This document shows positions 1-64,000 of a stretch of 64,000 bases of DNA, one piece after another. The DNA is taken from the NCBI GenBank assembly GCA_021792755.1, contig JAJYUA010000022.1:1-64000 (forward strand), in the 5' to 3' direction. Under the pieces are notes generated by a model. The model ran no database searches. It was not told the DNA's origin and worked only from the letters and a program-made list of their open reading frames with translations. Positions within the stretch are counted from its first letter, which is position 1, and each line of letters starts with the position of its first letter. The position numbers and the translations under genes were made by a program. The DNA is from Pseudomonadota bacterium. GTDB taxonomy: Bacteria; Pseudomonadota; Gammaproteobacteria; Steroidobacterales; Steroidobacteraceae.

Positions 1-224
1 GGGTCTTGCGCATGCGCATATCGTGCCAAAAATCCAGACACCGTGCATGCGTGCGAAACACTGGGAAAATGGGTTCGAAAACATCACGGGACTATCATCT
101 TTACCCACACTTTTCCGCGAAGAGCCCGAATTGTTTTCAGACCGCTAAAGTGACACTCCGAATGAATTCGCGGTTGAACTCAGTATGCACGACCGTCAGC
201 AATTGACCAGCAGAGCTGAAGCCA
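1..224. other. No gene recognised; possible decayed insertion-sequence end
   Basis: No convincing coding sequence is visible here. Read on the minus strand, the stretch near 100-130 (beginning GGGCTCTTCGCGG) looks like the terminal part of an ISL3-type insertion sequence. No transposase and no matching second end is present, so this is an impression rather than a demonstrated terminal repeat. Confidence 0.2.
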
Positions 225-357
225 TTCGCCGCATCTCTATGCTCCTCATTCCGGCTTGCGTCCTGCAGGACAAAGAGGGGTCATCGAACACGGTCACGGC
301 TTCCTCGAAAGAGACGCCGTGTTTGCGCTGGTTATCCGTGACGTTCATCTCGCTCCA
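225..357 (-). pseudogene. BrnT-type toxin remnant
   Basis: Reading the minus strand from base 357 gives a short peptide containing RKHGVSFEEAVTVFDDP, the core signature of BrnT toxins (RelE-fold ribonucleases of type II BrnT-BrnA modules). Upstream of this core, the expected N-terminus continues only in a different frame, as far as an MDRVFEYAG-like start. The usual C-terminal part and a BrnA antitoxin are absent on the downstream side. The fragment is therefore frameshifted and truncated and should be inactive. The assignment rests on motif recognition only. It fits a degraded accessory zone at the left edge of the window, next to non-coding sequence. Confidence 0.5.
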
Positions 358-365
358 GCAATAAG

Positions 366-959
366 GTGGTGCCAGCGTATTCGAAGACGCGGTCCATGAA
401 TCACACTTTGCCGCTACGTGTTTACACTCTAAATACGTACCGCGAGCGGCGTTGATGGGAACTGAGATCCGCCTCTTCCAGGGGATCGACGCGTTTTTTG
501 CGACTTTCTGGCATGCAGCTTGTTTCTGCTGCGAGTCTCTCTCTTCAGCTCGCCAAGCAACTGCTTGATTCCACTGCGGCAGCGCCTGGGCTCAGCCGTG
601 ACCTCCTGGAGGGCCGTGGCCCCGTCGGCGTCTGGAGGCACTCCGCAAATGCGCGTCTCACTCCCAGAATCACGCGGCTTCTCGACCCCACCAACAGGCG
701 GACTCAGCGCATCCGTTAGTTCTGACGGATGTGGAGATCGATACTTCGCGCTCCGTCGCGCGATCATCCACGGAAGGCTCTGCGCAGCCAGAACCGGCAG
801 TCCCCCGCAAGCGCATCAGGCAACCGCCAGCCCTCCCCTCCCCTCCGCCACGGCTACAGCACAGAAGCTCTCTGACCCTTTGTGCTCGGGCGATGCGCCC
901 ACCTCTGCCAAAGTACTTGACGTGCCGCTTGACTGGCTCCACCGGTCCGCCATCTTCCC
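366..959. other. No gene recognised
   Basis: About 600 bases without a convincing gene. Several short overlapping open frames exist on both strands (for example 429-767 on the minus strand), but none has a good ribosome site, a recognisable family or consistent codon use. The segment probably belongs to the same decayed accessory zone as the BrnT remnant. Confidence 0.4.
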
Positions 960-998
960 TTGACAATTCCGGAGTCTCCTGATATGTCTGTCAGACAT
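960..998 (+). promoter_or_regulatory. padR promoter with overlapping PadR-type operator
   Basis: TTGACA at 960-965 and TATGTC at 983-988 are separated by 17 bases, a good sigma70 arrangement. The perfect inverted repeat ATGTCTG-T-CAGACAT (984-998) covers the -10 region and the start codon at 997. PadR-family regulators typically bind ATGT...ACAT operators, so autorepression is likely. Transcription would begin around 995, making the messenger almost leaderless. Confidence 0.55.
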
Positions 999-1560
999 GT
1001 CTACCACAAATACGACCAGATACGCGATACTTGGCTTGCTCACGATTCAACCGATGTCCGGCTATGACCTGAGGAAACATCTCGGCGAAAGCCTCAACTT
1101 CTTTTGGGCCGAGAGCAACGGCCAGATCTATCCCGCTCTCAAAAAGCTCGTGGCAGACGAATGGATCATGCCGATCAAGACTCACCAGCGCGGAAGACGA
1201 ACGCGACAACAGTACGCATTGACCCCCGTCGGCCGCAATCAATTGAAGAAATGGCTCGCCAAGCCACCTCACATCCAGCCACCGCGCAACGAACTCATCC
1301 TGAAACTGTTTCTCGGCCGCTCCGCCCCAAACGGGGCATTGGCGCAGCATGTCAAGGCTTTCAAGAGACGGCACGAGGACGTTCTTGGCGTGCTCCTCAA
1401 TTTTCGTAAAACCATTCCGAAGGACAATGCCCGATCTGCGGACCTGGATTACTGGATGCTGTGTCTCGAGCACGGAATCAGGCTCCGACAGGCGGAAATC
1501 GAGTGGTCCAGTGTAACCCTCACCAGAATTGCCTCAACATCAACACGGAACCGCAGATGA
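997..1560 (+). CDS. PadR family transcriptional regulator
   Basis: A 187-residue protein with the PadR layout. An N-terminal winged helix (about residues 8-85) contains YAILGLLTIQPMSGYDL and GQIYPALKKL, the standard recognition segment, and YALTPVGR marks the wing. It is followed by a longer helical C-terminal dimerisation domain typical of the PadR-s1/Vir_act_alpha_C class. Such proteins are usually phenolic-acid or drug-responsive repressors of a neighbouring gene. The start at 997 is chosen because the winged helix begins directly there and a strong promoter ends just upstream; there is no Shine-Dalgarno sequence. The gene lies 141 bases upstream of the CPBP protease gene on the same strand, which may be its target. 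The ligand is unknown. Confidence 0.85.
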   Translation: MSTTNTTRYAILGLLTIQPMSGYDLRKHLGESLNFFWAESNGQIYPALKKLVADEWIMPIKTHQRGRRTRQQYALTPVGRNQLKKWLAKPPHIQPPRNELILKLFLGRSAPNGALAQHVKAFKRRHEDVLGVLLNFRKTIPKDNARSADLDYWMLCLEHGIRLRQAEIEWSSVTLTRIASTSTRNRR

Positions 1561-1701
1561 TCGTCGGCAGCCTTGATAAATTGGATTCCCGACCTGGATA
1601 GAAACCAGCGCGGTTGCGTCGCGGCGTTCCGCGCACAACCCCGAATGGCCAACCGGGCTGTCAGACGCACACCGCCTCGTGTGCACTTAGGAGAACATTC
1701 C

Positions 1702-2442
1702 ATGGCCGCTCGTGAACCAAACTCAAGGTCCGGCGTCTTCACACCACCAGCGAACGACGCGGGCCCAAAATACCCGGCAATTGCACCAGCGTGGCACACT
1801 TGCATCCTCATCGCAGCCATGATCCTCCTCGGGATCAGCCAGATCCCAGGACCACGCCCCGAGTCTCCACCCCCGGCACTACAGTTTTATTTGGGCGCGA
1901 TCGCTTTTGAGGCGCTCTTATTCGTCTACGTATGGTGGGGGCTCAGGCTGAGAGGCGGCTCACTCGCGGTCTTGATTAGTTCCCGCCGATTTGCGAGGTG
2001 GGGACGTGATACGGCGCTGGGACTTGCGATCTGGGTCCTGTGGTATTTTGTCGAAAGCCTCATTGCACATGGGTTGGCGGCAGGTGGACTGACCAACGCG
2101 GGTGCATCCGGGACGGCATTTCCGCATGGCCCCATGCAGGCCAGTCTTTGGATCCTGTTGTCCATGATCACCGGCTTTTCGGAGGAGCTCGCATTCCGCG
2201 GCTACCTCCTCAAGCAATTTACGGCGTGGAGCGGCAACACCACCGTAGCTGTTGTCATGCAGGCAGTCTTGTTCGGCGTCGGTCACGCCTATCTTGGAAT
2301 GAGGCAAGCAGTCCTCATTACGGTGTCCGGTGCGCTGTTAGGAATTTTGGCCGTCCGGCTGCGTAATATTCGTCCGCTCATGGTCACGCACGCCTGGGCG
2401 GACATATTCGGTGGGCTAATAGTGCGAGGCCTTCCATATTGA
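1702..2442 (+). CDS. CPBP family intramembrane glutamic endopeptidase
   Basis: A 246-residue multi-pass membrane protein of the CAAX-protease and bacteriocin-processing (CPBP, Rce1/ABI) family. The three family motifs are visible: EELAFR at residues 161-166 (paired glutamates), FGVGH at 191-195 and HAWAD at 230-234. About seven hydrophobic segments run from residue 32 to 240. The frame is open further upstream, but the ATG at 1702 follows an AGGAGA ribosome site with proper spacing and gives a normal N-terminus. In bacteria these proteases process prenylated or other membrane peptides or give bacteriocin self-immunity. No substrate gene is evident nearby. The gene may be controlled by the PadR protein upstream. 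Confidence 0.85.
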   Translation: MAAREPNSRSGVFTPPANDAGPKYPAIAPAWHTCILIAAMILLGISQIPGPRPESPPPALQFYLGAIAFEALLFVYVWWGLRLRGGSLAVLISSRRFARWGRDTALGLAIWVLWYFVESLIAHGLAAGGLTNAGASGTAFPHGPMQASLWILLSMITGFSEELAFRGYLLKQFTAWSGNTTVAVVMQAVLFGVGHAYLGMRQAVLITVSGALLGILAVRLRNIRPLMVTHAWADIFGGLIVRGLPY

Positions 2443-2604
2443 GAGCGGAACCACAATAATCCGGTCTTGCAATCGCAGCGGATGAGATTGGCCGTCCGGA
2501 AGCGAGCGGGAGCCAGATTACGGTCGGCCGCTGCCAAAAGGCGCTGCTCACGGGTCACCCGGTGCGGCAGGCGCGCGGGCTGGGCTTGGCTCGGCCGCAG
2601 CGCC

Positions 2605-3384
2605 TCAGTCGAACCGGATTACTTCGCCGCCGGTGACCGGCCGCAGCCGGCCGGCCAGCCCGACCGTCCGATATGCCCGCGCCAGATCCTCCTGCGACTG
2701 GGTGAAATGCGCCCAGCCCTCATAGTGCACGGGGACGATGTCGGCGCCGTCGAACGCCACCGCGGCCTCGATCGCGTCATTGGTGCTCATGGTCATGTGG
2801 AAGGGGCCCCGCACCTGGGCGGCGTCCCCGAAGCGCAGCACGACTCTCGGCCGGAAGCGGCGCGCCACTTCCCGCGTGCCTTCGTACCAGACCGTATCGC
2901 CGGTCACATAGACGAGGTCGGTGCCGCGCTCGAAAGCTCGGATGACGAACCCGATCACCTCCCCCGAAATCGGCTCGATGCCGGCCGGTCCGTGCCGGGC
3001 CGGGACCGCAGTCACCGACAGGGTCGAGCCGCGAGGGGTCTCGATCGAGCATCTCTCCCAGGGCTGCAGGCCGACCGCGCCATTTCCCAGGCGGGCGGCC
3101 CCTGCGCGCGTGGTGAGGACGTGGCGCACGTCCTGCAGCGCTGCGCGGCCGGAGTGGTCGAGATTGTCGGGGTGCTGATCGTAACTCACGAGTGCGACGT
3201 CGATGGGCCCGATCTCGTCCGGCAGCAGCGCAGGGCCGCGTGCCTTGTGCAGCGACACCGTGCCGGAGGCGTACTCGCCTCCCGCAGGATCGAAGGTCGG
3301 ATCGGTGATGAGCCTCAGATCCTCGATCGGCAACACGGCAGTCGGGCCACCGACATAAGTGACGGCAAGTTCAGGCGAGTTCAT
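2605..3384 (-). CDS. MBL-fold metallo-hydrolase, lactonase-like
   Basis: A 259-residue metallo-beta-lactamase-fold protein of the UlaG/COG2220 type, predicted to be a cytoplasmic hydrolase. The metal-site region reads SYDQHPDNLDH (residues 67-77). Further ligands are likely at H131 (PARHGP), D163 (VTGDT) and H220 (PVHYEGW). The first position of the usual HxHxDH-like motif, normally histidine in close relatives, is tyrosine (Y68), so metal binding may be altered. The start codon overlaps the end of the upstream SnoaL-like gene by 14 bases, so the two are co-transcribed and probably act on the same small molecule. The AraC-type gene divergent from them is the likely regulator. The substrate cannot be named from sequence. 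Confidence 0.8.
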   Translation of the reverse strand: MNSPELAVTYVGGPTAVLPIEDLRLITDPTFDPAGGEYASGTVSLHKARGPALLPDEIGPIDVALVSYDQHPDNLDHSGRAALQDVRHVLTTRAGAARLGNGAVGLQPWERCSIETPRGSTLSVTAVPARHGPAGIEPISGEVIGFVIRAFERGTDLVYVTGDTVWYEGTREVARRFRPRVVLRFGDAAQVRGPFHMTMSTNDAIEAAVAFDGADIVPVHYEGWAHFTQSQEDLARAYRTVGLAGRLRPVTGGEVIRFD

Positions 3385-3868
3385 TGCCGACTCCGCGCAC
3401 GGCCGTCAGATAGCGGGCGAGCAGCCGCGGCTCCTCGATCGAGCCGTGATGGTGCGCCTGGCGCCAGCTGCCGCCGCTCAATCGAAAGAGCCGGGTCGTG
3501 CGTATCGCGAGATCGAGGGTCTCCGTCTCATTCGACAGCCGCCCGCGCTCGCGCCCGACGACCCAGAACACGTCCGCGCCGCGGTGCAGCGTGTAGTCCC
3601 AGAACTCGAAGGAGTAGCTCCAGGGCGCGTCGAACAGCGCTTCGTAGGTCCGACGGATCTCCGCCCAACCGCGCCTGATTCCCCCGAGGGGATTGTCCAT
3701 GGCGGCCTCGGGCGAACTCTCCCAGTTGCGCTCCATGAGCGTGAGATCGCGCCCGTTGAGCGCCCGGTAGAACTGGGACAGGGCGAAAAGGGGTTGCGCC
3801 GGATCGGCCATCGGCTCCCGGCCGGTCACCGGCTCCTGTATGCGCGTGATGGTGTTCGACATCGTCAT
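3371..3868 (-). CDS. SnoaL/NTF2-like protein
   Basis: A 165-residue protein with an NTF2-like (SnoaL, DUF4440) cone fold. It opens with a helix and FYRALNGRDLTLMERNW, followed by NPLGGIRRGWAEIRRTY and beta strands ending in FRLSGGSWRQAHHHGS. Family members act as small isomerases, hydrolases or ligand-binding proteins. The frame extends to 3967, but the ATG at 3868 sits four bases after GGAGGAGG, and a second in-frame ATG lies at 3862. It is the first gene of a two-gene unit with the MBL-fold hydrolase (14-base overlap) and is divergent from the GlxA-type regulator. A shared role in a minor catabolic or detoxifying step is an inference. Confidence 0.75.
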   Translation of the reverse strand: MTMSNTITRIQEPVTGREPMADPAQPLFALSQFYRALNGRDLTLMERNWESSPEAAMDNPLGGIRRGWAEIRRTYEALFDAPWSYSFEFWDYTLHRGADVFWVVGRERGRLSNETETLDLAIRTTRLFRLSGGSWRQAHHHGSIEEPRLLARYLTAVRGVGNELA

Positions 3869-3951
3869 GGTCCTCCTCCGAGCGGCAGTGGCGGCAGCGC
3901 GGATTCGTTGCCGATGAGAGCGAGCGTAACGGTTCCCACAGCCGCGTCGTA

Positions 3952-3967
3952 GTGGCATGATTGCCAC
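3952..3967. promoter_or_regulatory. Palindrome between divergent SnoaL/MBL operon and AraC gene
   Basis: GTGGCA-TGAT-TGCCAC is a perfect 6-bp inverted repeat immediately upstream of the AraC-type start codon and inside the divergent intergenic region. Its position suits an operator for autoregulation and control of the divergent operon. This is inferred from position only. Confidence 0.4.
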
Positions 3968-3969
3968 TT

Positions 3970-4938
3970 ATGAGGTCAGTCGTGCCACAGCCGGCCCCCG
4001 TCCGCATCGCGGTGCTCCTGAGTCCCTCCTCCTCCCTGGCCATGGCGCTTCTCTTTCGCGCCGTCTTCGAGCGCGCCAACCGCAGGCTCGGCGCCCGGCG
4101 ATACCGCGTGACATTCGTGAGCGCACAGCCCCTCACCCGCCTTTCCGCCCCCGACGTCACCGTCGCGACGCGCTCGGCCCGTCGGCGCTGCGACTACCTG
4201 GTCGTCACGCCATACGAGGGAATCGAGCCCGGGTGGCAAGCGGATCCGGCCGAGGTCGCCTTGCTGAGGCGCCAGCACGCGCGCGGAGCGGTGGTTGCTT
4301 CGTCGTGCCTCGGAGCGCTCACGCTGGCGCAAGCCGGGTTGCTGGAGAGCCGGGAGGCGACGACACACTGGAGTTGGACCGGCTACGTTCGGGGTCGATA
4401 TCCGCGCGTGGCCTGGAACACTCGCAGAATCGTCTGCGATCAGGGGACCGTGATCACCGCCGGAGGCTACCTGGCCACCGTCGATCTCGCCCTGCACATC
4501 ATTGCCGCCAACAGCTCGCGCGCGCTCGCGCACGAGCTCGGCCGGATGATGCTCGCCGACAGCGCACGGCAGCACCAATCGATCTATGCGCTGCGGCTGG
4601 CCGATCCGGCCGCCGCGGGCGGCTCCTTGAGCGGCCTCGAGGCCTGGCTGGACGGCCGGCTGAGGTCCGCGCCCACCGCCGCCGAGATGGCGACCCATTG
4701 CAACATGAGCCTGCGGTCCTTTCACCGCAGGTTCCGGGAGGCCTACGGGGTCACTCCGCGCAAGTACCTGCAGTTGAAGCGGGTACAAGCCGTGCGGCAG
4801 CGCCTGGGCGAGCAGCGCCGCAGCATCGGGCAGATCCTGGCGGAGGTCGGCGTGAGCGACGTGACTTCCTTCCGGCGAGTCTTCCAACGCGAACTCGGAT
4901 GTTCCCCGGCGGAATTGCGCAGGCGCCTGCGCGGCTGA
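3970..4938 (+). CDS. GlxA family (DJ-1/PfpI-AraC) transcriptional regulator
   Basis: A 322-residue regulator with two domains. Residues about 8-190 are a DJ-1/PfpI-like domain, with SSCLGALTLAQAGLL giving the nucleophile-position cysteine (about C113), followed by REATTHW, which is typical of GlxA/CdhR regulators. Residues about 220-320 are a double helix-turn-helix AraC domain (MSLRSFHRRF ... ILAEVGVSDVTSFRRVF). Such proteins activate catabolic genes in response to small metabolites. The ATG at 3970 is used; an in-frame TTG three codons earlier is possible. It is divergent from the SnoaL-MBL pair, which it probably controls. The effector is unknown. Confidence 0.85.
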   Translation: MRSVVPQPAPVRIAVLLSPSSSLAMALLFRAVFERANRRLGARRYRVTFVSAQPLTRLSAPDVTVATRSARRRCDYLVVTPYEGIEPGWQADPAEVALLRRQHARGAVVASSCLGALTLAQAGLLESREATTHWSWTGYVRGRYPRVAWNTRRIVCDQGTVITAGGYLATVDLALHIIAANSSRALAHELGRMMLADSARQHQSIYALRLADPAAAGGSLSGLEAWLDGRLRSAPTAAEMATHCNMSLRSFHRRFREAYGVTPRKYLQLKRVQAVRQRLGEQRRSIGQILAEVGVSDVTSFRRVFQRELGCSPAELRRRLRG

Positions 4939-5185
4939 TGCGCCCGGCGCGAGGGGACGGAGCCGCTCTTGCGCCGCAGGCCGCATGCTCGTCCCCGACC
5001 CGCGGGAAGCAGCAGTCCCCTGGGCGCAAGCGATCTCGCCGAGCCTGCCGTCCACGGGCCGCTCCATCCGGCCGGCCATGCCGCCCGCACGTTGGCGCTT
5101 GCAGCCGCTTGGCCCTCCCGCCCGCAGCAGATGCGCGGATTTCCGTGGACTCGCGCCCTGCCTCGCGGCTACGCGAGGTAGGGTC

Positions 5186-5530
5186 TCATCCCGTATTGTG
5201 CAACGACATCTGGTACACGGCGCAATCGGAATTCAATGACTCAACTCGACCGCTCACCATGAGATGGTGAACCTCGGCATCTTCCAACAGCGAAACCTCT
5301 CCTGTGACTGTCGCTGAGACCCAGCAGTACCCTCCTGCGTGAAGGCCGACGGGATCTCTCGGGCAGGGCGCGCAGCTGTTTGCGCCATGACGCTGCAGCT
5401 GAAACACGAAGTAAGCATCCTTGTACGTCAGGTTCGTCACATACCCGCCCGAGACCGCATTGGTCGCGTTTGCCGAATGCATCGACGCCAGTGCGATCAA
5501 GCACAAGGCGGTCAGGGTCAATTTCCGCAC
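5186..5530 (-). CDS. Small secreted protein of unknown function
   Basis: A 114-residue protein that starts at GTG 5530, preceded by GGGGGAGG with four-base spacing. It opens with a signal peptide (VRKLTLTALCLIALASMHSA, cleavage probably near ANA-TN). The mature part of about 90 residues has four cysteines (SCAPCP, GYCW, SDCAVY) that could form two disulfides, and a strand-rich composition. No family was recognised. The surrounding bases contain no partner gene on the same strand, so it appears to be a single-gene unit. Coding character is judged from the signal peptide, cysteine pattern and ribosome site. Longer frames through this region have no such support. Confidence 0.65.
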   Translation of the reverse strand: MRKLTLTALCLIALASMHSANATNAVSGGYVTNLTYKDAYFVFQLQRHGANSCAPCPRDPVGLHAGGYCWVSATVTGEVSLLEDAEVHHLMVSGRVESLNSDCAVYQMSLHNTG

Positions 5531-6179
5531 GGTGCCTCCCCCGTCGAGCGGCTGTTCAGGATCAAAATCTGCCCGGGGTGTCGGCCCGAGCCTGCCGCCT
5601 CCCGTTCGCACCTCTGCGACCGGACGATCGGCCGCGACACGCCGCGGATGATGCGGCGAACCGTGTTCGTTCCGGGCCGTTGCGCCGCTTCGCCGCCCTG
5701 TCCTGCGCGCAGAGGCACCCAGGCTTCGACCCGTTCTCCGCGGCAAGGCCGGGGACAGGGCACAATTCCCGTTCCTCGCTCGCAACCGCCGTCGCAGACA
5801 GGTGGCGCCCGCGTGAGGCAGTCGGTATGGCATAAGGGCCGATGGTCTTCCCCTTGGAGGGCAAGACGACGTTGATCTCGCCGAACTCCTTCGCCGCCCG
5901 CGATGGAGACCGGCTCCAGCGCAGTGATGAACTTCATTGTAACCGAGATCCAGCGCAAGGCCCGCGCGGACTTGCCGTTCGGCAGACGCCGGTGCCTGGC
6001 GGGATCCGACTTCGGCGCTGGTCCGATCGGCGGCCGCAGCGCTGGCCGGGTCCGATTCTCTGCCGAGGACTTGGGCTCGTAGCCTTGCATCCGCCGGTCC
6101 GGTCCGTAATCCGGCATCCGCACCGGCAGGCCGAGCGCGGCCGCGAGGTTGGCGGCGGCACTGCCGCTCCGCTGCGCAA
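5531..6179. other. No gene recognised
   Basis: About 650 bases between the small secreted protein and the glycerol facilitator. Several overlapping minus-strand frames run through it without ribosome sites or family motifs. A minus-strand start near 5940 gives a plausible short peptide, but it breaks frame after about 15 codons, so a decayed gene is possible and not provable here. Confidence 0.35.
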
Positions 6180-7097
6180 TCAAGGCTCCTCGCCCGCCGC
6201 CTCCGTGGCACCGATTTCGACGCTGGCAGCCGCCGGGGCCGAAGAGGCCCTGGCGGCCAACGTATCGGCGATGAAGAACTTGTAGAGCGCCACCCCCAGA
6301 GGGGCGCCGATGAGAGGTCCGACGATGGGCACCCACCAATAGTCGTGCGGGCCGGGGAACGCGTTTGCGCCCCACCCGGTCAGCCAGCAAAAAAGCCGCG
6401 GGCCGAAATCGCGCGCCGGATTGATTGCATAGCCCGCGCCCGTTCCGAAAGACATGCCAATCGCCGCCACGGCCATGCCGACCATGAAGGGTGCGAGACC
6501 GGACTTCACGCCCACGTTCATCGAATCGACGATTGCCAGGATGCACAACAGCAGAAGACAGGTTCCGACAACCTGGTCGAACAGCGGACCGAGCATATTC
6601 TGGCCATAGTAGCGCGCCGGAAACGTGGCGAAGATGCTGAACGTCGTCAGGCCGCCACGATCGGCGCGCGAGATCACCTTGTGTGCGGCGTCCCACATAT
6701 TGATCGCCGGAACATAATCGGCGTAGGCGAGCGCGGCACCGGTAAATGCGCCGGCAACCTGCGCTCCCCAGTACGGCAGGACCTTGCGCCATTTGAAATC
6801 ACCCTTGACGGCGAAGGCGAACGTCACGGCCGGATTGATGTGGGCGCCGGTAACGCCGCCCGCCACGTATACCGCCATGGCCACGGCCATGGCCCATCCC
6901 CAGGTGATCAGCAGCCAACCGCCCGCGCCCGCGAATATCACCGACGTTCGGCCAGACTCGGGAAGCCCCACGACCGCCACGGCCACCGCACCGGCGCCGA
7001 AAGCGATCAGGACCAGGGTTCCCAGGAATTCCGCCAACAGCTCGCTCCATATGCTGCGAGCGCGCCAGCCCGTCTTGACCCCCATCTTCACAGTCAT
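6180..7097 (-). CDS. glpF: Glycerol uptake facilitator (MIP/aquaporin family)
   Basis: A 305-residue inner-membrane channel with six transmembrane segments. It carries the two hallmark half-helix motifs, HINPAVTF (NPA at residues 88-90) and INPARDFGPR (226-230). The aspartate after the second NPAR is diagnostic of aquaglyceroporins rather than water-only channels. The frame opens at 7142, but ATG 7097 follows GAGGAAAA and gives the normal start. It is the last gene of glpD-glpK-glpF (71 bases after glpK), so it supplies glycerol for phosphorylation by the neighbouring kinase. The C-terminal 30 residues are alanine- and glutamate-rich and longer than in E. coli GlpF. Confidence 0.9.
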   Translation of the reverse strand: MTVKMGVKTGWRARSIWSELLAEFLGTLVLIAFGAGAVAVAVVGLPESGRTSVIFAGAGGWLLITWGWAMAVAMAVYVAGGVTGAHINPAVTFAFAVKGDFKWRKVLPYWGAQVAGAFTGAALAYADYVPAINMWDAAHKVISRADRGGLTTFSIFATFPARYYGQNMLGPLFDQVVGTCLLLLCILAIVDSMNVGVKSGLAPFMVGMAVAAIGMSFGTGAGYAINPARDFGPRLFCWLTGWGANAFPGPHDYWWVPIVGPLIGAPLGVALYKFFIADTLAARASSAPAAASVEIGATEAAGEEP

Positions 7098-7169
7098 GTC
7101 ATTTTTCCTCGGATCGGCCGCGCCGCGTGCCGACTTTCGCAATCACCGGCACTGCGACGCCGGCGCTCC

Positions 7170-8684
7170 TCAGTCAACCCAGCCAATGGACCGCGTAACC
7201 GCCTTTCTCCAACATTTGTAGTAATGCTCGCGCCGCTCCCGGGCCATCTGCGGCGTCCACGCGCGATCGATCGCCCAGTTGGCGCGCAGATCCTGCGTGT
7301 CGCCCCAGAACCCGACCGCCAGGCCGGCGGCATATGCGGCGCCGAGCGCGGTGGTCTCAGTGACCCGCGGCCGCACGACCCCGACATCGAGAATGTCGGC
7401 CTGAAACTGCATCAGCAGCTCGTTCGCCACCATGCCCCCGTCGACGCGCAGCTCGGTCAACACCGCACCCGAGTCCTGCTCCATGGCCGCGAGCACGTCA
7501 CGGGTCTGGTACGCCGTCGCTTCCAACACCGCCCGGGCCAGGTGCGCGCGGTTGGCGTAGCCGGTCAGGCCGGCGATGATGCCCCGGGCGCTCGCCTGCC
7601 AGTGGGGCGCGAACAGCCCGGAGAAGGCCGGCACGAAATAGACATCTCCGTTGTCCTCGACCTCGCGCGCCAGGGCTTCGACCTCCGCGCTCGACTTGAT
7701 GAGTCCGAGCCGGTCGCGCAGCCACTGCACCAGCGCCCCCGCCACCGCGATCGACCCCTCGAGCGCATAGCAAGGCTTCTCGCCCCCGAACTGGTACGCC
7801 ACGGTGGTGATCAGCCCGGCCTTGGAGGGCACCGGCTGCTCGCCGGTGTTCATCAGCAGAAAGCAGCCCGTGCCATAGGTATTCTTCGCATCGCCGCGCC
7901 GCAGGCAGGTCTGGCCGACGAGAGCCGCCTGTTGATCGCCCAGGTCTGCGGCGATCGGCACGCCGGCGAGCGCCGGCAGCCGCGAGTGCCCATAGACCTC
8001 GCCCGAGGAGGCGATGCGCGGCAGACACGCCGGCGGAATGCCGAACGCCGACAGCAACTCCCCGTCCCAGGCGAGCGTGGCGAGATTCATCAGCTGGGTG
8101 CGACTGGCGTTGGTCACGTCCGTGACGTGTACGCCGCCGTGCGCACCGCCGGTGAGATTCCACAGCAGCCACGAGTCGATGGTGCCGAAGAGCGCATCGC
8201 CCGCCTCGGCGAGCTCGCGGGCCCGCGGTACCTCATCGAGCAGCCACCTGAGCTTGAGCGCGCTGAAATAGGTCGCCAGCGGCAGGCCCGTCTTGCCGCG
8301 AAAACGGTCCTGGCCGCCCTGGCGCTGCAGCGCGGCCACGCTCGCGGCGACACGGGTGTCCTGCCAGACGACGGCGTTGTACAGCGGGTTGCCGCTGCGC
8401 CGGTCCCACAGCACGGTGGTTTCGCGCTGATTGGTGATGCCCACCGCCGCCAGGTCCCTGGCGCCGATGCGAGCCTGCGCGAGCCCCGCCTCGATGACCT
8501 TGCCCGTGTTGGCCCAGATCTCGAGCGCATCGTGCTCGACCCAGCCCGGGCGCGGATAGATCTGGCGGTGCTCGAGCTGGGCGCTGCCGATGATCTCTCC
8601 CCGGCGCCCGAACACCATGAATCGCGTGCTCGTGGTTCCCTGGTCGATCGCGCCGACGTATCTGCCCTTGTTCACGGGTGTCAT
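7170..8684 (-). CDS. glpK: Glycerol kinase
   Basis: A 504-residue cytoplasmic FGGY-family kinase that phosphorylates glycerol to sn-glycerol 3-phosphate with ATP. The N-terminal phosphate loop [10 protein letters not shown] (about residues 12-21), the second-domain signature [11 protein letters not shown], the EGSIAVAGA segment and the [16 protein letters not shown] motif are all present. The length matches the family. Its ATG (8684-8682) overlaps the glpD stop in an ATGA arrangement, so translation is coupled to the dehydrogenase gene upstream. glpF follows 71 bases downstream. Together the three genes form a complete glycerol uptake and oxidation operon. No GlpR repressor gene is in the window. 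Confidence 0.95.
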
Positions 8685-10273
8685 GATCTTGATCTCCGCG
8701 CTAAGAGGGGTTGAGCCGCACCGAGGTAGCGATCGAGCCGCTGCACCTCGGGCGCCGTCAGCCGCAGGCCGAGCTTCGTGCGCCGCCACAGGATGTCCTC
8801 CGCCGTCGCCGCCCACTCCTCAGCCCTGAGGTAATCGACCTCGGCCGCCGTGAGATCCGCTCCCAGGGGCTCGCCTAGATCCGCCGCCGTGCGCGCCCCC
8901 TGGAGCACGCGCTCCATGCGGGTGCCGTAGGCGCACGCGAGCCGCCGCAGATGCTCCCGCCCCAGGAACGGCCAGCGACGCGCCGCCTCGTCGAGGAAAT
9001 CCGCCAGGCGCCCCTCGGGCAGATCGCCGCCCGGCAAGGCTGCCGTCGCCGTCCAACGGGTCGTCGAGCCGCCAAGCGAGGGCTGCAGCCTTGCGAGCAC
9101 GGCCTCGGACAGCTTGCGATACGTGGTGATCTTGCCGCCGAGCACGGTCAGCACCGGGGAGCCGCCTTCGGCGCGCTCGAGCACGAGCTCGTAGTCGCGG
9201 GTAACCTCGGCGGCCTCGGTGGCGCCGTCGTCGCGCAAAGATCGCACGCCGGAGTAGCTCCACAGGACATCCTCCGGCCGGATCGTGCGCTCGAAGTAGC
9301 GGTTGACGCTCTCGCAAAGATAGGCGGTCTCCTCGGGCGTGATCGTCACGTGATCAAGCAGCCCGGTGTGCGGCACGTCGGTGGTACCGATGAGCGTGAA
9401 TCGCTCCTGGAACGGGATCGCGAACACGACGCGGTGATCCGGATTCTGCAGGATATAGGCCTGCTCGCCATCGAACAGGCGCGCCACGACGATGTGACTG
9501 CCCCGCACGAGCCGGATCGGCTCGGGCAGCTGCAAGCCCAGCAGCCCGCGCACCTCGTTGACCCAGGCCCCGGCGACGTTGACCACGGCTGCGGCCCGCA
9601 GGCGTATCGTTCCAGAGGCGCCGCTCTCGCACTGCACCTGCCAGCCACCGGACTCGGGCCACGCCCGGCTCACCCGGGTCCGTGTCAGGATCACCGCGCC
9701 GCGATCGGCCGCGTCGCGCACATTGACCACCACCAGGCGGCTGTCATCGACACGACAATCGGAGTAGGCAAAGCCCCGGCGGTAGGTGGCCTTGAGCGCG
9801 GCGCCGGCGGCCTCGCGCCGCAGGTCAAGCGAGCGCGACCCCGGCAGATGCCGATGCCCGCCCAGATGATCGTACAGAAACAGCCCGGCCCGGATCTGCC
9901 AGCGGGGCCTGAGCGTCGGCACGTGCGGCATGATGAATCGCAACGGATGCACCAGGTGAGGCGCGATGCGCAGCAGCCGCTCGCGCTCGGCCAGCGCCTC
10001 GCGCACCAGACGGAACTCGCGATATTCGAGATAGCGCAATCCCCCATGGATCAGCTTGGTGCTCGCCGAGGAGGTGTACGCGGCGAGATCCGATTGCTCG
10101 ACCAGGCATACTCGCAGGCCCCTGCCGGCCGCATCGCGCGCGATTCCGGCTCCATTGATGCCCCCGCCGACGACCAGCAGATCGAACCGGCCGGCTCGCG
10201 CCTCGATGGCCGGGGACGATCCGGGCGATCGCAGGGACTCTGCAGCAGCGGCGGCTGAATCTGCGGCACACAT
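8681..10273 (-). CDS. glpD: Aerobic glycerol-3-phosphate dehydrogenase
   Basis: A 530-residue FAD-dependent enzyme that oxidises sn-glycerol 3-phosphate to dihydroxyacetone phosphate and passes electrons to the quinone pool at the membrane. The FAD-binding [19 protein letters not shown] is at about residues 33-51. [33 protein letters not shown] and [12 protein letters not shown] are characteristic GlpD segments, and the C-terminal DUF4142-like cap ends in RRTKLGLRL. The start is uncertain. ATG 10273 gives a 30-residue leader before the FAD fold, and an in-frame ATG at 10312 is the alternative; neither has a strong ribosome site. It is the first gene of the glpDKF operon and overlaps glpK by 4 bp. 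Confidence 0.92.
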
Positions 10274-10614
10274 TGGCGCGCAGATTAATCCGCTTCCAGC
10301 ACGCCGGTCCATGCGCCGGCCGCGGATGTCGTGACGATACAAGGGGGGCGTCGGATCCCTGCCGCGGAAACGAGCCGGGCCGGGCCGGGCGCCCCCGAGG
10401 ACGATCGGCACGGCCGGACATCGGTGAGCGAGCCGCCCCTTCAGGCGCCGCCGCCCAGGGGGGCGAGGAGAGCTCCCGCACCCGCCCCATCGGCGGCAAC
10501 TGTGACGCGACGCACGGGTACGCGCAAGTGCCGACCAGCCGGCGCGCGCCGGTGAGAGAAGCGTGAATTCCAGCCGTATCCGCGCCGTCGAGTCACCATA
10601 ATCTGACGCTCCTC
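10274..10614. other. Divergent intergenic region, glpD / GGDEF gene
   Basis: About 340 bases between two divergent genes. It must hold the glpDKF promoter and the promoter of the diguanylate cyclase gene, but no convincing consensus hexamers or operator palindromes stand out. No additional gene is seen. Confidence 0.4.
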
Positions 10615-12558
10615 ATGAGCAGACCCACGTCAAGACGGCACAACGCAGCGCGCGTGTGCACCGCGCTGCTCACTCTCGCGCTCGGCGCTTTCGGCACCGC
10701 CCGCGCGGGCTGCTTCGATGTCAAAAACGCGCAGTTCACGCGGTTGCGCCCGCTCGTCTCGCGCAACGCCGAGAAGGCGCTCACCGCGGTCAACCGCCTG
10801 CTGGCCGGCCTTCCCGCCGATGCCGCACGCACCGAGCCGGGGCGACTCGCGGCCCTGTACGCCGTCCAGGCCGACGCCTACGGGGAGTTGGGCCTGTATA
10901 CCCCCGCACGCGCCTCGGCCCTGAAGGGCCTCGGCCTGCTCCCGGGCCGTACCGATCCGCTGCGCCTGGCGCTGCTTTCGGACTACGCGCAGAGCTTCAA
11001 AGAGCCTGCCGGCATCGACCAGGCCCTCGGGCTCATCGAGCGGGCGCGTGCGGCGCAGAAGCGCGCATCACGCAATGACATCTGCCTGCAGATCGTCCAG
11101 GGTTACATGAATCAACAGCGCGACCGCTCCGGGCTCGCCACCCGCGAGCTGACCCAGGCGTACCTGCTAAGCGCCTCGCCCGCGCTCGCCGGACCGAGGA
11201 TGGATGCCGCCTCGCTGTTGGCCACGACACTGCGACGCATGGGAGACGTCGACGAGGCTCTCGGTTTGATCGGCCGGGTCATCCGCTGGGATGCCGCGCG
11301 CGGATCGGCATCCAACCTCGCGATCGACACGTACAAGCAGGGCCAGATCCTGCGGACCATGGGACACTTCCGCCGCGCCCTCGTGTCGCTGACACGCGCA
11401 CGCAGGATCAGCCTCTCCCAAGGCGTGCATCAGGGGGTCGCGTACGCGGATCTGCGCATCTGTCAGGCCGAGATCAGGCTCGGCCGGTTCACCGCGGCCC
11501 GCCGCGATTGCGATCGAGCCGCTCCGGTTTTCGCCGCAGGAAATGCGACTGACATGGTCAAGGAGACCCATGCCCTGCTGGCCCGCATCGACCTTGCCGA
11601 CGGGCATGCGGCCCGCGCGCTCGCCATGCTCAACCGGGTGCTGGATCACGGCGGCAAGGACATGGTGGCACACGAGGTCGCACCGGCCTATCTCTCGCGC
11701 GCGCGCGCGAATGCCGTGCTCGGCAACTACCGCAACGCGTACGCGGACCTGCAGCAGTATCTGCGGCTTTATTCGGCGCGAAACCAGGCGGCAAGGGTGC
11801 GCCTGCAGGACGCGCTGGAAGTGCGCTTCCACGCCAAGGAGGAGATCGCGCGCAACGCGGTGCTGCGACGAAGACTGCGGGCCGCCGCACTGCGGGCCGG
11901 GCGCCAGGGACAGCTGCTGCACTGGATCGAGATCGCCAGCATCGCCGGCACCCTGGCCATCGTGCTGCTCTCCTACATCCTGCTGGCCGAAAGGAGCCAC
12001 CGGCGCCAACTGCTGCGCCTCGCCAACGAAGACAACCTCACCGGCGCGCCGAACCGCGGCCACACCGCGCGGCTCGCCGCGGCGGCGCTGCAGAGCGCCC
12101 TCGCCCGCAACCGGCCGCTGACGGTGGCGCTGCTCGACTTCGATCACTTCAAGGAGATCAACGACCAGTACGGTCACGCGGCAGGCGATCACGTGCTGAG
12201 GGAATTCGCGCGCCTTGCTCGCGGGGCGCTGCGCGCCACCGACACCCTCGGCCGCTGGGGCGGGGAGGAGTTCCTGCTCATCCTTCCGGACACGACGATC
12301 GGCTCGGCGCTCTCCAGCATCGAGCGGCTGCGCCTGCTGGCGCTCGGCATCGCACCCCACCCGGGGGAACGGGCCGAGACCTGGCCGCGCGTCACGTTCA
12401 GCGCCGGGCTCGCCACCACCGCCGAAGGCGCAAGCACGCTGGATGAGATCGTCGCCAGGGCGGACGCGGCGCTCTATGAGGCAAAGAACGCCGGCCGGGA
12501 CCTGGTGCGCATCGACCGCGAGAGCTGCCGCAACGCCGCCAACGGCGCGCCGATTTGA
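10615..12558 (+). CDS. Diguanylate cyclase with periplasmic TPR sensor domain
   Basis: A 647-residue membrane signalling protein. A signal peptide (residues about 12-32) leads into about 380 residues of helical TPR-like repeats predicted to face the periplasm. A single transmembrane segment follows at about 440-460, then a cytoplasmic GGDEF domain. The active-site loop is RWGGEEF (GGEEF at about 549-553), and DFDHFKEINDQYGHAAGD is intact, so c-di-GMP synthesis from two GTP is expected. RATD five residues before GGEEF matches the inhibitory I-site RxxD, implying product feedback. The sensed signal is unknown. It has its own transcription unit, and the NUDIX gene follows 76 bases downstream and could be co-transcribed. 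Confidence 0.85.
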   Translation: MSRPTSRRHNAARVCTALLTLALGAFGTARAGCFDVKNAQFTRLRPLVSRNAEKALTAVNRLLAGLPADAARTEPGRLAALYAVQADAYGELGLYTPARASALKGLGLLPGRTDPLRLALLSDYAQSFKEPAGIDQALGLIERARAAQKRASRNDICLQIVQGYMNQQRDRSGLATRELTQAYLLSASPALAGPRMDAASLLATTLRRMGDVDEALGLIGRVIRWDAARGSASNLAIDTYKQGQILRTMGHFRRALVSLTRARRISLSQGVHQGVAYADLRICQAEIRLGRFTAARRDCDRAAPVFAAGNATDMVKETHALLARIDLADGHAARALAMLNRVLDHGGKDMVAHEVAPAYLSRARANAVLGNYRNAYADLQQYLRLYSARNQAARVRLQDALEVRFHAKEEIARNAVLRRRLRAAALRAGRQGQLLHWIEIASIAGTLAIVLLSYILLAERSHRRQLLRLANEDNLTGAPNRGHTARLAAAALQSALARNRPLTVALLDFDHFKEINDQYGHAAGDHVLREFARLARGALRATDTLGRWGGEEFLLILPDTTIGSALSSIERLRLLALGIAPHPGERAETWPRVTFSAGLATTAEGASTLDEIVARADAALYEAKNAGRDLVRIDRESCRNAANGAPI

Positions 12559-12634
12559 CCCGCAGCGCCCGATGCGCCGCCGCGCGGGCGGCAATCGACA
12601 AGCTCCCGCCGCCCCCGTATGCTGGGCGCACGCC

Positions 12635-13183
12635 ATGAATTTCTGCAGTCAATGCGGTGCCCGGCTCGCCTTCCGCGTGCCTCCCGATGACCATCTTCCC
12701 CGATACGTCTGCGACGCGTGCGGCACCGTCCATTATCTGAACCCGAAACTCGTCGTCGGCTGCGTGCCCGATTTCGAAGGCCGGATCCTGTTGTGCCGGC
12801 GCGCCATCGAGCCGCGGCGCGGCTTCTGGACCATCCCGGCCGGTTTCATGGAAAACGGCGAGACGCTGCAGCAGGGAGCCGCCCGCGAGGCGCGGGAGGA
12901 GGCGCTGGTCGAGGTGCAGATCGGCTCACTGCTGTCCGTCGTGCACGTGCTGCAGGCTCACCAGGTACACGTGTTCTTCAGAGCGACCCTGGCACGGCCG
13001 CACTATGGCGCGGGCCACGAGACCCTCGAGGCAGAGCTCGTCCGTCCCGAGGACATCCCCTGGCCGCAGCTCGCGTTCCCGAGCACGGAATTCAGCCTGC
13101 GCCGCTACCTGGAGGACCGTGCCGCCGGCCGCGAGCCGCATCACTTCGCCTCGCTCGAGCGGCGGCTGATGCAGGCTCCCTAG
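12635..13183 (+). CDS. NUDIX hydrolase with N-terminal zinc ribbon
   Basis: A 182-residue enzyme. An N-terminal zinc ribbon (FCSQCG ... YVCDACG) precedes the NUDIX fold. The Nudix box runs GFMENGETLQQGAAREAREE, with the REAREE metal-binding core, so it should hydrolyse a nucleoside diphosphate linked to another moiety, such as ADP-ribose or an NAD-related compound. NudC enzymes have a similar zinc ribbon, but their SQPWPFP motif downstream of the box is not present here, so NAD capping or decapping activity should not be assumed. ATG 12635 starts exactly at the zinc ribbon. It lies downstream of the diguanylate cyclase gene and upstream of fdxA, all on the same strand. Confidence 0.85.
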   Translation: MNFCSQCGARLAFRVPPDDHLPRYVCDACGTVHYLNPKLVVGCVPDFEGRILLCRRAIEPRRGFWTIPAGFMENGETLQQGAAREAREEALVEVQIGSLLSVVHVLQAHQVHVFFRATLARPHYGAGHETLEAELVRPEDIPWPQLAFPSTEFSLRRYLEDRAAGREPHHFASLERRLMQAP

Positions 13184-13330
13184 AATCGCCCGCTCGGCCT
13201 CGCCAGGGGCTGCTGATATGATGCCCGCCCCGATGGATGATGGCTGCGATGGGTTTTGCGGCCTGCGGCGACGTGGCACAATGCGCCGCCTCGAGGTCCA
13301 TCCAGCCGCTTCACGACGCTAGGAATCCAG

Positions 13331-13654
13331 ATGACTTTTGTAGTGACTGAAAACTGCATCAAGTGCAAGTACATGGACTGCGTGGAGGTCTGCCCGGTCG
13401 ATTGCTTCCACGAGGGCCCGAATTTCCTCGTGATCGATCCGGATGAATGCATCGATTGCACGCTCTGTGAGCCGGAGTGCCCCGCCGAGGCGATCTTCTC
13501 CGAGGAAGAGCTGCCGGCCGACCAGGAATCTTTCAAGCCCCTCAACGCCGAGCTCGCCAAGCAGTGGCCGGTCATCACCGAAAAGAAGGAAGCGCCGGCG
13601 GATGCCAAGGACTGGGACGGAAAGCCGGGCAAGCTCAAGCACCTGGAACGCTGA
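13331..13654 (+). CDS. fdxA: 7Fe-8S ferredoxin FdxA
   Basis: A 107-residue electron carrier of the Azotobacter FdI type, with the family-typical length. The cysteine pattern is complete. C9, C17 and C50 bind the [3Fe-4S] cluster and C21, C40, C43 and C46 bind the [4Fe-4S] cluster, with the extra cysteines C12 and C25 in their usual places ([32 protein letters not shown]). The C-terminal half is the long acidic/lysine-rich tail seen in proteobacterial FdxA. The start at 13331 follows AGGAATCCAG. It probably acts in low-potential electron transfer or redox homeostasis in the cytoplasm. It is monocistronic by spacing and convergent with xerD. Confidence 0.93.
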
Positions 13655-13760
13655 AGCGGGCTCGCAATCTGCTCTGCCGATCGGGCGCGTAGCGTCGCTT
13701 CATGTTCGGGGCCCGCCACGGGCGAACCCCGCCGGGCCCTGCGCGCAGTGCCCGGGAAGC

Positions 13761-14738
13761 CTATCCCCTGGGGTGATGGCGCGAGTGCAGCTCCTTCAAG
13801 CGCTCGCTCGCCACATGCGTGTAGATCTGCGTCGTCGACAGATCACTGTGCCCCAGCAGGATCTGCACGACGCGCAGGTCCGCGCCGTGATTGAGCAGAT
13901 GCGTCGCGAACGCATGGCGCAGCGTGTGCGGCGAGAGCCCCTTGGAGATGCCCGCCTTGCGCGCATAACGCTTGATGATGTGCCAGAAGGCCTGGCGGGT
14001 CATGCGGTCTCCCCGCCGCGTCGGAAAGAGATATTCCGTCTGCCGCTCGAGCAGGATCTCATCGCGCGCGCCGCTGACGAACTCGATGAGCCAGCGCACG
14101 GCCTCATCACCCAGCGGGATGAGGCGCTCCCGGTTGCCCTTGCCAACGATGCGAATGACGCCTTGGTTGAGATTGATCTGCCCGTAGCGCAGATTCACCA
14201 GCTCCGTTACCCTGAGGCCGGTGGCGTAAAGCACCTCGAGCATGGTGCGATCCCGATTGCCGAGCGGATCGCGCACGGCGGGAGCCGCCAACAGCGCCTC
14301 CACCTCCTCCTCGGTCAGGGATTTCGGCAGCGAGCGCCCGATCTTCGGCATGGCGATCTGGGCGGTCGGATCCTGCTCGATGGCCGCCTCGCGCACCAGG
14401 TACCGAAAGAAGCGGCGGAAGCTCGAGAGCTGACGGGCAGTGGAGCGCGGGCGCGCACCGGTTTGCACGCGCCACTCGATGAAGTCCTGCAGATCCTTGT
14501 GCGAGGTCTGCATGATCGGCAAGCGGCGCTCGGCGAGCCAGCGGGAAAGCGCCGTGAGGTCCGCGCGATAGGCCGCCAGGGTATTGGGCGACAAGCCGCG
14601 CTCCATCCACACCGCGTCCAGGAAGCGGGCGACCGCCGGATCCGTATCGGGGTGAACAGGCTTGGCAATTGCGGCAGAATGGTTCGACAATTCGCGTCTC
14701 AATTGGGCCGTCTCGTTCGCAGCCGTCTCGCTGCACAT
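13761..14738 (-). CDS. xerD: Site-specific tyrosine recombinase XerD
   Basis: A 325-residue tyrosine recombinase that with XerC resolves chromosome dimers at dif at the FtsK-containing septum. It has an N-terminal SAM-like domain (about 35-120) and a C-terminal catalytic domain with R176 (ATGLRVTEL), K200 (VGKGNRER), H271 and R274 (SPHTLRHAFATHLL), H297 (LLGHSDLSTTQ) and nucleophile Y306 (QIYTHV). XerD is favoured over XerC by the close match to XerD-style segments and by the location with housekeeping genes. No mobile element surrounds it. ATG 14738 gives a leader about 25 residues longer than E. coli XerD, so a later start is possible. It is convergent with fdxA and divergent from the acyltransferase gene. 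Confidence 0.85.
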   Translation of the reverse strand: MCSETAANETAQLRRELSNHSAAIAKPVHPDTDPAVARFLDAVWMERGLSPNTLAAYRADLTALSRWLAERRLPIMQTSHKDLQDFIEWRVQTGARPRSTARQLSSFRRFFRYLVREAAIEQDPTAQIAMPKIGRSLPKSLTEEEVEALLAAPAVRDPLGNRDRTMLEVLYATGLRVTELVNLRYGQINLNQGVIRIVGKGNRERLIPLGDEAVRWLIEFVSGARDEILLERQTEYLFPTRRGDRMTRQAFWHIIKRYARKAGISKGLSPHTLRHAFATHLLNHGADLRVVQILLGHSDLSTTQIYTHVASERLKELHSRHHPRG

Positions 14739-14917
14739 CCAGTCATGCACCTGATGCGGCTGAGCCGGGACGCGACGACGGGCGGCACCGTGACTGTCGC
14801 AGTATGGTGACCCTATGCCCTCACCCGGCGTGACGAGCATCACACTCGGCCGCGAGAGTTAACGTAATAGAGAACCTGATCACAGTCCGCAACCGGTCCA
14901 TTCGAGCTCGCCAAACC

Positions 14918-15748
14918 ATGCCCCAGGAGCCGCCGCACCGAAGCTCGCCGCTCGGGACCCTCGTCCTGCTCCCGCTCAGGCTCGCGTATGCGCTGTACGC
15001 AACGGCTGTGTTTCTACTGGTCGGGTTGACGGCGTCGCTCGCCGCGCTGCTGCTGCCGGGCCTGGACCGGCGCCGCCGCGCCGCGCGGACACTCGCCCGC
15101 ACCTTCCTTTGGGCAGCGGGCATGAAGCTCACCGTCCGGGCCCTCGATCGCCTGCCGCGGGGACAGTGTGTGATCGTCGCCAACCACGCGAGCTACCTCG
15201 ACGGACTGGTATTCACCGCCGCCCTTCCCCCCCGCTTCGGTTTCGTCATCAAGCGCGAGATGGCCGCTGTACCGCTCGCCGGCTGGTTCCTGCACCGCAT
15301 CGGCTCGGAGTTCGTCGAGCGCTTCGACCGCAAGCGCGGCGCCGCGGACGCGCTGCGCGTGCTGCGCAACGCCGCCAACGGCCATTCCCTGGTGTTCTTC
15401 CCGGAAGGCACCTTCACCGCCGACCCGGGACTGCTCAAATTCCATGCCGGCGCGTTCACGACGGCCACCCGCGCCGGCTGCCCGATCGTGCCCGCGGTGG
15501 TGCGAGGCACCCGCGCCGCCCTGTCGCCGCGCGGCAATCTGCCCCGCCCGGTCGGGATCGAGGTGCAGATCCTCCCCCCGATCCCGCCCCCGCCGGGGGC
15601 GCGGGCTCACAGCGCTCCGCTGCTGCGCGCGCGGGCGCGGGAGGCGATCCTGGCCACGCTCGGCGAGCCGGATCTCACATGTTTCGCCGATAGCGCCCAC
15701 CGACTTCATACAGAGCGTGCGAGATCTGCCCCAGAGAGCAGCTCTTGA
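14918..15748 (+). CDS. Lysophospholipid acyltransferase family protein (PlsC-like)
   Basis: A 276-residue membrane-associated acyltransferase. The two catalytic blocks are present: NHASYLD (the HX4D motif, H90 to D95) and FPEGTF (residues 161-166). An N-terminal hydrophobic segment (about 14-48) anchors it. Members add acyl chains to lysophosphatidic or related acceptors in phospholipid or ornithine-lipid synthesis, and the exact acceptor cannot be told from sequence. The last 74 bases overlap the 3' end of icmF on the opposite strand, so the C-terminal 20-odd residues are unlikely to be conserved. It is transcribed divergently from xerD. Confidence 0.82.
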   Translation: MPQEPPHRSSPLGTLVLLPLRLAYALYATAVFLLVGLTASLAALLLPGLDRRRRAARTLARTFLWAAGMKLTVRALDRLPRGQCVIVANHASYLDGLVFTAALPPRFGFVIKREMAAVPLAGWFLHRIGSEFVERFDRKRGAADALRVLRNAANGHSLVFFPEGTFTADPGLLKFHAGAFTTATRAGCPIVPAVVRGTRAALSPRGNLPRPVGIEVQILPPIPPPPGARAHSAPLLRARAREAILATLGEPDLTCFADSAHRLHTERARSAPESSS

Positions 15749-18700
15749 CCGTCTCCATCAGCTCGGCGAACACGTTGCCGCCGGCGCACGCCGCCGCCCG
15801 CAACCGGCCGAGCGCCTCCGGCGAGCGCCCGGCGTTGCGCTGCTGAAAGGCGCGCACGGCCGCCACCTGCGCCTGCTTCTCCTCCTCCGTCGCGCGGATG
15901 AGCTCGGCGTGGGCATGCTCGGCGACGCCGCTCGAGTCGGAGAGGAAAGTGTTGACGCCGATGATGGGCAGGCTGCCGTCGTGCTTCTTTCTCTCGTAAT
16001 CAAGCGATTCTTCCTGGATCTTGGCCCGCTGATACATCGTCTCCATGGCCCCGAGCACCCCGCCGCGCTCGCTCAGGGCGTCGAACTCCCGATAAACCGC
16101 CTCCTCGAGCAGATCGGTCAGGTACTCGAGCGCGAACGAGCCCTGCCACGGATTCTGCGTCTTGTTGAGGCCCAACTCGCGGTTGATGATCAGCTGGATC
16201 GCCACTGCGCGGCGCACGCTCTCCTCGGTCGGGGTGGTCAGCGCCTCGTCGTAGGCGTTGGTATGCAGGCTGTTGCAGCTGTCAAACAGCGCGTACATCG
16301 CCTGCAGCGTGGTGCGGATGTCGTTGAAGGCGATCTCGCGGGCATGGAGGCTGCGCCCCGAGGTCTGCACATGGTACTTCAGCATCTGGCTGCGCGGCCC
16401 CGCATGGTACAGGTCGCGCATGGCGCGCGCCCAGATGCGGCGCGCGACGCGGCCGATGACCGCGTACTCCGGGTCCATGCCGTTGGAGAAGAAGAACGAC
16501 AGGTTGGGAGCGAAATCGTCGATGCTCATGCCGCGGGCAAGATAGTACTCGACGATGGTGAATCCGTTGGCGAGGGTGAAGGCGAGCTGCGAGACCGGGT
16601 TGGCGCCGGCCTCGGCGATGTGGTAGCCGGAGATCGACACCGAGTAGAAATTCCTCACCCGCCGCTCGCTGAAGTACTGCTGCACATCGCCCATCATGCG
16701 CAGCGCGAACTCCGTCGAGAAGATGCAGGTGTTCTGCGCCTGGTCCTCCTTCAGGATGTCCGCCTGCACGGTGCCGCGCACCGCGGCGAGCGTTTCGGCC
16801 TTGATGCGCTCGTAGAGCCCGGGCTCGACGAGCTGATCGCCGCTCACCCCGAGAAGCGCCAGTCCGGTGCCATCGTGGCCAGCGGGCAGATCGCCGCGAT
16901 AGACGGGCGCGGCAATGCCCCGTTCCGCGCCCGCCCGGTGCAGCGCCTCGATGCGCCGCTCGGCCTCGCTCCAGCGCCCCTCGGCGCGCAGGTGCCGCTC
17001 GATGCGCTGATCGATCGCGGTGTTCATGAACATTGCGAGGATCATCGGCGCCGGACCATTGATGGTCATGGACACCGAGGTGGAGGGCAGGGCGAGATCG
17101 AAGCCCGAATAAAGCTTCTTCATGTCATCGAGTGTCGCCACCGACACGCCCGAGTTGCCCGTGCGTCCGTAGATATCGGGCCGTGTGTCGGGATCCTCGC
17201 CGTACAGCGTCGTCGAATCGAAGGCGGTCGACAGCCGCACCGCGCTGTGGCCGTGCGCCAGGTAGTGGAAGCGGCGGTTGGTCCGCTCGGGGGCGCCCTC
17301 GCCGGCGAACATGCGCGTGGGATCCTCGGCCTCGCGCCGATAGGGATAGACGCCGCCGGTATAGGGGAAGGAGCCGGGAAGGTTCTCGCGCCCGATGAAG
17401 CGCAGCTGCTCGCCCCAGTCCTTGCAGCGCGGTACGGCGATCTTCGGCACCCTCTGGCGCGAGAGCGTCTCGGTATAGTTCTCGCCTGTGATCTGCCGGT
17501 CCCTCACCTGGTAAGAATAGGTCTCCTCCGTGGCGGCGCGCACACGCAGCGGCCAGGCCTTGAGATCACCGATGCCCGCGGCGCCGATCTGCTCGAGCGC
17601 CCGATTGTAGGCCGCCCGCAGTTGCCGGCACGTGGCATCGGGCGCCTCTTCCAGCGCCGATTGCGGATACGGATCGAGCGGCCCCGGAAGCAATGCATCC
17701 CCGAGCGCCTCGAGCGACTGGTACAGGCCGTGCGCGCGCTGCGCCGCGCCCGCCCGGCGCTCGATATCCGCATGAGCCTCGCGACCGCAGCGCGCGATTT
17801 CCGACAGGTACCGCATCCGCGCGCCGGGTATCAGCGGCTGCAGCGGCGTGATCTGCACCGGGCCCGGGTCGGACACCTCCCAGCTCGCCGCGCCGATGCG
17901 CCTCTCGGCGAGCATCCGGCACAGGGCCGCGAACAGCCGGTTCACCCCCGGATCGTTGAAGCGGCTGGCAACGGTGGGATACACGGGCAGATCCGCATCG
18001 GCGAGCTGTGCCTGGGGGTGGTTGCGGCGCCATTGCTTGCGCACGTCGCGCAGGCTGTCGGCCGCGCCCCGCTTGTCGCTCTTGTTGAGGGCGATCAGAT
18101 CCGCATAGTCCAGCATGTCGATCTTTTCCAGCTGGCTTGCCGCGCCGTACTCGCCCGTCATCACGTACATCGACACATCCACGAGATCGACGATCTCGGT
18201 ATCGGCCTGGCCGGTGCCGGCGGTCTCGACGATGATGAGGTCGAATCCCGCCGCCTGGTAGAGCTGGATCACATCCTTCAGCACCGCGGCGGTCGCCAGA
18301 TGCCGCCGGCGGGTGGCCAGCGAGCGCATGAAGATATTTTCCGAGGAAAGACTGTTCATGCGGATGCGGTCGCCGAGCAGCGCCCCGCCGCTGCGGCGGC
18401 GGGTCGGATCCATGGCCGCTACGGCGATCTGACGACCGGGGAAGTGGCGCAGGAGCCGCGCGAGCAGCTCATCGGTCAGGCTCGACTTGCCTGCGCCACC
18501 GCTGCCGGTCATGCCGATCACCGGCACCCGGCTCGGGGAGCGCCGGATGGCCTGGCGGATCTGCTCGGCCTCGGCTTGAGCCGATTCGGCATTCTCGAGC
18601 ACCGTGATGGCGCGCGCGATCTGAACGGGGTCGCGAGTGTTCAGGGCGCGCGTCTCGTAGGCGGGCCGGCCGGCCGCGCGAACCCGCCCGAAGACATCCT

Positions 18701-19148
18701 CGATCATCCCATCCAGCCCTAGCCGGCGGCCGTCCTCGGGGGTATAGATACGCTCCACCCCGTAGCGCTCCAGAGCCTCGATCTCGCGGGGGGCGATGGT
18801 TCCCCCGCCGCCGACCACGACCCGGATGTGCGGGCAGCCGCGCTCGCGCAGCATATCCACCATGTAGGCGAAATACTCGTTGTGCCCGCCTTGATAAGAG
18901 CTGGCCGCGATGGCGTCCGCGTCCTCCTGGATGGCCGCGCGCACGATGTCCGCGACGCTGCGGTTGTGGCCGAGGTGCACCACTTCGGCGCCGTGCGCCT
19001 GCAGCAGCCGGCGGATCATGTTGATCGCGGCGTCGTGACCGTCGAAAAGCGAGGCGGCCGAGACGAACCGCAGCGGCGGCTGGGGGCGCTCGGGGATCGA
19101 CTCCTCGACCTGGCGGGGGCGGACGGCGCTTGAGGGCTTCGGCGGCAT
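15675..19148 (-). CDS. icmF: Fused isobutyryl-CoA mutase/GTPase
   Basis: A 1157-residue adenosylcobalamin enzyme that interconverts isobutyryl-CoA and n-butyryl-CoA. The B12-binding domain is at residues about 25-160 (DGHDAAIN at 36-43). The MeaI-type G-protein chaperone spans about 200-420 (GSGGAGKS at 215-222, ETAGTGQ near 308, NKSD near 355). The catalytic TIM barrel is C-terminal from about 560. At the two substrate-determining positions it has F614 (TRMFAGEG) and Q805 (EDQAQN), the isobutyryl-CoA mutase pair rather than the tyrosine/arginine of methylmalonyl-CoA mutase. ATG 19148 follows GAGAG. It is divergent from a TetR gene and the thiolase-to-acetoacetyl-CoA synthetase genes, which fits valine/butyrate-type acyl-CoA catabolism. 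Confidence 0.93.
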   Translation of the reverse strand: MPPKPSSAVRPRQVEESIPERPQPPLRFVSAASLFDGHDAAINMIRRLLQAHGAEVVHLGHNRSVADIVRAAIQEDADAIAASSYQGGHNEYFAYMVDMLRERGCPHIRVVVGGGGTIAPREIEALERYGVERIYTPEDGRRLGLDGMIEDVFGRVRAAGRPAYETRALNTRDPVQIARAITVLENAESAQAEAEQIRQAIRRSPSRVPVIGMTGSGGAGKSSLTDELLARLLRHFPGRQIAVAAMDPTRRRSGGALLGDRIRMNSLSSENIFMRSLATRRRHLATAAVLKDVIQLYQAAGFDLIIVETAGTGQADTEIVDLVDVSMYVMTGEYGAASQLEKIDMLDYADLIALNKSDKRGAADSLRDVRKQWRRNHPQAQLADADLPVYPTVASRFNDPGVNRLFAALCRMLAERRIGAASWEVSDPGPVQITPLQPLIPGARMRYLSEIARCGREAHADIERRAGAAQRAHGLYQSLEALGDALLPGPLDPYPQSALEEAPDATCRQLRAAYNRALEQIGAAGIGDLKAWPLRVRAATEETYSYQVRDRQITGENYTETLSRQRVPKIAVPRCKDWGEQLRFIGRENLPGSFPYTGGVYPYRREAEDPTRMFAGEGAPERTNRRFHYLAHGHSAVRLSTAFDSTTLYGEDPDTRPDIYGRTGNSGVSVATLDDMKKLYSGFDLALPSTSVSMTINGPAPMILAMFMNTAIDQRIERHLRAEGRWSEAERRIEALHRAGAERGIAAPVYRGDLPAGHDGTGLALLGVSGDQLVEPGLYERIKAETLAAVRGTVQADILKEDQAQNTCIFSTEFALRMMGDVQQYFSERRVRNFYSVSISGYHIAEAGANPVSQLAFTLANGFTIVEYYLARGMSIDDFAPNLSFFFSNGMDPEYAVIGRVARRIWARAMRDLYHAGPRSQMLKYHVQTSGRSLHAREIAFNDIRTTLQAMYALFDSCNSLHTNAYDEALTTPTEESVRRAVAIQLIINRELGLNKTQNPWQGSFALEYLTDLLEEAVYREFDALSERGGVLGAMETMYQRAKIQEESLDYERKKHDGSLPIIGVNTFLSDSSGVAEHAHAELIRATEEEKQAQVAAVRAFQQRNAGRSPEALGRLRAAACAGGNVFAELMETVKSCSLGQISHALYEVGGRYRRNM

Positions 19149-19213
19149 GGGCGGCTCTCTAGGGTGCGCAAGGCGAGCAGGGCCTTTACGCACCGGTAGG
19201 ATGGCTACCCGCG

Positions 19214-19243
19214 AGTATGATGCATGCTCCCGCGAGCGGTCAA
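19214..19243 (-). promoter_or_regulatory. icmF promoter
   Basis: On the minus strand TTGACC (19243-19238) and CATACT (19219-19214) are spaced by 18 bases, about 65 bases upstream of the icmF start. It lies in the divergent region shared with the TetR gene, where the regulator would be expected to bind. Confidence 0.45.
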
Positions 19244-19359
19244 CGCGCCCGCCCGGCGGGTGGTCCGATCCGCCGCGCACGGCACACACGCCGACGCTAT
19301 ACTGCGGCTTGCCGGGCCACGTGCCGCAACCGGCCCACAGGCCCCTTGACTTAACCGAC

Positions 19360-20130
19360 ATGCCGAACAGCCGCCGCAAACCCGCGAGCCCCGCCCGTGG
19401 CAGGGCCGCGCCGGATATGTCTCAGGAGGGATCGCCCTGCGGGCCTGCCGCAGCCCGGGCGCCGCTGCGCGAGTCGCCGTGGCGCGCGAGCCGCGAGCGG
19501 CTGCGCGACCGGCAGGTCAAGCGCGAGGCGGTGATCCGCGCCGCCGCCCATGCCTTCAACCGCAAGGGGTACCACAACACTTCGCTGGACGATATCGCCG
19601 CGGCGCTCGAGGTGAGCAAGCCCACCGTCTACTACTACGTGTCCAACAAGGAGCAGTTGCTTTTCGAGTGCTTCGTGGCCGGCATCGAGCCGATCCGCGC
19701 CGCCTTCCGCGAGGCGCGGCTCATGAAGGCGCCGGCGCGCGAGCGTCTGAAGGCGGTGCTGCGCCACTATGGCCGCGCGGTCGCCTCGGAGTTCGGCTGG
19801 TGCATGGTGCGTGCCGAGGACCAGGACCTCGCGCCCGCCATGAGCGGTCACATCAAGGCGCTGAAGTCCGAGATCGACCAGGGAATCCGACGCCTGCTGC
19901 GCGAGGGGATGCAGGACGGCTCCATCCACCCCTGCGACCCGAAAATGACGGCGTTTGCGCTCGCCGGAGCGCTCAACTGGATCGCGCATTGGTACCGCGA
20001 CAGCCACTCGCTGAGCGGCGCGGAGATCGCCGAGGCATTCATCTCGGTTTTCGAAAGCGGACTCACCCCGCGCCAGAGCGCCGAGAGCGCCGGCGCGCCG
20101 CGCCACGTGAGCGCACGGCTCGCCCGCTGA
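19360..20130 (+). CDS. TetR/AcrR family transcriptional regulator
   Basis: A 256-residue repressor. The helix-turn-helix lies at about residues 55-100 (AAAHAFNRKGYHNTSLDDIA ... VSKPTVYYYVSNKEQLLF), followed by the long helical ligand-binding and dimerisation domain. The first 45 residues are basic and low-complexity, and an in-frame ATG at 19417 is an alternative start. A TATACT -10-like hexamer sits at 19297-19302. It is divergent from icmF and directly upstream of the thiolase gene (26 bases). The obvious inference is an acyl-CoA-responsive regulator of both the icmF unit and the downstream catabolic genes. Confidence 0.85.
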   Translation: MPNSRRKPASPARGRAAPDMSQEGSPCGPAAARAPLRESPWRASRERLRDRQVKREAVIRAAAHAFNRKGYHNTSLDDIAAALEVSKPTVYYYVSNKEQLLFECFVAGIEPIRAAFREARLMKAPARERLKAVLRHYGRAVASEFGWCMVRAEDQDLAPAMSGHIKALKSEIDQGIRRLLREGMQDGSIHPCDPKMTAFALAGALNWIAHWYRDSHSLSGAEIAEAFISVFESGLTPRQSAESAGAPRHVSARLAR

Positions 20131-20156
20131 TCGACCGTATTCGAGAGAGGATTCCC

Positions 20157-21335
20157 ATGTCATCTGAAATCGTCATCGCTTCCGCCAAACGTACGCCCCT
20201 CGGAGCATTTCAGGGCGCCCTCGCTGCCCTCACCGCCCCTCAGCTCGGCAGCGCTGCGGCCCGGGCGGCCATCGAGGCCGCCGCGATCCGCGCAGCCGAC
20301 GTGCAGGAGGTCATCCTCGGCTGCGTGCTGCCGGCAGGGCTCGGCCAGGCTCCCGCCCGGCAGGCCGCCATCGGCGCCGGCATCCCGCTCGCCACCCCGG
20401 CCACCACCATCAACAAGATGTGCGGCTCGGGCCTGAAGGCTGTCATGATGGCCGCCGATCAGATTCGCGCCGGGGGCGCCGAGATCGTGCTCGCCGGGGG
20501 CTTCGAATCCATGACCCAGGCGCCGTACCTGCTGCCCAAGGCGCGCGGGGGCTATCGCATGGGCCACGGCGAGGTGCTCGATCACATGTTCCTCGACGGC
20601 CTGCAGAGCCCCTTCGACGGCAAGCTCATGGGCTGCTTCGCGGATGCCACCGCTGCCAGATACGGCTTGACGCGCGAGCAGCAGGATGCGTTTGCCACGG
20701 AATCGGTGCGGCGGGCGACAGCCGCGGTGCAAGGCGCGTTTGACGCCGAGATCGCCCCGGTCACCGTCAAGGGGCGCAAGGGAGAATCGACCGTGGCGCG
20801 GGATGAGACCCCAGGAACTTGCGATGTGCGCAAGATCCCCTCGCTGCGACCGGCCTTCGGCAAGGACGGCACCGTCACCGCAGCCAGCGCCTCGTCCATC
20901 GCCGATGGCGCCGCGGCGCTGGTGGTGATGAGCGGCTCCGCGGCACAGTCCCTCGGCGTGAAGCCGCTCGCCCGAATCCTCGCCCAGGCGAGCCATGCGC
21001 AGGAGCCGGAGTGGTTCACCACCGCGCCCGTGGGCGCCGTGCGCAAGATCCTGGCTCAGCTCGGCTGGCAGGCCCGGGACGTCGACCTGTACGAAATCAA
21101 CGAGGCGTTCGCAACGGTGACCCTGGCCGCCATGCGAGAGCTCGAGCTCGATCATGCCCGGGTCAACGTCAACGGCGGCGCCTGCGCCCTCGGCCATCCA
21201 CTCGGAGCCACCGGCGCGCGAATTCTCACTACACTGCTGCACGCGCTGCATCGCGGCGGCGGGAAGCGGGGCATCGCCTCCCTGTGCATCGGGGGCGGTG
21301 AAGCCGTAGCCGTCGCAGTAGAGATGATCCGCTAG
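20157..21335 (+). CDS. Acetyl-CoA acetyltransferase (thiolase)
   Basis: A 392-residue thiolase, the standard family length. Catalytic residues are all present: C89 in NKMCGSGLKA (acyl-enzyme), H347 in ALGHPLGATGAR and C377 in LCIGGGEA. NEAFA lies near residue 320. It cleaves acetoacetyl-CoA or 2-methylacetoacetyl-CoA to acetyl-CoA plus the shorter acyl-CoA, or runs in reverse. ATG 20157 follows GAGAGAGG. It sits between the TetR gene and the SDR dehydrogenase. With the latter it could complete the last two steps of isoleucine or fatty acid degradation. Whether it favours branched substrates cannot be read from sequence. Confidence 0.9.
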   Translation: MSSEIVIASAKRTPLGAFQGALAALTAPQLGSAAARAAIEAAAIRAADVQEVILGCVLPAGLGQAPARQAAIGAGIPLATPATTINKMCGSGLKAVMMAADQIRAGGAEIVLAGGFESMTQAPYLLPKARGGYRMGHGEVLDHMFLDGLQSPFDGKLMGCFADATAARYGLTREQQDAFATESVRRATAAVQGAFDAEIAPVTVKGRKGESTVARDETPGTCDVRKIPSLRPAFGKDGTVTAASASSIADGAAALVVMSGSAAQSLGVKPLARILAQASHAQEPEWFTTAPVGAVRKILAQLGWQARDVDLYEINEAFATVTLAAMRELELDHARVNVNGGACALGHPLGATGARILTTLLHALHRGGGKRGIASLCIGGGEAVAVAVEMIR

Positions 21336-21428
21336 ACTACCGAGCGGGCAATGGCCGCTCATCGCTGCACGCGACTCGGAAGCATGGGCAGGACCACAGG
21401 ATGTGCCCGCCGCAGGTGGCGAGCAGCA

Positions 21429-21450
21429 GGCAAAAGGCGCGCCTTTTGCC
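21429..21450. repeat. 22-bp perfect palindrome between thiolase and SDR genes
   Basis: GGCAAAAGGCG followed by CGCCTTTTGCC is a perfect inverted repeat without a loop. Flanking GCAGCA and TGCTGC can extend the stem with small bulges. There is no T-tract, so it is not a textbook terminator. It could be an operator or an RNA processing/attenuation hairpin within the operon. Confidence 0.6.
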
Positions 21451-21511
21451 CGTTGCTGCGCTGAGACGGGCAGGATGCCGGGATTCAGCGCCTCATACAC
21501 GAAGGGGACAC

Positions 21512-22279
21512 ATGAAGATCCAAGATGCTCGTGCCGTCGTGACCGGCGGCGCTTCCGGGCTCGGACACGCCGTCGCATCGCGCCTGGTTTCGCTCGGGGC
21601 GAAGGTTGTCATGCTGGACGTGCAGGACGGCCCCGGCTGTGCCGCCGCCGAGGCGCTCGGTCCAAACGCCGGCTTTATCCGCTGCGACGTCAGCGCCGAA
21701 GCGGAGGTCAACTCCACCATGGCGGCCGCGCGGGAGCGCATGGGGGGACTGAATCTGCTGGTCAACTGCGCCGGGGTGATCGGCGCCGGCCGCGTGCTCG
21801 GCAAAAACGGCCCGATGGCGGGGGAGTTTTTCACCCGGGTGGTGCACATCAACCTCATCGGCACTTTCCTCTGCGACAAGGCGGCGGCGAGCCTGATGCA
21901 GGCCAATGAGCCTAGCGAGGAGGGGGAACGGGGATTGCTGGTGCATACCTCGTCCGTGGCGGCATTCGAGGGCCAAATCGGCCAGGCGGCCTACTCGGCC
22001 ACCAAGGCGGGCCTGGCCGGCATGACGCTGCCCATCGCCCGGGAGCTTGCCCGCTTCGGCATCCGCTGCCTATCGATCGCCCCCGGCATCTTCCACACCC
22101 CCATGGTCGATTCCATGACGGCGGAGATCCAAGCCTCGCTCGCCAGCCAGATCCCCTTTCCCCGCCGGCTCGGCAAACCGCAAGAGTTCGCGCAACTGGT
22201 CGTCGCCGCATTCGAAATCCCGATGCTCAACGGCGAAACCATCCGCCTCGACGGCGCCGTGCGGATGCAAGCGCAATGA
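21512..22279 (+). CDS. 3-hydroxyacyl-CoA dehydrogenase, SDR family (HSD17B10-like)
   Basis: A 255-residue short-chain dehydrogenase. The NAD-binding TGGASGLG (11-18), NCAG (85-88), HTSSVAAF with the catalytic serine, and Y161-x3-K165 (AYSATKAG) are intact. The pattern, including DxxDGPGCAAAEALG and an insert near residue 130, resembles type II 3-hydroxyacyl-CoA dehydrogenase, which oxidises 2-methyl-3-hydroxybutyryl-CoA and short 3-hydroxyacyl-CoAs with NAD. ATG 21512 follows GAAGGGGA. Its stop overlaps the start of the ETF-QO gene in ATGA, so the two are translationally coupled. Adjacent thiolase and IcmF support a role in branched-chain amino acid or short-chain acyl-CoA catabolism. Confidence 0.85.
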   Translation: MKIQDARAVVTGGASGLGHAVASRLVSLGAKVVMLDVQDGPGCAAAEALGPNAGFIRCDVSAEAEVNSTMAAARERMGGLNLLVNCAGVIGAGRVLGKNGPMAGEFFTRVVHINLIGTFLCDKAAASLMQANEPSEEGERGLLVHTSSVAAFEGQIGQAAYSATKAGLAGMTLPIARELARFGIRCLSIAPGIFHTPMVDSMTAEIQASLASQIPFPRRLGKPQEFAQLVVAAFEIPMLNGETIRLDGAVRMQAQ

Positions 22280-23901
22280 GCGCCCGCAATGGGGCGGATG
22301 TCGAGCGCGAGGTCATGGAGTATGACATCGTCATCGTGGGAGCCGGCCCCGCGGGCCTCTCCTGCGCCATCCGGCTGAAACAGCTCAAGCCGGACCTCAC
22401 CATCTGCCTGCTGGACAAGGCCTCGGCCGTCGGCGCGCACGCGCTCTCGGGGGCGGTCATCGAGCCGGAACCGCTCGATGCGCTGGCGCCGGAATGGCGG
22501 CAATCCCCACCCGGCATCTGTGTGCCGGCGACGCACGATGAATTGAGATTGCTCACCCGCACGGGCGGCGTCAAGCTCCCGCTGCCGCCACAGCTGCACA
22601 ACCACGGCAATTTCATCGTCTCGCTGGGCCTGCTCACCGCCTGGCTCGCCAGCAAGGCCGAGAGCCTGGGAGTCGACGTCTTCCCCGGCTTCGCCGCGGC
22701 ACAGGCGCTGTTTACTCCGCAGGGCGCGGTGGCCGGCGTGCAGCTCGGCGATGTCGGTCTTGCCAAGTCCGGCGAGCCTGGACCGCACTACGCCCCCGGC
22801 GCCGAGATCCGTGCCCGCAGCACCGTCGTGGCGGAAGGGGCCCGCGGGAGCCTCGCCAAGCAGCTGATCCGCCGCTTCAATCTCGACGCCGACAGCTGCC
22901 CGCAGACCTACGGCTTGGGGATGAAAGAGCTGTGGCAGCTGCCGCAGGGCCGGGTGAGCCCGGGGCTGATCCAGCACACCGTGGGCTGGCCGGTCGACTG
23001 GCATACCTACGGCGGCAGCTTCATCTACCACCTGGATCAGAATCGCGCGTATGTCGGCTTCGTGGTCGGGCTCGACTACCAGGACCCGCGCTTTTCCCCC
23101 TTCGAGGCCTTCCAGCAGTTCAAGCACCACCCGACGATCAAACCCTTCCTCGAGGGCGGCGAGATCCTCGCCGCCGGCGCGCGCACCATCGCCGCGGGCG
23201 GCTGGCAGTCGATCCCCCGCCTTACGATGCCGGGGGCGATGCTGATCGGGGATGCCGCCGGCGGCGTCAACGTCCCAAAGATCAAGGGCGTTCACCAGGC
23301 GATCCGCTCCGGGATGCTCGCCGCCGAGCACCTGGCGCAGACCGGCTCGCCCGAGGGTTTCGATGCGCGCTGGCGCGCCTCGGCGGGCGGCAGGGAGCTG
23401 CGCGCCGTTCGAAACTTCAAGCCCGGCTTCAAGCGCGGCCTGTGGTTTGGCCTCGCGAACTCGGGCCTCGAAGTGCTCACCCGCGGGCGCACGCCGTGGA
23501 CGATCAAGAACGTCGTGCCGGACCATCAGCGCCTGAAGCGGCTGAGCGAATACGAATCCCCGCCGCGCGGCTGGGTCGAGCGCACGCTCCCTCCCCGGGA
23601 CCGGCCGGCTTCGGTGTTCTTCGCCTCGACGAGCCACGACGAGAGCCAGCCGGCGCACCTGAAGGTGCGCGATACCTCCCTCTGCTCCGGCGCCTGCGCC
23701 CGGGAGTTCGACAACCCCTGCACGCGTTTCTGCCCGGCCAGCGTCTACGAGATGATCGATGACGGCAGCGGTGGCAAGCGCCTGCAAATCAACGCGGCCA
23801 ACTGCGTGCATTGCAAGGCCTGCGACATCAAGGACCCTTACGGCATCATCGATTGGACCCCGCCGGAGGGTGGCTCCGGACCCAACTATCAATCCTTGTA
23901 G
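22276..23901 (+). CDS. Electron transfer flavoprotein-ubiquinone oxidoreductase
   Basis: A 541-residue membrane-associated flavoprotein that passes electrons from ETF (reduced by acyl-CoA dehydrogenases) to ubiquinone. An N-terminal FAD fold is marked by [14 protein letters not shown] (about 21-34). [35 protein letters not shown] and [13 protein letters not shown] are family signatures. The C-terminal [4Fe-4S] region has [11 protein letters not shown] and [14 protein letters not shown]. Length and order match ETFDH. It overlaps the SDR gene by four bases and the acetoacetyl-CoA synthetase gene follows within five bases, so it belongs to the same operon. The etfAB genes are not in the window. 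Confidence 0.93.
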
Positions 23902-23905
23902 ACCC

Positions 23906-25861
23906 ATGTCCGAGATCTGGCGTCCTTCGGCGGAGCGTATTGCCGCCTCCAACCTGACCCGTTTCATCCACTGCGTAAGTACCCGTCTCGGGCTCGCGCT
24001 CGAGGGCTATGAGGATCTCTATGCCTGGTCGGTGGCGCGGCCGGAGCAGTTCTGGACGGAGCTCGCCCGGTTTGCCGGCGTGCGCGCCGACTGGGGCGAG
24101 GGGCCGGCGATCGAGCACCCCGAGCGCATGCCCGGGGCGCGGTTCTTTCCCAACGCGAGACTCAACTTCGCCGACAACCTGCTCCGCTACCGTGACGAGC
24201 ATACCGCGGTGCTCTTCACCAGCGAGCGCGGTGCGCGGCGGACGCTTTCGTACCGGCAGCTGCACGAGCAGGTGGCGCGGGTGGCGGCGGGCCTCGAGGA
24301 GGCGGGCGTCGGGGTCGGCGATCGCGTCGCCGGATACCTTCCCAACTTGCCGGAGACGCTGATCGCCATGCTGGCGACCGCCAGCCTTGGGGCCACCTGG
24401 TCGTCGTGCTCGCCCGACTTCGGCGTAAACGGTGTGCTCGATCGATTCGGGCAGATCGAGCCCAAGGTTCTGTTCACCGCCAACGGATACTTCTACTCCG
24501 GCAAGACGATCGATTCGCTGACGACGATCGGGACGGTCGCCGCGCAGCTGCCAAGCGTGCGACGCATCGTCGTCATCCCGTATGTCACGGAGCAGCCCGA
24601 GCTCGCGAAGCTCGGGGCGGCGGCGAGCCGCGCCACGCTCTGGGCTGCCTTCGGCACATCCGCTGCGCCGCTGCGTTTCACTCCCGTGCCGTTCAACCAG
24701 CCGCTCTACATCCTCTATTCCTCGGGCACGACCGGCGTTCCCAAGTGCATCGTGCACGGGGTGGGCGGCACGCTGCTGCAGCACCAGAAGGAGCACCTGC
24801 TGCACGTGGACCTGAAGCGCTCCGACCGGATCTTCTATTTCACGACATGCGGCTGGATGATGTGGAACTGGCTCGCGAGCGCGCTTGCGGTCGGTGCCAC
24901 GCTCATCCTGTACGATGGCAACCCCTTCTTTCCGGACCCGGGGGTGCTGTGGCGGATGGCCGAGCGCGAGCGCGTCACGGTCTTCGGCACCAGCGCCAAG
25001 TACCTGGCGGCGTTGGAAAAGCACGGCTATGCGCCCGCCGACAAGGTCGGGCTCGCCTCGCTCAATGCCATCCTCTCCACCGGCTCTCCGCTTCTGCCCG
25101 AGGGATTTGATTTCGTCTATCGCTCGATCAAACGGGACGTGCACCTTGCCTCGATCTCCGGCGGCACCGACATCGTCTCGTGCTTCGCGCTCGGCTGCCC
25201 GACGCTGCCCGTGCACCGAGGCGAGCTGCAGTGCCGGGGCCTCGGGATGCGGGTCGAGATCTTCAGCGACGAGGGCAAGCCGCTGCGCGGCGAGCGCGGG
25301 GAGCTCGTCTGCACCGCGCCGTTCCCGTGCATGCCGGTGGCCTTCTGGAACGATCCGCAGGGCGCAAAGTTCCGCGCCGCCTACTTCGAGCGCTTCCCGG
25401 GCGTGTGGCATCACGGGGACTACGCCGAGCTCACCGAGCACGGCGGCATCGTGATCCACGGCCGCTCGGATGCGGTGTTGAATCCCGGCGGAGTGCGCAT
25501 CGGCACAGCCGAGATCTACTCCTCGGTCGACAGCCTGGAGGAGATCATCGAGTCCGTCGCGGTCGGCCAGGACTGGCAGGGAGATGTGCGCGTGGTGCTG
25601 TTCGTGCGGTTGAAGCCCGGGGTCGCGCTCGATGAGCCGCTGAAGAAAAAGATCTGCAATGCCATCCGCACCAACGCCTCGCCCCGGCACGTGCCGGCGA
25701 GAATCATCGCCGTCGAGGACATCCCCCGCACACGCTCCGGCAAGCTCACCGAGATCGCAGTGCGCGAGGTCATCCACGGCCGGCCGGTGAAAAATGTCGA
25801 GGCGCTCGCCAACCCACAGGCGCTCGAGCACTTCCGCAACCTCCCGGAGCTGGCGCGCTGA
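23906..25861 (+). CDS. Acetoacetyl-CoA synthetase
   Basis: A 651-residue ANL-superfamily ligase that activates acetoacetate to acetoacetyl-CoA using ATP. The AMP-binding core [10 protein letters not shown] is at about 271-280, with [38 protein letters not shown] and the C-terminal RTRSGKLTE lysine motif. The N-terminal ACAS_N region and [10 protein letters not shown] are typical of AACS rather than acetyl-CoA synthetase. It begins five bases after the ETF-QO gene and ends 14 bases before zapE. Acetoacetate from leucine or ketone-body breakdown would feed the thiolase in the same operon. Confidence 0.92.
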
Positions 25862-25874
25862 GCGGAACGGAGCG

Positions 25875-26990
25875 ATGAGCGGGCATGGCGCGGGAACGCT
25901 GCGCGCGGCATACGCGCGGCAACTGCGGGAGCGCGGCTTTGGCGAGGACGAGGCCCAGCTCGCCGTCCTGGAGCGGCTCGAGGATCTTCGCAGCCGCCTG
26001 CTCGATGCCCGCGCCGATGGCGCCTTCGGCCGCCTGCTGCGGCGGCGGCGGCTGGCCGGCACCGCACGGGCGCCCACGCGCGGACTGTACCTCTGGGGGC
26101 CGGTCGGGCGCGGCAAGACGTGGCTGATGGACCTGTTCTTCCACAGCCTGCCCTTTCCCGAGCGCCGGCGCCGGCACTTTCACCGCTTCATGCACGAGGT
26201 GCACGCCCGGCTGAAGACGCTCGCCGATGTGGCCTCGCCCCTGGAAACGGTGGCCGAGGGGATCGCCCGCGATACGCGGGTGCTGTGCTTCGATGAGCTG
26301 TTCGTGACCGACATCGCCGACGCCATGATCCTGGCGGGTCTCTTCCAGGGTCTGTTCCGGCGCGGCGTGACGCTGGTCGCGACCTCCAATTACCCACCCG
26401 CCGATCTGTATCGCAACGGCCTGCAGCGCCAGCGCTTCCTGCCCGCGATCGAGCTGATCGAGCGGCATGCGGACATCGTGGGCCTCGACGGCGGCAGCGA
26501 CCACCGGTTGCGCCAGCTCACCCGGGCGGGAACCTATCTTTCGTCCACCGATCCGGCGACGCCCGGGCGCCTGCACGCCCTGTTCGCCGAGCTATCCGGC
26601 CACGCCCACGCCGCCAATGGAATCATCGAGATCGAAGGCCGCGACATCCCTGTGATCGGCCAGAGCGAGAGCGCCGTCTGGCTCGACTTCCAGGCGCTGT
26701 GCGGCGGCCCGCGCAGTCAGGAAGACTACATCGAGATCGCCCGAAACTACCCCGCGGTGATCGTCTCCGGCGTGCCGCTGCTCGATGAGCGGCTCGACGA
26801 CGAGACCCGGCGCCTCATCGCCCTGGTCGATGAGCTCTACGACCGGCGCGTCAAGCTAGTCGTGTCGGCCGCCGCCCCGCCGTACGAGTTGTATCGCGGC
26901 GAGCGCCTCCGGTTCGAGTTCCAACGCGCGGCCAGCCGCCTCACCGAGATGCAGAGCGGGGACTACCTCGCGCGCGGGCATCTGCCGTAG
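25875..26990 (+). CDS. zapE: Cell division protein ZapE (AFG1-like ATPase)
   Basis: A 371-residue AAA-type ATPase. Walker A is GPVGRGKT (about 75-82) and Walker B is VLCFDELF (about 134-141), with the AFG1-specific YLWGP, HFHRFMHEVH and SNYPPADLY segments. In E. coli ZapE associates with the Z ring under low oxygen or heat and destabilises FtsZ bundles. The C-terminus ends with ELYRGERLRFEFQRA and GDYLARGHLP. A degenerate second copy of this last ~103 bp occurs at 29138-29240, on the other side of the Hsp20 islet. It is the last gene of the acyl-CoA operon by spacing, though its function is unrelated. Confidence 0.92.
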   Translation: MSGHGAGTLRAAYARQLRERGFGEDEAQLAVLERLEDLRSRLLDARADGAFGRLLRRRRLAGTARAPTRGLYLWGPVGRGKTWLMDLFFHSLPFPERRRRHFHRFMHEVHARLKTLADVASPLETVAEGIARDTRVLCFDELFVTDIADAMILAGLFQGLFRRGVTLVATSNYPPADLYRNGLQRQRFLPAIELIERHADIVGLDGGSDHRLRQLTRAGTYLSSTDPATPGRLHALFAELSGHAHAANGIIEIEGRDIPVIGQSESAVWLDFQALCGGPRSQEDYIEIARNYPAVIVSGVPLLDERLDDETRRLIALVDELYDRRVKLVVSAAAPPYELYRGERLRFEFQRAASRLTEMQSGDYLARGHLP

Positions 26991-27004
26991 AGGCCGAGGA
27001 CTCC

Positions 27005-27041
27005 CTCGCCTCGGGACCGGTAGGTCCGGTGAGCGGGCGAG
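27005..27041 (+). terminator. Hairpin downstream of zapE
   Basis: CTCGCC (27005-27010) can pair with GGCGAG (27036-27041), with an inner ACCGG-TAGGT-CCGGT stem, forming a GC-rich hairpin 14 bases after the zapE stop. No T-tract follows, so it is at best a weak or factor-assisted terminator. Confidence 0.35.
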
Positions 27042-27295
27042 ACGCCGGGTTCGCGCACGGGACATGCCGCGTCCCTGCTCTCACGCGAGCCTCGGATTGC
27101 GCGCCGCCGCGACCCGATCGGCCGCTCCGCTGTGCGCCTTGCCCGCTGCGCCTCGGCCGGACCAGCACCCTCAAGACTGCATAGCTTATGCCCAAGCAAA
27201 GCCGTCGGCCGCGGCCGGCGCCGCTCGCGGCGCGCGAGCATCGCGCCAGCGCCGAGGCCGGTGCGCCCTGGGCCGCGCCGCACCGGCCGCCGGCA
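27042..27295. other. Non-coding stretch upstream of the Hsp20 genes
   Basis: Together with the hairpin before it and the promoter after it, this makes about 380 bases without a gene. Open frames exist on both strands but lack ribosome sites and known motifs. Confidence 0.4.
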
Positions 27296-27324
27296 CTTGA
27301 ATTCACCGGACCACGTCCCCACTA
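27296..27324 (+). promoter_or_regulatory. Heat-shock (sigma32-type) promoter of the Hsp20 operon
   Basis: CTTGAA at 27296-27301 and CCCCACTA at 27317-27324, separated by 15 bases, closely match the sigma32 consensus (CTTGAA, CCCCATNT). Transcription would start near 27331, 38 bases before the first Hsp20 start codon. Heat or misfolded-protein induction is therefore expected. Confidence 0.6.
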
Positions 27325-27368
27325 CACACCCCCCGAATGTTCCCTGTAACCGAACTGGAGGTGCTCAC

Positions 27369-27815
27369 ATGTTCTCCATTGCCTCGAGTGCGTCCGACTC
27401 GCTCTTCGATGAGCTGTGGCAGCTGCAGCAACAGGTGGACGAGCTGTTCGGCAGTTGGACTTCCTCCTCCGGAGGCATCCGCTCGCTCCCCCGTGGCAGC
27501 TTTCCGGCGGTAAACATAGGCCACACGCCGGAGCGCGTCGACGTATACCTCTTTGCGCCCGGACTCGACCCGAAGACGCTCGACATCTCGATCCAGCAGA
27601 ACCTGCTCACCGTAACGGGCACGCGTGAGATCCCGACCGAGGAACAGGCGACCTATTATCGCCAGGAGCGCTTCAGCGGCGAGTTCCGCCGCGTGATCGC
27701 CCTGCCCGAGGATATCGACCCGGACCGGGTCCATGCCAAGTATCGGGACGGCGTCGTGCAGATCGGCGTCGAGCGGCGCGAAGCGGCTCGCCCGCGCCAG
27801 ATCGAGATCCACTGA
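27369..27815 (+). CDS. Hsp20/alpha-crystallin small heat-shock protein
   Basis: A 148-residue ATP-independent holdase chaperone. The alpha-crystallin domain (about 45-140) includes FPAVNIGHTPERVDVYLFAP, LLTVTGTRE, FRRVIALPEDID and DGVVQIGVERRE. The C-terminal IxI anchor is IEI at the end (RQIEIH), which mediates oligomer assembly. The N-terminus begins MFSIASSASDSLFDELWQLQ, with the amphipathic helix usual in class A proteins. ATG 27369 follows TGGAGGTGCTCAC. It is the first gene after a sigma32-like promoter, and a second Hsp20 gene follows 21 bases downstream. The gene lies in an islet bounded by the zapE 3' end and its degenerate copy. Confidence 0.9.
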   Translation: MFSIASSASDSLFDELWQLQQQVDELFGSWTSSSGGIRSLPRGSFPAVNIGHTPERVDVYLFAPGLDPKTLDISIQQNLLTVTGTREIPTEEQATYYRQERFSGEFRRVIALPEDIDPDRVHAKYRDGVVQIGVERREAARPRQIEIH

Positions 27816-27836
27816 CCACACCTGGAGGGCGTTCGT

Positions 27837-28259
27837 ATGGCCACGAATACAGAGATCACATCACGGGACTCGAGCGCAGCCGAGCGGCGCGGCGCGGGCA
27901 CGGCCGAGCGGCGCGGCAACGCAGGCGAACCGCCGATCCGACCGCCGGTTGACATCCGGGAGGACGGTGAGGGCATCACGCTGTGCGCCGACATGCCCGG
28001 TGTGTCCAAAGACCGCCTCAACTTGCGAGTCGACGGCAACACGCTGGTTATCGAGGGCACTGCGCGGCTGGAGCTGGCGGAAAACGAGGAAGCACTGTAC
28101 GCCGACGTCCGCTCGAGCGTGTACCAGCGGACGTTCGCATTGAGCGGCGAACTGGAAACCGGCAAGATCGAGGCGACTCTCAAGGATGGGGTGCTGACGG
28201 TGCGTATCCCCAAGCGCCTCGAGCTGCGTCCACGCAAGATCGAGGTTCAGGCCTCCTGA
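27837..28259 (+). CDS. Second Hsp20 small heat-shock protein
   Basis: A 140-residue small heat-shock protein divergent from its upstream neighbour. A disordered, serine-, arginine- and glycine-rich N-terminus (about 1-38) replaces the usual helix. The alpha-crystallin domain follows (PPVDIREDGEGITLCADMPG, LRVDGNTLVIEG, RTFALSGELETGKIEATLKD, GVLTVRIPK), and the C-terminus has the IEV anchor. The class differs from the first copy, so the two may form mixed oligomers; tandem pairs of this kind are common in proteobacteria. ATG 27837 follows TGGAGGGCGTTCGT. Transcription probably ends at the hairpin 14 bases after the stop. Confidence 0.9.
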   Translation: MATNTEITSRDSSAAERRGAGTAERRGNAGEPPIRPPVDIREDGEGITLCADMPGVSKDRLNLRVDGNTLVIEGTARLELAENEEALYADVRSSVYQRTFALSGELETGKIEATLKDGVLTVRIPKRLELRPRKIEVQAS

Positions 28260-28272
28260 CCGGCGGCCCGCG

Positions 28273-28307
28273 CGATTCTGCGGAACGTCGGCCGTTCCGC
28301 AGAATCG
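28273..28307 (+). terminator. Hairpin after the Hsp20 pair
   Basis: A perfect 15-bp stem (CGATTCTGCGGAACG paired with CGTTCCGCAGAATCG) around a five-base loop TCGGC starts 14 bases after the second Hsp20 stop. A long T-run is missing, but the stem is strong enough to act as a terminator or 3' stabiliser. Confidence 0.6.
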
Positions 28308-28555
28308 GCGGCGTGCGTGCCTGCGACTCGCCCAGCCGCTCCGCCGGCCGGACTGGCGGCGGGCATGCTGACAGGCGCCGCGGCGGGTGCGCGGATCGAT
28401 CGCGCGCAGCGCTGCGGCGAGTTGCGAGCCGCCCGGCGCGGGCGGCAGCGGGCTGCGGGGAATCGAGGGGCGGGCGCCGTGAAACCCACGCGGCGCTGCG
28501 CGGTCGAAGCGTGTGGTCCGGCTCGCCGGGAGCCGGTAGATTCAAGGAGGTGCCT

Positions 28556-29083
28556 ATGCGTAAGAAAGTCCTTGCCCTTGCCCTGGCCCTTGCGGGGCTG
28601 GCATTGCCGGCGATGGCGCTGGCAAAGCAACCGGTGCTGATCCGAGTCGACGGGCACGAGGTGCCCGTGCGAGAGGTGGTGCAGGTGATGCACACCGCCG
28701 CAGGGCCGGTGTACGTACGCACCTGGAGCTGGCGCGGGCCGACGGGCGCGGCCACCTTCCAGGTGTCCGAGAGCCGGGGCGCAAGTGCCGCCCTGCCCGC
28801 GTGGGCCATGGCACAGATGGGCGCTCTACGGGCGCAGATGCGGCTGATCGAGGCGGCACTCACCCGGCCGCTGCTGATGCCTTCCTTGCCGGTTCCCACG
28901 GTGTACGGCCAGCCTCTGCTGCTGCCGCTGCCGGGGCAGGTACCGGTCGAGGTGCGCTTTCTGCAGCCGATGATCCGGCTGCGCGCGCTGCCCGTGCCGG
29001 TGCGGGTCTTGGTCGTGCTGCCCTCGCCGACCCCGCACGTGGCGGCGCCGGCGCCGGCGCGCTCTCGCGGTCGGCTCGTCTAG
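28556..29083 (+). CDS. Secreted protein of unknown function in the Hsp20 islet
   Basis: A 175-residue protein with a clear signal peptide (MRKKVLALALALAGLALPAM, cleavage after ALA) and an ideal AAGGAGG ribosome site seven bases before ATG 28556. The mature part starts KQPVLIRVDGHEVPVREVV and is strand-rich. It has a methionine-, alanine- and leucine-rich middle and a proline-rich C-terminal third with repeated LPVP/PVPV steps. It has no cysteines and no recognised family. It lies 296 bases after the Hsp20 pair and before the degenerate zapE tail, so it appears to have arrived with the islet. A periplasmic stress role would be a guess from context only. Confidence 0.65.
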   Translation: MRKKVLALALALAGLALPAMALAKQPVLIRVDGHEVPVREVVQVMHTAAGPVYVRTWSWRGPTGAATFQVSESRGASAALPAWAMAQMGALRAQMRLIEAALTRPLLMPSLPVPTVYGQPLLLPLPGQVPVEVRFLQPMIRLRALPVPVRVLVVLPSPTPHVAAPAPARSRGRLV

Positions 29084-29137
29084 CCCGAACAGGCGCCGGG
29101 CGGCCGTGCGCGGCCGCCCGGCCCGCCGCGGCGCGAC

Positions 29138-29240
29138 TTGTATCACGGCGAGCGCCTGCGGCTCGAGTTGCGAGGCGCCTGGCGGCGCCTCGCCGAGACG
29201 CAGAAGCGCGCACGGCCTCCTGCGCGGGCATCTGCCGTAA
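29138..29240 (+). repeat. Degenerate duplicate of the zapE 3' end
   Basis: This segment matches the last ~103 bases of zapE (26888-26990). Both carry TTGTATC-CGGCGAGCGCCT at the start and GCGCGGGCATCTGCCGTA at the end, and the copy encodes LYHGERLRLELRGAWRRLAE. Similarity is high at both ends and lower in the middle, and a one-base insertion shifts the frame before the stop. Weak similarity extends about 30 bases further upstream. The two copies bracket the Hsp20 islet in direct orientation, as expected of an insertion that restored the target gene's 3' end. Confidence 0.7.
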
Positions 29241-29281
29241 TCCGGCGCAGCCGCCGCCGATATCGGCGGCTGACCTTGGGC

Positions 29282-30484
29282 TCACCGCCCCGCAGTCCGC
29301 CCGTACAGCCGGCCCGCCGGCGACGGCGATCCCGCGCCGGGCTGCCCCCCCTTCGGCGGCTGGTAGACACCGGCCGATCGCGCCACCAGCAGATATTGCC
29401 GGAACACGCGGTTCGTCTCCTCTTCATGCTCGCTGACGGTGGAGCGATCCACCGGATCAAAGAAACACGTAGGGTCTTCCCCCATGTAATCCCCGCCGTG
29501 ATAGAAGGCCATGGCCCGGCATCCCCCGCAGGTATACTGATAACGGCAACGGCCGCAGCGACCCTTGAGGCGGGAGCGATCGGTGATCTCGGCGAAGAAG
29601 GTGCTCGACCCGACCAGCTCGTCAATGGGTTTGTCGCGCACGTTTCCGCCGCTCAGCGCATCCAGCAGCACCGGGCAGGCCGAAACATCCCCCTCCGCGT
29701 TGATGGTGAGCCACGAGCCGACCCAGCAGCCGATCGAGGGATTCTGCGGGACGGTATTGTTGCGAACGCCGCCGGATGCCTGCGCGTGCAGCTCGGGCGA
29801 AAGGAAATACGGCGTGTAGCTCACATATCCGTGCGGATGGCGGCGCAGAGCCGGATGGAAGTACCGCTCCAGATCGTCCCTGTCGAAGGCCATGCCGGAA
29901 AAGCACCCCGCCCCCGACCCGCGCGGCACGAGCGGAGAGCGATTATAGGCGATGTTGTGCCTGACGCAGAATTCGACGGTCTTCTCGAAGCTCCTGGTGT
30001 TGTACTTTCCGATCGTGATGACCACGTGCTGACCGAGCCCGAGCTCGGCGCAGTCCCGCAGCACCTGAACCGTCCGGTCCGACTCGCTGTCGCGGCTCCA
30101 GCGGTTTTCCTCATCTACCGCATTGAGTCCCACCACGATTCTCGCCCGACCCTGCGTCACGTCCCGGATCCTCTCCAGACGCTCTCGGGTGAGCCGCTTG
30201 CAGTTGCTCAGGACGGAACACCTGAAACCGAGATCGACCGTCAGGCGCAGCAGATCCAATGCGTCTCTGCGCAGCAGAAACTCCCCGCCGCTCCATCCCA
30301 TGGTGTGAATCCCGAGGCGGCGCGCGGGCATCATGACCCGGTCCCGGATTTCCTCCAGGGACAACTCCCTTCGAAAGCTCTGTCGCACCCTGTGCGCATC
30401 GTTGCTGCCGGTCATGCACATGGGGCAGCGCAGATTGCACCTTCTCGTCGCCTCGAAGTAAACGACCTGAAACCGATACTGCAC
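29282..30484 (-). CDS. Radical SAM/SPASM domain protein
   Basis: A 400-residue protein. The radical SAM motif CNLRCPMC binds the [4Fe-4S]/SAM cluster (C16, C20, C23 from GTG 30484). A SAM-binding GGE segment (GWSGGEFLL) follows. A C-terminal SPASM domain holds further clusters (GCWVGSWLTINAEGD, SACP, CGRCRYQYTCGGCRA and a final cysteine near DPTCFFDP). SPASM proteins mostly mature ribosomal peptides or act on heme and cofactor precursors. No precursor peptide, protease or exporter was recognised beside it, so the substrate is open. GTG 30484 is preferred because AAAGGAA lies just upstream. The frame extends to 30535 without a better start. It is flanked by the zapE-tail repeat and hrpA. Confidence 0.82.
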   Translation of the reverse strand: MQYRFQVVYFEATRRCNLRCPMCMTGSNDAHRVRQSFRRELSLEEIRDRVMMPARRLGIHTMGWSGGEFLLRRDALDLLRLTVDLGFRCSVLSNCKRLTRERLERIRDVTQGRARIVVGLNAVDEENRWSRDSESDRTVQVLRDCAELGLGQHVVITIGKYNTRSFEKTVEFCVRHNIAYNRSPLVPRGSGAGCFSGMAFDRDDLERYFHPALRRHPHGYVSYTPYFLSPELHAQASGGVRNNTVPQNPSIGCWVGSWLTINAEGDVSACPVLLDALSGGNVRDKPIDELVGSSTFFAEITDRSRLKGRCGRCRYQYTCGGCRAMAFYHGGDYMGEDPTCFFDPVDRSTVSEHEEETNRVFRQYLLVARSAGVYQPPKGGQPGAGSPSPAGRLYGRTAGR

Positions 30485-30644
30485 CGTAGGTTCCTTTCGC
30501 CGCTTGCACGCACAATTTGCCCGGCGTCGGAGCACTCATCAGCGGCTCATGCGCGGCTTATCCACCGCCGATGCCGCGTTGTCAATCCACCGACGAGAGG
30601 CGGCTGAGAAAAGTCAACCCGCGGCGCGTCACCGGCGCGCTGTG

Positions 30645-33600
30645 TCAGCGCGTCTTCGCCTCCGCTCCGGCACGCTCTGCCTGAGCGGTGAGCCGCCGCT
30701 CCGACACGGCGACCGCGGTGCGCAGGTCCTGGGCATAAAACGACACCCGCAACTCCTCGATCATCCAGCGCAGCAGATCGAGCTGCGGGCGCGCACCGGC
30801 GCCGAGGCGATCCGCCTCGAGGCTCTGCCACAGCCGGACAAAGGGCTGGATGCGGGCGGCAAGCTGCGCATCGCGCTTCGCGTCGGCCGGCAGGCGGGCG
30901 AGCCGCCGTGCGAGGGCCTTCAGGTAACGCGGCAGGTAGCCGAACCACGGCCGCGGGGTCGATTCGATGAAATCCGGCCGCAGAAGCGAGGCGAGCTGCG
31001 CATTGACATCCGCGAGAACAGCGGCCAGCGACGCAGAGCGCGCCGTATCGAGCGCCGCGCGCACCGCCCGCCACTCCTTGAACACGGCCTTCGCCGTGTT
31101 CGTCACACGGCCTCCCTCTTCCTCGAGCCTGGCGCGGCCCTGGCGCAGCCGCTCGTTGAAAGTCTCACGGTTGCGCGGCAGCGGCGTCTCCGGCGGCGCA
31201 AAGCAGTCGTGAAAAATGCGCTGGGTCACCGCCTGCGCCAGTGGTTGCGCCAGCTTGAGCCCCCCGCCCGCGAGCACCAGTTCCCGATCCTCTCCCACCC
31301 GCTCCTGCCAGTACTTGACCTGCTGCGGCAGGGCGAGCAGAGCCAGGCGCGTCACGCCGTTGCGCAACAGCGTGTTCGCCGATGCCGGATCGCGCGCTTC
31401 GATCAACGCCACACCGCCCCGACGCTCTTCGAGCGTCGGGAAGACCATCAGGCGCAATCCGTTCCTTTGCACCTGGCGTGTCTCGGACAGCTCGCCGAAA
31501 TCCCACTGGCGGTGCAGCGAGTCCGCCGCCGGCAAAGGACCCGTGGCCGCCAGTGCAGCCGCCCTCGGGCGCATCTTGCGCCTGAGCGCCGTGACATCCC
31601 GACCCTCCGCCACCACCTCGTCGTGCGCGTCCACCAGCCGAATATTCATGCGCAGGTGATCCGGCAGCGGCAGCGCCGCGAGCTCCGCGGCGCTCACGGG
31701 CGTGCCGGTCCGCCGAGAGACCCAGTGCGCCAGTCCTGCGTAAAAGCCCGGCAGCGCGCGCTCCCCGACCGCGGCCAGTTCCTCGAGCGCCTGCCGGGCG
31801 TGCTCGGGCACCGGCACCAGGCGCTTGCGCTCGCTCTTGGGCAGCTGCCGCATTACCGCAATGATTTTCTCCAGCCGCCAGCCCGGCACGAGCCACTCGA
31901 GGCGATCGGCATCGAGCGTCTCGAGCAGCAGGTCGGGCACGATGAGCGTGATGCCGTCGTCCGGCTCCCCCGGCTCGAAGCGATAGCGCAGAGCCAGGCG
32001 GTTGGCGCCGACTTCGAGCTCCTCGGGAAAGCGGCTTTCATCGACTTCCGCCGCCTCACGCAACATCAGATCCGTCCGCGACATGTGCAGGACTTTCGGC
32101 TCGCGACGCTCGGCCTGCGCCCGCCAGCGCTCGAAGGCCGCGATGGAGCTCACCCGCTCCGGAATCCTTGCCGCGTAGAACTCGATCTGCCGCTGCTCGC
32201 TGGCAAGAATGTCGCGGCGGCGCAGCTTCGCTTCGAGCCGCTCCACCTGCCCGCGCAGCTCGCGATTGGCCTCGAGGAACGCCCCGCTCACTGCCTCACG
32301 CGGCGGCCCCTGCCCGGGATCGATCAGCACTTCGCGGATGAAGATCTCCCGCGCCTCCTTCGGGGCGACCCGCCCGTAGTCGATGCGCCGCCGCGATGCC
32401 AGCGTCAGTCCGAAGAGCGATACGCTCTCGAGCGCGCCCACGAACCCGCGCCGCTGCACCCAGTGCGGCTCGCTGTAACTGTGTTTGAGAAGGTGCCTCG
32501 CCGCCCGCTCGATCCAGACCGGGTCGACCACGGCCACCATGCGCGCGTAAAGCCGCGTCGTCTCGATGAGACTGCCGGCGACGACCCACTTCGGCGGCTT
32601 GGCGGCAAGCGGCGTGCCCGGTGCGATCACGAAGCGCATGCCGCGCGGCCCCTCGTACTCGCGCCGCTCATCGAGCATTCCGATCGAGCCCAGAAAGCCG
32701 GTGAGGATGGCCTGGTGCAGCTCGGCATACGCGGCAGGCAGCTGATTCGGCCGCAGATCGAGCTCGCGCACACTCTGGGCGAGCTGCGCGTGCAGATCCT
32801 GCCACTCGCGCATTCGCAAAAACGACAGCAAGTGCTCCCGGCACCACCTGCGCAGCTGATTGCCCGACAGGGCATCGGCCTGCTCCCCGAACGCCCGCCA
32901 GAGATTGAGCACCGTCAGAAAATCGGAGCGCGGGTCGCAGAACAAGGCATGTTTCTGGTCGGCTTGGCTCTGCCTGTCGGCCGGCCGCTCGCGAGGATCC
33001 TGGGCCTCGAGAAACGCGGCGATGATGAGCATCTCGGCGAGGCAGCCGAGGCGGGAGGCCGCCAGCAGCATCCGTCCGAGCCGCGGATCGACCGGCACGG
33101 CGGCGATCTGTCGGCCGAGGCGGGTCACCCGCCGATCGCTCATCGCCTCGAGCTCCTCGAGCAAACGAACCCCGTCATTGATCAACCGGGTATCGGGCGG
33201 ATCGAGGAACGCAAATCGCTCGGGCTCGCCGAGCTCGAGCGCCGCCATGCGCAGGATCACGCTCGCAAGGGTGGTACGCAGCACTTCCGGCGGCGTGTAT
33301 GCTTCGCGCGCCTCGAAGTCTTCCTGCGAGTACAGACGGATGCAGATCCCCTCGGCCTCGCGGCCGCAGCGGCCCTTGCGCTGATCGGCGCTCGCCTTGG
33401 AAACGGGCTCGATGTGCAGACGCTGCACCTTGGCGCGCGCGCTGTAGCGGCTGATGCGCGCAAGCCCGGAGTCGATGACGTGGCGGATGCCCGGCACGGT
33501 GAGGGACGTCTCGGCGACGTTGGTCGAGAGAATCACCCGCCGCTGCGTGTGCTTCTGGAAGATCCGAGCCTGGTCCGAGGCCGAGAGCCGCGCGTAAAGC

Positions 33601-34418
33601 GGCAGGATCTCGGTGTTCTGCAGGCGGGCCCTGCCCAGGACATCGGCCGCCTCGCGAATATGCTTCTCCCCGGGCAGGAAAACCAGGATGTCCGCGCCGG
33701 GAAGGCCGCCGGCATCGAGCACCCGTACCGCCTCGAGGATCCCCTCCGGAAGCGACAGTTCCGCGGCCTCTTCGTCTTCGGCGGTGAGCGGGCGATAGCG
33801 CACCTCGACCGGATGGCTGCGGCCCGAGACTTCGATGACCGGCGCGCCGCCGAAGAACTGCGCGAACCTGCCCGGATCGATGGTGGCCGAGGTCACGATG
33901 AGTTTCAGCTCAGGCCTGCGGGGAAGCAGGCCCTTCAAAACGCCCAGCAACAGATCGATGTTGAGACTGCGCTCGTGCGCCTCGTCGATGATCAGCGTGT
34001 CGTAGCGGCGAAGTTCCCGGTCGCTCTCCAGTTCCTTCAGCAGGATCCCGTCGGTCATCAGCTTCACGCGGCAACCTGGGCCGACGCGGTCCGCGAATCG
34101 GACCTGGTAGCCCACGGCGCCGCCCACGGTGGTCGCGAGTTCCTCGGCAAGGCGCATCGCCAGCGCCCGCGCCGCGATGCGCCGCGGCTGGGTGTGGCCG
34201 ATCAGACCGGCGGCGCCGCGGCCGGCCGAAAGGCACAGCTTTGGCAGCTGGGTGGACTTGCCCGAGCCGGTCGCGCCGCACACGACGATGACCGGATGGC
34301 GCGCGAGCGCCTCGATGATCTCCTGGCGATGCGCGCTGATCGGCAGCGCCGGATCATGATCGAGCCGGATCGGCAGGACGGGTGTGGAGGTGCGCGGGGC
34401 GCGGCTGCGAGCCTGCAT
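30645..34418 (-). CDS. hrpA: ATP-dependent RNA helicase HrpA
   Basis: A 1257-residue DEAH-box helicase close to the 1300 residues of E. coli HrpA. Motif I is GATGSGKST (48-56), motif II DEAH lies in LIIDEAHERS, and motif III is SATID. Motif VI lies in QRKGRCGREAEG (QRxGRxGR). HA2 and OB domains and the long DUF3418 C-terminal region follow. HrpA rescues stalled ribosomes on mRNA in E. coli by splitting collided ribosomes. The frame is open far upstream of 34418, but the helicase core begins shortly after this ATG. It is divergent from the glutamate dehydrogenase gene with a 183-base gap. The whole coding strand has a long antisense open frame, an artefact of high GC. Confidence 0.93.
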   Translation of the reverse strand: MQARSRAPRTSTPVLPIRLDHDPALPISAHRQEIIEALARHPVIVVCGATGSGKSTQLPKLCLSAGRGAAGLIGHTQPRRIAARALAMRLAEELATTVGGAVGYQVRFADRVGPGCRVKLMTDGILLKELESDRELRRYDTLIIDEAHERSLNIDLLLGVLKGLLPRRPELKLIVTSATIDPGRFAQFFGGAPVIEVSGRSHPVEVRYRPLTAEDEEAAELSLPEGILEAVRVLDAGGLPGADILVFLPGEKHIREAADVLGRARLQNTEILPLYARLSASDQARIFQKHTQRRVILSTNVAETSLTVPGIRHVIDSGLARISRYSARAKVQRLHIEPVSKASADQRKGRCGREAEGICIRLYSQEDFEAREAYTPPEVLRTTLASVILRMAALELGEPERFAFLDPPDTRLINDGVRLLEELEAMSDRRVTRLGRQIAAVPVDPRLGRMLLAASRLGCLAEMLIIAAFLEAQDPRERPADRQSQADQKHALFCDPRSDFLTVLNLWRAFGEQADALSGNQLRRWCREHLLSFLRMREWQDLHAQLAQSVRELDLRPNQLPAAYAELHQAILTGFLGSIGMLDERREYEGPRGMRFVIAPGTPLAAKPPKWVVAGSLIETTRLYARMVAVVDPVWIERAARHLLKHSYSEPHWVQRRGFVGALESVSLFGLTLASRRRIDYGRVAPKEAREIFIREVLIDPGQGPPREAVSGAFLEANRELRGQVERLEAKLRRRDILASEQRQIEFYAARIPERVSSIAAFERWRAQAERREPKVLHMSRTDLMLREAAEVDESRFPEELEVGANRLALRYRFEPGEPDDGITLIVPDLLLETLDADRLEWLVPGWRLEKIIAVMRQLPKSERKRLVPVPEHARQALEELAAVGERALPGFYAGLAHWVSRRTGTPVSAAELAALPLPDHLRMNIRLVDAHDEVVAEGRDVTALRRKMRPRAAALAATGPLPAADSLHRQWDFGELSETRQVQRNGLRLMVFPTLEERRGGVALIEARDPASANTLLRNGVTRLALLALPQQVKYWQERVGEDRELVLAGGGLKLAQPLAQAVTQRIFHDCFAPPETPLPRNRETFNERLRQGRARLEEEGGRVTNTAKAVFKEWRAVRAALDTARSASLAAVLADVNAQLASLLRPDFIESTPRPWFGYLPRYLKALARRLARLPADAKRDAQLAARIQPFVRLWQSLEADRLGAGARPQLDLLRWMIEELRVSFYAQDLRTAVAVSERRLTAQAERAGAEAKTR

Positions 34419-34584
34419 GCAGGGAGCATAAAGCACCGCGCATCGACGGCAAGCGTCCGAGGCCACCCGCCGCGCGGCCGCGCTGCGAGCACTGTCGTGT
34501 GCGCAACCATTATGCCTTCGCCGCCGCCGCCGCTGCCGCTGCCGCGCACAACCGCCTCGCGCAGACGTTCCTCGCACAGACAGA

Positions 34585-34590
34585 TATAAT
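34585..34590 (+). promoter_or_regulatory. Minus-10 element of the glutamate dehydrogenase gene
   Basis: A perfect TATAAT hexamer ends 11 bases before ATG 34602, with only a weak -35. Transcription should start around 34597, so the messenger would have a leader of about five bases and no Shine-Dalgarno sequence. Confidence 0.5.
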
Positions 34591-34601
34591 CGCGCGCCAC
34601 C

Positions 34602-37600
34602 ATGCATGACCCATCCTCGTCGGCCGGTGAGAACCGGCTTCTTCGCAGCATCCCTGCCGCGCGGCTCGCGCTCATCGACCGGATCGCGCGCGTGCGCCTG
34701 TCCCAAGGCAAGCCCGAGCTGAACCGGCAGTTCCTGCGCAGCTACTTCCGCGGCGTGGGTGAAGAAGACCTCGCCTCGCGCGCCCCGGCGGCGCTCGCCA
34801 ATGCGGCCCGGTGCCACCTCGCGTTCGGGATTGAGCGCAAGGCCAACCAGTCCCTGGTCCGCGTCTTCAATCCGGACCTGCACCGCGAGGGCTTCGAGTC
34901 TGCACACACCCTCGTGCAGATCGTCACGGACGATCGGCCGTTTCTCGTCGACTCCGTCGGGCTCATCTTCGGGCGTGCCGCCATCGCCGTCCATCTCGTC
35001 GTGCATCCGGTGCTCGACGTGCGCCGCGACCGCCGTGGACGGATCAGCGGCTTCGGCACCAACGGGACGCAGAGCCACCGGAACGAGTCCTGGGAGATGT
35101 ACGAGATCGACCGGCAGACCGACCCGCAAGTGCTGCAGCGGCTGCGCCGGGACATCGAGGCTACGCTCGACGATGTGCGGGCCGCGGTGGACGACTGGGA
35201 CCTGATGCGCGAGCGGGCCCGCTGCATCGTGGCGGACCTGGAGCGCAGCCCCCTGCCGGTGCCGGTCGAGGAAATCAGCGAAGCGCGCCAGCTGCTCGAA
35301 TGGATGGAGCAGCGTCATTTCGTCTTCCTGGGCTACCGGCAGTATCGCCTCGAGCGCAGCAGCCGTCAGGATGTCCTGAAATCCCAGCCGAGCACCGGGC
35401 TCGGGATCCTCAGACCCCGTCAGGGCGAGCGCCCGACCGCGACGGCGCTCAAGGGCGAGATCCGCGATCGAGCGCGCGAGCCGCAGCTGCTGGTGCTCAC
35501 CAAGGCCAATTCCGTCGCCACGGTCCACCGCGCCGAGTACCTCGACTACGTGGGCGTGAAGACCTTCGATGCAAACGGGCTCGTCGACGGCGAGCATCGC
35601 TTCCTCGGCCTGTGGACCTCGGCGGCCTATCACCGCAGTCCGCGCGACATCCCGGTGCTGCGTCACAAGGTCGAGCGCGTCATCCAGTACTTCGGCCTCG
35701 ACCCCCAGAGCCACGACGGCAAGGCGGTGCTCAACGTGCTGGAGACCTATCCGCGCGATGAGCTGTTCCAGGCCAGTACCGAGGACCTCGTGCGCATCTC
35801 CCGCGGGGTCGTCAACCTATACGAGCGGCGCACCGTGAGGCTGCTCGTCCGGCGCGATCCGTATCATCGATACTATTCCTGCCTGGTGTACGTGCCCCGC
35901 GACCGCTACAACACCGATGTCAGGCAGCGCATCGAGCAGATCGTACTCCAGGGCTTCGGGGGCAAATCCGTCGAGAGCCAGGTGCAGATCTCCGGCTCAA
36001 ACCACGCACGCGTGCACGTCGTCGTGCGCACCGACCCGGCGGAGCACCGCAAGGTCGACTTCGCCTCGATCGAGCAGCGGATCGCGCAGGCAACCCTGAC
36101 TTGGGCCGACCATCTGCAGGAGCTGCTGGTCGCACGAGCGGGCGAGGCGACCGGACTTGCGCTCATGAGCCGATACCGGCACGCGTTCCCGCTGGCCTAC
36201 CAGGACAACGTCGTGCCTGCGGACACCCCGGCCGATATCGAGGACCTGGAAAGGCTGCGTGCCGAGCCGTACACACGGCGCCTGAACCTGCACCGGGCGG
36301 CCGGCCAGAGCTCCGCGGGCATGCACCTGAAGATCGTCAAGCGCGGCGAGCCGGTGCCGATCTCGGACCTGCTGCCCATGCTGGAGAACTTCGGCCTGCG
36401 GGTGATCGCCGAACGGCCGTACGAGCTCGCCTGGCCGGAGGGCGGCGCCGCCTGGATCCAGGACTTCGAGCTCGAGCACCGCGAGGGCCGCGCAATCGAT
36501 ATTGCGCGCATCGAGGCGCGATTCAAGGAGGCACTCACCGCCGGCTGGAGCGGCGAGGCCGAGAGCGACGGCTTCAACCGCCTGCTGTTCAGCGCCGATC
36601 TCTCGGCACGCCAGATCCTGGTGCTGCGCGCCTACTGCCGCTACCTTCTGCAGACCGGCGTGCCGTTCAGCCAGGCTTACATGGAGCTCACGCTCGGGGC
36701 CAACCCGGCGCTCGCCAACGCGCTGGTCCGTCTCTTCGAGGCCCGCTTCGATCCGGCAAAGGCGCATCCGGCTCGCGCGTCCGAGCAGACCGCCAAGCAA
36801 CTGGTGACGCAGATGCGCACCGGGCTCGACGCAGTGGCGAGCCTCGATGAGGACCGGATCCTGCGCGCCTACCTGGGGCTCGTGCAGGCAACGCTGCGGA
36901 CCAATTTCTACCGCCGCGGCCCGGACGGCGCCCCGCCGCCGTACCTGTCGTTCAAGCTCGACCCGGCGGCCATTGCCGAGCTGCCGCTGCCGAGACCCAA
37001 GTACGAGATCTTCGTCTACAGTCCGCGGGTCGAGGGCGTGCACCTGCGCATGGGGGAGGTGGCGCGGGGCGGCATCCGCTGGTCCGATCGCCGCGAGGAT
37101 TTCCGCACGGAGATCCTGGGCCTCATGAAGGCCCAGAACGTGAAGAACACCCTGATCGTGCCGGTCGGCGCCAAGGGCGGCTTCGTGCCGAAGCGCCTGC
37201 CGCAGGGTCCTCGCGAGGAGGTGCAGGCCGAGGTCGTGGCCTGCTACCAGATCTTCATCCGCGGCTTGTTGGACCTGACGGACAACATCGTTGCCGGACA
37301 AATCGTGCCGCCGCCGCAGGTGATGCGCCACGATCGCAATGACCCGTACCTGGTCGTGGCCGCCGACAAGGGCACCGCGACGTTCTCGGACACCGCCAAC
37401 GCGCTTGCGGCCGAATACGGTTTCTGGCTCGGCGATGCGTTCGCCTCGGGGGGCTCGGCCGGCTACGACCACAAGGGTCTCGCGATCACCGCCCGCGGGG
37501 CGTGGGAGTGCGTGAAGCGCCACTTCCGCGAGATCGGCACCGATATCCAGAAAACCGACTTCACCGTCACAGGCATCGGCGACATGTCGGGCGATGTGTT

Positions 37601-39449
37601 CGGCAACGGTATGCTGCTTTCGCGCCATATCCTGCTGCAGGCCGCATTCGACCACCGGCACATCTTCCTCGACCCGAAACCGGACCGGGAAGCGAGCTTC
37701 GCCGAGCGGCAGCGCCTCTTCGCCCTGCCGCGCTCGAGCTGGGATGACTACGACCGCAGGCGTATCTCCAAGGGCGGTGGGGTCTTTCCGCGTACCGCCA
37801 AGTCGATCGTCCTGTCCGCCGAGGCCCGCTCGCTGCTGCGGCTCGAGGGTCCCGCGGCCACACCGACGGAAGTCATCCGCGCAATCCTGCGCATGCCGGT
37901 GGATCTTCTCTGGAACGGCGGCATCGGCACGTACGTCAAATCCAGCCGCGAATCAAACGCCGAGGTCGGCGACCGCGCGAACGATGCGTTGCGCGTCAAC
38001 GGCGCCGAGCTGGGAGCCAAAGTGGCCGGCGAGGGCGGCAACCTCGGCTTCACCCAGCGCGGTCGCATCGAGTACGCCCTGGCGGGCGGCCGTCTCAACA
38101 CGGACTTCATCGACAATTCCGCCGGCGTGAACACCTCGGACGTCGAGGTCAACCTCAAGATCCTGCTGAACCCGCTGGTGCACTCCGGCAAGCTCTCGAC
38201 GGCCGACCGCAACCGGCTGCTCGCGCGCATGTCCGACGAGGTGTGCGCGCTGGTGCTGCACAACAACTATCTTCAGGGCCAGGCGATCAGCACGCTCGAG
38301 CAGCAGTCGCGGACCCGCCTGGCGGAGTTCCAGCACCTGATCCGCCTCCTCGAGCGCTCCGGAGGCCTCAATCGCGCGCTCGAGTTCCTGCCTAGCGACG
38401 AGGAGATCGCCGAGCGGCGCAAGAGCGGCGCCGGCCTCACCCGGCCGGAGCTCGCCGTCCTGCTCTCCTACAGCAAGATCTGGCTCAACAACCACCTGCT
38501 CGACTCCGATGTGCCCGAGGACCCTTACCTCTCCAACGAGCTGGAGCGCTACTTCCCTCCTCCCGTGCGCACGCGCTTCGCCCGGGCCATCGAGAAGCAC
38601 CGGCTAAGGCGCCAGATCATCGCCACGGCCACCACCAACAGCCTGATCAACCGCATGGGCCCGACGTTCGTGCTGCGTGCGCAGGAAGATACCGGCGCCG
38701 AGCCCGCGCAGATCGCCCGCGCGTACACAGCCGCGCGCGAGATATTCGAGGTGCGCAAGCTCTGGGCCGAGATCGAGGCGCTCGACAACCGCGTGCCGGC
38801 CAGGATCCAGTATGCGGCCGATTTCGAGATCAGCCGCCTTCTGCGCCACGCGACCTACTGGCTGCTCGCCCGCCGCCGCAACCTCAAAGTCGACTCCGCG
38901 GTGGCGGAGTTCCGTCACGGCGTGCACGAGCTCGGCACGCGGATCGCGCAGATCCTGAGCGGCTCGTGGCAGGCGCACTTCGAGAGCGTGCGCCAGCAGC
39001 ACGTGGAGGCGGGGCTGCCCGCCGCATTGGCCGCCCGGATCGGCGGCCTGGAGGCGCACAACGCCTCGCTCGACGTCGTCGAGTTTGCCAACGGCCGCCG
39101 CATGGCCGTGCCCGCGGCCGCGCGGGTGTACTTCGAGGTCGGCTCACGCACGGGCCTCGACTGGCTGCTCGAGCGCATCGACAAGCTGTCGGTGGACGGC
39201 CCCTGGCAGGCAATCGCCCGCACGGGTCTGCGCGATGCGGCGATGCGCATTCACCGCCGGCTCGCCGAGCGCGTCCTCGCGCGCGGCAGCCAGGGCACGG
39301 CCGAGGAGCGGATCGGCGCCTGGCAGAAAGCCGCCGGCCGGCGCCTCGTCCACTGGGAGCGGACTCTCATCGAGATGCGCGCGGCCGGCGCGGCCGATTT
39401 CGCCACGCTCACGGTCGGTGTCGAGTCGTTGCGCAAGCTGGCCGACTGA
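34602..39449 (+). CDS. NAD-specific glutamate dehydrogenase, large (L-180-like) class
   Basis: A 1615-residue cytoplasmic enzyme that oxidatively deaminates glutamate to 2-oxoglutarate with NAD. The N-terminal half has ACT-like regulatory segments ([30 protein letters not shown]). The central catalytic domain shows [46 protein letters not shown] and [51 protein letters not shown] and [13 protein letters not shown] complete the signature of the 180-kDa bacterial class. The length is normal. The class is usually allosterically controlled and catabolic, linking amino-acid use to the TCA cycle. It is divergent from hrpA, and gpmA follows 101 bases downstream. Confidence 0.95.
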   Translation: [1615 protein letters not shown]

Positions 39450-39550
39450 ATGCAAAATCCAGGCTCCTCCTCCCTCACACGCAGGATTCGACGGGAGTCC
39501 TTTGCACAGAACCCCGTCCATGAATCCGAAATCATGCCTCAGGTGCCAGA

Positions 39551-40300
39551 ATGCCCGGAAAGCTGATCCTCGTCCGCCACGGCCAGAGCCTCTGGAACAT
39601 GGAAAACCTGTTCACCGGCTGGACCGACATCGATCTGGCCCCCGTCGGCCGCGAGGAGGCCGAGCAGGCCGGCCGACAGCTCCTGGAGGAAAAAATCCAG
39701 GTCGACATCGCGTTCACCTCGGTGCTGAAGCGGGCGATCCGCACGCTGTGGATCATGCTCGATGTGATGGATCGGATGTGGCTCCCGGTCGAGCGCTCCT
39801 GGCGGCTGAATGAGCGGCATTACGGGGCGCTGCAGGGACTCGACAAGGCCCAGACCGTGGAGCGCCACGGCGCGGCACAGGTCAAGATCTGGCGCCGCAG
39901 CTACGACACTGCGCCGCCGCCGCTCGCCAGCGACGATCCCCGCCATCCGCGCTTCGATCCCCGCTACGCCGATGTGCCGGCCGACGAGCTGCCGTCGGCG
40001 GAGTCGCTGAAAGACACCCTGGCGCGCGTGCTGCCATACTGGCACGCGCGCATCGCACCGGAGGTGCGTGCAGGCCGCAACGTGCTGGTCGCAGCGCACG
40101 GTAACAGCCTGCGCGCGATGGTGAAGATGCTCGACGAACTCTCCGAGGGCGACATCGTGGAGCTCAACATCCCGACGGGCATACCGCTGGTCTACGAGCT
40201 CGATGCGCAGCTCAAGCCCCTCGGCAGCCGCTACCTGGGCGATCCGCGAGCCGCCGCCGCCGCCGCCGAAGCCGTCCGGCGCCAGACCGAGAAGCGCTGA
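39551..40300 (+). CDS. gpmA: 2,3-bisphosphoglycerate-dependent phosphoglycerate mutase
   Basis: A 249-residue glycolytic/gluconeogenic enzyme that interconverts 3- and 2-phosphoglycerate via a phosphohistidine. The catalytic [10 protein letters not shown] (H10) opens the protein, FTGWTDIDL follows, [10 protein letters not shown] holds the catalytic glutamate, and [10 protein letters not shown] supplies the second histidine (about H183). [13 protein letters not shown] is a family signature. The length fits the dimeric or tetrameric GpmA class. The start at 39551 is preceded by GGTGCCAGA, a weak ribosome site. It lies downstream of the glutamate dehydrogenase gene on the same strand. Confidence 0.95.
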
Positions 40301-40472
40301 AGGCAAGCGGCGCCGGATGAGTCCGGGCCCGGGCAGCGCATGCCCGGGGCAGGGCCGGCTCGTGCGGACAAGCGATCGGCTGCGCCGCGCTCCGCGGCGC
40401 AATGGGCTCGGGACGCGCCGAGGGCAAGACCGGGGGAGGGGCCCGCGCTCTCGGCGCCAGAATGGGCCCGGA

Positions 40473-40892
40473 TCAGGCCGCCCAGCGGTCGTAGCGCCCC
40501 TGGAACTCCTCGGCCAGCGCGCCCATGTGGCGACTGATCGCCTGGATATCCGGCACGATCAAGCGCATGGACTTGGAGGCGTGCAGACTGAACGGCATAT
40601 CGCTACCGTCCGGGATCGGCTTGACATCCACGGCGAATCCCTCCGGCTCGAGCCGCGTGCGTACCGCCTCGCAGGCGGCCTCGTCCTTCAGCGCGAGGAA
40701 AAAGTCCACCTGGTATTCGTTGAACGGGTGGTAGCCCTCGGCGCGCAGCCGCTTGACCATCATCTCGTCCCAGCTTTCATGCTGTTCGAGACTGCGCTGC
40801 TGCTGCAGGGTCTTGCGGATCCGGAAATAGCCGACGATCAGGATGATTACCCCGACGACGGCGACCGCAAAAATGGCGTGAACGATGTCCAC
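40473..40892 (-). CDS. RraB-like ribonuclease E regulator domain protein
   Basis: A 139-residue protein with an N-terminal membrane anchor (about 4-24, HAIFAVAVVGVIILIVGYF) followed by an RraB-type ferredoxin-like domain (DEMMVKRLRAEGYHPFNEYQ, VDFFLALKDEAACEAVRTRL, GFAVDVKPIP). RraB inhibits RNase E in E. coli, but that protein is soluble, so the membrane segment is unusual and the role is tentative. GTG 40892 is used, because the frame upstream overlaps the ferredoxin gene in a different frame and lacks similarity. It follows the 2Fe-2S ferredoxin gene by 13 bases and is probably co-transcribed with it. Confidence 0.7.
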   Translation of the reverse strand: MDIVHAIFAVAVVGVIILIVGYFRIRKTLQQQRSLEQHESWDEMMVKRLRAEGYHPFNEYQVDFFLALKDEAACEAVRTRLEPEGFAVDVKPIPDGSDMPFSLHASKSMRLIVPDIQAISRHMGALAEEFQGRYDRWAA

Positions 40893-40905
40893 GGAGACGG
40901 CCGCC

Positions 40906-41220
40906 TCACTCGTCCGGTGCGATGGTGACGCGCAGGCCGTCGAGCTCGGGCGTGAACTCGATCTGGCAGGACAGGCGCGAGGTGTCCTGGTACTGCGACA
41001 GCTCACGCAGCAGCTCGCGCTCATCGGACATGGGCGAGGGGAGCCGGTCGTGCCAGTCCGGATCGACGTAAACGTGGCAGGTGGCACAGGAGCACATGCC
41101 GCCGCAGATGGCCGCGACTCCGTAGTCGAGATCCCTCAAGGTTTCCATGACCTTGAGGCCGGTTTTCCCCTCGACCCGATACTCCTTGCCATCGCGGTCG
41201 ATCACACGCAGAAACGCCAT
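40906..41220 (-). CDS. 2Fe-2S ferredoxin, adrenodoxin/putidaredoxin type
   Basis: A 104-residue electron carrier. The cluster ligands are C39, C45 and C48 (ICGGMCSCATCHVY) and C85 (RLSCQIEF), the CX5CX2C-X36-C pattern of adrenodoxin-type ferredoxins. The C-terminal DGLRVTIAP is also typical. Such proteins donate electrons to cytochrome P450s, ring-hydroxylating oxygenases or Fe-S assembly. No such partner is adjacent, and neither hscA/hscB nor isc genes are in the window, so the partner is unknown. ATG 41220 follows AAAGGTGGCTGA. It is the first gene of a short unit with the RraB-like gene. Confidence 0.88.
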   Translation of the reverse strand: MAFLRVIDRDGKEYRVEGKTGLKVMETLRDLDYGVAAICGGMCSCATCHVYVDPDWHDRLPSPMSDERELLRELSQYQDTSRLSCQIEFTPELDGLRVTIAPDE

Positions 41221-41344
41221 TCAGCCACCTTTCGAGACAAGTCAGTCCGGAAGAAGAAATTTGTGAAAATTGAATGCACTAGTGTGCCGGGTCGCGGGGG
41301 CGCGCGCCACTGCCGGGGACGCTTCCGCTGCGCTCCCACGCCCC

Positions 41345-41596
41345 TCAGAAAGGGCCGAGGACTTTGATGATGAATGCCGCCTTGCCGGCATCGAGTGCCC
41401 GCGCCTCGAGCGTGGCGCGCAGCTCGCTCCTCAATGCCTCGAAAACCTGCTCGTACTCGCCGAATACCTGCGTGCTCAAGCTCCCGGCCACTACCTTGAG
41501 GTCCCGGCGGGCACCCAGCCGGCCGATGAAATCGTGGATCATCGGCGCGAAATCCTCGGCGAGCGGGTACAGGCTGATTTCCACCCCGATGTCCAT
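41345..41596 (-). CDS. YkoF/MTH1187-type thiamine-binding protein
   Basis: An 83-residue ferredoxin-like-fold protein of the YkoF/MTH1187 (DUF77) family, characterised by VEISLYPLAEDFAPMIHDFI and a C-terminal AAFIIKVLGPF. Members bind thiamine or related pyrimidines, and some form tetramers regulating thiamine transport. The gene stands alone by spacing, 125 bases from the ferredoxin gene. No TPP riboswitch is recognised upstream (41597-41640), so regulation by thiamine is not evident. Confidence 0.8.
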   Translation of the reverse strand: MDIGVEISLYPLAEDFAPMIHDFIGRLGARRDLKVVAGSLSTQVFGEYEQVFEALRSELRATLEARALDAGKAAFIIKVLGPF

Positions 41597-41767
41597 CAGG
41601 CGATCATTCTACCGTTTTTCAGAAGGCCGCCCGATTAAGCATGGCGACAGCACCGTGCCGGCGGCTCTGCCGTGGCACCATCCCGGCTCAGCCAGTCTGC
41701 CGGCGATGGGCTAGAATGGCCGCCCCGCGCCCCCTCCCCGCCGTGGTGCGCCGCAGAACAGTATCCA

Positions 41768-42670
41768 ATGACTGGCAAGATTCAAATCCATCAGGTCGAC
41801 GCCTTCACTCTCGAGCGCTTCACAGGCAATCCCGCCGGGGTCGTGCTGCAAGCGGACGGCCTGACGGACACGCAGATGCTGGCCATCGCCCGGGAGCTGA
41901 ATAATGCCGATACGGCATTCATTTCCGCCTCCGAGGGCTCCGAGCACGATGTCCGCGCGCGATTCTTCACCCCGCGTACCGAAGCCGGATTCGTCGGCCA
42001 CGCCACCGTCGCGGCCCATCACGTGCTCTCGGCTTTGCCGAACGCGCCGCGGCGCCTGCGGCAGAAGTCCAGGGCCGGCACCGTCGACATCGAGATCCGC
42101 GGCGAAGGCGAGCAGCACAAGATCGCCATCCGCCAGAATCCACCGCCCCTCGGGCGCGAGCTGAACGATCGGGAGCGGCTGGCTGTGCTCGATGCGCTCG
42201 CGCTCGCCACGGACGACCTGGACACCCGCTGCCCGCTGCGCATCGCCGGCGCGAGCAGCACGCGGTTGCTGATCGGTGTGCGCAGCGTCGAGGCCCTGAA
42301 TCACCTCAAGCCCGACATGGTCCGCCTCACGACGCTGTCGGCACAAGTCGGCGCGGCGGGATATTTCGTGTTCGCGCTCGCGCCGGGAAACGAGGATCAT
42401 CTGACCGAAGCGCGCATGTTCTGCCCGGCGCTCGGCATTGCGGAAGATCCCGTCAGCGGCAATGCCCACGGTCTGCTCGGCGTGTACCTGGTCCAGAACG
42501 GCCTGCTCTCCCACGACCGGCACCGCGCCGCGTTCCGGGGCGTTCAGGGCCGGTGGCTGCACCGGCCCGGACGGGTGGAGGTCGAGCTGGAGATGACCGG
42601 AGGTGCCGTCTCCGCGGTGTGGATCATCGGCCAGGCCGTGTCGGTCTTTCAGACCGAGATGACGCTCTGA
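41768..42670 (+). CDS. PhzF family isomerase/epimerase-like protein
   Basis: A 300-residue protein with the duplicated diaminopimelate-epimerase fold of PhzF proteins. FTGNPAGVVLQADGLTDTQM near the N-terminus, TEAGFVGHATVAAHHVL and AEDPVSGNAHGLLGVYL are family signatures. In PhzF the catalytic acid is a glutamate in an ELxxSETxF motif; here ELNNADTAF has aspartate (D48), so catalysis may differ. No phenazine biosynthesis genes are present, so its substrate is unknown. The 3' end overlaps the ABC ATPase gene by 22 bases on the opposite strand. ATG 41768 is the only sensible start at the N-terminal motif. Confidence 0.85.
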   Translation: MTGKIQIHQVDAFTLERFTGNPAGVVLQADGLTDTQMLAIARELNNADTAFISASEGSEHDVRARFFTPRTEAGFVGHATVAAHHVLSALPNAPRRLRQKSRAGTVDIEIRGEGEQHKIAIRQNPPPLGRELNDRERLAVLDALALATDDLDTRCPLRIAGASSTRLLIGVRSVEALNHLKPDMVRLTTLSAQVGAAGYFVFALAPGNEDHLTEARMFCPALGIAEDPVSGNAHGLLGVYLVQNGLLSHDRHRAAFRGVQGRWLHRPGRVEVELEMTGGAVSAVWIIGQAVSVFQTEMTL

Positions 42671-44202
42671 GTGTCTGCGACCGGCCCGCGTGCCGGCCCG
42701 GCGTAGCGCACGCGGCCTTGCGCGAGCTCGAGTTCGTGCGTGCACCAGCCCGGCCACTCCGACCGCCGATGCACGCTGATCACCACTGCCGTCCCATCGG
42801 CGAGCAGAGGCCCGATCCGCTCGCACAGCTCGCGCCGCGTGGGTCCGTCCAGCCCCGAGAACGGCTCATCGAGCAGCAGCAGGGCCGGACGGCGCACCCA
42901 GGCGCGCGCAAACAGCACCTTGCGCAGCTGGCCGTAGGATAGTTCCCGCAGCGTCCGCCTCGCGAGCCCCGTCAGGCCGAACTGCGCGAGTGCGCGCCGT
43001 GCGGCGGCGCGATCGGCCGATGTCGGCGGATCGCTCAACCCGATGCTGGCATACCGACCCGACTGCACGACCTCGCCGACCGTCAGGCGCTGCGGGTGAT
43101 CGGCCTGCAGATGCGGCGCCACCAGCCCGACACGCCGTTTGAACCGCTGCAGCGGCACTCCGGGACGGATACCGGCGCGCTCGATGCGCCCGCAGGCCGC
43201 GACACCGTGGTCCCCGTAGAGCGTCCTCAGCAGCGTGGTTTTGCCGGAACCGTTGTGTCCGTGCACCACCCAACACTCCCCTGCCCGGATCGTCAGCGAC
43301 ACCCCGCGCAGGGCCACGTGCTCATCGAGATGAACGCAGGCATCGCTCATGCGGATCAGGAGCCTGCCGGCTGCCGAACCGGTGCGGATCGAAGATGACA
43401 CACGCGAGCGCGTCGGGCGACCCTCCCCCCCCAACCAACGCGCGAGCAACCCGGCGCGCACGGGGCCGCGATAGGCCACGCGACCGTGTTCCAACACGAG
43501 GGCATGCGTGGCGGATGACGGCACGTCCTCGGCTCTGTGGGTGGAAAGCACCCAGGGAAGGCGCGAGCGGGCGGTACTTTGCAGCCATCGCAGCGCGCGC
43601 TGCCGATTGGCCTCATCCAGGCCGTTGAGCAGCTCATCGAGCAGCAACAGCTTCGGCCGGCACACCAGAGCCCGCGCCAGCAACGTCATGCGCCGCTCAC
43701 CGTAGGAGAGCGTGAGAAACCGCCGCCGCGCGAGCGGATCGAGCCGCAGCCGGCGCATCATCGCGGCGACGCGCCTGCGATCGGCTCCGTCCGGCACATC
43801 GAGCGGGATATCGGTGCGGTACAGACCGGTGGCGACCACTTCCTCGGCGGTGTGATTCCAGCGGTAACGCTCGTATTTGTCCTGGCGCTCCGGGCCCAGA
43901 TAGCCGATCTGCCCCTGCACCTCCTGTGCCGTAGGCCATACCTTGCCCTTCCAGAGGTACTGTCGCGTGTCCCGGCCCGAGGTGGGCCAGACGGCCCCCG
44001 CGACCAGCTTCAGCAGCTGGGTCTTGCCAGCCCCGTTCGCGCCGGCGAGCACCCAGCGCTCTCCGGGCCGGATCGTCCAGCTCACCCCGTCGAGCACGCG
44101 CCGAGCGGCGCGTGTCAGCGACACTTCGCGCAGCCGCGCCTCGATGAATTGTCTGTCCGCGCGGGGTCTGTCCGCCGGGGAGGCATCGGTCGGCTTCGCC
44201 AT
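42649..44202 (-). CDS. ModF-like dual ABC ATP-binding protein
   Basis: A 517-residue protein with two fused ABC ATPase domains and no membrane domain. The first Walker A is GANGAGKT (about 54-61), with signature LSYGERRM and LLLDELLNGLD. The second is GHNGSGKT (about 313-320), with LSYGQLRK and LLLDEPFSGLD. This duplication and the AWVRRPALLLLDEPF style match ModF, linked to molybdate use in E. coli though not a proven importer part. No molybdate permease genes are near. The gene is convergent with the PhzF-family gene and divergent from the phosphotransacylase gene. ATG 44202 opens the only continuous frame. Confidence 0.85.
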   Translation of the reverse strand: MAKPTDASPADRPRADRQFIEARLREVSLTRAARRVLDGVSWTIRPGERWVLAGANGAGKTQLLKLVAGAVWPTSGRDTRQYLWKGKVWPTAQEVQGQIGYLGPERQDKYERYRWNHTAEEVVATGLYRTDIPLDVPDGADRRRVAAMMRRLRLDPLARRRFLTLSYGERRMTLLARALVCRPKLLLLDELLNGLDEANRQRALRWLQSTARSRLPWVLSTHRAEDVPSSATHALVLEHGRVAYRGPVRAGLLARWLGGEGRPTRSRVSSSIRTGSAAGRLLIRMSDACVHLDEHVALRGVSLTIRAGECWVVHGHNGSGKTTLLRTLYGDHGVAACGRIERAGIRPGVPLQRFKRRVGLVAPHLQADHPQRLTVGEVVQSGRYASIGLSDPPTSADRAAARRALAQFGLTGLARRTLRELSYGQLRKVLFARAWVRRPALLLLDEPFSGLDGPTRRELCERIGPLLADGTAVVISVHRRSEWPGWCTHELELAQGRVRYAGPARGPVADTQSVISV

Positions 44203-44389
44203 GATTCTCGGTTACGAATGGGGAAAGTGCCATTTTTGCACAGTCCGCGGCGCCGGGTGCGCGGGGCCGCAGCGGCGCAGACCGGGCCCCGGAAGGCGCA
44301 GGCCGGTGCACCGCACGGACTTGTACGGATTGCCGCCGGCCGAGCCGACGCGCATGATTCGATGCCGATGCCCATGGAATATCATTGCT

Positions 44390-45376
44390 GTGAGAGCGGC
44401 TCGCGAACCTGGCAATCCTGAAGATCTCGAACGGCGCACGGCCGGTTCGCACGAGGAGCCCCGCCATCTCCAGCAACTGATCGACAGGGCACGGGAGTTC
44501 GGAGCGCTGCGCACGGCGGTGGTCCATCCGACGGATGAGGTCTCGCTGCTGGGTGCGATCGAGGCGGCCCGTCAGGGGCTGATCAGTCCGGTCCTGGTCG
44601 GTCCGGGACAAGCAATCCGCGAGGTCGCCCGGGCGGCGCAAATCGACCTGTCCCCTTACTCCCTCGTCGCCGCGGAGCACGACTCGCAAAGCGCCACGCG
44701 TGCGATCGCGATGGCCCGTGCCGGGGAGGTGCAGGCCTTGATGAAAGGCGCGCTGCATACCGATGAGCTGATGCATGCCGCCGTCGATCCCGAGCACGGG
44801 CTGCGCGCCGTCCGCCGCGCCAGCCACGTCTTCGTCATCGAGTCGCCTCAATACCCCCGGCTGTTGTTCATCACCGATGCCGCTATCAACATCTATCCGA
44901 CGCTCGAAGACAAACGCGACATCGTGCAGAATGCGATCGATCTCGCCCGGACACTAGGGGTGCGCAGCCCGCGCGTGGCAATTCTATCCGCCCTCGAGCT
45001 GGTCACATCCAGGATCAAATCGACCATCGAGGCCGCCGCGCTGTGCAAAATGGCCGATCGGGGGCAGATCGAGGGCGGCGTGCTCGACGGGCCGTTTGGC
45101 TTCGACAATGCGGTCTCGAGCGAGGCCGCCGCGACCAAGCACATCGTGTCCCCCGTTGCCGGCCGAGCCGACATCTTTGTCGTTCCCGACATCGAAGCGG
45201 GCAATATGCTTGCCAAGCAGCTCGAGTACCTTTCCGGCGCACGACTCGCCGGCGTGGTGCTCGGCATGCGCGTGCCGATCGTCCTTACCAGCCGGGCCGA
45301 TGACACGGCGGCGCGCCTCGCCTCGTGCGCGCTTGCGATTCTCTGGGCACATCGACGGCCGCTCGACGTCGCGTAG
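44390..45376 (+). CDS. Phosphate acetyl/butyryltransferase family protein
   Basis: A 328-residue phosphotransacylase of the Pta/Ptb family, converting an acyl-CoA and phosphate to acyl-phosphate and CoA. The family segments are recognisable: [52 protein letters not shown] and [16 protein letters not shown]. Also present are [15 protein letters not shown] and [19 protein letters not shown]. It resembles the C-terminal half of bifunctional enoyl-CoA hydratase/phosphate acetyltransferases, but only the transacylase half is present. GTG 44390 is chosen and an in-frame ATG at 44354 is the alternative; neither has a strong ribosome site. No acetate or butyrate kinase gene is adjacent. A broken AAA+ gene follows. 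Confidence 0.85.
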
Positions 45377-45394
45377 CTACAGCCGGCACAGTGG

Positions 45395-45839
45395 ATGCCG
45401 GCGACTCGATCCCTCTTTGCCGCCGAAGCGCGCCTCGATCCGAGTCCGCTCGTGGGTCCACCGGGAATCGGCAAGACGATCTTTTCAAGCCGCATCGCCG
45501 GGCGGCTCGGCGTGCGCATGTCGGTGGTCTTCGCGGACGGCACGCAGGACGCCATGCGCTTGTGAGGCTCCGACGCGCGGTGGAGCAACGCACGCACCGG
45601 CATGGGGTGTTCGCGCGCGCTCGCGGGCGGCGAGTCCGCCGCACCCGTGCACGTCGTCGGCGAACTCGACAAGCTCGCGCCGGCGAGTGGCAGCAATCGC
45701 GACACGCCGATCAAACCCTCGTCGGACTTGCTGCCGCCGGACTCCGCGCCGCGCTCCATGGATATGTCGCTGCAGCTCGATATGCCCGACGATGGTCGCG
45801 GCTGCGCGCTTCAGGTCCCACAAGACTCTTGCTCTCGGA

Positions 45840-45840
<1 letters not shown>
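45395..45840 (+). pseudogene. AAA+ ATPase pseudogene
   Basis: A degenerate AAA+ ATPase fragment. From ATG 45395 the frame reads VGPPGIGKT (Walker A) and [17 protein letters not shown], then hits an in-frame TGA at 45563. The same frame continues through [26 protein letters not shown] (decayed Walker B) and [13 protein letters not shown]. It is cut off where it meets the katG 3' end, so the C-terminal half and the arginine-finger region are missing. The pattern suits Lon- or CbxX-like ATPases, although which subfamily is unclear. A single stop plus truncation points to a pseudogene rather than a sequencing error. Confidence 0.6.
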
Positions 45841-48480
<2,640 letters not shown>

Positions 48481-49419
48481 GTGCTGACTTCGCTCAAGCA
48501 ACTGCGCTATCTGGTCGCCCTTTCCGAGCAGCTCAGTTTCACACGGGCGGCGGACTGCTGCTTCGTCACTCAGTCGACGTTGAGCGCCGGGGTGAAGGAG
48601 TTGGAGGACTTGCTCGGCGCGCAACTGGTGGAACGGGACAGGCAAACCGTGTTGATGACGCCGATCGGGCTGGAGGTGGTCAAACGGGCGCGGTCCATAC
48701 TCGCGGCGAGGCAGGATCTGGTGGAAGTGGCCGCCGGGGCCGGGAAGCCGATGACAGGCCTGCTGCGGCTCGGTGTCATCCCGACCATTGCGCCCTTCCT
48801 GCTGCCGCATTCCGTGCAGCTGATTCAGCAGCGCTATCCCGCGCTGCGTCTGGCACTGCGCGAGGACCTGACGGCAAGTCTGCTACTGCGGCTCGAAGAC
48901 GGCCAACTTGATTTTGCCCTGATTGCGCTGCCCTACGACACGGCGAACCTGCTGGTGGCACCGCTCTTTGACGACGACTTGTGGATTGTTGGGCGTAACG
49001 ATGATGCGGAGGTGAAGGCGAAAACTGTCAAGATCACGAAGTCGATGACAGACCGACTGCTGCTCCTGGAGGAGGGACATTGCCTGCGGGATCATGTGTT
49101 GCATGCGTGTGGCGCGTCGATCCGCCGGTCATGGGAAGGCGTGGAGGCCAACAGCCTGCTGACGCTGGTGCAGATGATCGAGTCCGGGCTAGGTATCGGC
49201 CTGGTGCCGGAAATGGCGGTGCAAAGCGGCCTGACGAAGAGCCCCAACCTGCTTGCGCGACCGCTCGCCAAGCCCAGCCCCAGGCGCAAGATCGCCCTCG
49301 TGGCACGGCGATCGACGACGCGGCTGGCCGATCTGAAGGCGCTGGCCGAAGTCATTCTGATGGATGGCGGTCGCTTTAGGAAAAAGCGCGCCTGTACGTT
49401 GACATTTCCGCAGTCATGA
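48481..49419 (+). CDS. oxyR: Hydrogen-peroxide-sensing LysR regulator OxyR
   Basis: A 312-residue LysR-family regulator. The winged helix-turn-helix occupies residues 5-64 (LRYLVALSEQLSFTRAADC, VTQSTLSAGVKELEDLLG). The effector domain carries the diagnostic redox pair C201 and C210 in LLEEGHCLRDHVLHAC, equivalent to C199 and C208 of E. coli OxyR, so a peroxide-driven disulfide switch is expected. GTG 48481 is the start. It is transcribed away from katG, its likely target. The C-terminal tail (FRKKRACTLTFPQS) is longer than in E. coli. It is the last recognisable chromosomal gene before the integrated element. Confidence 0.93.
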   Translation: MLTSLKQLRYLVALSEQLSFTRAADCCFVTQSTLSAGVKELEDLLGAQLVERDRQTVLMTPIGLEVVKRARSILAARQDLVEVAAGAGKPMTGLLRLGVIPTIAPFLLPHSVQLIQQRYPALRLALREDLTASLLLRLEDGQLDFALIALPYDTANLLVAPLFDDDLWIVGRNDDAEVKAKTVKITKSMTDRLLLLEEGHCLRDHVLHACGASIRRSWEGVEANSLLTLVQMIESGLGIGLVPEMAVQSGLTKSPNLLARPLAKPSPRRKIALVARRSTTRLADLKALAEVILMDGGRFRKKRACTLTFPQS

Positions 49420-49835
49420 GCAATGCAGCTGGTCTTGGCCAAAGTGACCGCTTGGGGGCCGCAACCGGCCGCTCGCTGGTGCGTTTCGAGCGATTCCGCA
49501 TGTCTCTTTCCGGCCGACTGCCGTCCGTCGGTCTGCATCAGACCGGGTCGGGTCATCCCCCCTATCCGCCCGCCTGCGGGGTGTGGAGACGCAAGGAAGG
49601 CAGCAGCCGGCGCCGTGCTCGTCGGCAGGAGCGGGTTCTGCGATAGCCCCTCGAGGCTTACCGGTTCCAGCAGCGCGCCGCGCTCGTCCTCGCAGAGGTG
49701 GCGGATGCGGCCCGGTCCTTCAGGGAGCTCGCTCACCCCTGCCATTCTCCGTGGCGGACAACTGCGCCAAGGCTGTGCCACCGGGCACGGGCACATTCGG
49801 CGATGCGCTCAGAGAAGTGATTTGTAAAGGTTTAT
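49420..49835. other. No gene recognised between oxyR and the attachment site
   Basis: About 415 bases. Several frames are open, including a minus-strand one running back into oxyR, but none has a ribosome site or known motif. This is the chromosomal flank immediately outside the integrated element. Confidence 0.35.
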
Positions 49836-49922
49836 TGGCGCGCCCGGAGGGATTCGAACCCCCGACCACCTGGTTCGAAGCCGAGCCGAACCCCTCATGG
49901 ACGCCACTAGACTCCAATAAAC
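49830..49922. repeat. 9-bp inverted repeat bracketing the tRNA fragment
   Basis: GTTTATTGG (49830-49838) and CCAATAAAC (49914-49922) are perfect inverted copies, the first sharing the TGG that encodes the tRNA CCA end. They may reflect integrase or excisionase binding around the crossover, or may be chance. Confidence 0.45.
49836..49882 (-). tRNA. 3' fragment of tRNA-Arg(TCG): element attachment site
   Basis: Read on the minus strand, this carries the 3' anticodon half-stem with loop CTTCGAA (anticodon TCG), the T-arm around GGTTCGAATC and the 3' acceptor strand with the encoded CCA. The 5' half (acceptor 5' strand, D-arm) is absent, and the anticodon 5' half-stem does not pair beyond two bases, so it is not a functional tRNA. 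A 3' tRNA half is the standard footprint of tyrosine-integrase elements. The break in homology is on the high-coordinate side, so the element extends to the right. The intact tRNA-Arg should lie at its far end. Confidence 0.75.
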
Positions 49923-49954
49923 TCAATCACTTAGTGGTGTGAAGCGGCGGCCAC

Positions 49955-49995
49955 TGGTGCCAATTTGAGGCACCAAGTGTGGCAATAGTGTGGCA
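49955..49995. other. Integrase-arm-type repeats at the element end
   Basis: TGGTGCC (49955-49961) and GGCACCA (49969-49975) are a perfect inverted repeat. AGTGTGGCA occurs at 49976-49984 and again at 49987-49995, spaced 11 bases apart and so on the same DNA face. Repeats of this style next to att sites usually are arm-type binding sites of tyrosine integrases. Confidence 0.5.
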
Positions 49996-50066
49996 GAAAT
50001 CGGTCCTCGCCGGTGGAACGAACACCGACGGGGGCCGGGCAAGCAACACCGGGAAGGGGTGCCACC

Positions 50067-50231
50067 ATGCCCGTCGCCGATCCTACTCGCCCGCGACCGC
50101 CGGCCGCAAAGCCGCACGCCGCACCGCCACCGCGTCCGCCTACGGCGGTACGCGATCGGCTGCTCTGCGCTCGCTACCCGCGGATTTTTGCGGAGCGTCA
50201 TCGGACACGCGCGGGCCGGCGACACCCGTGA
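50067..50231 (+). CDS. Small proline-rich protein coupled to metallophosphoesterase gene
   Basis: A 54-residue open frame beginning MPVADPTRPRPPAAKPHAA, rich in proline, alanine and arginine, with GAAGGGG upstream of the ATG. Its TGA overlaps the GTG start of the metallophosphoesterase (GTGA), which suggests translational coupling and that it is a real leader-type gene. No family was recognised. It may serve mainly to allow translation of the downstream gene, which lacks its own ribosome site. The biased composition means a chance frame in GC-rich DNA cannot be excluded. Confidence 0.4.
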   Translation: MPVADPTRPRPPAAKPHAAPPPRPPTAVRDRLLCARYPRIFAERHRTRAGRRHP

Positions 50232-51004
50232 AAATCCGCGTCCTGTCAGACCTGCATCTCGAATTCTCCGGCTGGCGCCCACCGCCGTGCGATGAGGACG
50301 TCGTAGTCCTAGCAGGCGACATCGCCGAGGGCCGAGCAGGCATTGCCTGGGCCCGCAAATATTTTCGCGACCGGCCAATCGTTTACGTCCCGGGCAACCA
50401 CGAGTACTACGGCCGAGATTTCGATGAGCTCCGCGAGGGCCTGCGCGAGAGCGGGCGCACGCATGATGTGCACGTGCTGGATGGCGACGAAGTGATCGTC
50501 GACGGCGTCCGCTTTCTCGGCGCGACGCTGTGGACCGACTTCGAAATCTCCGGGAGCGACCTGAAGTCGGTAGAAGCCGCGATGCGCCGCTGCCAGAAAG
50601 GCATGACCGACTTTCACGTCATCAGGCGGTGGGGCGGTGCCCTCCGCCCCGAGGACACCCGAGAGATTCACCAGGCGCAGCGGGATTGGCTGCAGCGCGC
50701 CCTGGCGGGCTGCACCTCATTCGGCGAAGGGTTTGCCGGTCCCACAGTCGTCGTGACTCACCACGCTCCTTGCGCGCGCAGCATCGCGCCGCGGTTTGCG
50801 GGCGACCCGCTAAATCCCGCCTTCGCATGCGACGTCACCGACTTGATGGGACCGGCAGTGCAGCTTTGGATCCACGGCCACACGCACAACTCGTCGGACT
50901 ACATCGAGCGCGGCACACGCGTGATCTCCAATCCCAGGGGGTATATGCCCTACGGCCCGAATCCGGACTTCGACCAAATGCTGATCGTTGAAGTGCCGAC
51001 ATGA
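50228..51004 (+). CDS. Calcineurin-like metallophosphoesterase
   Basis: A 258-residue metal-dependent phosphoesterase. The dimetal motifs occur in order: SDLHLEF (DxH), LAGDIAEG (GD), VPGNHEYY (GNHE), THHAPC and IHGHTHNS (GHxH). The fold resembles small bacterial phosphodiesterases and nucleases. The substrate may be a cyclic nucleotide, a nucleic-acid end or a phosphoprotein, and sequence does not decide. GTG 50228 is the start, and the strand-1 motif begins directly there. It overlaps the upstream proline-rich ORF and the next small gene (ATGA, 51001), forming a three-gene unit at the element's left end. Similar genes are common passengers on plasmids and integrative elements. Confidence 0.85.
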   Translation: MKIRVLSDLHLEFSGWRPPPCDEDVVVLAGDIAEGRAGIAWARKYFRDRPIVYVPGNHEYYGRDFDELREGLRESGRTHDVHVLDGDEVIVDGVRFLGATLWTDFEISGSDLKSVEAAMRRCQKGMTDFHVIRRWGGALRPEDTREIHQAQRDWLQRALAGCTSFGEGFAGPTVVVTHHAPCARSIAPRFAGDPLNPAFACDVTDLMGPAVQLWIHGHTHNSSDYIERGTRVISNPRGYMPYGPNPDFDQMLIVEVPT

Positions 51005-51213
51005 GCGAAGGCAACCGGTCCGGCGAAAGCGCACCGCTGCAGAAACTGGCCGAAGCCTGGTGGGCGGAGATTGACGAAGCCGAGCGAGCGCATTGGATGG
51101 AAAGCGCTGAAGCACTATGGGGTAAGGGAGCCACCGTCAAGGACGCTTACTTGCGCGCCGCCGCCGTCGGCGCGATCCGCGAAGTGATCGAGAAGGTCCG
51201 GCGGGGTGGGTGA
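51001..51213 (+). CDS. Small hypothetical protein, coupled to metallophosphoesterase
   Basis: A 70-residue protein with a helical, tryptophan-containing core (LAEAWWAEIDEAERAHWMESAE). Its ATG overlaps the metallophosphoesterase stop as ATGA, so it should be co-translated. No family was recognised. The sequence is charged and soluble with no signal or membrane segment. A role tied to the phosphoesterase is suggested by coupling only. Confidence 0.55.
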   Translation: MSEGNRSGESAPLQKLAEAWWAEIDEAERAHWMESAEALWGKGATVKDAYLRAAAVGAIREVIEKVRRGG

Positions 51214-51345
51214 TGGCACGCGCCAGGCTCCATCACGTGACGCAGGCACGGCTCACAGACGAGGGCTGGTCATGGGGGGAGTCTCGGGCACTCCGCGCCC
51301 TGCGTGCCATCCCGGCACTCGGAGGGCGGGCGTCCGTCCCGCCGC

Positions 51346-51537
51346 CTACTTTCCGCGGCCCGCGGGGCGGAGAACCTGAGCGTACTTCACGAGCAGATCA
51401 TCGAGCGCCTCGCGCAGGTAAGCGGATTGGGGCACCCGTGTCAGATCGGAAAGCTTGCGCAATTGGGCGACCGCCTCCGGAGCGTAGTACCCCGCCATCT
51501 GCGTCTGATTGCCCTTCGATTTTGCGACCAAGATCAC
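51346..51537 (-). CDS. Ribbon-helix-helix protein
   Basis: A 63-residue protein of the ribbon-helix-helix type (CopG/MetJ/Arc class). The strand QTQMAGYYA is followed by two helices (PEAVAQLRKLSDLTR and SAYLREALDDLLVKY). Such proteins bind DNA as dimers and often serve as antitoxins or element regulators. GTG 51537 is used, with TAGGAGT five bases upstream. No toxin gene adjoins it. A 6-bp inverted repeat lies in the divergent region to the lipoprotein gene, which makes transcriptional control of that gene plausible. Confidence 0.75.
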   Translation of the reverse strand: MILVAKSKGNQTQMAGYYAPEAVAQLRKLSDLTRVPQSAYLREALDDLLVKYAQVLRPAGRGK

Positions 51538-51547
51538 ACACTCCTAA

Positions 51548-51575
51548 TTGCAATGACCTACGTGTAGGTTATACT
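51548..51575 (+). promoter_or_regulatory. Lipoprotein promoter with overlapping palindrome
   Basis: TTGCAA (51548-51553) and TATACT (51570-51575), 16 bases apart, form a promoter for the downstream lipoprotein gene. The inverted repeat ACCTAC-GT-GTAGGT (51556-51569) fills the spacer, a place where the divergent ribbon-helix-helix protein could repress both genes. Confidence 0.5.
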
Positions 51576-51623
51576 GCTTACACAGTGATGACCATATTAG
51601 CACGTAGCCTGAAGGACAGCATC

Positions 51624-52019
51624 ATGAACGCCTGCCGCACCGTAATCCTCTGCCTCGCCGCCCTGGCGGCTGTCTCGCTCGCCGCGTGCTCTCGACCGGG
51701 CAGCGCCTACGTCGGTACGTGGGTCGGTGTCGCCCCCCACCACGACGTAGCGGTCATCACCCGCCACGGCGGCGTGTTCGCGATCCAAGAGCAGGGTCGC
51801 ACCGAGGTCGACTACTACCACCTGGATTCCCAGGGCGATTTGACCGACGGGTTGGCCGTCGTCGCAATCGATCCGAGGAACGGCGACCTGACCGTGCACA
51901 GCCCCTTCGGGGACGAGCAGATGCACCGCCTCCGTCGGCTCTCTCCAGCCGCCCTTCGCGCGCTCGAGGCGCAGCGCAAAGCACGGAAAGCGAAATCTGC
52001 CCCGATGCCCCCGCTCTGA
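51624..52019 (+). CDS. Small lipoprotein
   Basis: A 131-residue predicted lipoprotein. The signal sequence ends in LAALAAVSLAAC, so lipidation should occur at the cysteine (about residue 21). The mature part begins SRPGSAYVGTWVGV and is a short strand-rich domain (AVITRHGGVFAIQEQG, DYYHLDSQGDLTDG), followed by an arginine/lysine-rich tail. No family was recognised. The signal peptide is nearly identical to that of the 573-residue lipoprotein 300 bases downstream, suggesting duplication or exchange of the export segment. ATG 51624 follows GAAGGACAGC. Confidence 0.65.
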   Translation: MNACRTVILCLAALAAVSLAACSRPGSAYVGTWVGVAPHHDVAVITRHGGVFAIQEQGRTEVDYYHLDSQGDLTDGLAVVAIDPRNGDLTVHSPFGDEQMHRLRRLSPAALRALEAQRKARKAKSAPMPPL

Positions 52020-52053
52020 CCTTCTCCCTTTCACCTCTCACCCGGAAATCTAC

Positions 52054-52302
52054 ATGCGCACCACGACCAATGTCACCCGTATCCGCACCCGATCCACTTC
52101 GACCGCTGCCGCGGCACCGACTCCCGCCGCACTCGTGACCGCGACCGACGCGCTCCAGGACGCCGAGGCGCTCGTCACCACTGCGATGAACTCATTGTGC
52201 GCCGAAGGAAGCAGCCCCGAGGCGGTCACCCTCGGCTTCGCCCTCGAGAGGCTCCGTACCGCCTTGGAGTGCGTCGGCGGGGCGTCGGCAACCGAGGATT
52301 AA
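52054..52302 (+). CDS. Small hypothetical protein
   Basis: An 82-residue protein between the two lipoprotein genes on the same strand. A threonine/serine/arginine-rich beginning (TNVTRIRTRSTSTAAAAPT) precedes a helical segment (ALVTATDALQDAEALV and ALERLRTALECVG). No signal peptide, membrane span or family was recognised. Spacing of 34 bases from the first lipoprotein gene and 16 bases to the next suggests one operon. Coding is supported mainly by its fit between two real genes. Confidence 0.45.
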   Translation: MRTTTNVTRIRTRSTSTAAAAPTPAALVTATDALQDAEALVTTAMNSLCAEGSSPEAVTLGFALERLRTALECVGGASATED

Positions 52303-52318
52303 CGACAGGACCACGACT

Positions 52319-54040
52319 ATGCCCACGATCAAATCTCGCATTCTCAGCATCTTCCTCGCCGCCCTCGCGGCCGTCTCCCTCGCCGCGTGCGGCGGCGGGG
52401 GAGGCAGTGGCGGGGCTTCCAGCCCCCTGAGTTCGACGGGGGACGCGCCGGCCAGCGCTAATCTCGCGGCTTGCACCGACGGCAACTACGATCCCGCGAC
52501 CTACCAGGGTATCGCGCCCTGCCTGACCGTGACGGGGCTCGCGAGCGGGCAGTCGGTCTCCGTGTCCGACGGCAGCAATACGCTCACCGAGACGGCCAAT
52601 GGGACCTACACCTTCCCGGGTCTGGCCAATGCCAGTGAGAACGGTGCGGCGGTGCAACCGACAGTGGCATTCTCCATCACGGCCACCACTGGCGGTGCCA
52701 CATGCTCGCTGTCGGGCGGCGGGGCCGGGCCGAACAACCCCAGCGCAACCGGGTATGAGACCAGTGCACTGTGCGCGAAGTACCCTGCGGTGAGTCCGGG
52801 CATGCCGAAGGTCACGACGATGCCGGGAGTGTCCGGGACAGCGCAGGTGATCGCCTCGCCGACCATCGTGCCGGTCTACATCTCGACGGGATCGCTCGCG
52901 ACCGGTAATGAGTCGAACGACGCAACGTACCTCAACCAGCTCGTGAACTCCCAGGAGTGGGGACTGCTCTCGCAGTACGGCGTCGGCGCGGCCACGGTCG
53001 ATGCAGGCGTGACGGTCAATCCTGGTTCCTGGTCGCAGTACCACGACGTCACGCCGTCGGACCTCAGCACCATCGCGCAGGACGTGCAGAGCCAGGGCGT
53101 CACCCTGACCCCGAGTACGGTGCTCGTCATCTACCTGCCGGTCGACATCTACGTCGGACCCGCTGCGGATACCTACGGCACCGGCCATACCGGCACCGTC
53201 GCGGTGGGGAGCGTCGACGTACCCTATGCGCTTGTCACGGACAACAACACCAGCGGCTCCGCGTACGCCGCGTCCTATAGCGTTTACTGGGAGGCTGAGG
53301 CAAACTTGGTTAATGATGTGACCGGTGCCACGGACCAGGGATATGCCTGGATGAGCGCGAACCCGGACCTTTGGCTCGGTGCGGGTGTCTACGGCACGAC
53401 CGGCACGGAGACGATCGGCATCGGCACGCTGTGCGCGCCGGCCGCGGTCGCCGCCGCGGATATCTCCACTGGCGATATCGTGCCGATCTGGTCGCAGTCG
53501 GACGCGGCCGCCGGCCGCGATCCCTGCCAGCCGCAAGACGTGGTGTCCTATAACTCGGACGGCTCGCAGTCCGGCACCCAGGTGGAGCTCTCGAGCTCGA
53601 CCGCGCCGTTCACCGGCGTGGTCGTGACGCAGGGACTGTCCACGGTCACCAGCACCCTCGGCGGGGTCTCGCGGACCGACCAGGCGATCGTCATCGCGCC
53701 CGGCCAGTCGGTCACCGTGCAGGCGCAGGTATTCAGCACCCAGCCGATCCCGGACCAGGGGATAAGCGTCAACGTGGTCTCGTACATCGGACAGTCGGAC
53801 GGCGGGGCACTCAGCAGCAATTCCCCGACCTTCCCGTCGCCCTTGGTGTCGGTCGGTCCGGTGACGAACGTGACCCGGCCGAGCGCCAAGGACGGAGTGG
53901 GCGGCGTGGCCGTGAACAACGGCGACACCATCGAGTTCACGATTACCGCCTCGTCCAGCCCGTTCAAGGGCATGTACGTGCTCGAGGTCAACGACTGGCC
54001 GACCCCAATCGGGGTCGTCGAGGGCACCACCTGGCAGTAG
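52319..54040 (+). CDS. Large lipoprotein of unknown function
   Basis: A 573-residue predicted outer-membrane or periplasmic lipoprotein. The signal ends in LAALAAVSLAAC and is followed by a GGGGGSGG linker. The body is rich in serine, threonine, glycine and valine, with beta-strand character and few charges. Repeated Ig-like segments are suggested by SVSVSDGSNTLTETANGTYT and SVTVQAQVFSTQPIPD. YWEAEANLVNDVTG and LCAPAAVAAADI interrupt the pattern. No catalytic motif or known family was recognised. A surface role such as attachment or exclusion during conjugation is conceivable for such a protein on a mobile element, but that is speculation. A strong hairpin follows at 54164-54190. Confidence 0.7.
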   Translation: MPTIKSRILSIFLAALAAVSLAACGGGGGSGGASSPLSSTGDAPASANLAACTDGNYDPATYQGIAPCLTVTGLASGQSVSVSDGSNTLTETANGTYTFPGLANASENGAAVQPTVAFSITATTGGATCSLSGGGAGPNNPSATGYETSALCAKYPAVSPGMPKVTTMPGVSGTAQVIASPTIVPVYISTGSLATGNESNDATYLNQLVNSQEWGLLSQYGVGAATVDAGVTVNPGSWSQYHDVTPSDLSTIAQDVQSQGVTLTPSTVLVIYLPVDIYVGPAADTYGTGHTGTVAVGSVDVPYALVTDNNTSGSAYAASYSVYWEAEANLVNDVTGATDQGYAWMSANPDLWLGAGVYGTTGTETIGIGTLCAPAAVAAADISTGDIVPIWSQSDAAAGRDPCQPQDVVSYNSDGSQSGTQVELSSSTAPFTGVVVTQGLSTVTSTLGGVSRTDQAIVIAPGQSVTVQAQVFSTQPIPDQGISVNVVSYIGQSDGGALSSNSPTFPSPLVSVGPVTNVTRPSAKDGVGGVAVNNGDTIEFTITASSSPFKGMYVLEVNDWPTPIGVVEGTTWQ

Positions 54041-54163
54041 CCATCACAGCAGCCGGGGCGATCGCCCGCCACCCCGGTGGTGTATCCCGCCAAGTCGGAA
54101 TTATGGGCTGATCGTATGTCGCGTATCCGGATACGGAAGTTGCGGAGTCAAGAGACACTGGAA

Positions 54164-54190
54164 CGCCGGGGCGGCATTGCCGCCCCGGCG
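54164..54190 (+). terminator. GC-rich hairpin after the lipoprotein operon
   Basis: A perfect 12-bp stem (CGCCGGGGCGGC and GCCGCCCCGGCG) with a three-base loop ATT lies 124 bases after the lipoprotein stop. No T-run follows. It also sits upstream of the exoribonuclease gene and could affect its leader instead. Confidence 0.5.
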
Positions 54191-54235
54191 GGAGACACCC
54201 ACACCGTGGGTGCGCCTTATCGACAGGAGCGTTAG

Positions 54236-54730
54236 ATGCGACTATTTCCCGATATCGAGTTTTCATCGCACAATCTCTTGCAGGCCGAGCTCATCAGTCT
54301 CGGCCTCGTCGCCGAGGACGGCAGGGGGTGCTACCTCGAGCGCGAGGAGTTGCCGCTCGCCTGCTCGCATTGGGTCCATGCGAACGTGTACCCGCTATTG
54401 GACCGTGGAGAGGCGGCCGTCTCGGAAGTCGAGTTTACCTGCCGGCTGCGGGCATTCATGCGCTCACCCCCCGAACCGCTCATCGTGGTCAATCATCCCG
54501 GCGACAAATTCCTTTTGCAGGTCGCTCTCACAGGCTTTCGACTGCCGCGCTCGGCTCTTGCCGGCTGCGGCCCGATCCCCGCGATGCGCTGGCAGGTCGA
54601 GGACAGCGCCGAGCTAGTCGCGCGAATCGAGCGATGGTTTGAGCCGCGGCCGGCGGCCCGCCGGCACCACGCACTCACCGATGCCCGGGCGCTGAGGAAC
54701 GCCTGGGTGGCGATGTATGAGGACGGCTGA
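54236..54730 (+). CDS. 3'-5' exoribonuclease-like protein (Rv2179c/DUF5051 type)
   Basis: A 164-residue protein of the RNase T/DEDDh superfamily. The first acidic motif is DIE (residues 6-8). LLQAELISLGLVAEDG follows as in Rv2179c-type enzymes. The last motif is HHALTDARALR (about 141-151), with the catalytic histidine and aspartate of DEDDh. A middle aspartate is not certain. Family members trim RNA 3' ends and are frequent in phages and plasmids. ATG 54236 follows ACAGGAGCG. No membrane segment is present, so it should be cytoplasmic. It lies between the lipoprotein operon and a large secreted unknown. Confidence 0.7.
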   Translation: MRLFPDIEFSSHNLLQAELISLGLVAEDGRGCYLEREELPLACSHWVHANVYPLLDRGEAAVSEVEFTCRLRAFMRSPPEPLIVVNHPGDKFLLQVALTGFRLPRSALAGCGPIPAMRWQVEDSAELVARIERWFEPRPAARRHHALTDARALRNAWVAMYEDG

Positions 54731-54866
54731 CGAAGCCTCCCGATGCCCCAATAGCCTTCCAGCCGGGTTACCGGGTCGCGATTTTGCGAGGCCCGCCTAT
54801 CTTTTCTTGGGATCAACCTGCCAGGATTGCCGCCGCGCCGGTAACGGCAGCGCCAAGGGCAGGCAA

Positions 54867-55937
54867 ATGGGCGGAAATACTAGGCTCTCGAGCATGGTGC
54901 AGTCCCCTGTCGCGAGAGGGGCGTTGGCGCTGGTGTGCCTCACCACGCTCACCGGATTCGCGTCCTGGTTCGGCCGACCGCTCGTGAACGGCTACTACGT
55001 CTCGCGCGGCGGTGTCGCCAGCATTATCATGGTTCGGCTTGTCGAGGCTCCCCGCGGACACCTGAGCGGGGCGCTGGTCGTGACCGCCGTTGATCAGAGC
55101 AGTTCAGCCCCTGGTGTCACCCGCCGCACACTCCAAGGCAGCATCGCTGGCGGCAATATCACGCTGAGGACACCCGGCCTGTTCGGACTACTCAGCGCCG
55201 TGTACGTCGGGACGCTCGACGGCGATCGCCTGACGTTGAGTCTGCAGGGACACTCGCCCTTTACGCTTTACCTCACGTCCGCGACCGGCTATCAGGACCG
55301 CCTCGCCGCACTTCAGCGCATTCAATCGAACATCAACGCGACACTTTCGGCGATGCAGAGCGTCAAGAACGCCGCCAAGCTTGCTCTGCGCCTTCACGCA
55401 GCACTCGAGCGCTACATCGCATGGGGGCAGGAGAGAATTGCACGCCAAACAGGCGTACGTCTCTGGTGGGCCAAAAAGGCCAAGTACTATGATGCGTGTC
55501 TCGCCACGATCCGCAAACTCGATGCTGATGGGGTGTGGACAGCGAATTGGGGACCCTGTCCCGAAACCGTCCTCTACGACTACCATGCCCGAGACCGGGA
55601 GGTAGCCGATATTCGTACTCTCCAACAACAGGATGCCGCGCAGGTCTCGGCAATCCAGCAGCTAATTATCGAGGTGCCACTCGACGCGCGCGCTGCACAG
55701 CGGCAATTGCAAGCCGTGTGTCCGAGTGCTCCTCATCCAAAGGCGTGCAATCAATACCTATGGCGCTTTGTCGCAGCAGAACCGACGCTGGTACCCGCCT
55801 CCGAGGCCGCTACATTCCATGCTCTCGCACCTCGTGTCGCTAATGCCCTGGCCGACGACGCAGAAGTCGGCGATACCACCAACCCTCGGCTCGCGCATAT
55901 TGCTACCGAGATCAAGACCCTGTACTGGACGCGCTGA
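54867..55937 (+). CDS. Exported protein of unknown function
   Basis: A 356-residue protein. An N-terminal hydrophobic stretch (about 15-38, GALALVCLTTLTGFASWFG) is either a signal peptide or an anchor. The first half is strand-rich (GYYVSRGGVASIIMVRL, VTAVDQSSSAPGV, GNITLRTPGLFGLLSAVYVG) and the second half helical, with several cysteines. No family was recognised. ATG 54867 follows AAGGGCAGG. It is convergent with the two-gene unit at 55958-57189. The codon use is less GC-biased than in the chromosome, as in the rest of the element from here on. Confidence 0.6.
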   Translation: MGGNTRLSSMVQSPVARGALALVCLTTLTGFASWFGRPLVNGYYVSRGGVASIIMVRLVEAPRGHLSGALVVTAVDQSSSAPGVTRRTLQGSIAGGNITLRTPGLFGLLSAVYVGTLDGDRLTLSLQGHSPFTLYLTSATGYQDRLAALQRIQSNINATLSAMQSVKNAAKLALRLHAALERYIAWGQERIARQTGVRLWWAKKAKYYDACLATIRKLDADGVWTANWGPCPETVLYDYHARDREVADIRTLQQQDAAQVSAIQQLIIEVPLDARAAQRQLQAVCPSAPHPKACNQYLWRFVAAEPTLVPASEAATFHALAPRVANALADDAEVGDTTNPRLAHIATEIKTLYWTR

Positions 55938-55957
55938 TCTCTTCAGCGCATCCGTCG

Positions 55958-56509
55958 TTACAACCGGGATAGAGCCGCCGCGTAAGCCTCATGCGGCGCG
56001 CAGGGTTTTGCCAGCGCGCGCAGGGCGGCCCGAGTATCATCCGTCGCATTGGATGGGACCCAGATGTACACGGATGTCGGGCACCGGATGACCCGCCGGC
56101 CGGCGGCATCTTCATGCAGTTCCACTTGGATCAGGGCATCGCGCTCGAAATACACGCGCGCAATGACCGGCCGGCGCTCCGGATCTCGAGGCGACCAGCA
56201 GTTGCCGCCGAGCGAATCGGCGAGCGCAGCCCAGTCTGACGCCAAGAGTTCTTTCTGCTCGGCGGGCGACGCAAAACCCCGTGCGATGAGATCAAGACCA
56301 ACGCCCTGGCCGAGAGTCAGTACGACCAAGTCCGGGTCGGCTGACACCTGAAGGTGCTGCTTCAGATCATGAGGCGATCCTGGTCCGGAGTACAGAACAC
56401 TCCGTACGCGCCCCTCGCTGAGTCTGCACGTGAACGTGCCGAATGTGCCGCTCTTCTCGGTAATGTCTAGGACCCTGGGGCTGAGCCGCGGTATGGCCTG
56501 GTCAGTCAC
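55958..56509 (-). CDS. Hypothetical protein, coupled to upstream membrane protein
   Basis: A 183-residue soluble protein with no family recognised. Segments SPRVLDITEKSGTFGTFTCR, DLVVLTLGQGVGLDLIARGF and VIARVYFERDALIQVELH suggest an alpha/beta fold. Its ATG overlaps the stop of the upstream gene (ATGA at 56506-56509), so the two products are probably made together. The partner is a single-pass membrane protein, which hints at a membrane-attached complex. Function unknown. Confidence 0.6.
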   Translation of the reverse strand: MTDQAIPRLSPRVLDITEKSGTFGTFTCRLSEGRVRSVLYSGPGSPHDLKQHLQVSADPDLVVLTLGQGVGLDLIARGFASPAEQKELLASDWAALADSLGGNCWSPRDPERRPVIARVYFERDALIQVELHEDAAGRRVIRCPTSVYIWVPSNATDDTRAALRALAKPCAPHEAYAAALSRL

Positions 56510-57189
56510 TTCGGCCCGAGACCATCCTGAAACGAGATGCTCTTCTCAACCAGTGCGCAGAATCGCGAGGCAGCCGAAACATGCGAGCAAAACCGCTTGG
56601 CTTGCGCGCGCCCCTGTAGCATGGCCACGTCGTTCGCTGCATTCAGGACAGCTGCCGCAAAGCGCTTCGAAGTGCTGCTCTCGCCGGACCAAATCGCTTT
56701 GCGTGCCTCAACAGCCTCGCGTGTATATGCGATGGCCAGATATGTCTTGTCTCCCTTCCGGCCAAATAGATGCCCTCTGCCGTATCCGATCTCGAAGTCG
56801 GTCGCCAGCGGTATGGTCCCCGGATTTCCAATTTCCCACCGAAGCACGCCATGGATATCTCTTGCGGCAGTGCGAACCGGATCGGAGCCGCTCGCCCATA
56901 CGTATACGCGAAGCGAAGTGTGATTTCCCGGCTGACTGATTTCACTCATCGGAACCTGTGCGCCGCTCGGCATGGCAAATGCGAAAGCCGCAGTGACTCC
57001 TGGTGCGCCCTCTCGATCAAGCATGCGTGCAAAGCCGGAGGTAGGAGCCGGCTTGCTGGGTGGACTCGGCAGGAGCAACACGAATGCGATGAGCGCGATG
57101 GACCCCAAAATGACCCAGAACGCGAATTTGCGCACGCGACGCGTTCTTCGGGCATTGGTTGTCTTTTGATCGAGACCCACGGTTTTCAT
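56506..57189 (-). CDS. Single-pass membrane protein of unknown function
   Basis: A 227-residue protein. ATG 57189 follows AGGGGAATGCA. A basic N-terminus (TTNARRTRRVRKF) precedes one membrane segment (about 21-40, AFWVILGSIALIAFVLLLP) and a periplasmic or cytoplasmic domain of about 170 residues. That domain has two cysteines near the C-terminus (RFCSHVSAASRFCALV). No family was recognised. Translationally coupled to the next gene by ATGA, it forms a two-gene unit convergent with the exported protein at 54867-55937. The layout, with a membrane component and a cytoplasmic partner, is typical of small accessory modules, but no effector motif is seen. Confidence 0.6.
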   Translation of the reverse strand: MKTVGLDQKTTNARRTRRVRKFAFWVILGSIALIAFVLLLPSPPSKPAPTSGFARMLDREGAPGVTAAFAFAMPSGAQVPMSEISQPGNHTSLRVYVWASGSDPVRTAARDIHGVLRWEIGNPGTIPLATDFEIGYGRGHLFGRKGDKTYLAIAYTREAVEARKAIWSGESSTSKRFAAAVLNAANDVAMLQGRAQAKRFCSHVSAASRFCALVEKSISFQDGLGPK

Positions 57190-57313
57190 TGCATTCCCCT
57201 GGCGCTCGAGCGGCTTAGTGTGTGTTCTGTTGCCCGTCGATCCTTCCACTCTGAGTCGGCCGTGTGACGCGTTACGCAGCCTGGCGCGTCACACGGCCTG
57301 ACGGTCGACGGCC

Positions 57314-57871
57314 TTACGTCAGCCGCAGATTCTCCAACAGGGCCAGTGTCGCGTCGGCACTGGATACAGCACCCTTCATCCGTCCGAGTCGGTCCTCGCA
57401 CAGCTTGAGATATTCTCGGATGAAGTCGTCGCTACGAGTCAGAAACCGCTCTCGGACATCCAATGGCGCATCCTTGAGAGGCACCGTCTCTGTTCGACGC
57501 TCTTGGCTCAACGCCGCTGGCTCGCGAGTGAAATACAATCCCCATCGCCCCGACCTTCGCTCAAGAGACACGCGTTCAATGCGCTGTGTGAACGCCACAA
57601 GCACTGCGGCAACCATTTCCATCCCGGTGTCGCCGAAGTTGCTCGGTGGGGGATTGAGGACGAAAGTCGTGAACGAGATACCAAAGCCTTCGCCGAGGCG
57701 CTGCGCCCACGTATCGAGCTGGACAATACGTTGAGCGACGGCATCCTCGTATCGCGTGAGCTGCGACTGTTGCGGGTAGAGGAGATCCGCTTTGAATGTG
57801 AGATTCTTGGCGCGATTGGCCGAAGAAGCTGCAGAGTTTGCGCCCGCAAGAGCGCGATCTTGAGTCGACAT
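57314..57871 (-). CDS. Hypothetical protein
   Basis: A 185-residue mostly helical protein. ATG 57871 follows AAAGGCTTTAAAC. NRAKNLTFKADLLYPQQSQL, QRIVQLDTWAQRLGEGFG and LDVRERFLTRSDDFIREYL suggest a helical bundle with a middle strand-rich part. No family was recognised. The frame is open upstream into a region that contains one arm of a 67-bp imperfect direct repeat (58033-58099), but that part has no initiation site. Confidence 0.5.
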   Translation of the reverse strand: MSTQDRALAGANSAASSANRAKNLTFKADLLYPQQSQLTRYEDAVAQRIVQLDTWAQRLGEGFGISFTTFVLNPPPSNFGDTGMEMVAAVLVAFTQRIERVSLERRSGRWGLYFTREPAALSQERRTETVPLKDAPLDVRERFLTRSDDFIREYLKLCEDRLGRMKGAVSSADATLALLENLRLT

Positions 57872-58032
57872 GTTTAAAGCCTTTCGAAGCGTCAGCCTCG
57901 AATTGAACCCGCCGAAATTGGCGAGAACAACCTTCCGGTCGATGTCGATGCTATGTGGAGTACGACTCGCTGTCAAACTGCGGCTTTGCCGTCCCTCGTC
58001 GCGCATGGCACCTGCCGACCTCGTCGAAATGC

Positions 58033-58099
58033 GCTCACCACCCAGGGGATTGCTCACGCGGATCCCGAGCGCCCGGGCCTCACCCTCCGCGCGCTGTCG
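58033..58099. repeat. 67-bp imperfect direct repeat, copy 1
   Basis: This segment matches 59125-59191 at roughly 80 percent identity by eye, with CCCAGGGGATTG and ACCCTCCGCGCG as identical cores. On the minus strand both copies encode a similar phrase (ALGIRVSNPLGGER versus ALGFRVVNPLGGER). The two copies bracket the PD-(D/E)XK-like gene and the small membrane protein gene in direct orientation. Confidence 0.65.
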
Positions 58100-58116
58100 T
58101 GGTCGTCGCTTGCCGC

Positions 58117-58632
58117 CTACGGCAACTCTTCTGCGTGCGTCACTTTGCCGTATCGCCCGATCAAGCCCTTGTTCCCCAGCATTGAGCGCCGCACCAAGGG
58201 GGTGCCGCTAAATCTCTTATCCTTCCTCCGGGCCTTCGCGTAATCTTTTGCCCTCAAGTGCCCGATCCGCGACTGCCTGTAATCCGGTCCTAGCTCGATC
58301 AGCAACAGTTCTGACCATCGTCCTTTGAGGCGGGTGCTGCGCCCCCGTTTGTTTTCATGGGAAATCACCTTGACTTGGATGCGCGCGCCGCCTTCCACAA
58401 GATCAAATCCTGGATTTGCACTACGCCGGCCACCTCCAATTTTCTTCGGTGCACGGCCGCGCTGCTCGAGGTGCTGCAGTGCCATAAATTCCCCGATGCG
58501 GCCTATCAGGTTATCGTTTCCGCCCATGCGCTTCGGATACTTTTCGCCAACTGCGCGAAGCGCTGCACGTGCCTTAAGGTAGACATCGATCGCTTTCTGA
58601 ATCTCGGCGTCTATCGCTTGCGTCGCAGTCAT
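58117..58632 (-). CDS. PD-(D/E)XK nuclease-like protein
   Basis: A 171-residue protein with a restriction-endonuclease-like pattern: IGEFMALQHL (E48), GFDLVEGG (D77) and RIQVKVIS (Q86-x-K88), the typical E...D...(E/Q)xK layout. A basic stretch KRGRSTRLKGRWSELLLIEL follows, which suits nucleic-acid binding. No methylase or specificity gene is present, so restriction-modification is unlikely. A nuclease or solitary DNA-processing role is possible. It lies between two copies of a 67-bp direct repeat with a small membrane-protein gene, which suggests a two-gene cassette. Confidence 0.6.
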   Translation of the reverse strand: MTATQAIDAEIQKAIDVYLKARAALRAVGEKYPKRMGGNDNLIGRIGEFMALQHLEQRGRAPKKIGGGRRSANPGFDLVEGGARIQVKVISHENKRGRSTRLKGRWSELLLIELGPDYRQSRIGHLRAKDYAKARRKDKRFSGTPLVRRSMLGNKGLIGRYGKVTHAEELP

Positions 58633-58697
58633 CTTCGGTCCCCAGTTCGCCCTATCCGCCGTTCCGGTCGTGGTAGCGCCCCCGTTGCGCCAATCTC

Positions 58698-59048
58698 CTA
58701 TCCCGGATCCGCACCGCGCAATCCCTCGAGTGTGTCACGCATCTCCATGAAGCGGCCGTATTGCTTTGCAAGCATGTCAGGTGAAATCGTGTGCCCAGAC
58801 GTCATTTCCGATAGCATGTCGAAATTGCTCAGCAGCGTCAGCACAGGCGCCTGACTCTCGCTCCCCTTTGCCTTATCAACGTCGGCCCAGATTCGATGCT
58901 GCTCGATTGTAAGCTGGACGGCGAGGCGAACGCGCTCACGCCGATGTTCGACACGGCTTTGAAAGAGACTCGTGACGATCGAGCCGAGAGAACCGATCAG
59001 AGCCCCGAGCAATCCAGTAATCGCAGGAAGAAGTACATTCTCAGACAT
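58698..59048 (-). CDS. Small membrane-anchored protein
   Basis: A 116-residue protein with one N-terminal membrane segment (about 5-28, LLPAITGLLGALIGSLGSIVT), a basic amphipathic stretch (SRVEHRRERVRLAVQLTIEQ) and a helical cytoplasmic tail. Proteins of this shape are common membrane partners in defence or stress modules, but no motif allows assignment. It is 65 bases upstream of the PD-(D/E)XK-like gene on the same strand and shares its repeat-flanked cassette. Confidence 0.5.
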   Translation of the reverse strand: MSENVLLPAITGLLGALIGSLGSIVTSLFQSRVEHRRERVRLAVQLTIEQHRIWADVDKAKGSESQAPVLTLLSNFDMLSEMTSGHTISPDMLAKQYGRFMEMRDTLEGLRGADPG

Positions 59049-59388
59049 AGCCTACCCCTTGAGGTACTCGCTACGACATGATCACTGATCTATCGCCCCG
59101 CGTCGATCCCGCGGCCTCGGCCACGCTCACCGCCCAGGGGATTGACGACCCGGAACCCGAGCGCGGCCGCCTGACCCTCCGCGCGGCGTCGAAATTCGGT
59201 GCAGCGCGGGTAGCCAGGCGGGAATTGGCACCCTTGGGTGGGTCACGTTTGACGAGCGCGGCCCTCGGGGTGCAATCTGCGGCCGGTGTGGCCGGGCCAC
59301 TTCCGTAGGGTCGGGGGATCGTGCAGAACTTCCGTTCGCGATGGAGACTGCGACGTCAGTTCGGAGCTCGAATTAGTTAGGAGCATGC
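59049..59388. other. Gap holding repeat copy 2, no gene recognised
   Basis: About 340 bases. It contains the second copy of the 67-bp direct repeat (59125-59191). A short plus-strand frame (59078-59308) is open, but it is only the antisense of the repeat-encoded phrase and has no ribosome site. Confidence 0.4.
59125..59191. repeat. 67-bp imperfect direct repeat, copy 2
   Basis: Direct copy of 58033-58099 at about 80 percent identity by eye, 1092 bases away. It encodes GQAAALGFRVVNPLGGER on the minus strand, as if both copies descend from the end of a once-coding sequence. Confidence 0.65.
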
Positions 59389-59790
59389 ATGAAAGCGAGC
59401 GCAATTCGCCGGAAAAGGACGCCTGGTTTACTCATCGTATCCGCTGTCATGATGGTTGCCGTCACGCGCGCCGTGATGGCGGACGCCTTTGGGCCTGTGC
59501 GCTACAACCCGAAGAGGGATCAAATCGTCGTTACCATGATCTACGACGGCACCAATCCCGATCATCACTTCTCCGTTCAGTGGGGCCTCTGCCACAAGCT
59601 TCAGGATCAGCTCCAAGGGCCGCCGCGCAAGATCATCAACGTGGGCATTCTCGATGAGCAGGGGAACGATGCGGCGAAGAAACGGTACACGAAGATTGTA
59701 AGGGTGCCTCTTGCTGGCTTGTCCTGCAGACCGGCAACAGTGACCCTGTGGACGCCCCCCAATCAATACACCAGAGTCGCCATTCCTTAG
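59389..59790 (+). CDS. Exported protein of unknown function
   Basis: A 133-residue protein. A basic N-terminus (KASAIRRKRTP) leads to a hydrophobic signal (about 13-32) ending near VMADA. The mature part is about 100 residues with two cysteines (QWGLCHKL, GLSCRP), consistent with one disulfide, and strand-rich ends (KIVRVPLAGLS, TVTLWTPPN). No family was recognised. ATG 59389 follows TTAGGAGC. The next gene on the same strand also encodes a small secreted protein, so they may form a pair. Confidence 0.6.
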   Translation: MKASAIRRKRTPGLLIVSAVMMVAVTRAVMADAFGPVRYNPKRDQIVVTMIYDGTNPDHHFSVQWGLCHKLQDQLQGPPRKIINVGILDEQGNDAAKKRYTKIVRVPLAGLSCRPATVTLWTPPNQYTRVAIP

Positions 59791-59859
59791 CAGATCTCGG
59801 TTCTGACCTGCCCAAATACGCTACGCCCCTCCTCAAACTCTCGCGCGAGCAATGTCATC

Positions 59860-60219
59860 ATGCGATATCGAGAAGTATCTGTCCTCGCTGTTCTATGTCT
59901 CACTCCTGCCGCACATGCGTGGGCGGACAACATGCGTTGCGGCGACAAGCTCGTCATGGTCGGCGACTCCATGGCAGCCGTGCGGGCGTACTGCGGTCGC
60001 CCGGCGGCGATACAGCACAGCGTCAAAGTGAGTGCAACCACCGATCGGGTCGGTGGCCGCCGGGTGAGTCAATCGCGTACGGTCGGCGCTGCGGTGCCCG
60101 TGGAGACGTGGACTTATAACCGGGGGCCGAAGAAGCTCCTGGTTACCATCCGTTTTGTCGACGGGAGCGTCGTCGCGATCAAGACACTCTCCGAGTACGG
60201 CTACCCGCTCTCGAAATGA
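59860..60219 (+). CDS. DUF2845 secreted protein
   Basis: A 119-residue protein with a signal peptide (LAVLCLTPAAHAWA) and the family signature DNMRCGDKLVMVGDSMAAVRA followed by CGRPAA. The C-terminus (TIRFVDGSVVAIKTLSEYGY) matches the usual strand-rich end. DUF2845 proteins are small periplasmic proteins of unknown role with one conserved disulfide pair. The 3' end overlaps the HEPN-motif gene on the opposite strand by 19 bases. It lies 69 bases after another small secreted protein. Confidence 0.75.
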   Translation: MRYREVSVLAVLCLTPAAHAWADNMRCGDKLVMVGDSMAAVRAYCGRPAAIQHSVKVSATTDRVGGRRVSQSRTVGAAVPVETWTYNRGPKKLLVTIRFVDGSVVAIKTLSEYGYPLSK

Positions 60220-60548
60220 TTCCGATAGGCGTACACGATTACTTCGCGCACGGCTTCGAAGAGTCCACCGCAGGGCAGCGTGTTGACGGGATCGCCATGA
60301 GCAAGACGGTTGCGTATCGTGTCGAGGGCACCTCCCGGTCCGCGCCCCGACCTGCTGTGCAACGTGTCCGGTAGGTCATCGACCTCGCTCATCAATTTGA
60401 GGAATCGGCCCAAGCCCGGTTTACGTTTGCGAGATCGTGTCGGTTCCTTCTGATGCAGCCTCTGAAAATACGCACCACACAGTGCCCCTTCGAGGCTTCG
60501 CAGTGCCTGCATTTCGGCAGATTGGACGATGCGTGGTCGTGCCCTCAA
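60201..60548 (-). CDS. Small HEPN-motif protein coupled to the pilV-like gene
   Basis: A 115-residue helical protein (103 if the ATG at 60512 is used). Near its C-terminus is IRNRLAHGDP, giving R79-x4-H84, the HEPN R-x4-6-H ribonuclease motif, with the polar residue after the arginine that is usual in active members. HEPN proteins include toxins, Abi proteins and CRISPR or RNase L-type RNases; others are inactive. The TTG start (60548) overlaps the stop of the pilV-like gene, so the gene ends the conjugation operon. No nucleotidyltransferase or antitoxin partner is beside it. The motif is short, so a toxin role is a hypothesis. Confidence 0.5.
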   Translation of the reverse strand: MRARPRIVQSAEMQALRSLEGALCGAYFQRLHQKEPTRSRKRKPGLGRFLKLMSEVDDLPDTLHSRSGRGPGGALDTIRNRLAHGDPVNTLPCGGLFEAVREVIVYAYRNHFESG

Positions 60549-62578
60549 AGCTGATACACCGCATACTGGATGCTGCCGCAGCCGAGTTCATTTTCCCCGC
60601 CCGTGAGAGTGATCTGCCCGCTTTGCCCCGCTGGCAGAGTGAAAGTCAGCGAGAATGGGAAGTACATGGCATATGGATTGTAATTGCTCCCGCCCTTGCC
60701 GTACTGGCCCGACTCGGACGCAACCTGCGCGCCGCCCGAGGTCGCTGACAGCGTGATCTGCCCGGTGCCGGCGCTAGAGCCGCACCCGGACTGTCCGATG
60801 CCGGCGGACGCATCCGCGAAGACCAACTGCGGATAACTCGCTGCCGGGAGATTGACGGTCGGCGGGCTGGTACCGTACTGGATACAGCGGTACCGGTAGA
60901 AGCGACTACCGCACCAGCCCCAGTAGCTGTAGGTCGAGGGACCGACCGGTCCGCACGCGGGGCCGCCCCCACCCGGGCATGCCTCGGGCGTACCCACGTT
61001 GCCCAGTCCTGAGTTTTTCACCGCCGTGCACAACGACTGCAGCGAAGCATAGGGCGCGGCGGTGCAGTTCGATGTGCTGATGTTCTGATTCAGGTTGTTG
61101 TTGATCGCTCCGATGCTGCTCGTGTTCGAGTTGATCTGCCCCTGCTGGCTCGAATATTCGTTGTTCAGATTGTTGATTTCGCCCTGCTGGTTATTGACCT
61201 GATTGGCGACTTGCGAGAACCACTCGCCAGAGGCGCGGTCATAGTAGTCGTTCGCGTGAATGGAACCGAGAGGACTCCCAGGCTGCGCGTTTAGATACCC
61301 GTGCAGACTTGTCACCATCGACCATCCGGCGGCCCACCGCGGCTGAATTCCCCAAGTGCTATTCCCTTCATACGAACCATTGCCGTTGCCATTCACAACG
61401 AAGTCCGGGTCCCCGGGCCCACCCTCCATGTCCCATTCGCCGTTGGCGTGCACCTTGAAGACGGAATAGTTCTGGTTCTGGTTCCAAACATTCAGCGCGC
61501 CGCTTTGGTCATCGACAATGGCGTACCCCTGCCCAGTGACGGGGCTCCCCATCTGGACCGCCGAGCCGCTGACGCCACAGCCATTGTCCGTCGTCATCGT
61601 GATGTCGCCTGCGGTCAGCGCGCCTTGGCCCGAGCAGCTCGTCGAAGTGCTCACGCCGCCGTTCTCCGCGCTCAAGTGTCGCGGCACGGTCAGGTCACCG
61701 TTCTGATCGACGGCAAGCGCGTTCCAGCTTGAACCGTTCCACGCGAAGGCCCGGTCCGTATCGAGCGTCAGCCGCACATCCCCGTCCTGGTTTCCGGATG
61801 CCGGCAGTGCCCCGAACGTCGCGACCGGAGCACGCCAGTGCCCGCCGCCGACCGATTGCCAGGTGCCGCCCTGGCAGCTCACAAGCGCCCCAGTGCCGTC
61901 CTGGGCGATGGCGCCGGTATTGCTGCAGGCCGCGCCCGGCGTCTCCACGGCCCCCAGGATCAAGGGCGTGGACATGGTATTGCCCGCCGCAGTGGGCGCT
62001 GGCACGCGCCAAAGGAAGCGCGAGTCATCGGCCTGCTGCGCGGCATTGGACTCGACGCGAACATCGATCGAGCCCGGTCCGATGCCGGCCGGCGCCGGGG
62101 ACTGCCAGGTATTGCCGGTGCCGTAGATCGTACCGGCGACTTGCCCGGAGATCGGCACCTTCGGCACATACCCGCCGCGGTCGCCCAAGTCGAGCAGGAT
62201 CTCGCCGGCGTCGGGGTCCGGATAGCGATAGTTGCCCTGGGCCACCACATAGCCGGTCACATTGCCGCTCGAGTCCGCCTGGTACTCGACGGAGATCGGG
62301 TCGCCCATCGCGTCCACCGCCGAGGTACCGGCCGGCAAATAGCCCTGCTGGATCAGAGTCTGGACGGACACCGTGTGCGTGCTGCCCGGGGCGGACAGAC
62401 TCGCCATGTAGCCGTACTCGTACTGCAGCGCGGCATCCGTGATGGTCGCGAGCTGCCCCGCCTCGACCTTCGCGACCTGGTCCGTGAATGCTTGGTGCTG
62501 CATTCCGACCACGGAGGGCAGCATGATGGCGAGCGCGAGCAGAACGGAGATGTAAAGGATAGCCTCACCGGCACCCAT
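60545..62578 (-). CDS. PilV/shufflon-type pilus tip adhesin
   Basis: A 677-residue protein. An N-terminal hydrophobic helix (about 7-26, ILYISVLLALAIMLPSVVG) and following segment (QVAKVEAGQLATITDAALQY, LIQQGYLPAGTSAVDAMGDP) match the N-terminal shufflon/PilV domain of type IVB conjugative pili. A long glycine/serine-rich shaft follows. A coiled-coil-like stretch (NQQGEINNLNNEYSSQQGQI) lies before a cysteine-containing C-terminal tip. PilV proteins recognise the recipient surface during mating, and their tip is often shuffled by a recombinase. Only one tip is visible and no sfx repeats were seen. AAGGAGTGATCT precedes ATG 62578. Confidence 0.75.
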   Translation of the reverse strand: MGAGEAILYISVLLALAIMLPSVVGMQHQAFTDQVAKVEAGQLATITDAALQYEYGYMASLSAPGSTHTVSVQTLIQQGYLPAGTSAVDAMGDPISVEYQADSSGNVTGYVVAQGNYRYPDPDAGEILLDLGDRGGYVPKVPISGQVAGTIYGTGNTWQSPAPAGIGPGSIDVRVESNAAQQADDSRFLWRVPAPTAAGNTMSTPLILGAVETPGAACSNTGAIAQDGTGALVSCQGGTWQSVGGGHWRAPVATFGALPASGNQDGDVRLTLDTDRAFAWNGSSWNALAVDQNGDLTVPRHLSAENGGVSTSTSCSGQGALTAGDITMTTDNGCGVSGSAVQMGSPVTGQGYAIVDDQSGALNVWNQNQNYSVFKVHANGEWDMEGGPGDPDFVVNGNGNGSYEGNSTWGIQPRWAAGWSMVTSLHGYLNAQPGSPLGSIHANDYYDRASGEWFSQVANQVNNQQGEINNLNNEYSSQQGQINSNTSSIGAINNNLNQNISTSNCTAAPYASLQSLCTAVKNSGLGNVGTPEACPGGGGPACGPVGPSTYSYWGWCGSRFYRYRCIQYGTSPPTVNLPAASYPQLVFADASAGIGQSGCGSSAGTGQITLSATSGGAQVASESGQYGKGGSNYNPYAMYFPFSLTFTLPAGQSGQITLTGGENELGCGSIQYAVYQL

Positions 62579-62581
62579 AGA

Positions 62582-62863
62582 TCACTCCTTATGCGCCAGG
62601 ATCGGGGCGCTGTGAATGTTGGATTTCGTCTTGACGGCCGCCCGTACGCTGGGCGTACGAACGATGACGATCCGCGGCGACAAGAGGTAGTCTCGTGTCG
62701 CGGCCGCGAGGGCGGCGGAGTCCCGGCGCTCGCCGGCAATCGCTGAGTGCAGCATGAAGAGGAGAACCGCGCAGAGTGCCAGCGCGGTGAAATAGAGAAT
62801 CCGCAGCCGCGGGACAGCGCACTCGGGCGAGGCGTAGCGGCGAAGACGAGAAGCGATGTTCAT
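62582..62863 (-). CDS. Small membrane protein in conjugation operon
   Basis: A 93-residue protein with one membrane segment (about 22-42, ILYFTALALCAVLLFMLHSA) after a basic leader, and a periplasmic tail (TRDYLLSPRIVIVRTPSV). No family was recognised. Its start overlaps the stop of the preceding gene (ATGA, 62860-62863), and its stop lies four bases before the pilV-like start. It is therefore an internal operon member and may help pilus assembly. Similar small genes without sequence conservation occur at the same place in type IVB pilus operons. Confidence 0.55.
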   Translation of the reverse strand: MNIASRLRRYASPECAVPRLRILYFTALALCAVLLFMLHSAIAGERRDSAALAAATRDYLLSPRIVIVRTPSVRAAVKTKSNIHSAPILAHKE

Positions 62864-63147
62864 ACTGACTCCTCGGGACTCGTGGTCCCGTCAGATTGTG
62901 ATGATTGCTCATTCCCCACAGGGGACGGCGCTGGCACCTCGCGCCGGATCTCCTGGGCACCGCGCCAAAACACTGCTGCGATCGCAGCGACGAGCACAAC
63001 CGTCGGCCGCAGGGGGTGGCCGGCCGCGAGATCGAGCGCGAGCGCTAGGCCCATGATGAGCCGCAGAATCGGGTGACCGAGTTCGGCAGTTCGCACCTGC
63101 CGCCGTGCGGAGCGCAGAAATGAACGTCTGATAGCGTGCATCGACAT
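62860..63147 (-). CDS. Small membrane protein in conjugation operon
   Basis: A 95-residue protein with a basic N-terminus (AIRRSFLRSARRQVRTAE) and two closely spaced hydrophobic segments (LGHPILRLIMGLALALDLA and TVVLVAAIAAVFW), probably a helical hairpin, then an acidic, disordered tail. No family was recognised. The ATG at 63147 is favoured by GGAGG eight bases upstream, and an in-frame GTG at 63150 directly follows the TrbL-like stop. It overlaps the next gene by four bases, so the four conjugation genes are co-translated. Confidence 0.5.
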   Translation of the reverse strand: MSMHAIRRSFLRSARRQVRTAELGHPILRLIMGLALALDLAAGHPLRPTVVLVAAIAAVFWRGAQEIRREVPAPSPVGNEQSSQSDGTTSPEESV

Positions 63148-63150
63148 CAC

Positions 63151-64000
63151 TCAATCCTCCGAATGACCAAAGCGGATCCCCGGCGCGCTGACCGCACCTT
63201 CATGTGGCAGGCCGCGATGCGCCTGCCCCGCATGCTGCTGCGCCTGCTGCCAGAGTTTTCCCGCTGCGGACGGTTCTTTCTTCTCGCCTTCGCCCGCCCC
63301 GGCGGTGCCGCCCGCAGGGCCGCCCCCAGTGGAGCGGGGGGCCGAGAGCTGATCCGGCCCGCCGGTGGCCGGGGCACCACGGGTGCCTGTGTCAGCGCCG
63401 CTGAAGGGAGCGCCCCCCGCAGGGGCGTCTCCACCCGCGGCCGTGCTTGCTGTGCCGGCCGCCTTTCCAGCCGCGCTCGTCGCCTGCTCGGCGGCCTTGC
63501 CCGCGGCCTCGGCCCCCTGGGCCGCCGCTTGCCCCGCGGCGGAGACCGCGGCCCCGACGGGCTGGAGCCCTGGCACCGCCGAGATAGCCGCTCCTGCTGC
63601 CTTTCCTGCCGCGCTGACACCCGTCCCCGCGCCTCTCCCGCCCATCCCCATGCCGACCCCCGCCGCACCGCCGCCGGGCGGGGGCGGGGTGGCCGCGATC
63701 GCGCCGGCTCCGCCCTTGAACCCACCGATAGACGATCCGGCTCCTCCGACGCCGGACGAGGGCCCGGACGCGGACGTGAGGCCGGCGATGCGCGCCAGCG
63801 CGGCCCCTGACGCTTTGACGCCGGCCACCCCCGCCGCGGCCCCGAGACCAGCGGCAGCCCCCGCAGAGGCGATCCCGCCGCCGGCTGAGGTCAGGTGTGA
63901 GAGCCCGAGGCTCGCCGCCCCGCCCATGATGCTGCCGGCGACGGAGGGAATCGTGAGCGCCATGATCCCGCCGAGCAGCCCGCTTGTGCCGAGGGCCATC
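63151..64000 (-). CDS. TrbL/VirB6-like protein C-terminus (partial)
   Basis: The window shows at least 282 C-terminal residues of a larger protein, and the frame continues past base 64000. Visible parts are a hydrophobic start (ALGTSGLLGGIMALTIPSVA, GSIMGGAASLGLSHLTS) followed by about 200 residues of glycine/alanine/proline-rich low complexity ending in GEKKEPSAAGKLWQ. That architecture, membrane segments then a long disordered tail, is typical of TrbL/VirB6 and related inner-membrane mating-pair proteins, but the family cannot be fixed from the tail alone. It heads the run of conjugation genes leading to the pilV-like gene. Confidence 0.5.
   Translation of the reverse strand, partial: MALGTSGLLGGIMALTIPSVAGSIMGGAASLGLSHLTSAGGGIASAGAAAGLGAAAGVAGVKASGAALARIAGLTSASGPSSGVGGAGSSIGGFKGGAGAIAATPPPPGGGAAGVGMGMGGRGAGTGVSAAGKAAGAAISAVPGLQPVGAAVSAAGQAAAQGAEAAGKAAEQATSAAGKAAGTASTAAGGDAPAGGAPFSGADTGTRGAPATGGPDQLSAPRSTGGGPAGGTAGAGEGEKKEPSAAGKLWQQAQQHAGQAHRGLPHEGAVSAPGIRFGHSED

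Follow-up and report, generated by a model that had tools for sequence, protein, structure and literature searches.

We identified a 27.4-kb putative integrative and mobilizable element (IME), E1, whose attR site is with high probability (roughly 90%) the tRNA-Arg(TCG) fragment at positions 49836-49882 of the window, as we call the whole 64,000-nucleotide stretch of DNA that was analysed. According to this reading, E1 lies beside an older, decayed element, E0, and would transfer by means of a borrowed Trb-type secretion system. The boundary is clean and could be placed fully from raw sequence, with both attachment sites, the empty site of a relative and the stacked older element all located.

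The attachment core and the other end of E1

The features that define the end of E1 within the window are as follows.

49831-49882, minus strand: attR core of E1, consisting of the tRNA-Arg(TCG) 3' part (49836-49882, 47 nt) plus 5 bp, 52/52 identical to C8:104870-104921
49883-64000: right-hand part of E1, running on to C28:65513 and then, through a 127-bp overlap, into C8

The fragment on the minus strand is 47 nt long and corresponds to tRNA positions 31-77. The initial annotation had placed a tRNA-Arg(TCG) 3' half at 49836-49995 and listed the T-arm, the acceptor 3' strand and CCA as its parts; these are all present, together with the anticodon loop and the 3' strand of the anticodon stem, which it had omitted. 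It had also expected tRNAscan to reject this copy, and in keeping with that ARAGORN called no tRNA gene in the window. When the source genome was searched, an exact 52-bp repeat was found, window 49831-49882 being identical at 52/52 positions to C8:104870-104921. The intact tRNA-Arg(TCG) at C8:104840-104916 contains this second copy of the core, and the 3' half is confirmed. The lack of any second copy of the 47-bp core had been named beforehand as evidence against an element; the identical copy on C8 removes that objection. Within the window, the next best place for the 52-mer reached 29/52. Two more core matches in the source genome, both at 90%, fell in an intact tRNA-Arg(ACG) at the edge of contig C40 and in an orphan 3' half on C8.

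A tyrosine integrase of 400 codons starts 111 bp beyond the intact tRNA-Arg(TCG) on C8 (Phage_integrase 79.4 bits against a cut-off of 27.1; phrog_1, integrase). Such a pair, an intact tRNA-Arg(TCG) with an adjacent tyrosine integrase, is what had been proposed to lie beyond base 64000. The further claim that the fragment is the left end of an element in the window's orientation, with the element to its right, is upheld by both junctions and by the integrase on C8.

C28, the contig to which the window belongs, has a length of 65,513 bp and thus extends 1,513 bp past the window, and C8 ends at 116843. Placed in the joining orientation, C8 and C28 share their terminal 127 bases exactly, and a 615-bp query around this point detected no third exact copy (scores were computed for 40 of 92 first-look candidates). 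The two contigs meet within trbJ, whose frame stays open across the join, and a sister element, E2, on contig C11 of the source genome aligns across the same point in one piece at 81%. Joined by overlap alone, C8 and C28 make up one predicted element, E1, with 27,426 bp between the cores. Its two ends carry direct repeats of the 52-bp core, one of which is the end of the target gene.

Insertion by a tyrosine integrase at the 3' half of a tRNA gene is standard. In this case, the integrase would have put E1 into the 3' half of tRNA-Arg(TCG). Because the incoming DNA would have brought an identical 3' half, the tRNA gene would have stayed intact on the integrase side, and the displaced 3' half would have become the fragment at the other end. 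E1 probably landed at the left attachment site of E0, leaving two insertions in a row.

The tRNA-Arg(TCG) site in relatives and the DNA left of the fragment

The tRNA query matched in 29 of 30 genomes, the source genome included, and 12 stretches from eight of them were compared. Contig C338 of genome G008 is an empty site, in which DNA matching window position 45331 and below starts no more than 60 bases after an intact tRNA-Arg(TCG); it thus supplies the uninterrupted relative that the initial annotation had recommended for comparison. This genome is 70% complete, and its second tRNA-Arg(TCG) contig, C178, has about 1.5 kb extra before the same chromosome. In both G003 and G006, the tRNA and an integrase (86% and 91%, respectively) were found on one contig and a 3' fragment with the same right end on another. 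The conserved chromosome starts about 150 bp past the fragment in G003; the G006 fragment is followed by about 2.8 kb of other DNA. In addition, G011 has the tRNA with an integrase (84%) and G012 has the tRNA with a decayed integrase. The tRNA-Arg(TCG) gene is a landing site used repeatedly in this genus.

We also observed a second tRNA-Arg 3' piece in G003 (L075:4451-4563, contig C52), which lies just past the intact fragment and before the conserved chromosome. This piece is split in its T-loop by a 75-bp palindromic insert made of hairpins.

To the left of the fragment, the window holds the following features.

40001-45376: conserved chromosome, directly after the tRNA in G008:C338
about 45392-49830: E0, an older and now decayed element of the same tRNA site, absent from it in G003 and G008:C338, with relics at both edges
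45392-45784, plus strand: AAA-ATPase relic with one in-frame stop, whose counterpart stands at the right end of sister elements
45840-48110, minus strand: open reading frame that we take to encode a katG-like catalase-peroxidase
48481-49419, plus strand: open reading frame that we take to encode an oxyR-like regulator
49593-49769, minus strand: E0 integrase relic, with E values between 4e-6 and 0.002 when compared with five family integrases

We conclude that the stretch of about 4.4 kb at 45392-49830 is a decayed older element, E0, and not plain chromosome. The E1 integrase matches window 49608-49775 on the minus strand with E = 7.5e-5 genome-wide. In the comparison of the relic with five family integrases, three of five control regions gave no match, and the other two matched larger integrase-like genes already known from the genome-wide search. 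At the opposite edge, the AAA-ATPase relic is 61% identical over 131 aa to the copy in E2 and 53% over 133 aa to that in G006. The first bases after the core are similar to the left ends of the G011, G003 and G006 elements and not to that of E1 itself, as judged by an anchored test, devised after the similarity had been seen and based on simple letter shuffles, in which 0 (G011), 2 (G003), 11 (G006) and 639 (E1's own left end) of 5000 shuffles did as well. Unanchored, the likeness is weak, with corresponding counts of 10, 89, 96 and 132 of 1000 shuffles.

The katG-oxyR pair is the probable cargo of E0, and delivery of these genes by E0 is suggested. A katG match was found in 29 of the 58 genomes of the genus search, the source genome included, and neither G003:C52 nor G008:C338 has a katG at the tRNA-Arg site. 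The same frequency of katG, together with the lack of a second tRNA fragment at the left edge of the stretch, would fit an ordinary chromosomal region with katG-oxyR that some relatives have lost here. However, each edge carries the relic of a gene that stands at one end of sister elements, with order and strand as expected, and the source katG is at most 74% identical to those of the genus and 68% to that of G003, as against 88-91% for the G003 flanking DNA at the site. We therefore consider plain chromosome unlikely and retain the older element. No distal attachment site of E0 is recognisable in the window, where the second-best match to the core is 29/52, and this site is gone. With respect to the definition of a CIME, E0 has lost its integration and transfer genes, only the integrase and ATPase relics being recognised, but it has not kept both attachment sites.

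Gene content of E1 and its route of transfer

E1 contains 28 open reading frames as modelled with a simple codon score. Family matches were obtained for an integrase, a Gp49/HTH pair resembling a toxin-antitoxin system, a DnaB-N and AAA protein, a MobP relaxase, a NikA-like protein, TrbJ, TrbL, a PilV-like protein and a metallophosphoesterase, and several other proteins match no family. Those located in the window, with one protein shared among relatives, are listed here.

50228-51004, plus strand: metallophosphoesterase gene (Pfam Metallophos on the longer open reading frame; phrog_1649), close to where E1 ends on the right
52319-54040, plus strand: predicted lipoprotein, function unassigned, common to E2, G003:C52 and G003:C69 at 62-69% identity
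60545-62578, minus strand: PilV-like pilin, with a weak Pfam Shufflon_N match (19 bits against a cut-off of 27.5)
63151-64000, continuing to 64788 on the contig, minus strand: trbL (VirB6-type; Pfam TrbL 57.4 bits against 25.9)

The relaxase scores 286 bits with TraI_MobP_relax against a cut-off of 250 and also matches PF03432. The NikA-like protein is over its Pfam cut-off, and its match to the TraJ model is weak. TrbJ (VirB5) reaches 57.7 bits, under the NCBIfam cut-off of 100.55, and the TrbL_P match of TrbL is likewise under the NCBIfam cut-off. Comparison with the frame of three relatives revealed a frameshift near the 5' end of trbL, and therefore the E1 copy may be impaired. The conjugation genes that had been reported to the right of the fragment include this gene (63151-64788) and the PilV-like gene (60545-62578). 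The metallophosphoesterase has a copy in E2 with 56% identity, and the lipoprotein at 52319-54040 matches no Pfam family over the cut-off. PADLOC gave weak or partial matches on E1 and nothing more, and among ten proteins compared with PHROGs only the integrase and the phosphoesterase were named. No IncP-type nick consensus was found in the NikA-side intergenic region. Across three copies of the PilV-like protein from different elements, the first 300 residues are nearly constant and the middle is variable.

The sister element E2 (C11:889-16011, L016) houses a relaxase, TrbJ (87%), TrbL (87%) and a PilV-like protein (74%), colinear with E1. A search for its attachment site on C11 found none, the best match to the Arg core being 30/52. 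The initial annotation had regarded the same right-hand gene order in relatives without the tRNA fragment as counter-evidence. This order does occur without the fragment in E2, and only there; at the tRNA-Arg site, the fragment and the adjoining 240 bp or so are found together in G003 and G006. We read E2 as a sister element at another place.

The only mating-pair parts among the 28 modelled open reading frames are TrbJ, TrbL and the PilV-like protein. In the source assembly there was no match to VirB4 (PF03135) or to the coupling protein, for which one model, PF02534, was used. Therefore, E1 is classed as an IME, and from its gene content it is best read as such and not as a self-transmissible element. 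It has a site-specific integrase, terminal direct repeats and a relaxase of its own, and it lacks a complete mating-pair system; the complete type IV secretion system that would mark an integrative and conjugative element (ICE) is missing from E1 as assembled across the contig join. PF03135 is present in 36 of the 58 genomes of the genus search, and the source genome is among the 22 misses.

It could be argued that E1 is in fact a self-transmissible ICE and that the assembly lacks its central conjugation block, which would belong between C8 and C28, since both contigs end within E1, the source genome is a 96% complete draft and another of its contigs, C19, resembles a complete Trb system. Nevertheless, the contig ends overlap exactly over 127 bp, trbJ is open through the join, E2 is colinear across it, and PF03135 and PF02534 are unmatched in the genome. 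We rejected this possibility on the overlap, the colinearity and the two missing families, and regard it as highly improbable.

As an IME, E1 would most likely transfer through a Trb-type secretion system borrowed from a helper, into which its own TrbJ and TrbL would be fitted. A Trb system like that on contig C69 of G003 is likely to be the best helper candidate. In that system TrbD, E, J, L, F, I and G were recognised, TrbB was recognised in part and TrbC was not recognised. Its TrbJ, TrbL and PilV are 88%, 76% and 78% identical to those of E1, respectively, and no relaxase on G003:C69 matched either of two queries.

The source genome also has a 3.1-kb contig (C19:1-3152, L018) with trbJ and trbL that aligns with G003:C69 over nearly its full length at 81-83%. 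C19 is closer to this complete Trb system than to E1, and therefore the helper could be present in the source genome yet unassembled.

A more speculative and rather doubtful extension is that E1 acts as a pirate, having taken exchangeable parts for contact with the recipient (TrbJ, TrbL and the PilV-like pilin) from a complete Trb element within its genus. If this were true, E1 would rebuild the machine of its helper by replacing subunits, alter the choice of recipient and bypass exclusion. In the portions of the literature that were searched, no description of an IME-borne PilV of this kind was found.

Right ends, the integrase family and known systems

The initial annotation had noted direct and inverted repeats beyond the fragment. 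These could be located precisely, and the right ends of G003 and G006 retain them.

49914-49932, minus strand: one of the two halves of the inverted repeat on either side of the core in the reconstructed attP, with 13/14 pairing with the left end of E1
49955-49975: inverted pair TGGTGCC...GGCACCA, conserved in G003 and G006 and probably an integrase arm site
49976-49995: direct repeat AGTGTGGCA, two copies, probable integrase arm sites, at the same places in G003 and G006

The 9-mer starts at 49976 and 49987, and these are its sole two copies in the window on either strand. In the circular junction rebuilt as it would form on excision of E1, an inverted repeat surrounds the core, with pairing at 13/14 positions in E1, 13/14 in G003 and 12/14 in G006. 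For each of the three, 0 of 300 simple shuffles paired as well. The best-pairing stretch of G003 and G006 overlaps that of E1 and is shifted by a few bases.

The fragment and about 240 bp of adjoining DNA are 89.7% identical to G003 over 290 columns and 95.8% to G006 over 287 columns. A deletion could leave a lone 3' half, but we rejected a decayed tRNA gene or chance repeat with no element involved as scarcely credible, because the 52/52 repeat runs 5 bp past the tRNA at 100%, the adjoining 240 bp or so recur together with the fragment in the right ends shared by G003 and G006, and an integrase stands at the intact tRNA copy.

Relatives of the E1 integrase were also found at other tRNA genes. 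A tRNA gene lies upstream of the integrase at 24 of 26 loci scanned, namely Arg(TCG), Thr(TGT), Lys(TTT), Lys(CTT) or Arg(CCT); of the two exceptions, L091 has no tRNA and L036 begins inside a tRNA-Lys. In a quick tree of 19 integrases (21 loci were given and 2 identical rows dropped), the tRNA label changes 4 times, which is the minimum possible, and 0 of 200 shuffles gave so few changes. All four Arg(TCG) integrases group in a single branch (SH-aLRT 100), and Thr(TGT) occurs in two places. Two Bacteroidales matches at 24% (L098 and L099) were left out of the 17-locus integrase set, and the loci overlap to the extent that the two genome collections share some records.

The closest parallel to E1 is found in the IncP islands of Brucella suis and Burkholderia glumae, which are described as having a MobP relaxase, TrbJ, TrbK, TrbL and a guaA target and have been proposed to subvert IncP helpers (PMC5704250). 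Like E1, they combine a tyrosine integrase, a MobP relaxase, a TraJ-like protein, TrbJ and TrbL with no full secretion system, according to the parts of that report that cover them. They differ in that they insert at the 3' end of guaA and not at tRNA-Arg(TCG), are 12.7-14.1 kb in size compared with 27.4 kb, and carry trbK between trbJ and trbL, where E1 has no separate gene (PMC5704250). In E1, the trbJ-trbL stretch is occupied by what in three relatives is the 5' part of the trbL frame. In addition, E1 has a PilV-like gene, whereas the passages of PMC5704250 describing the islands mention none. By analogy, E1 would work like an IncP island; it has another target and no gene between trbJ and trbL, and therefore we do not file it as one. 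GISul2 also resembles E1 in its TrbJ, TrbL and integrase and in the lack of a full secretion system, but in the same passages it has no relaxase of its own, targets guaA and has TrbK (PMC5704250). Accretion of a younger IME beside a decayed element at the same target gene has been described (PMC5704250), and the arrangement of E1 beside E0 is similar, with the difference that E0 has no recognisable distal attachment site.

Another comparable replicon is pHLHK22 of Laribacter hongkongensis, a mobilizable plasmid of 15.7 kb that, like E1, has an annotated TraI/MobP relaxase and trbL as well as a trbJ-like stretch. Its annotation also includes an LPD7 protein and MobB, and no other Trb genes. Unlike E1, it is a free plasmid with no tyrosine integrase annotated, and over part of their length its TrbL is 30% and its relaxase 27% identical to those of E1. 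Eleven plasmids with a TrbL relative, typed as mobilizable or non-mobilizable, were considered as incomplete systems and dropped, as two of the three inspected had a full trb set. Overall, the arrangement represents ordinary biology in an unusually well-preserved state.

Other loci in the source genome resemble parts of this arrangement. The tRNA-Arg(ACG) 3' half at C8:1966-2014 (L004, L006), whose intact tRNA is at C40:1-81 (L003), marks a second island, at a different arginine tRNA gene, and an integrase-like gene lies by it at C8:669-1322. Contig C21 (C21:1-1274, L036) starts in the 3' part of a tRNA-Lys(TTT) and continues into a gene of the E1 integrase family that is interrupted by a single in-frame stop. 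Finally, at C52:6146-6800 (L019) of the source genome, a 134-bp trbJ-like piece lies at the contig end, no more than 450 bp after a tRNA-Ala(CGC) gene.
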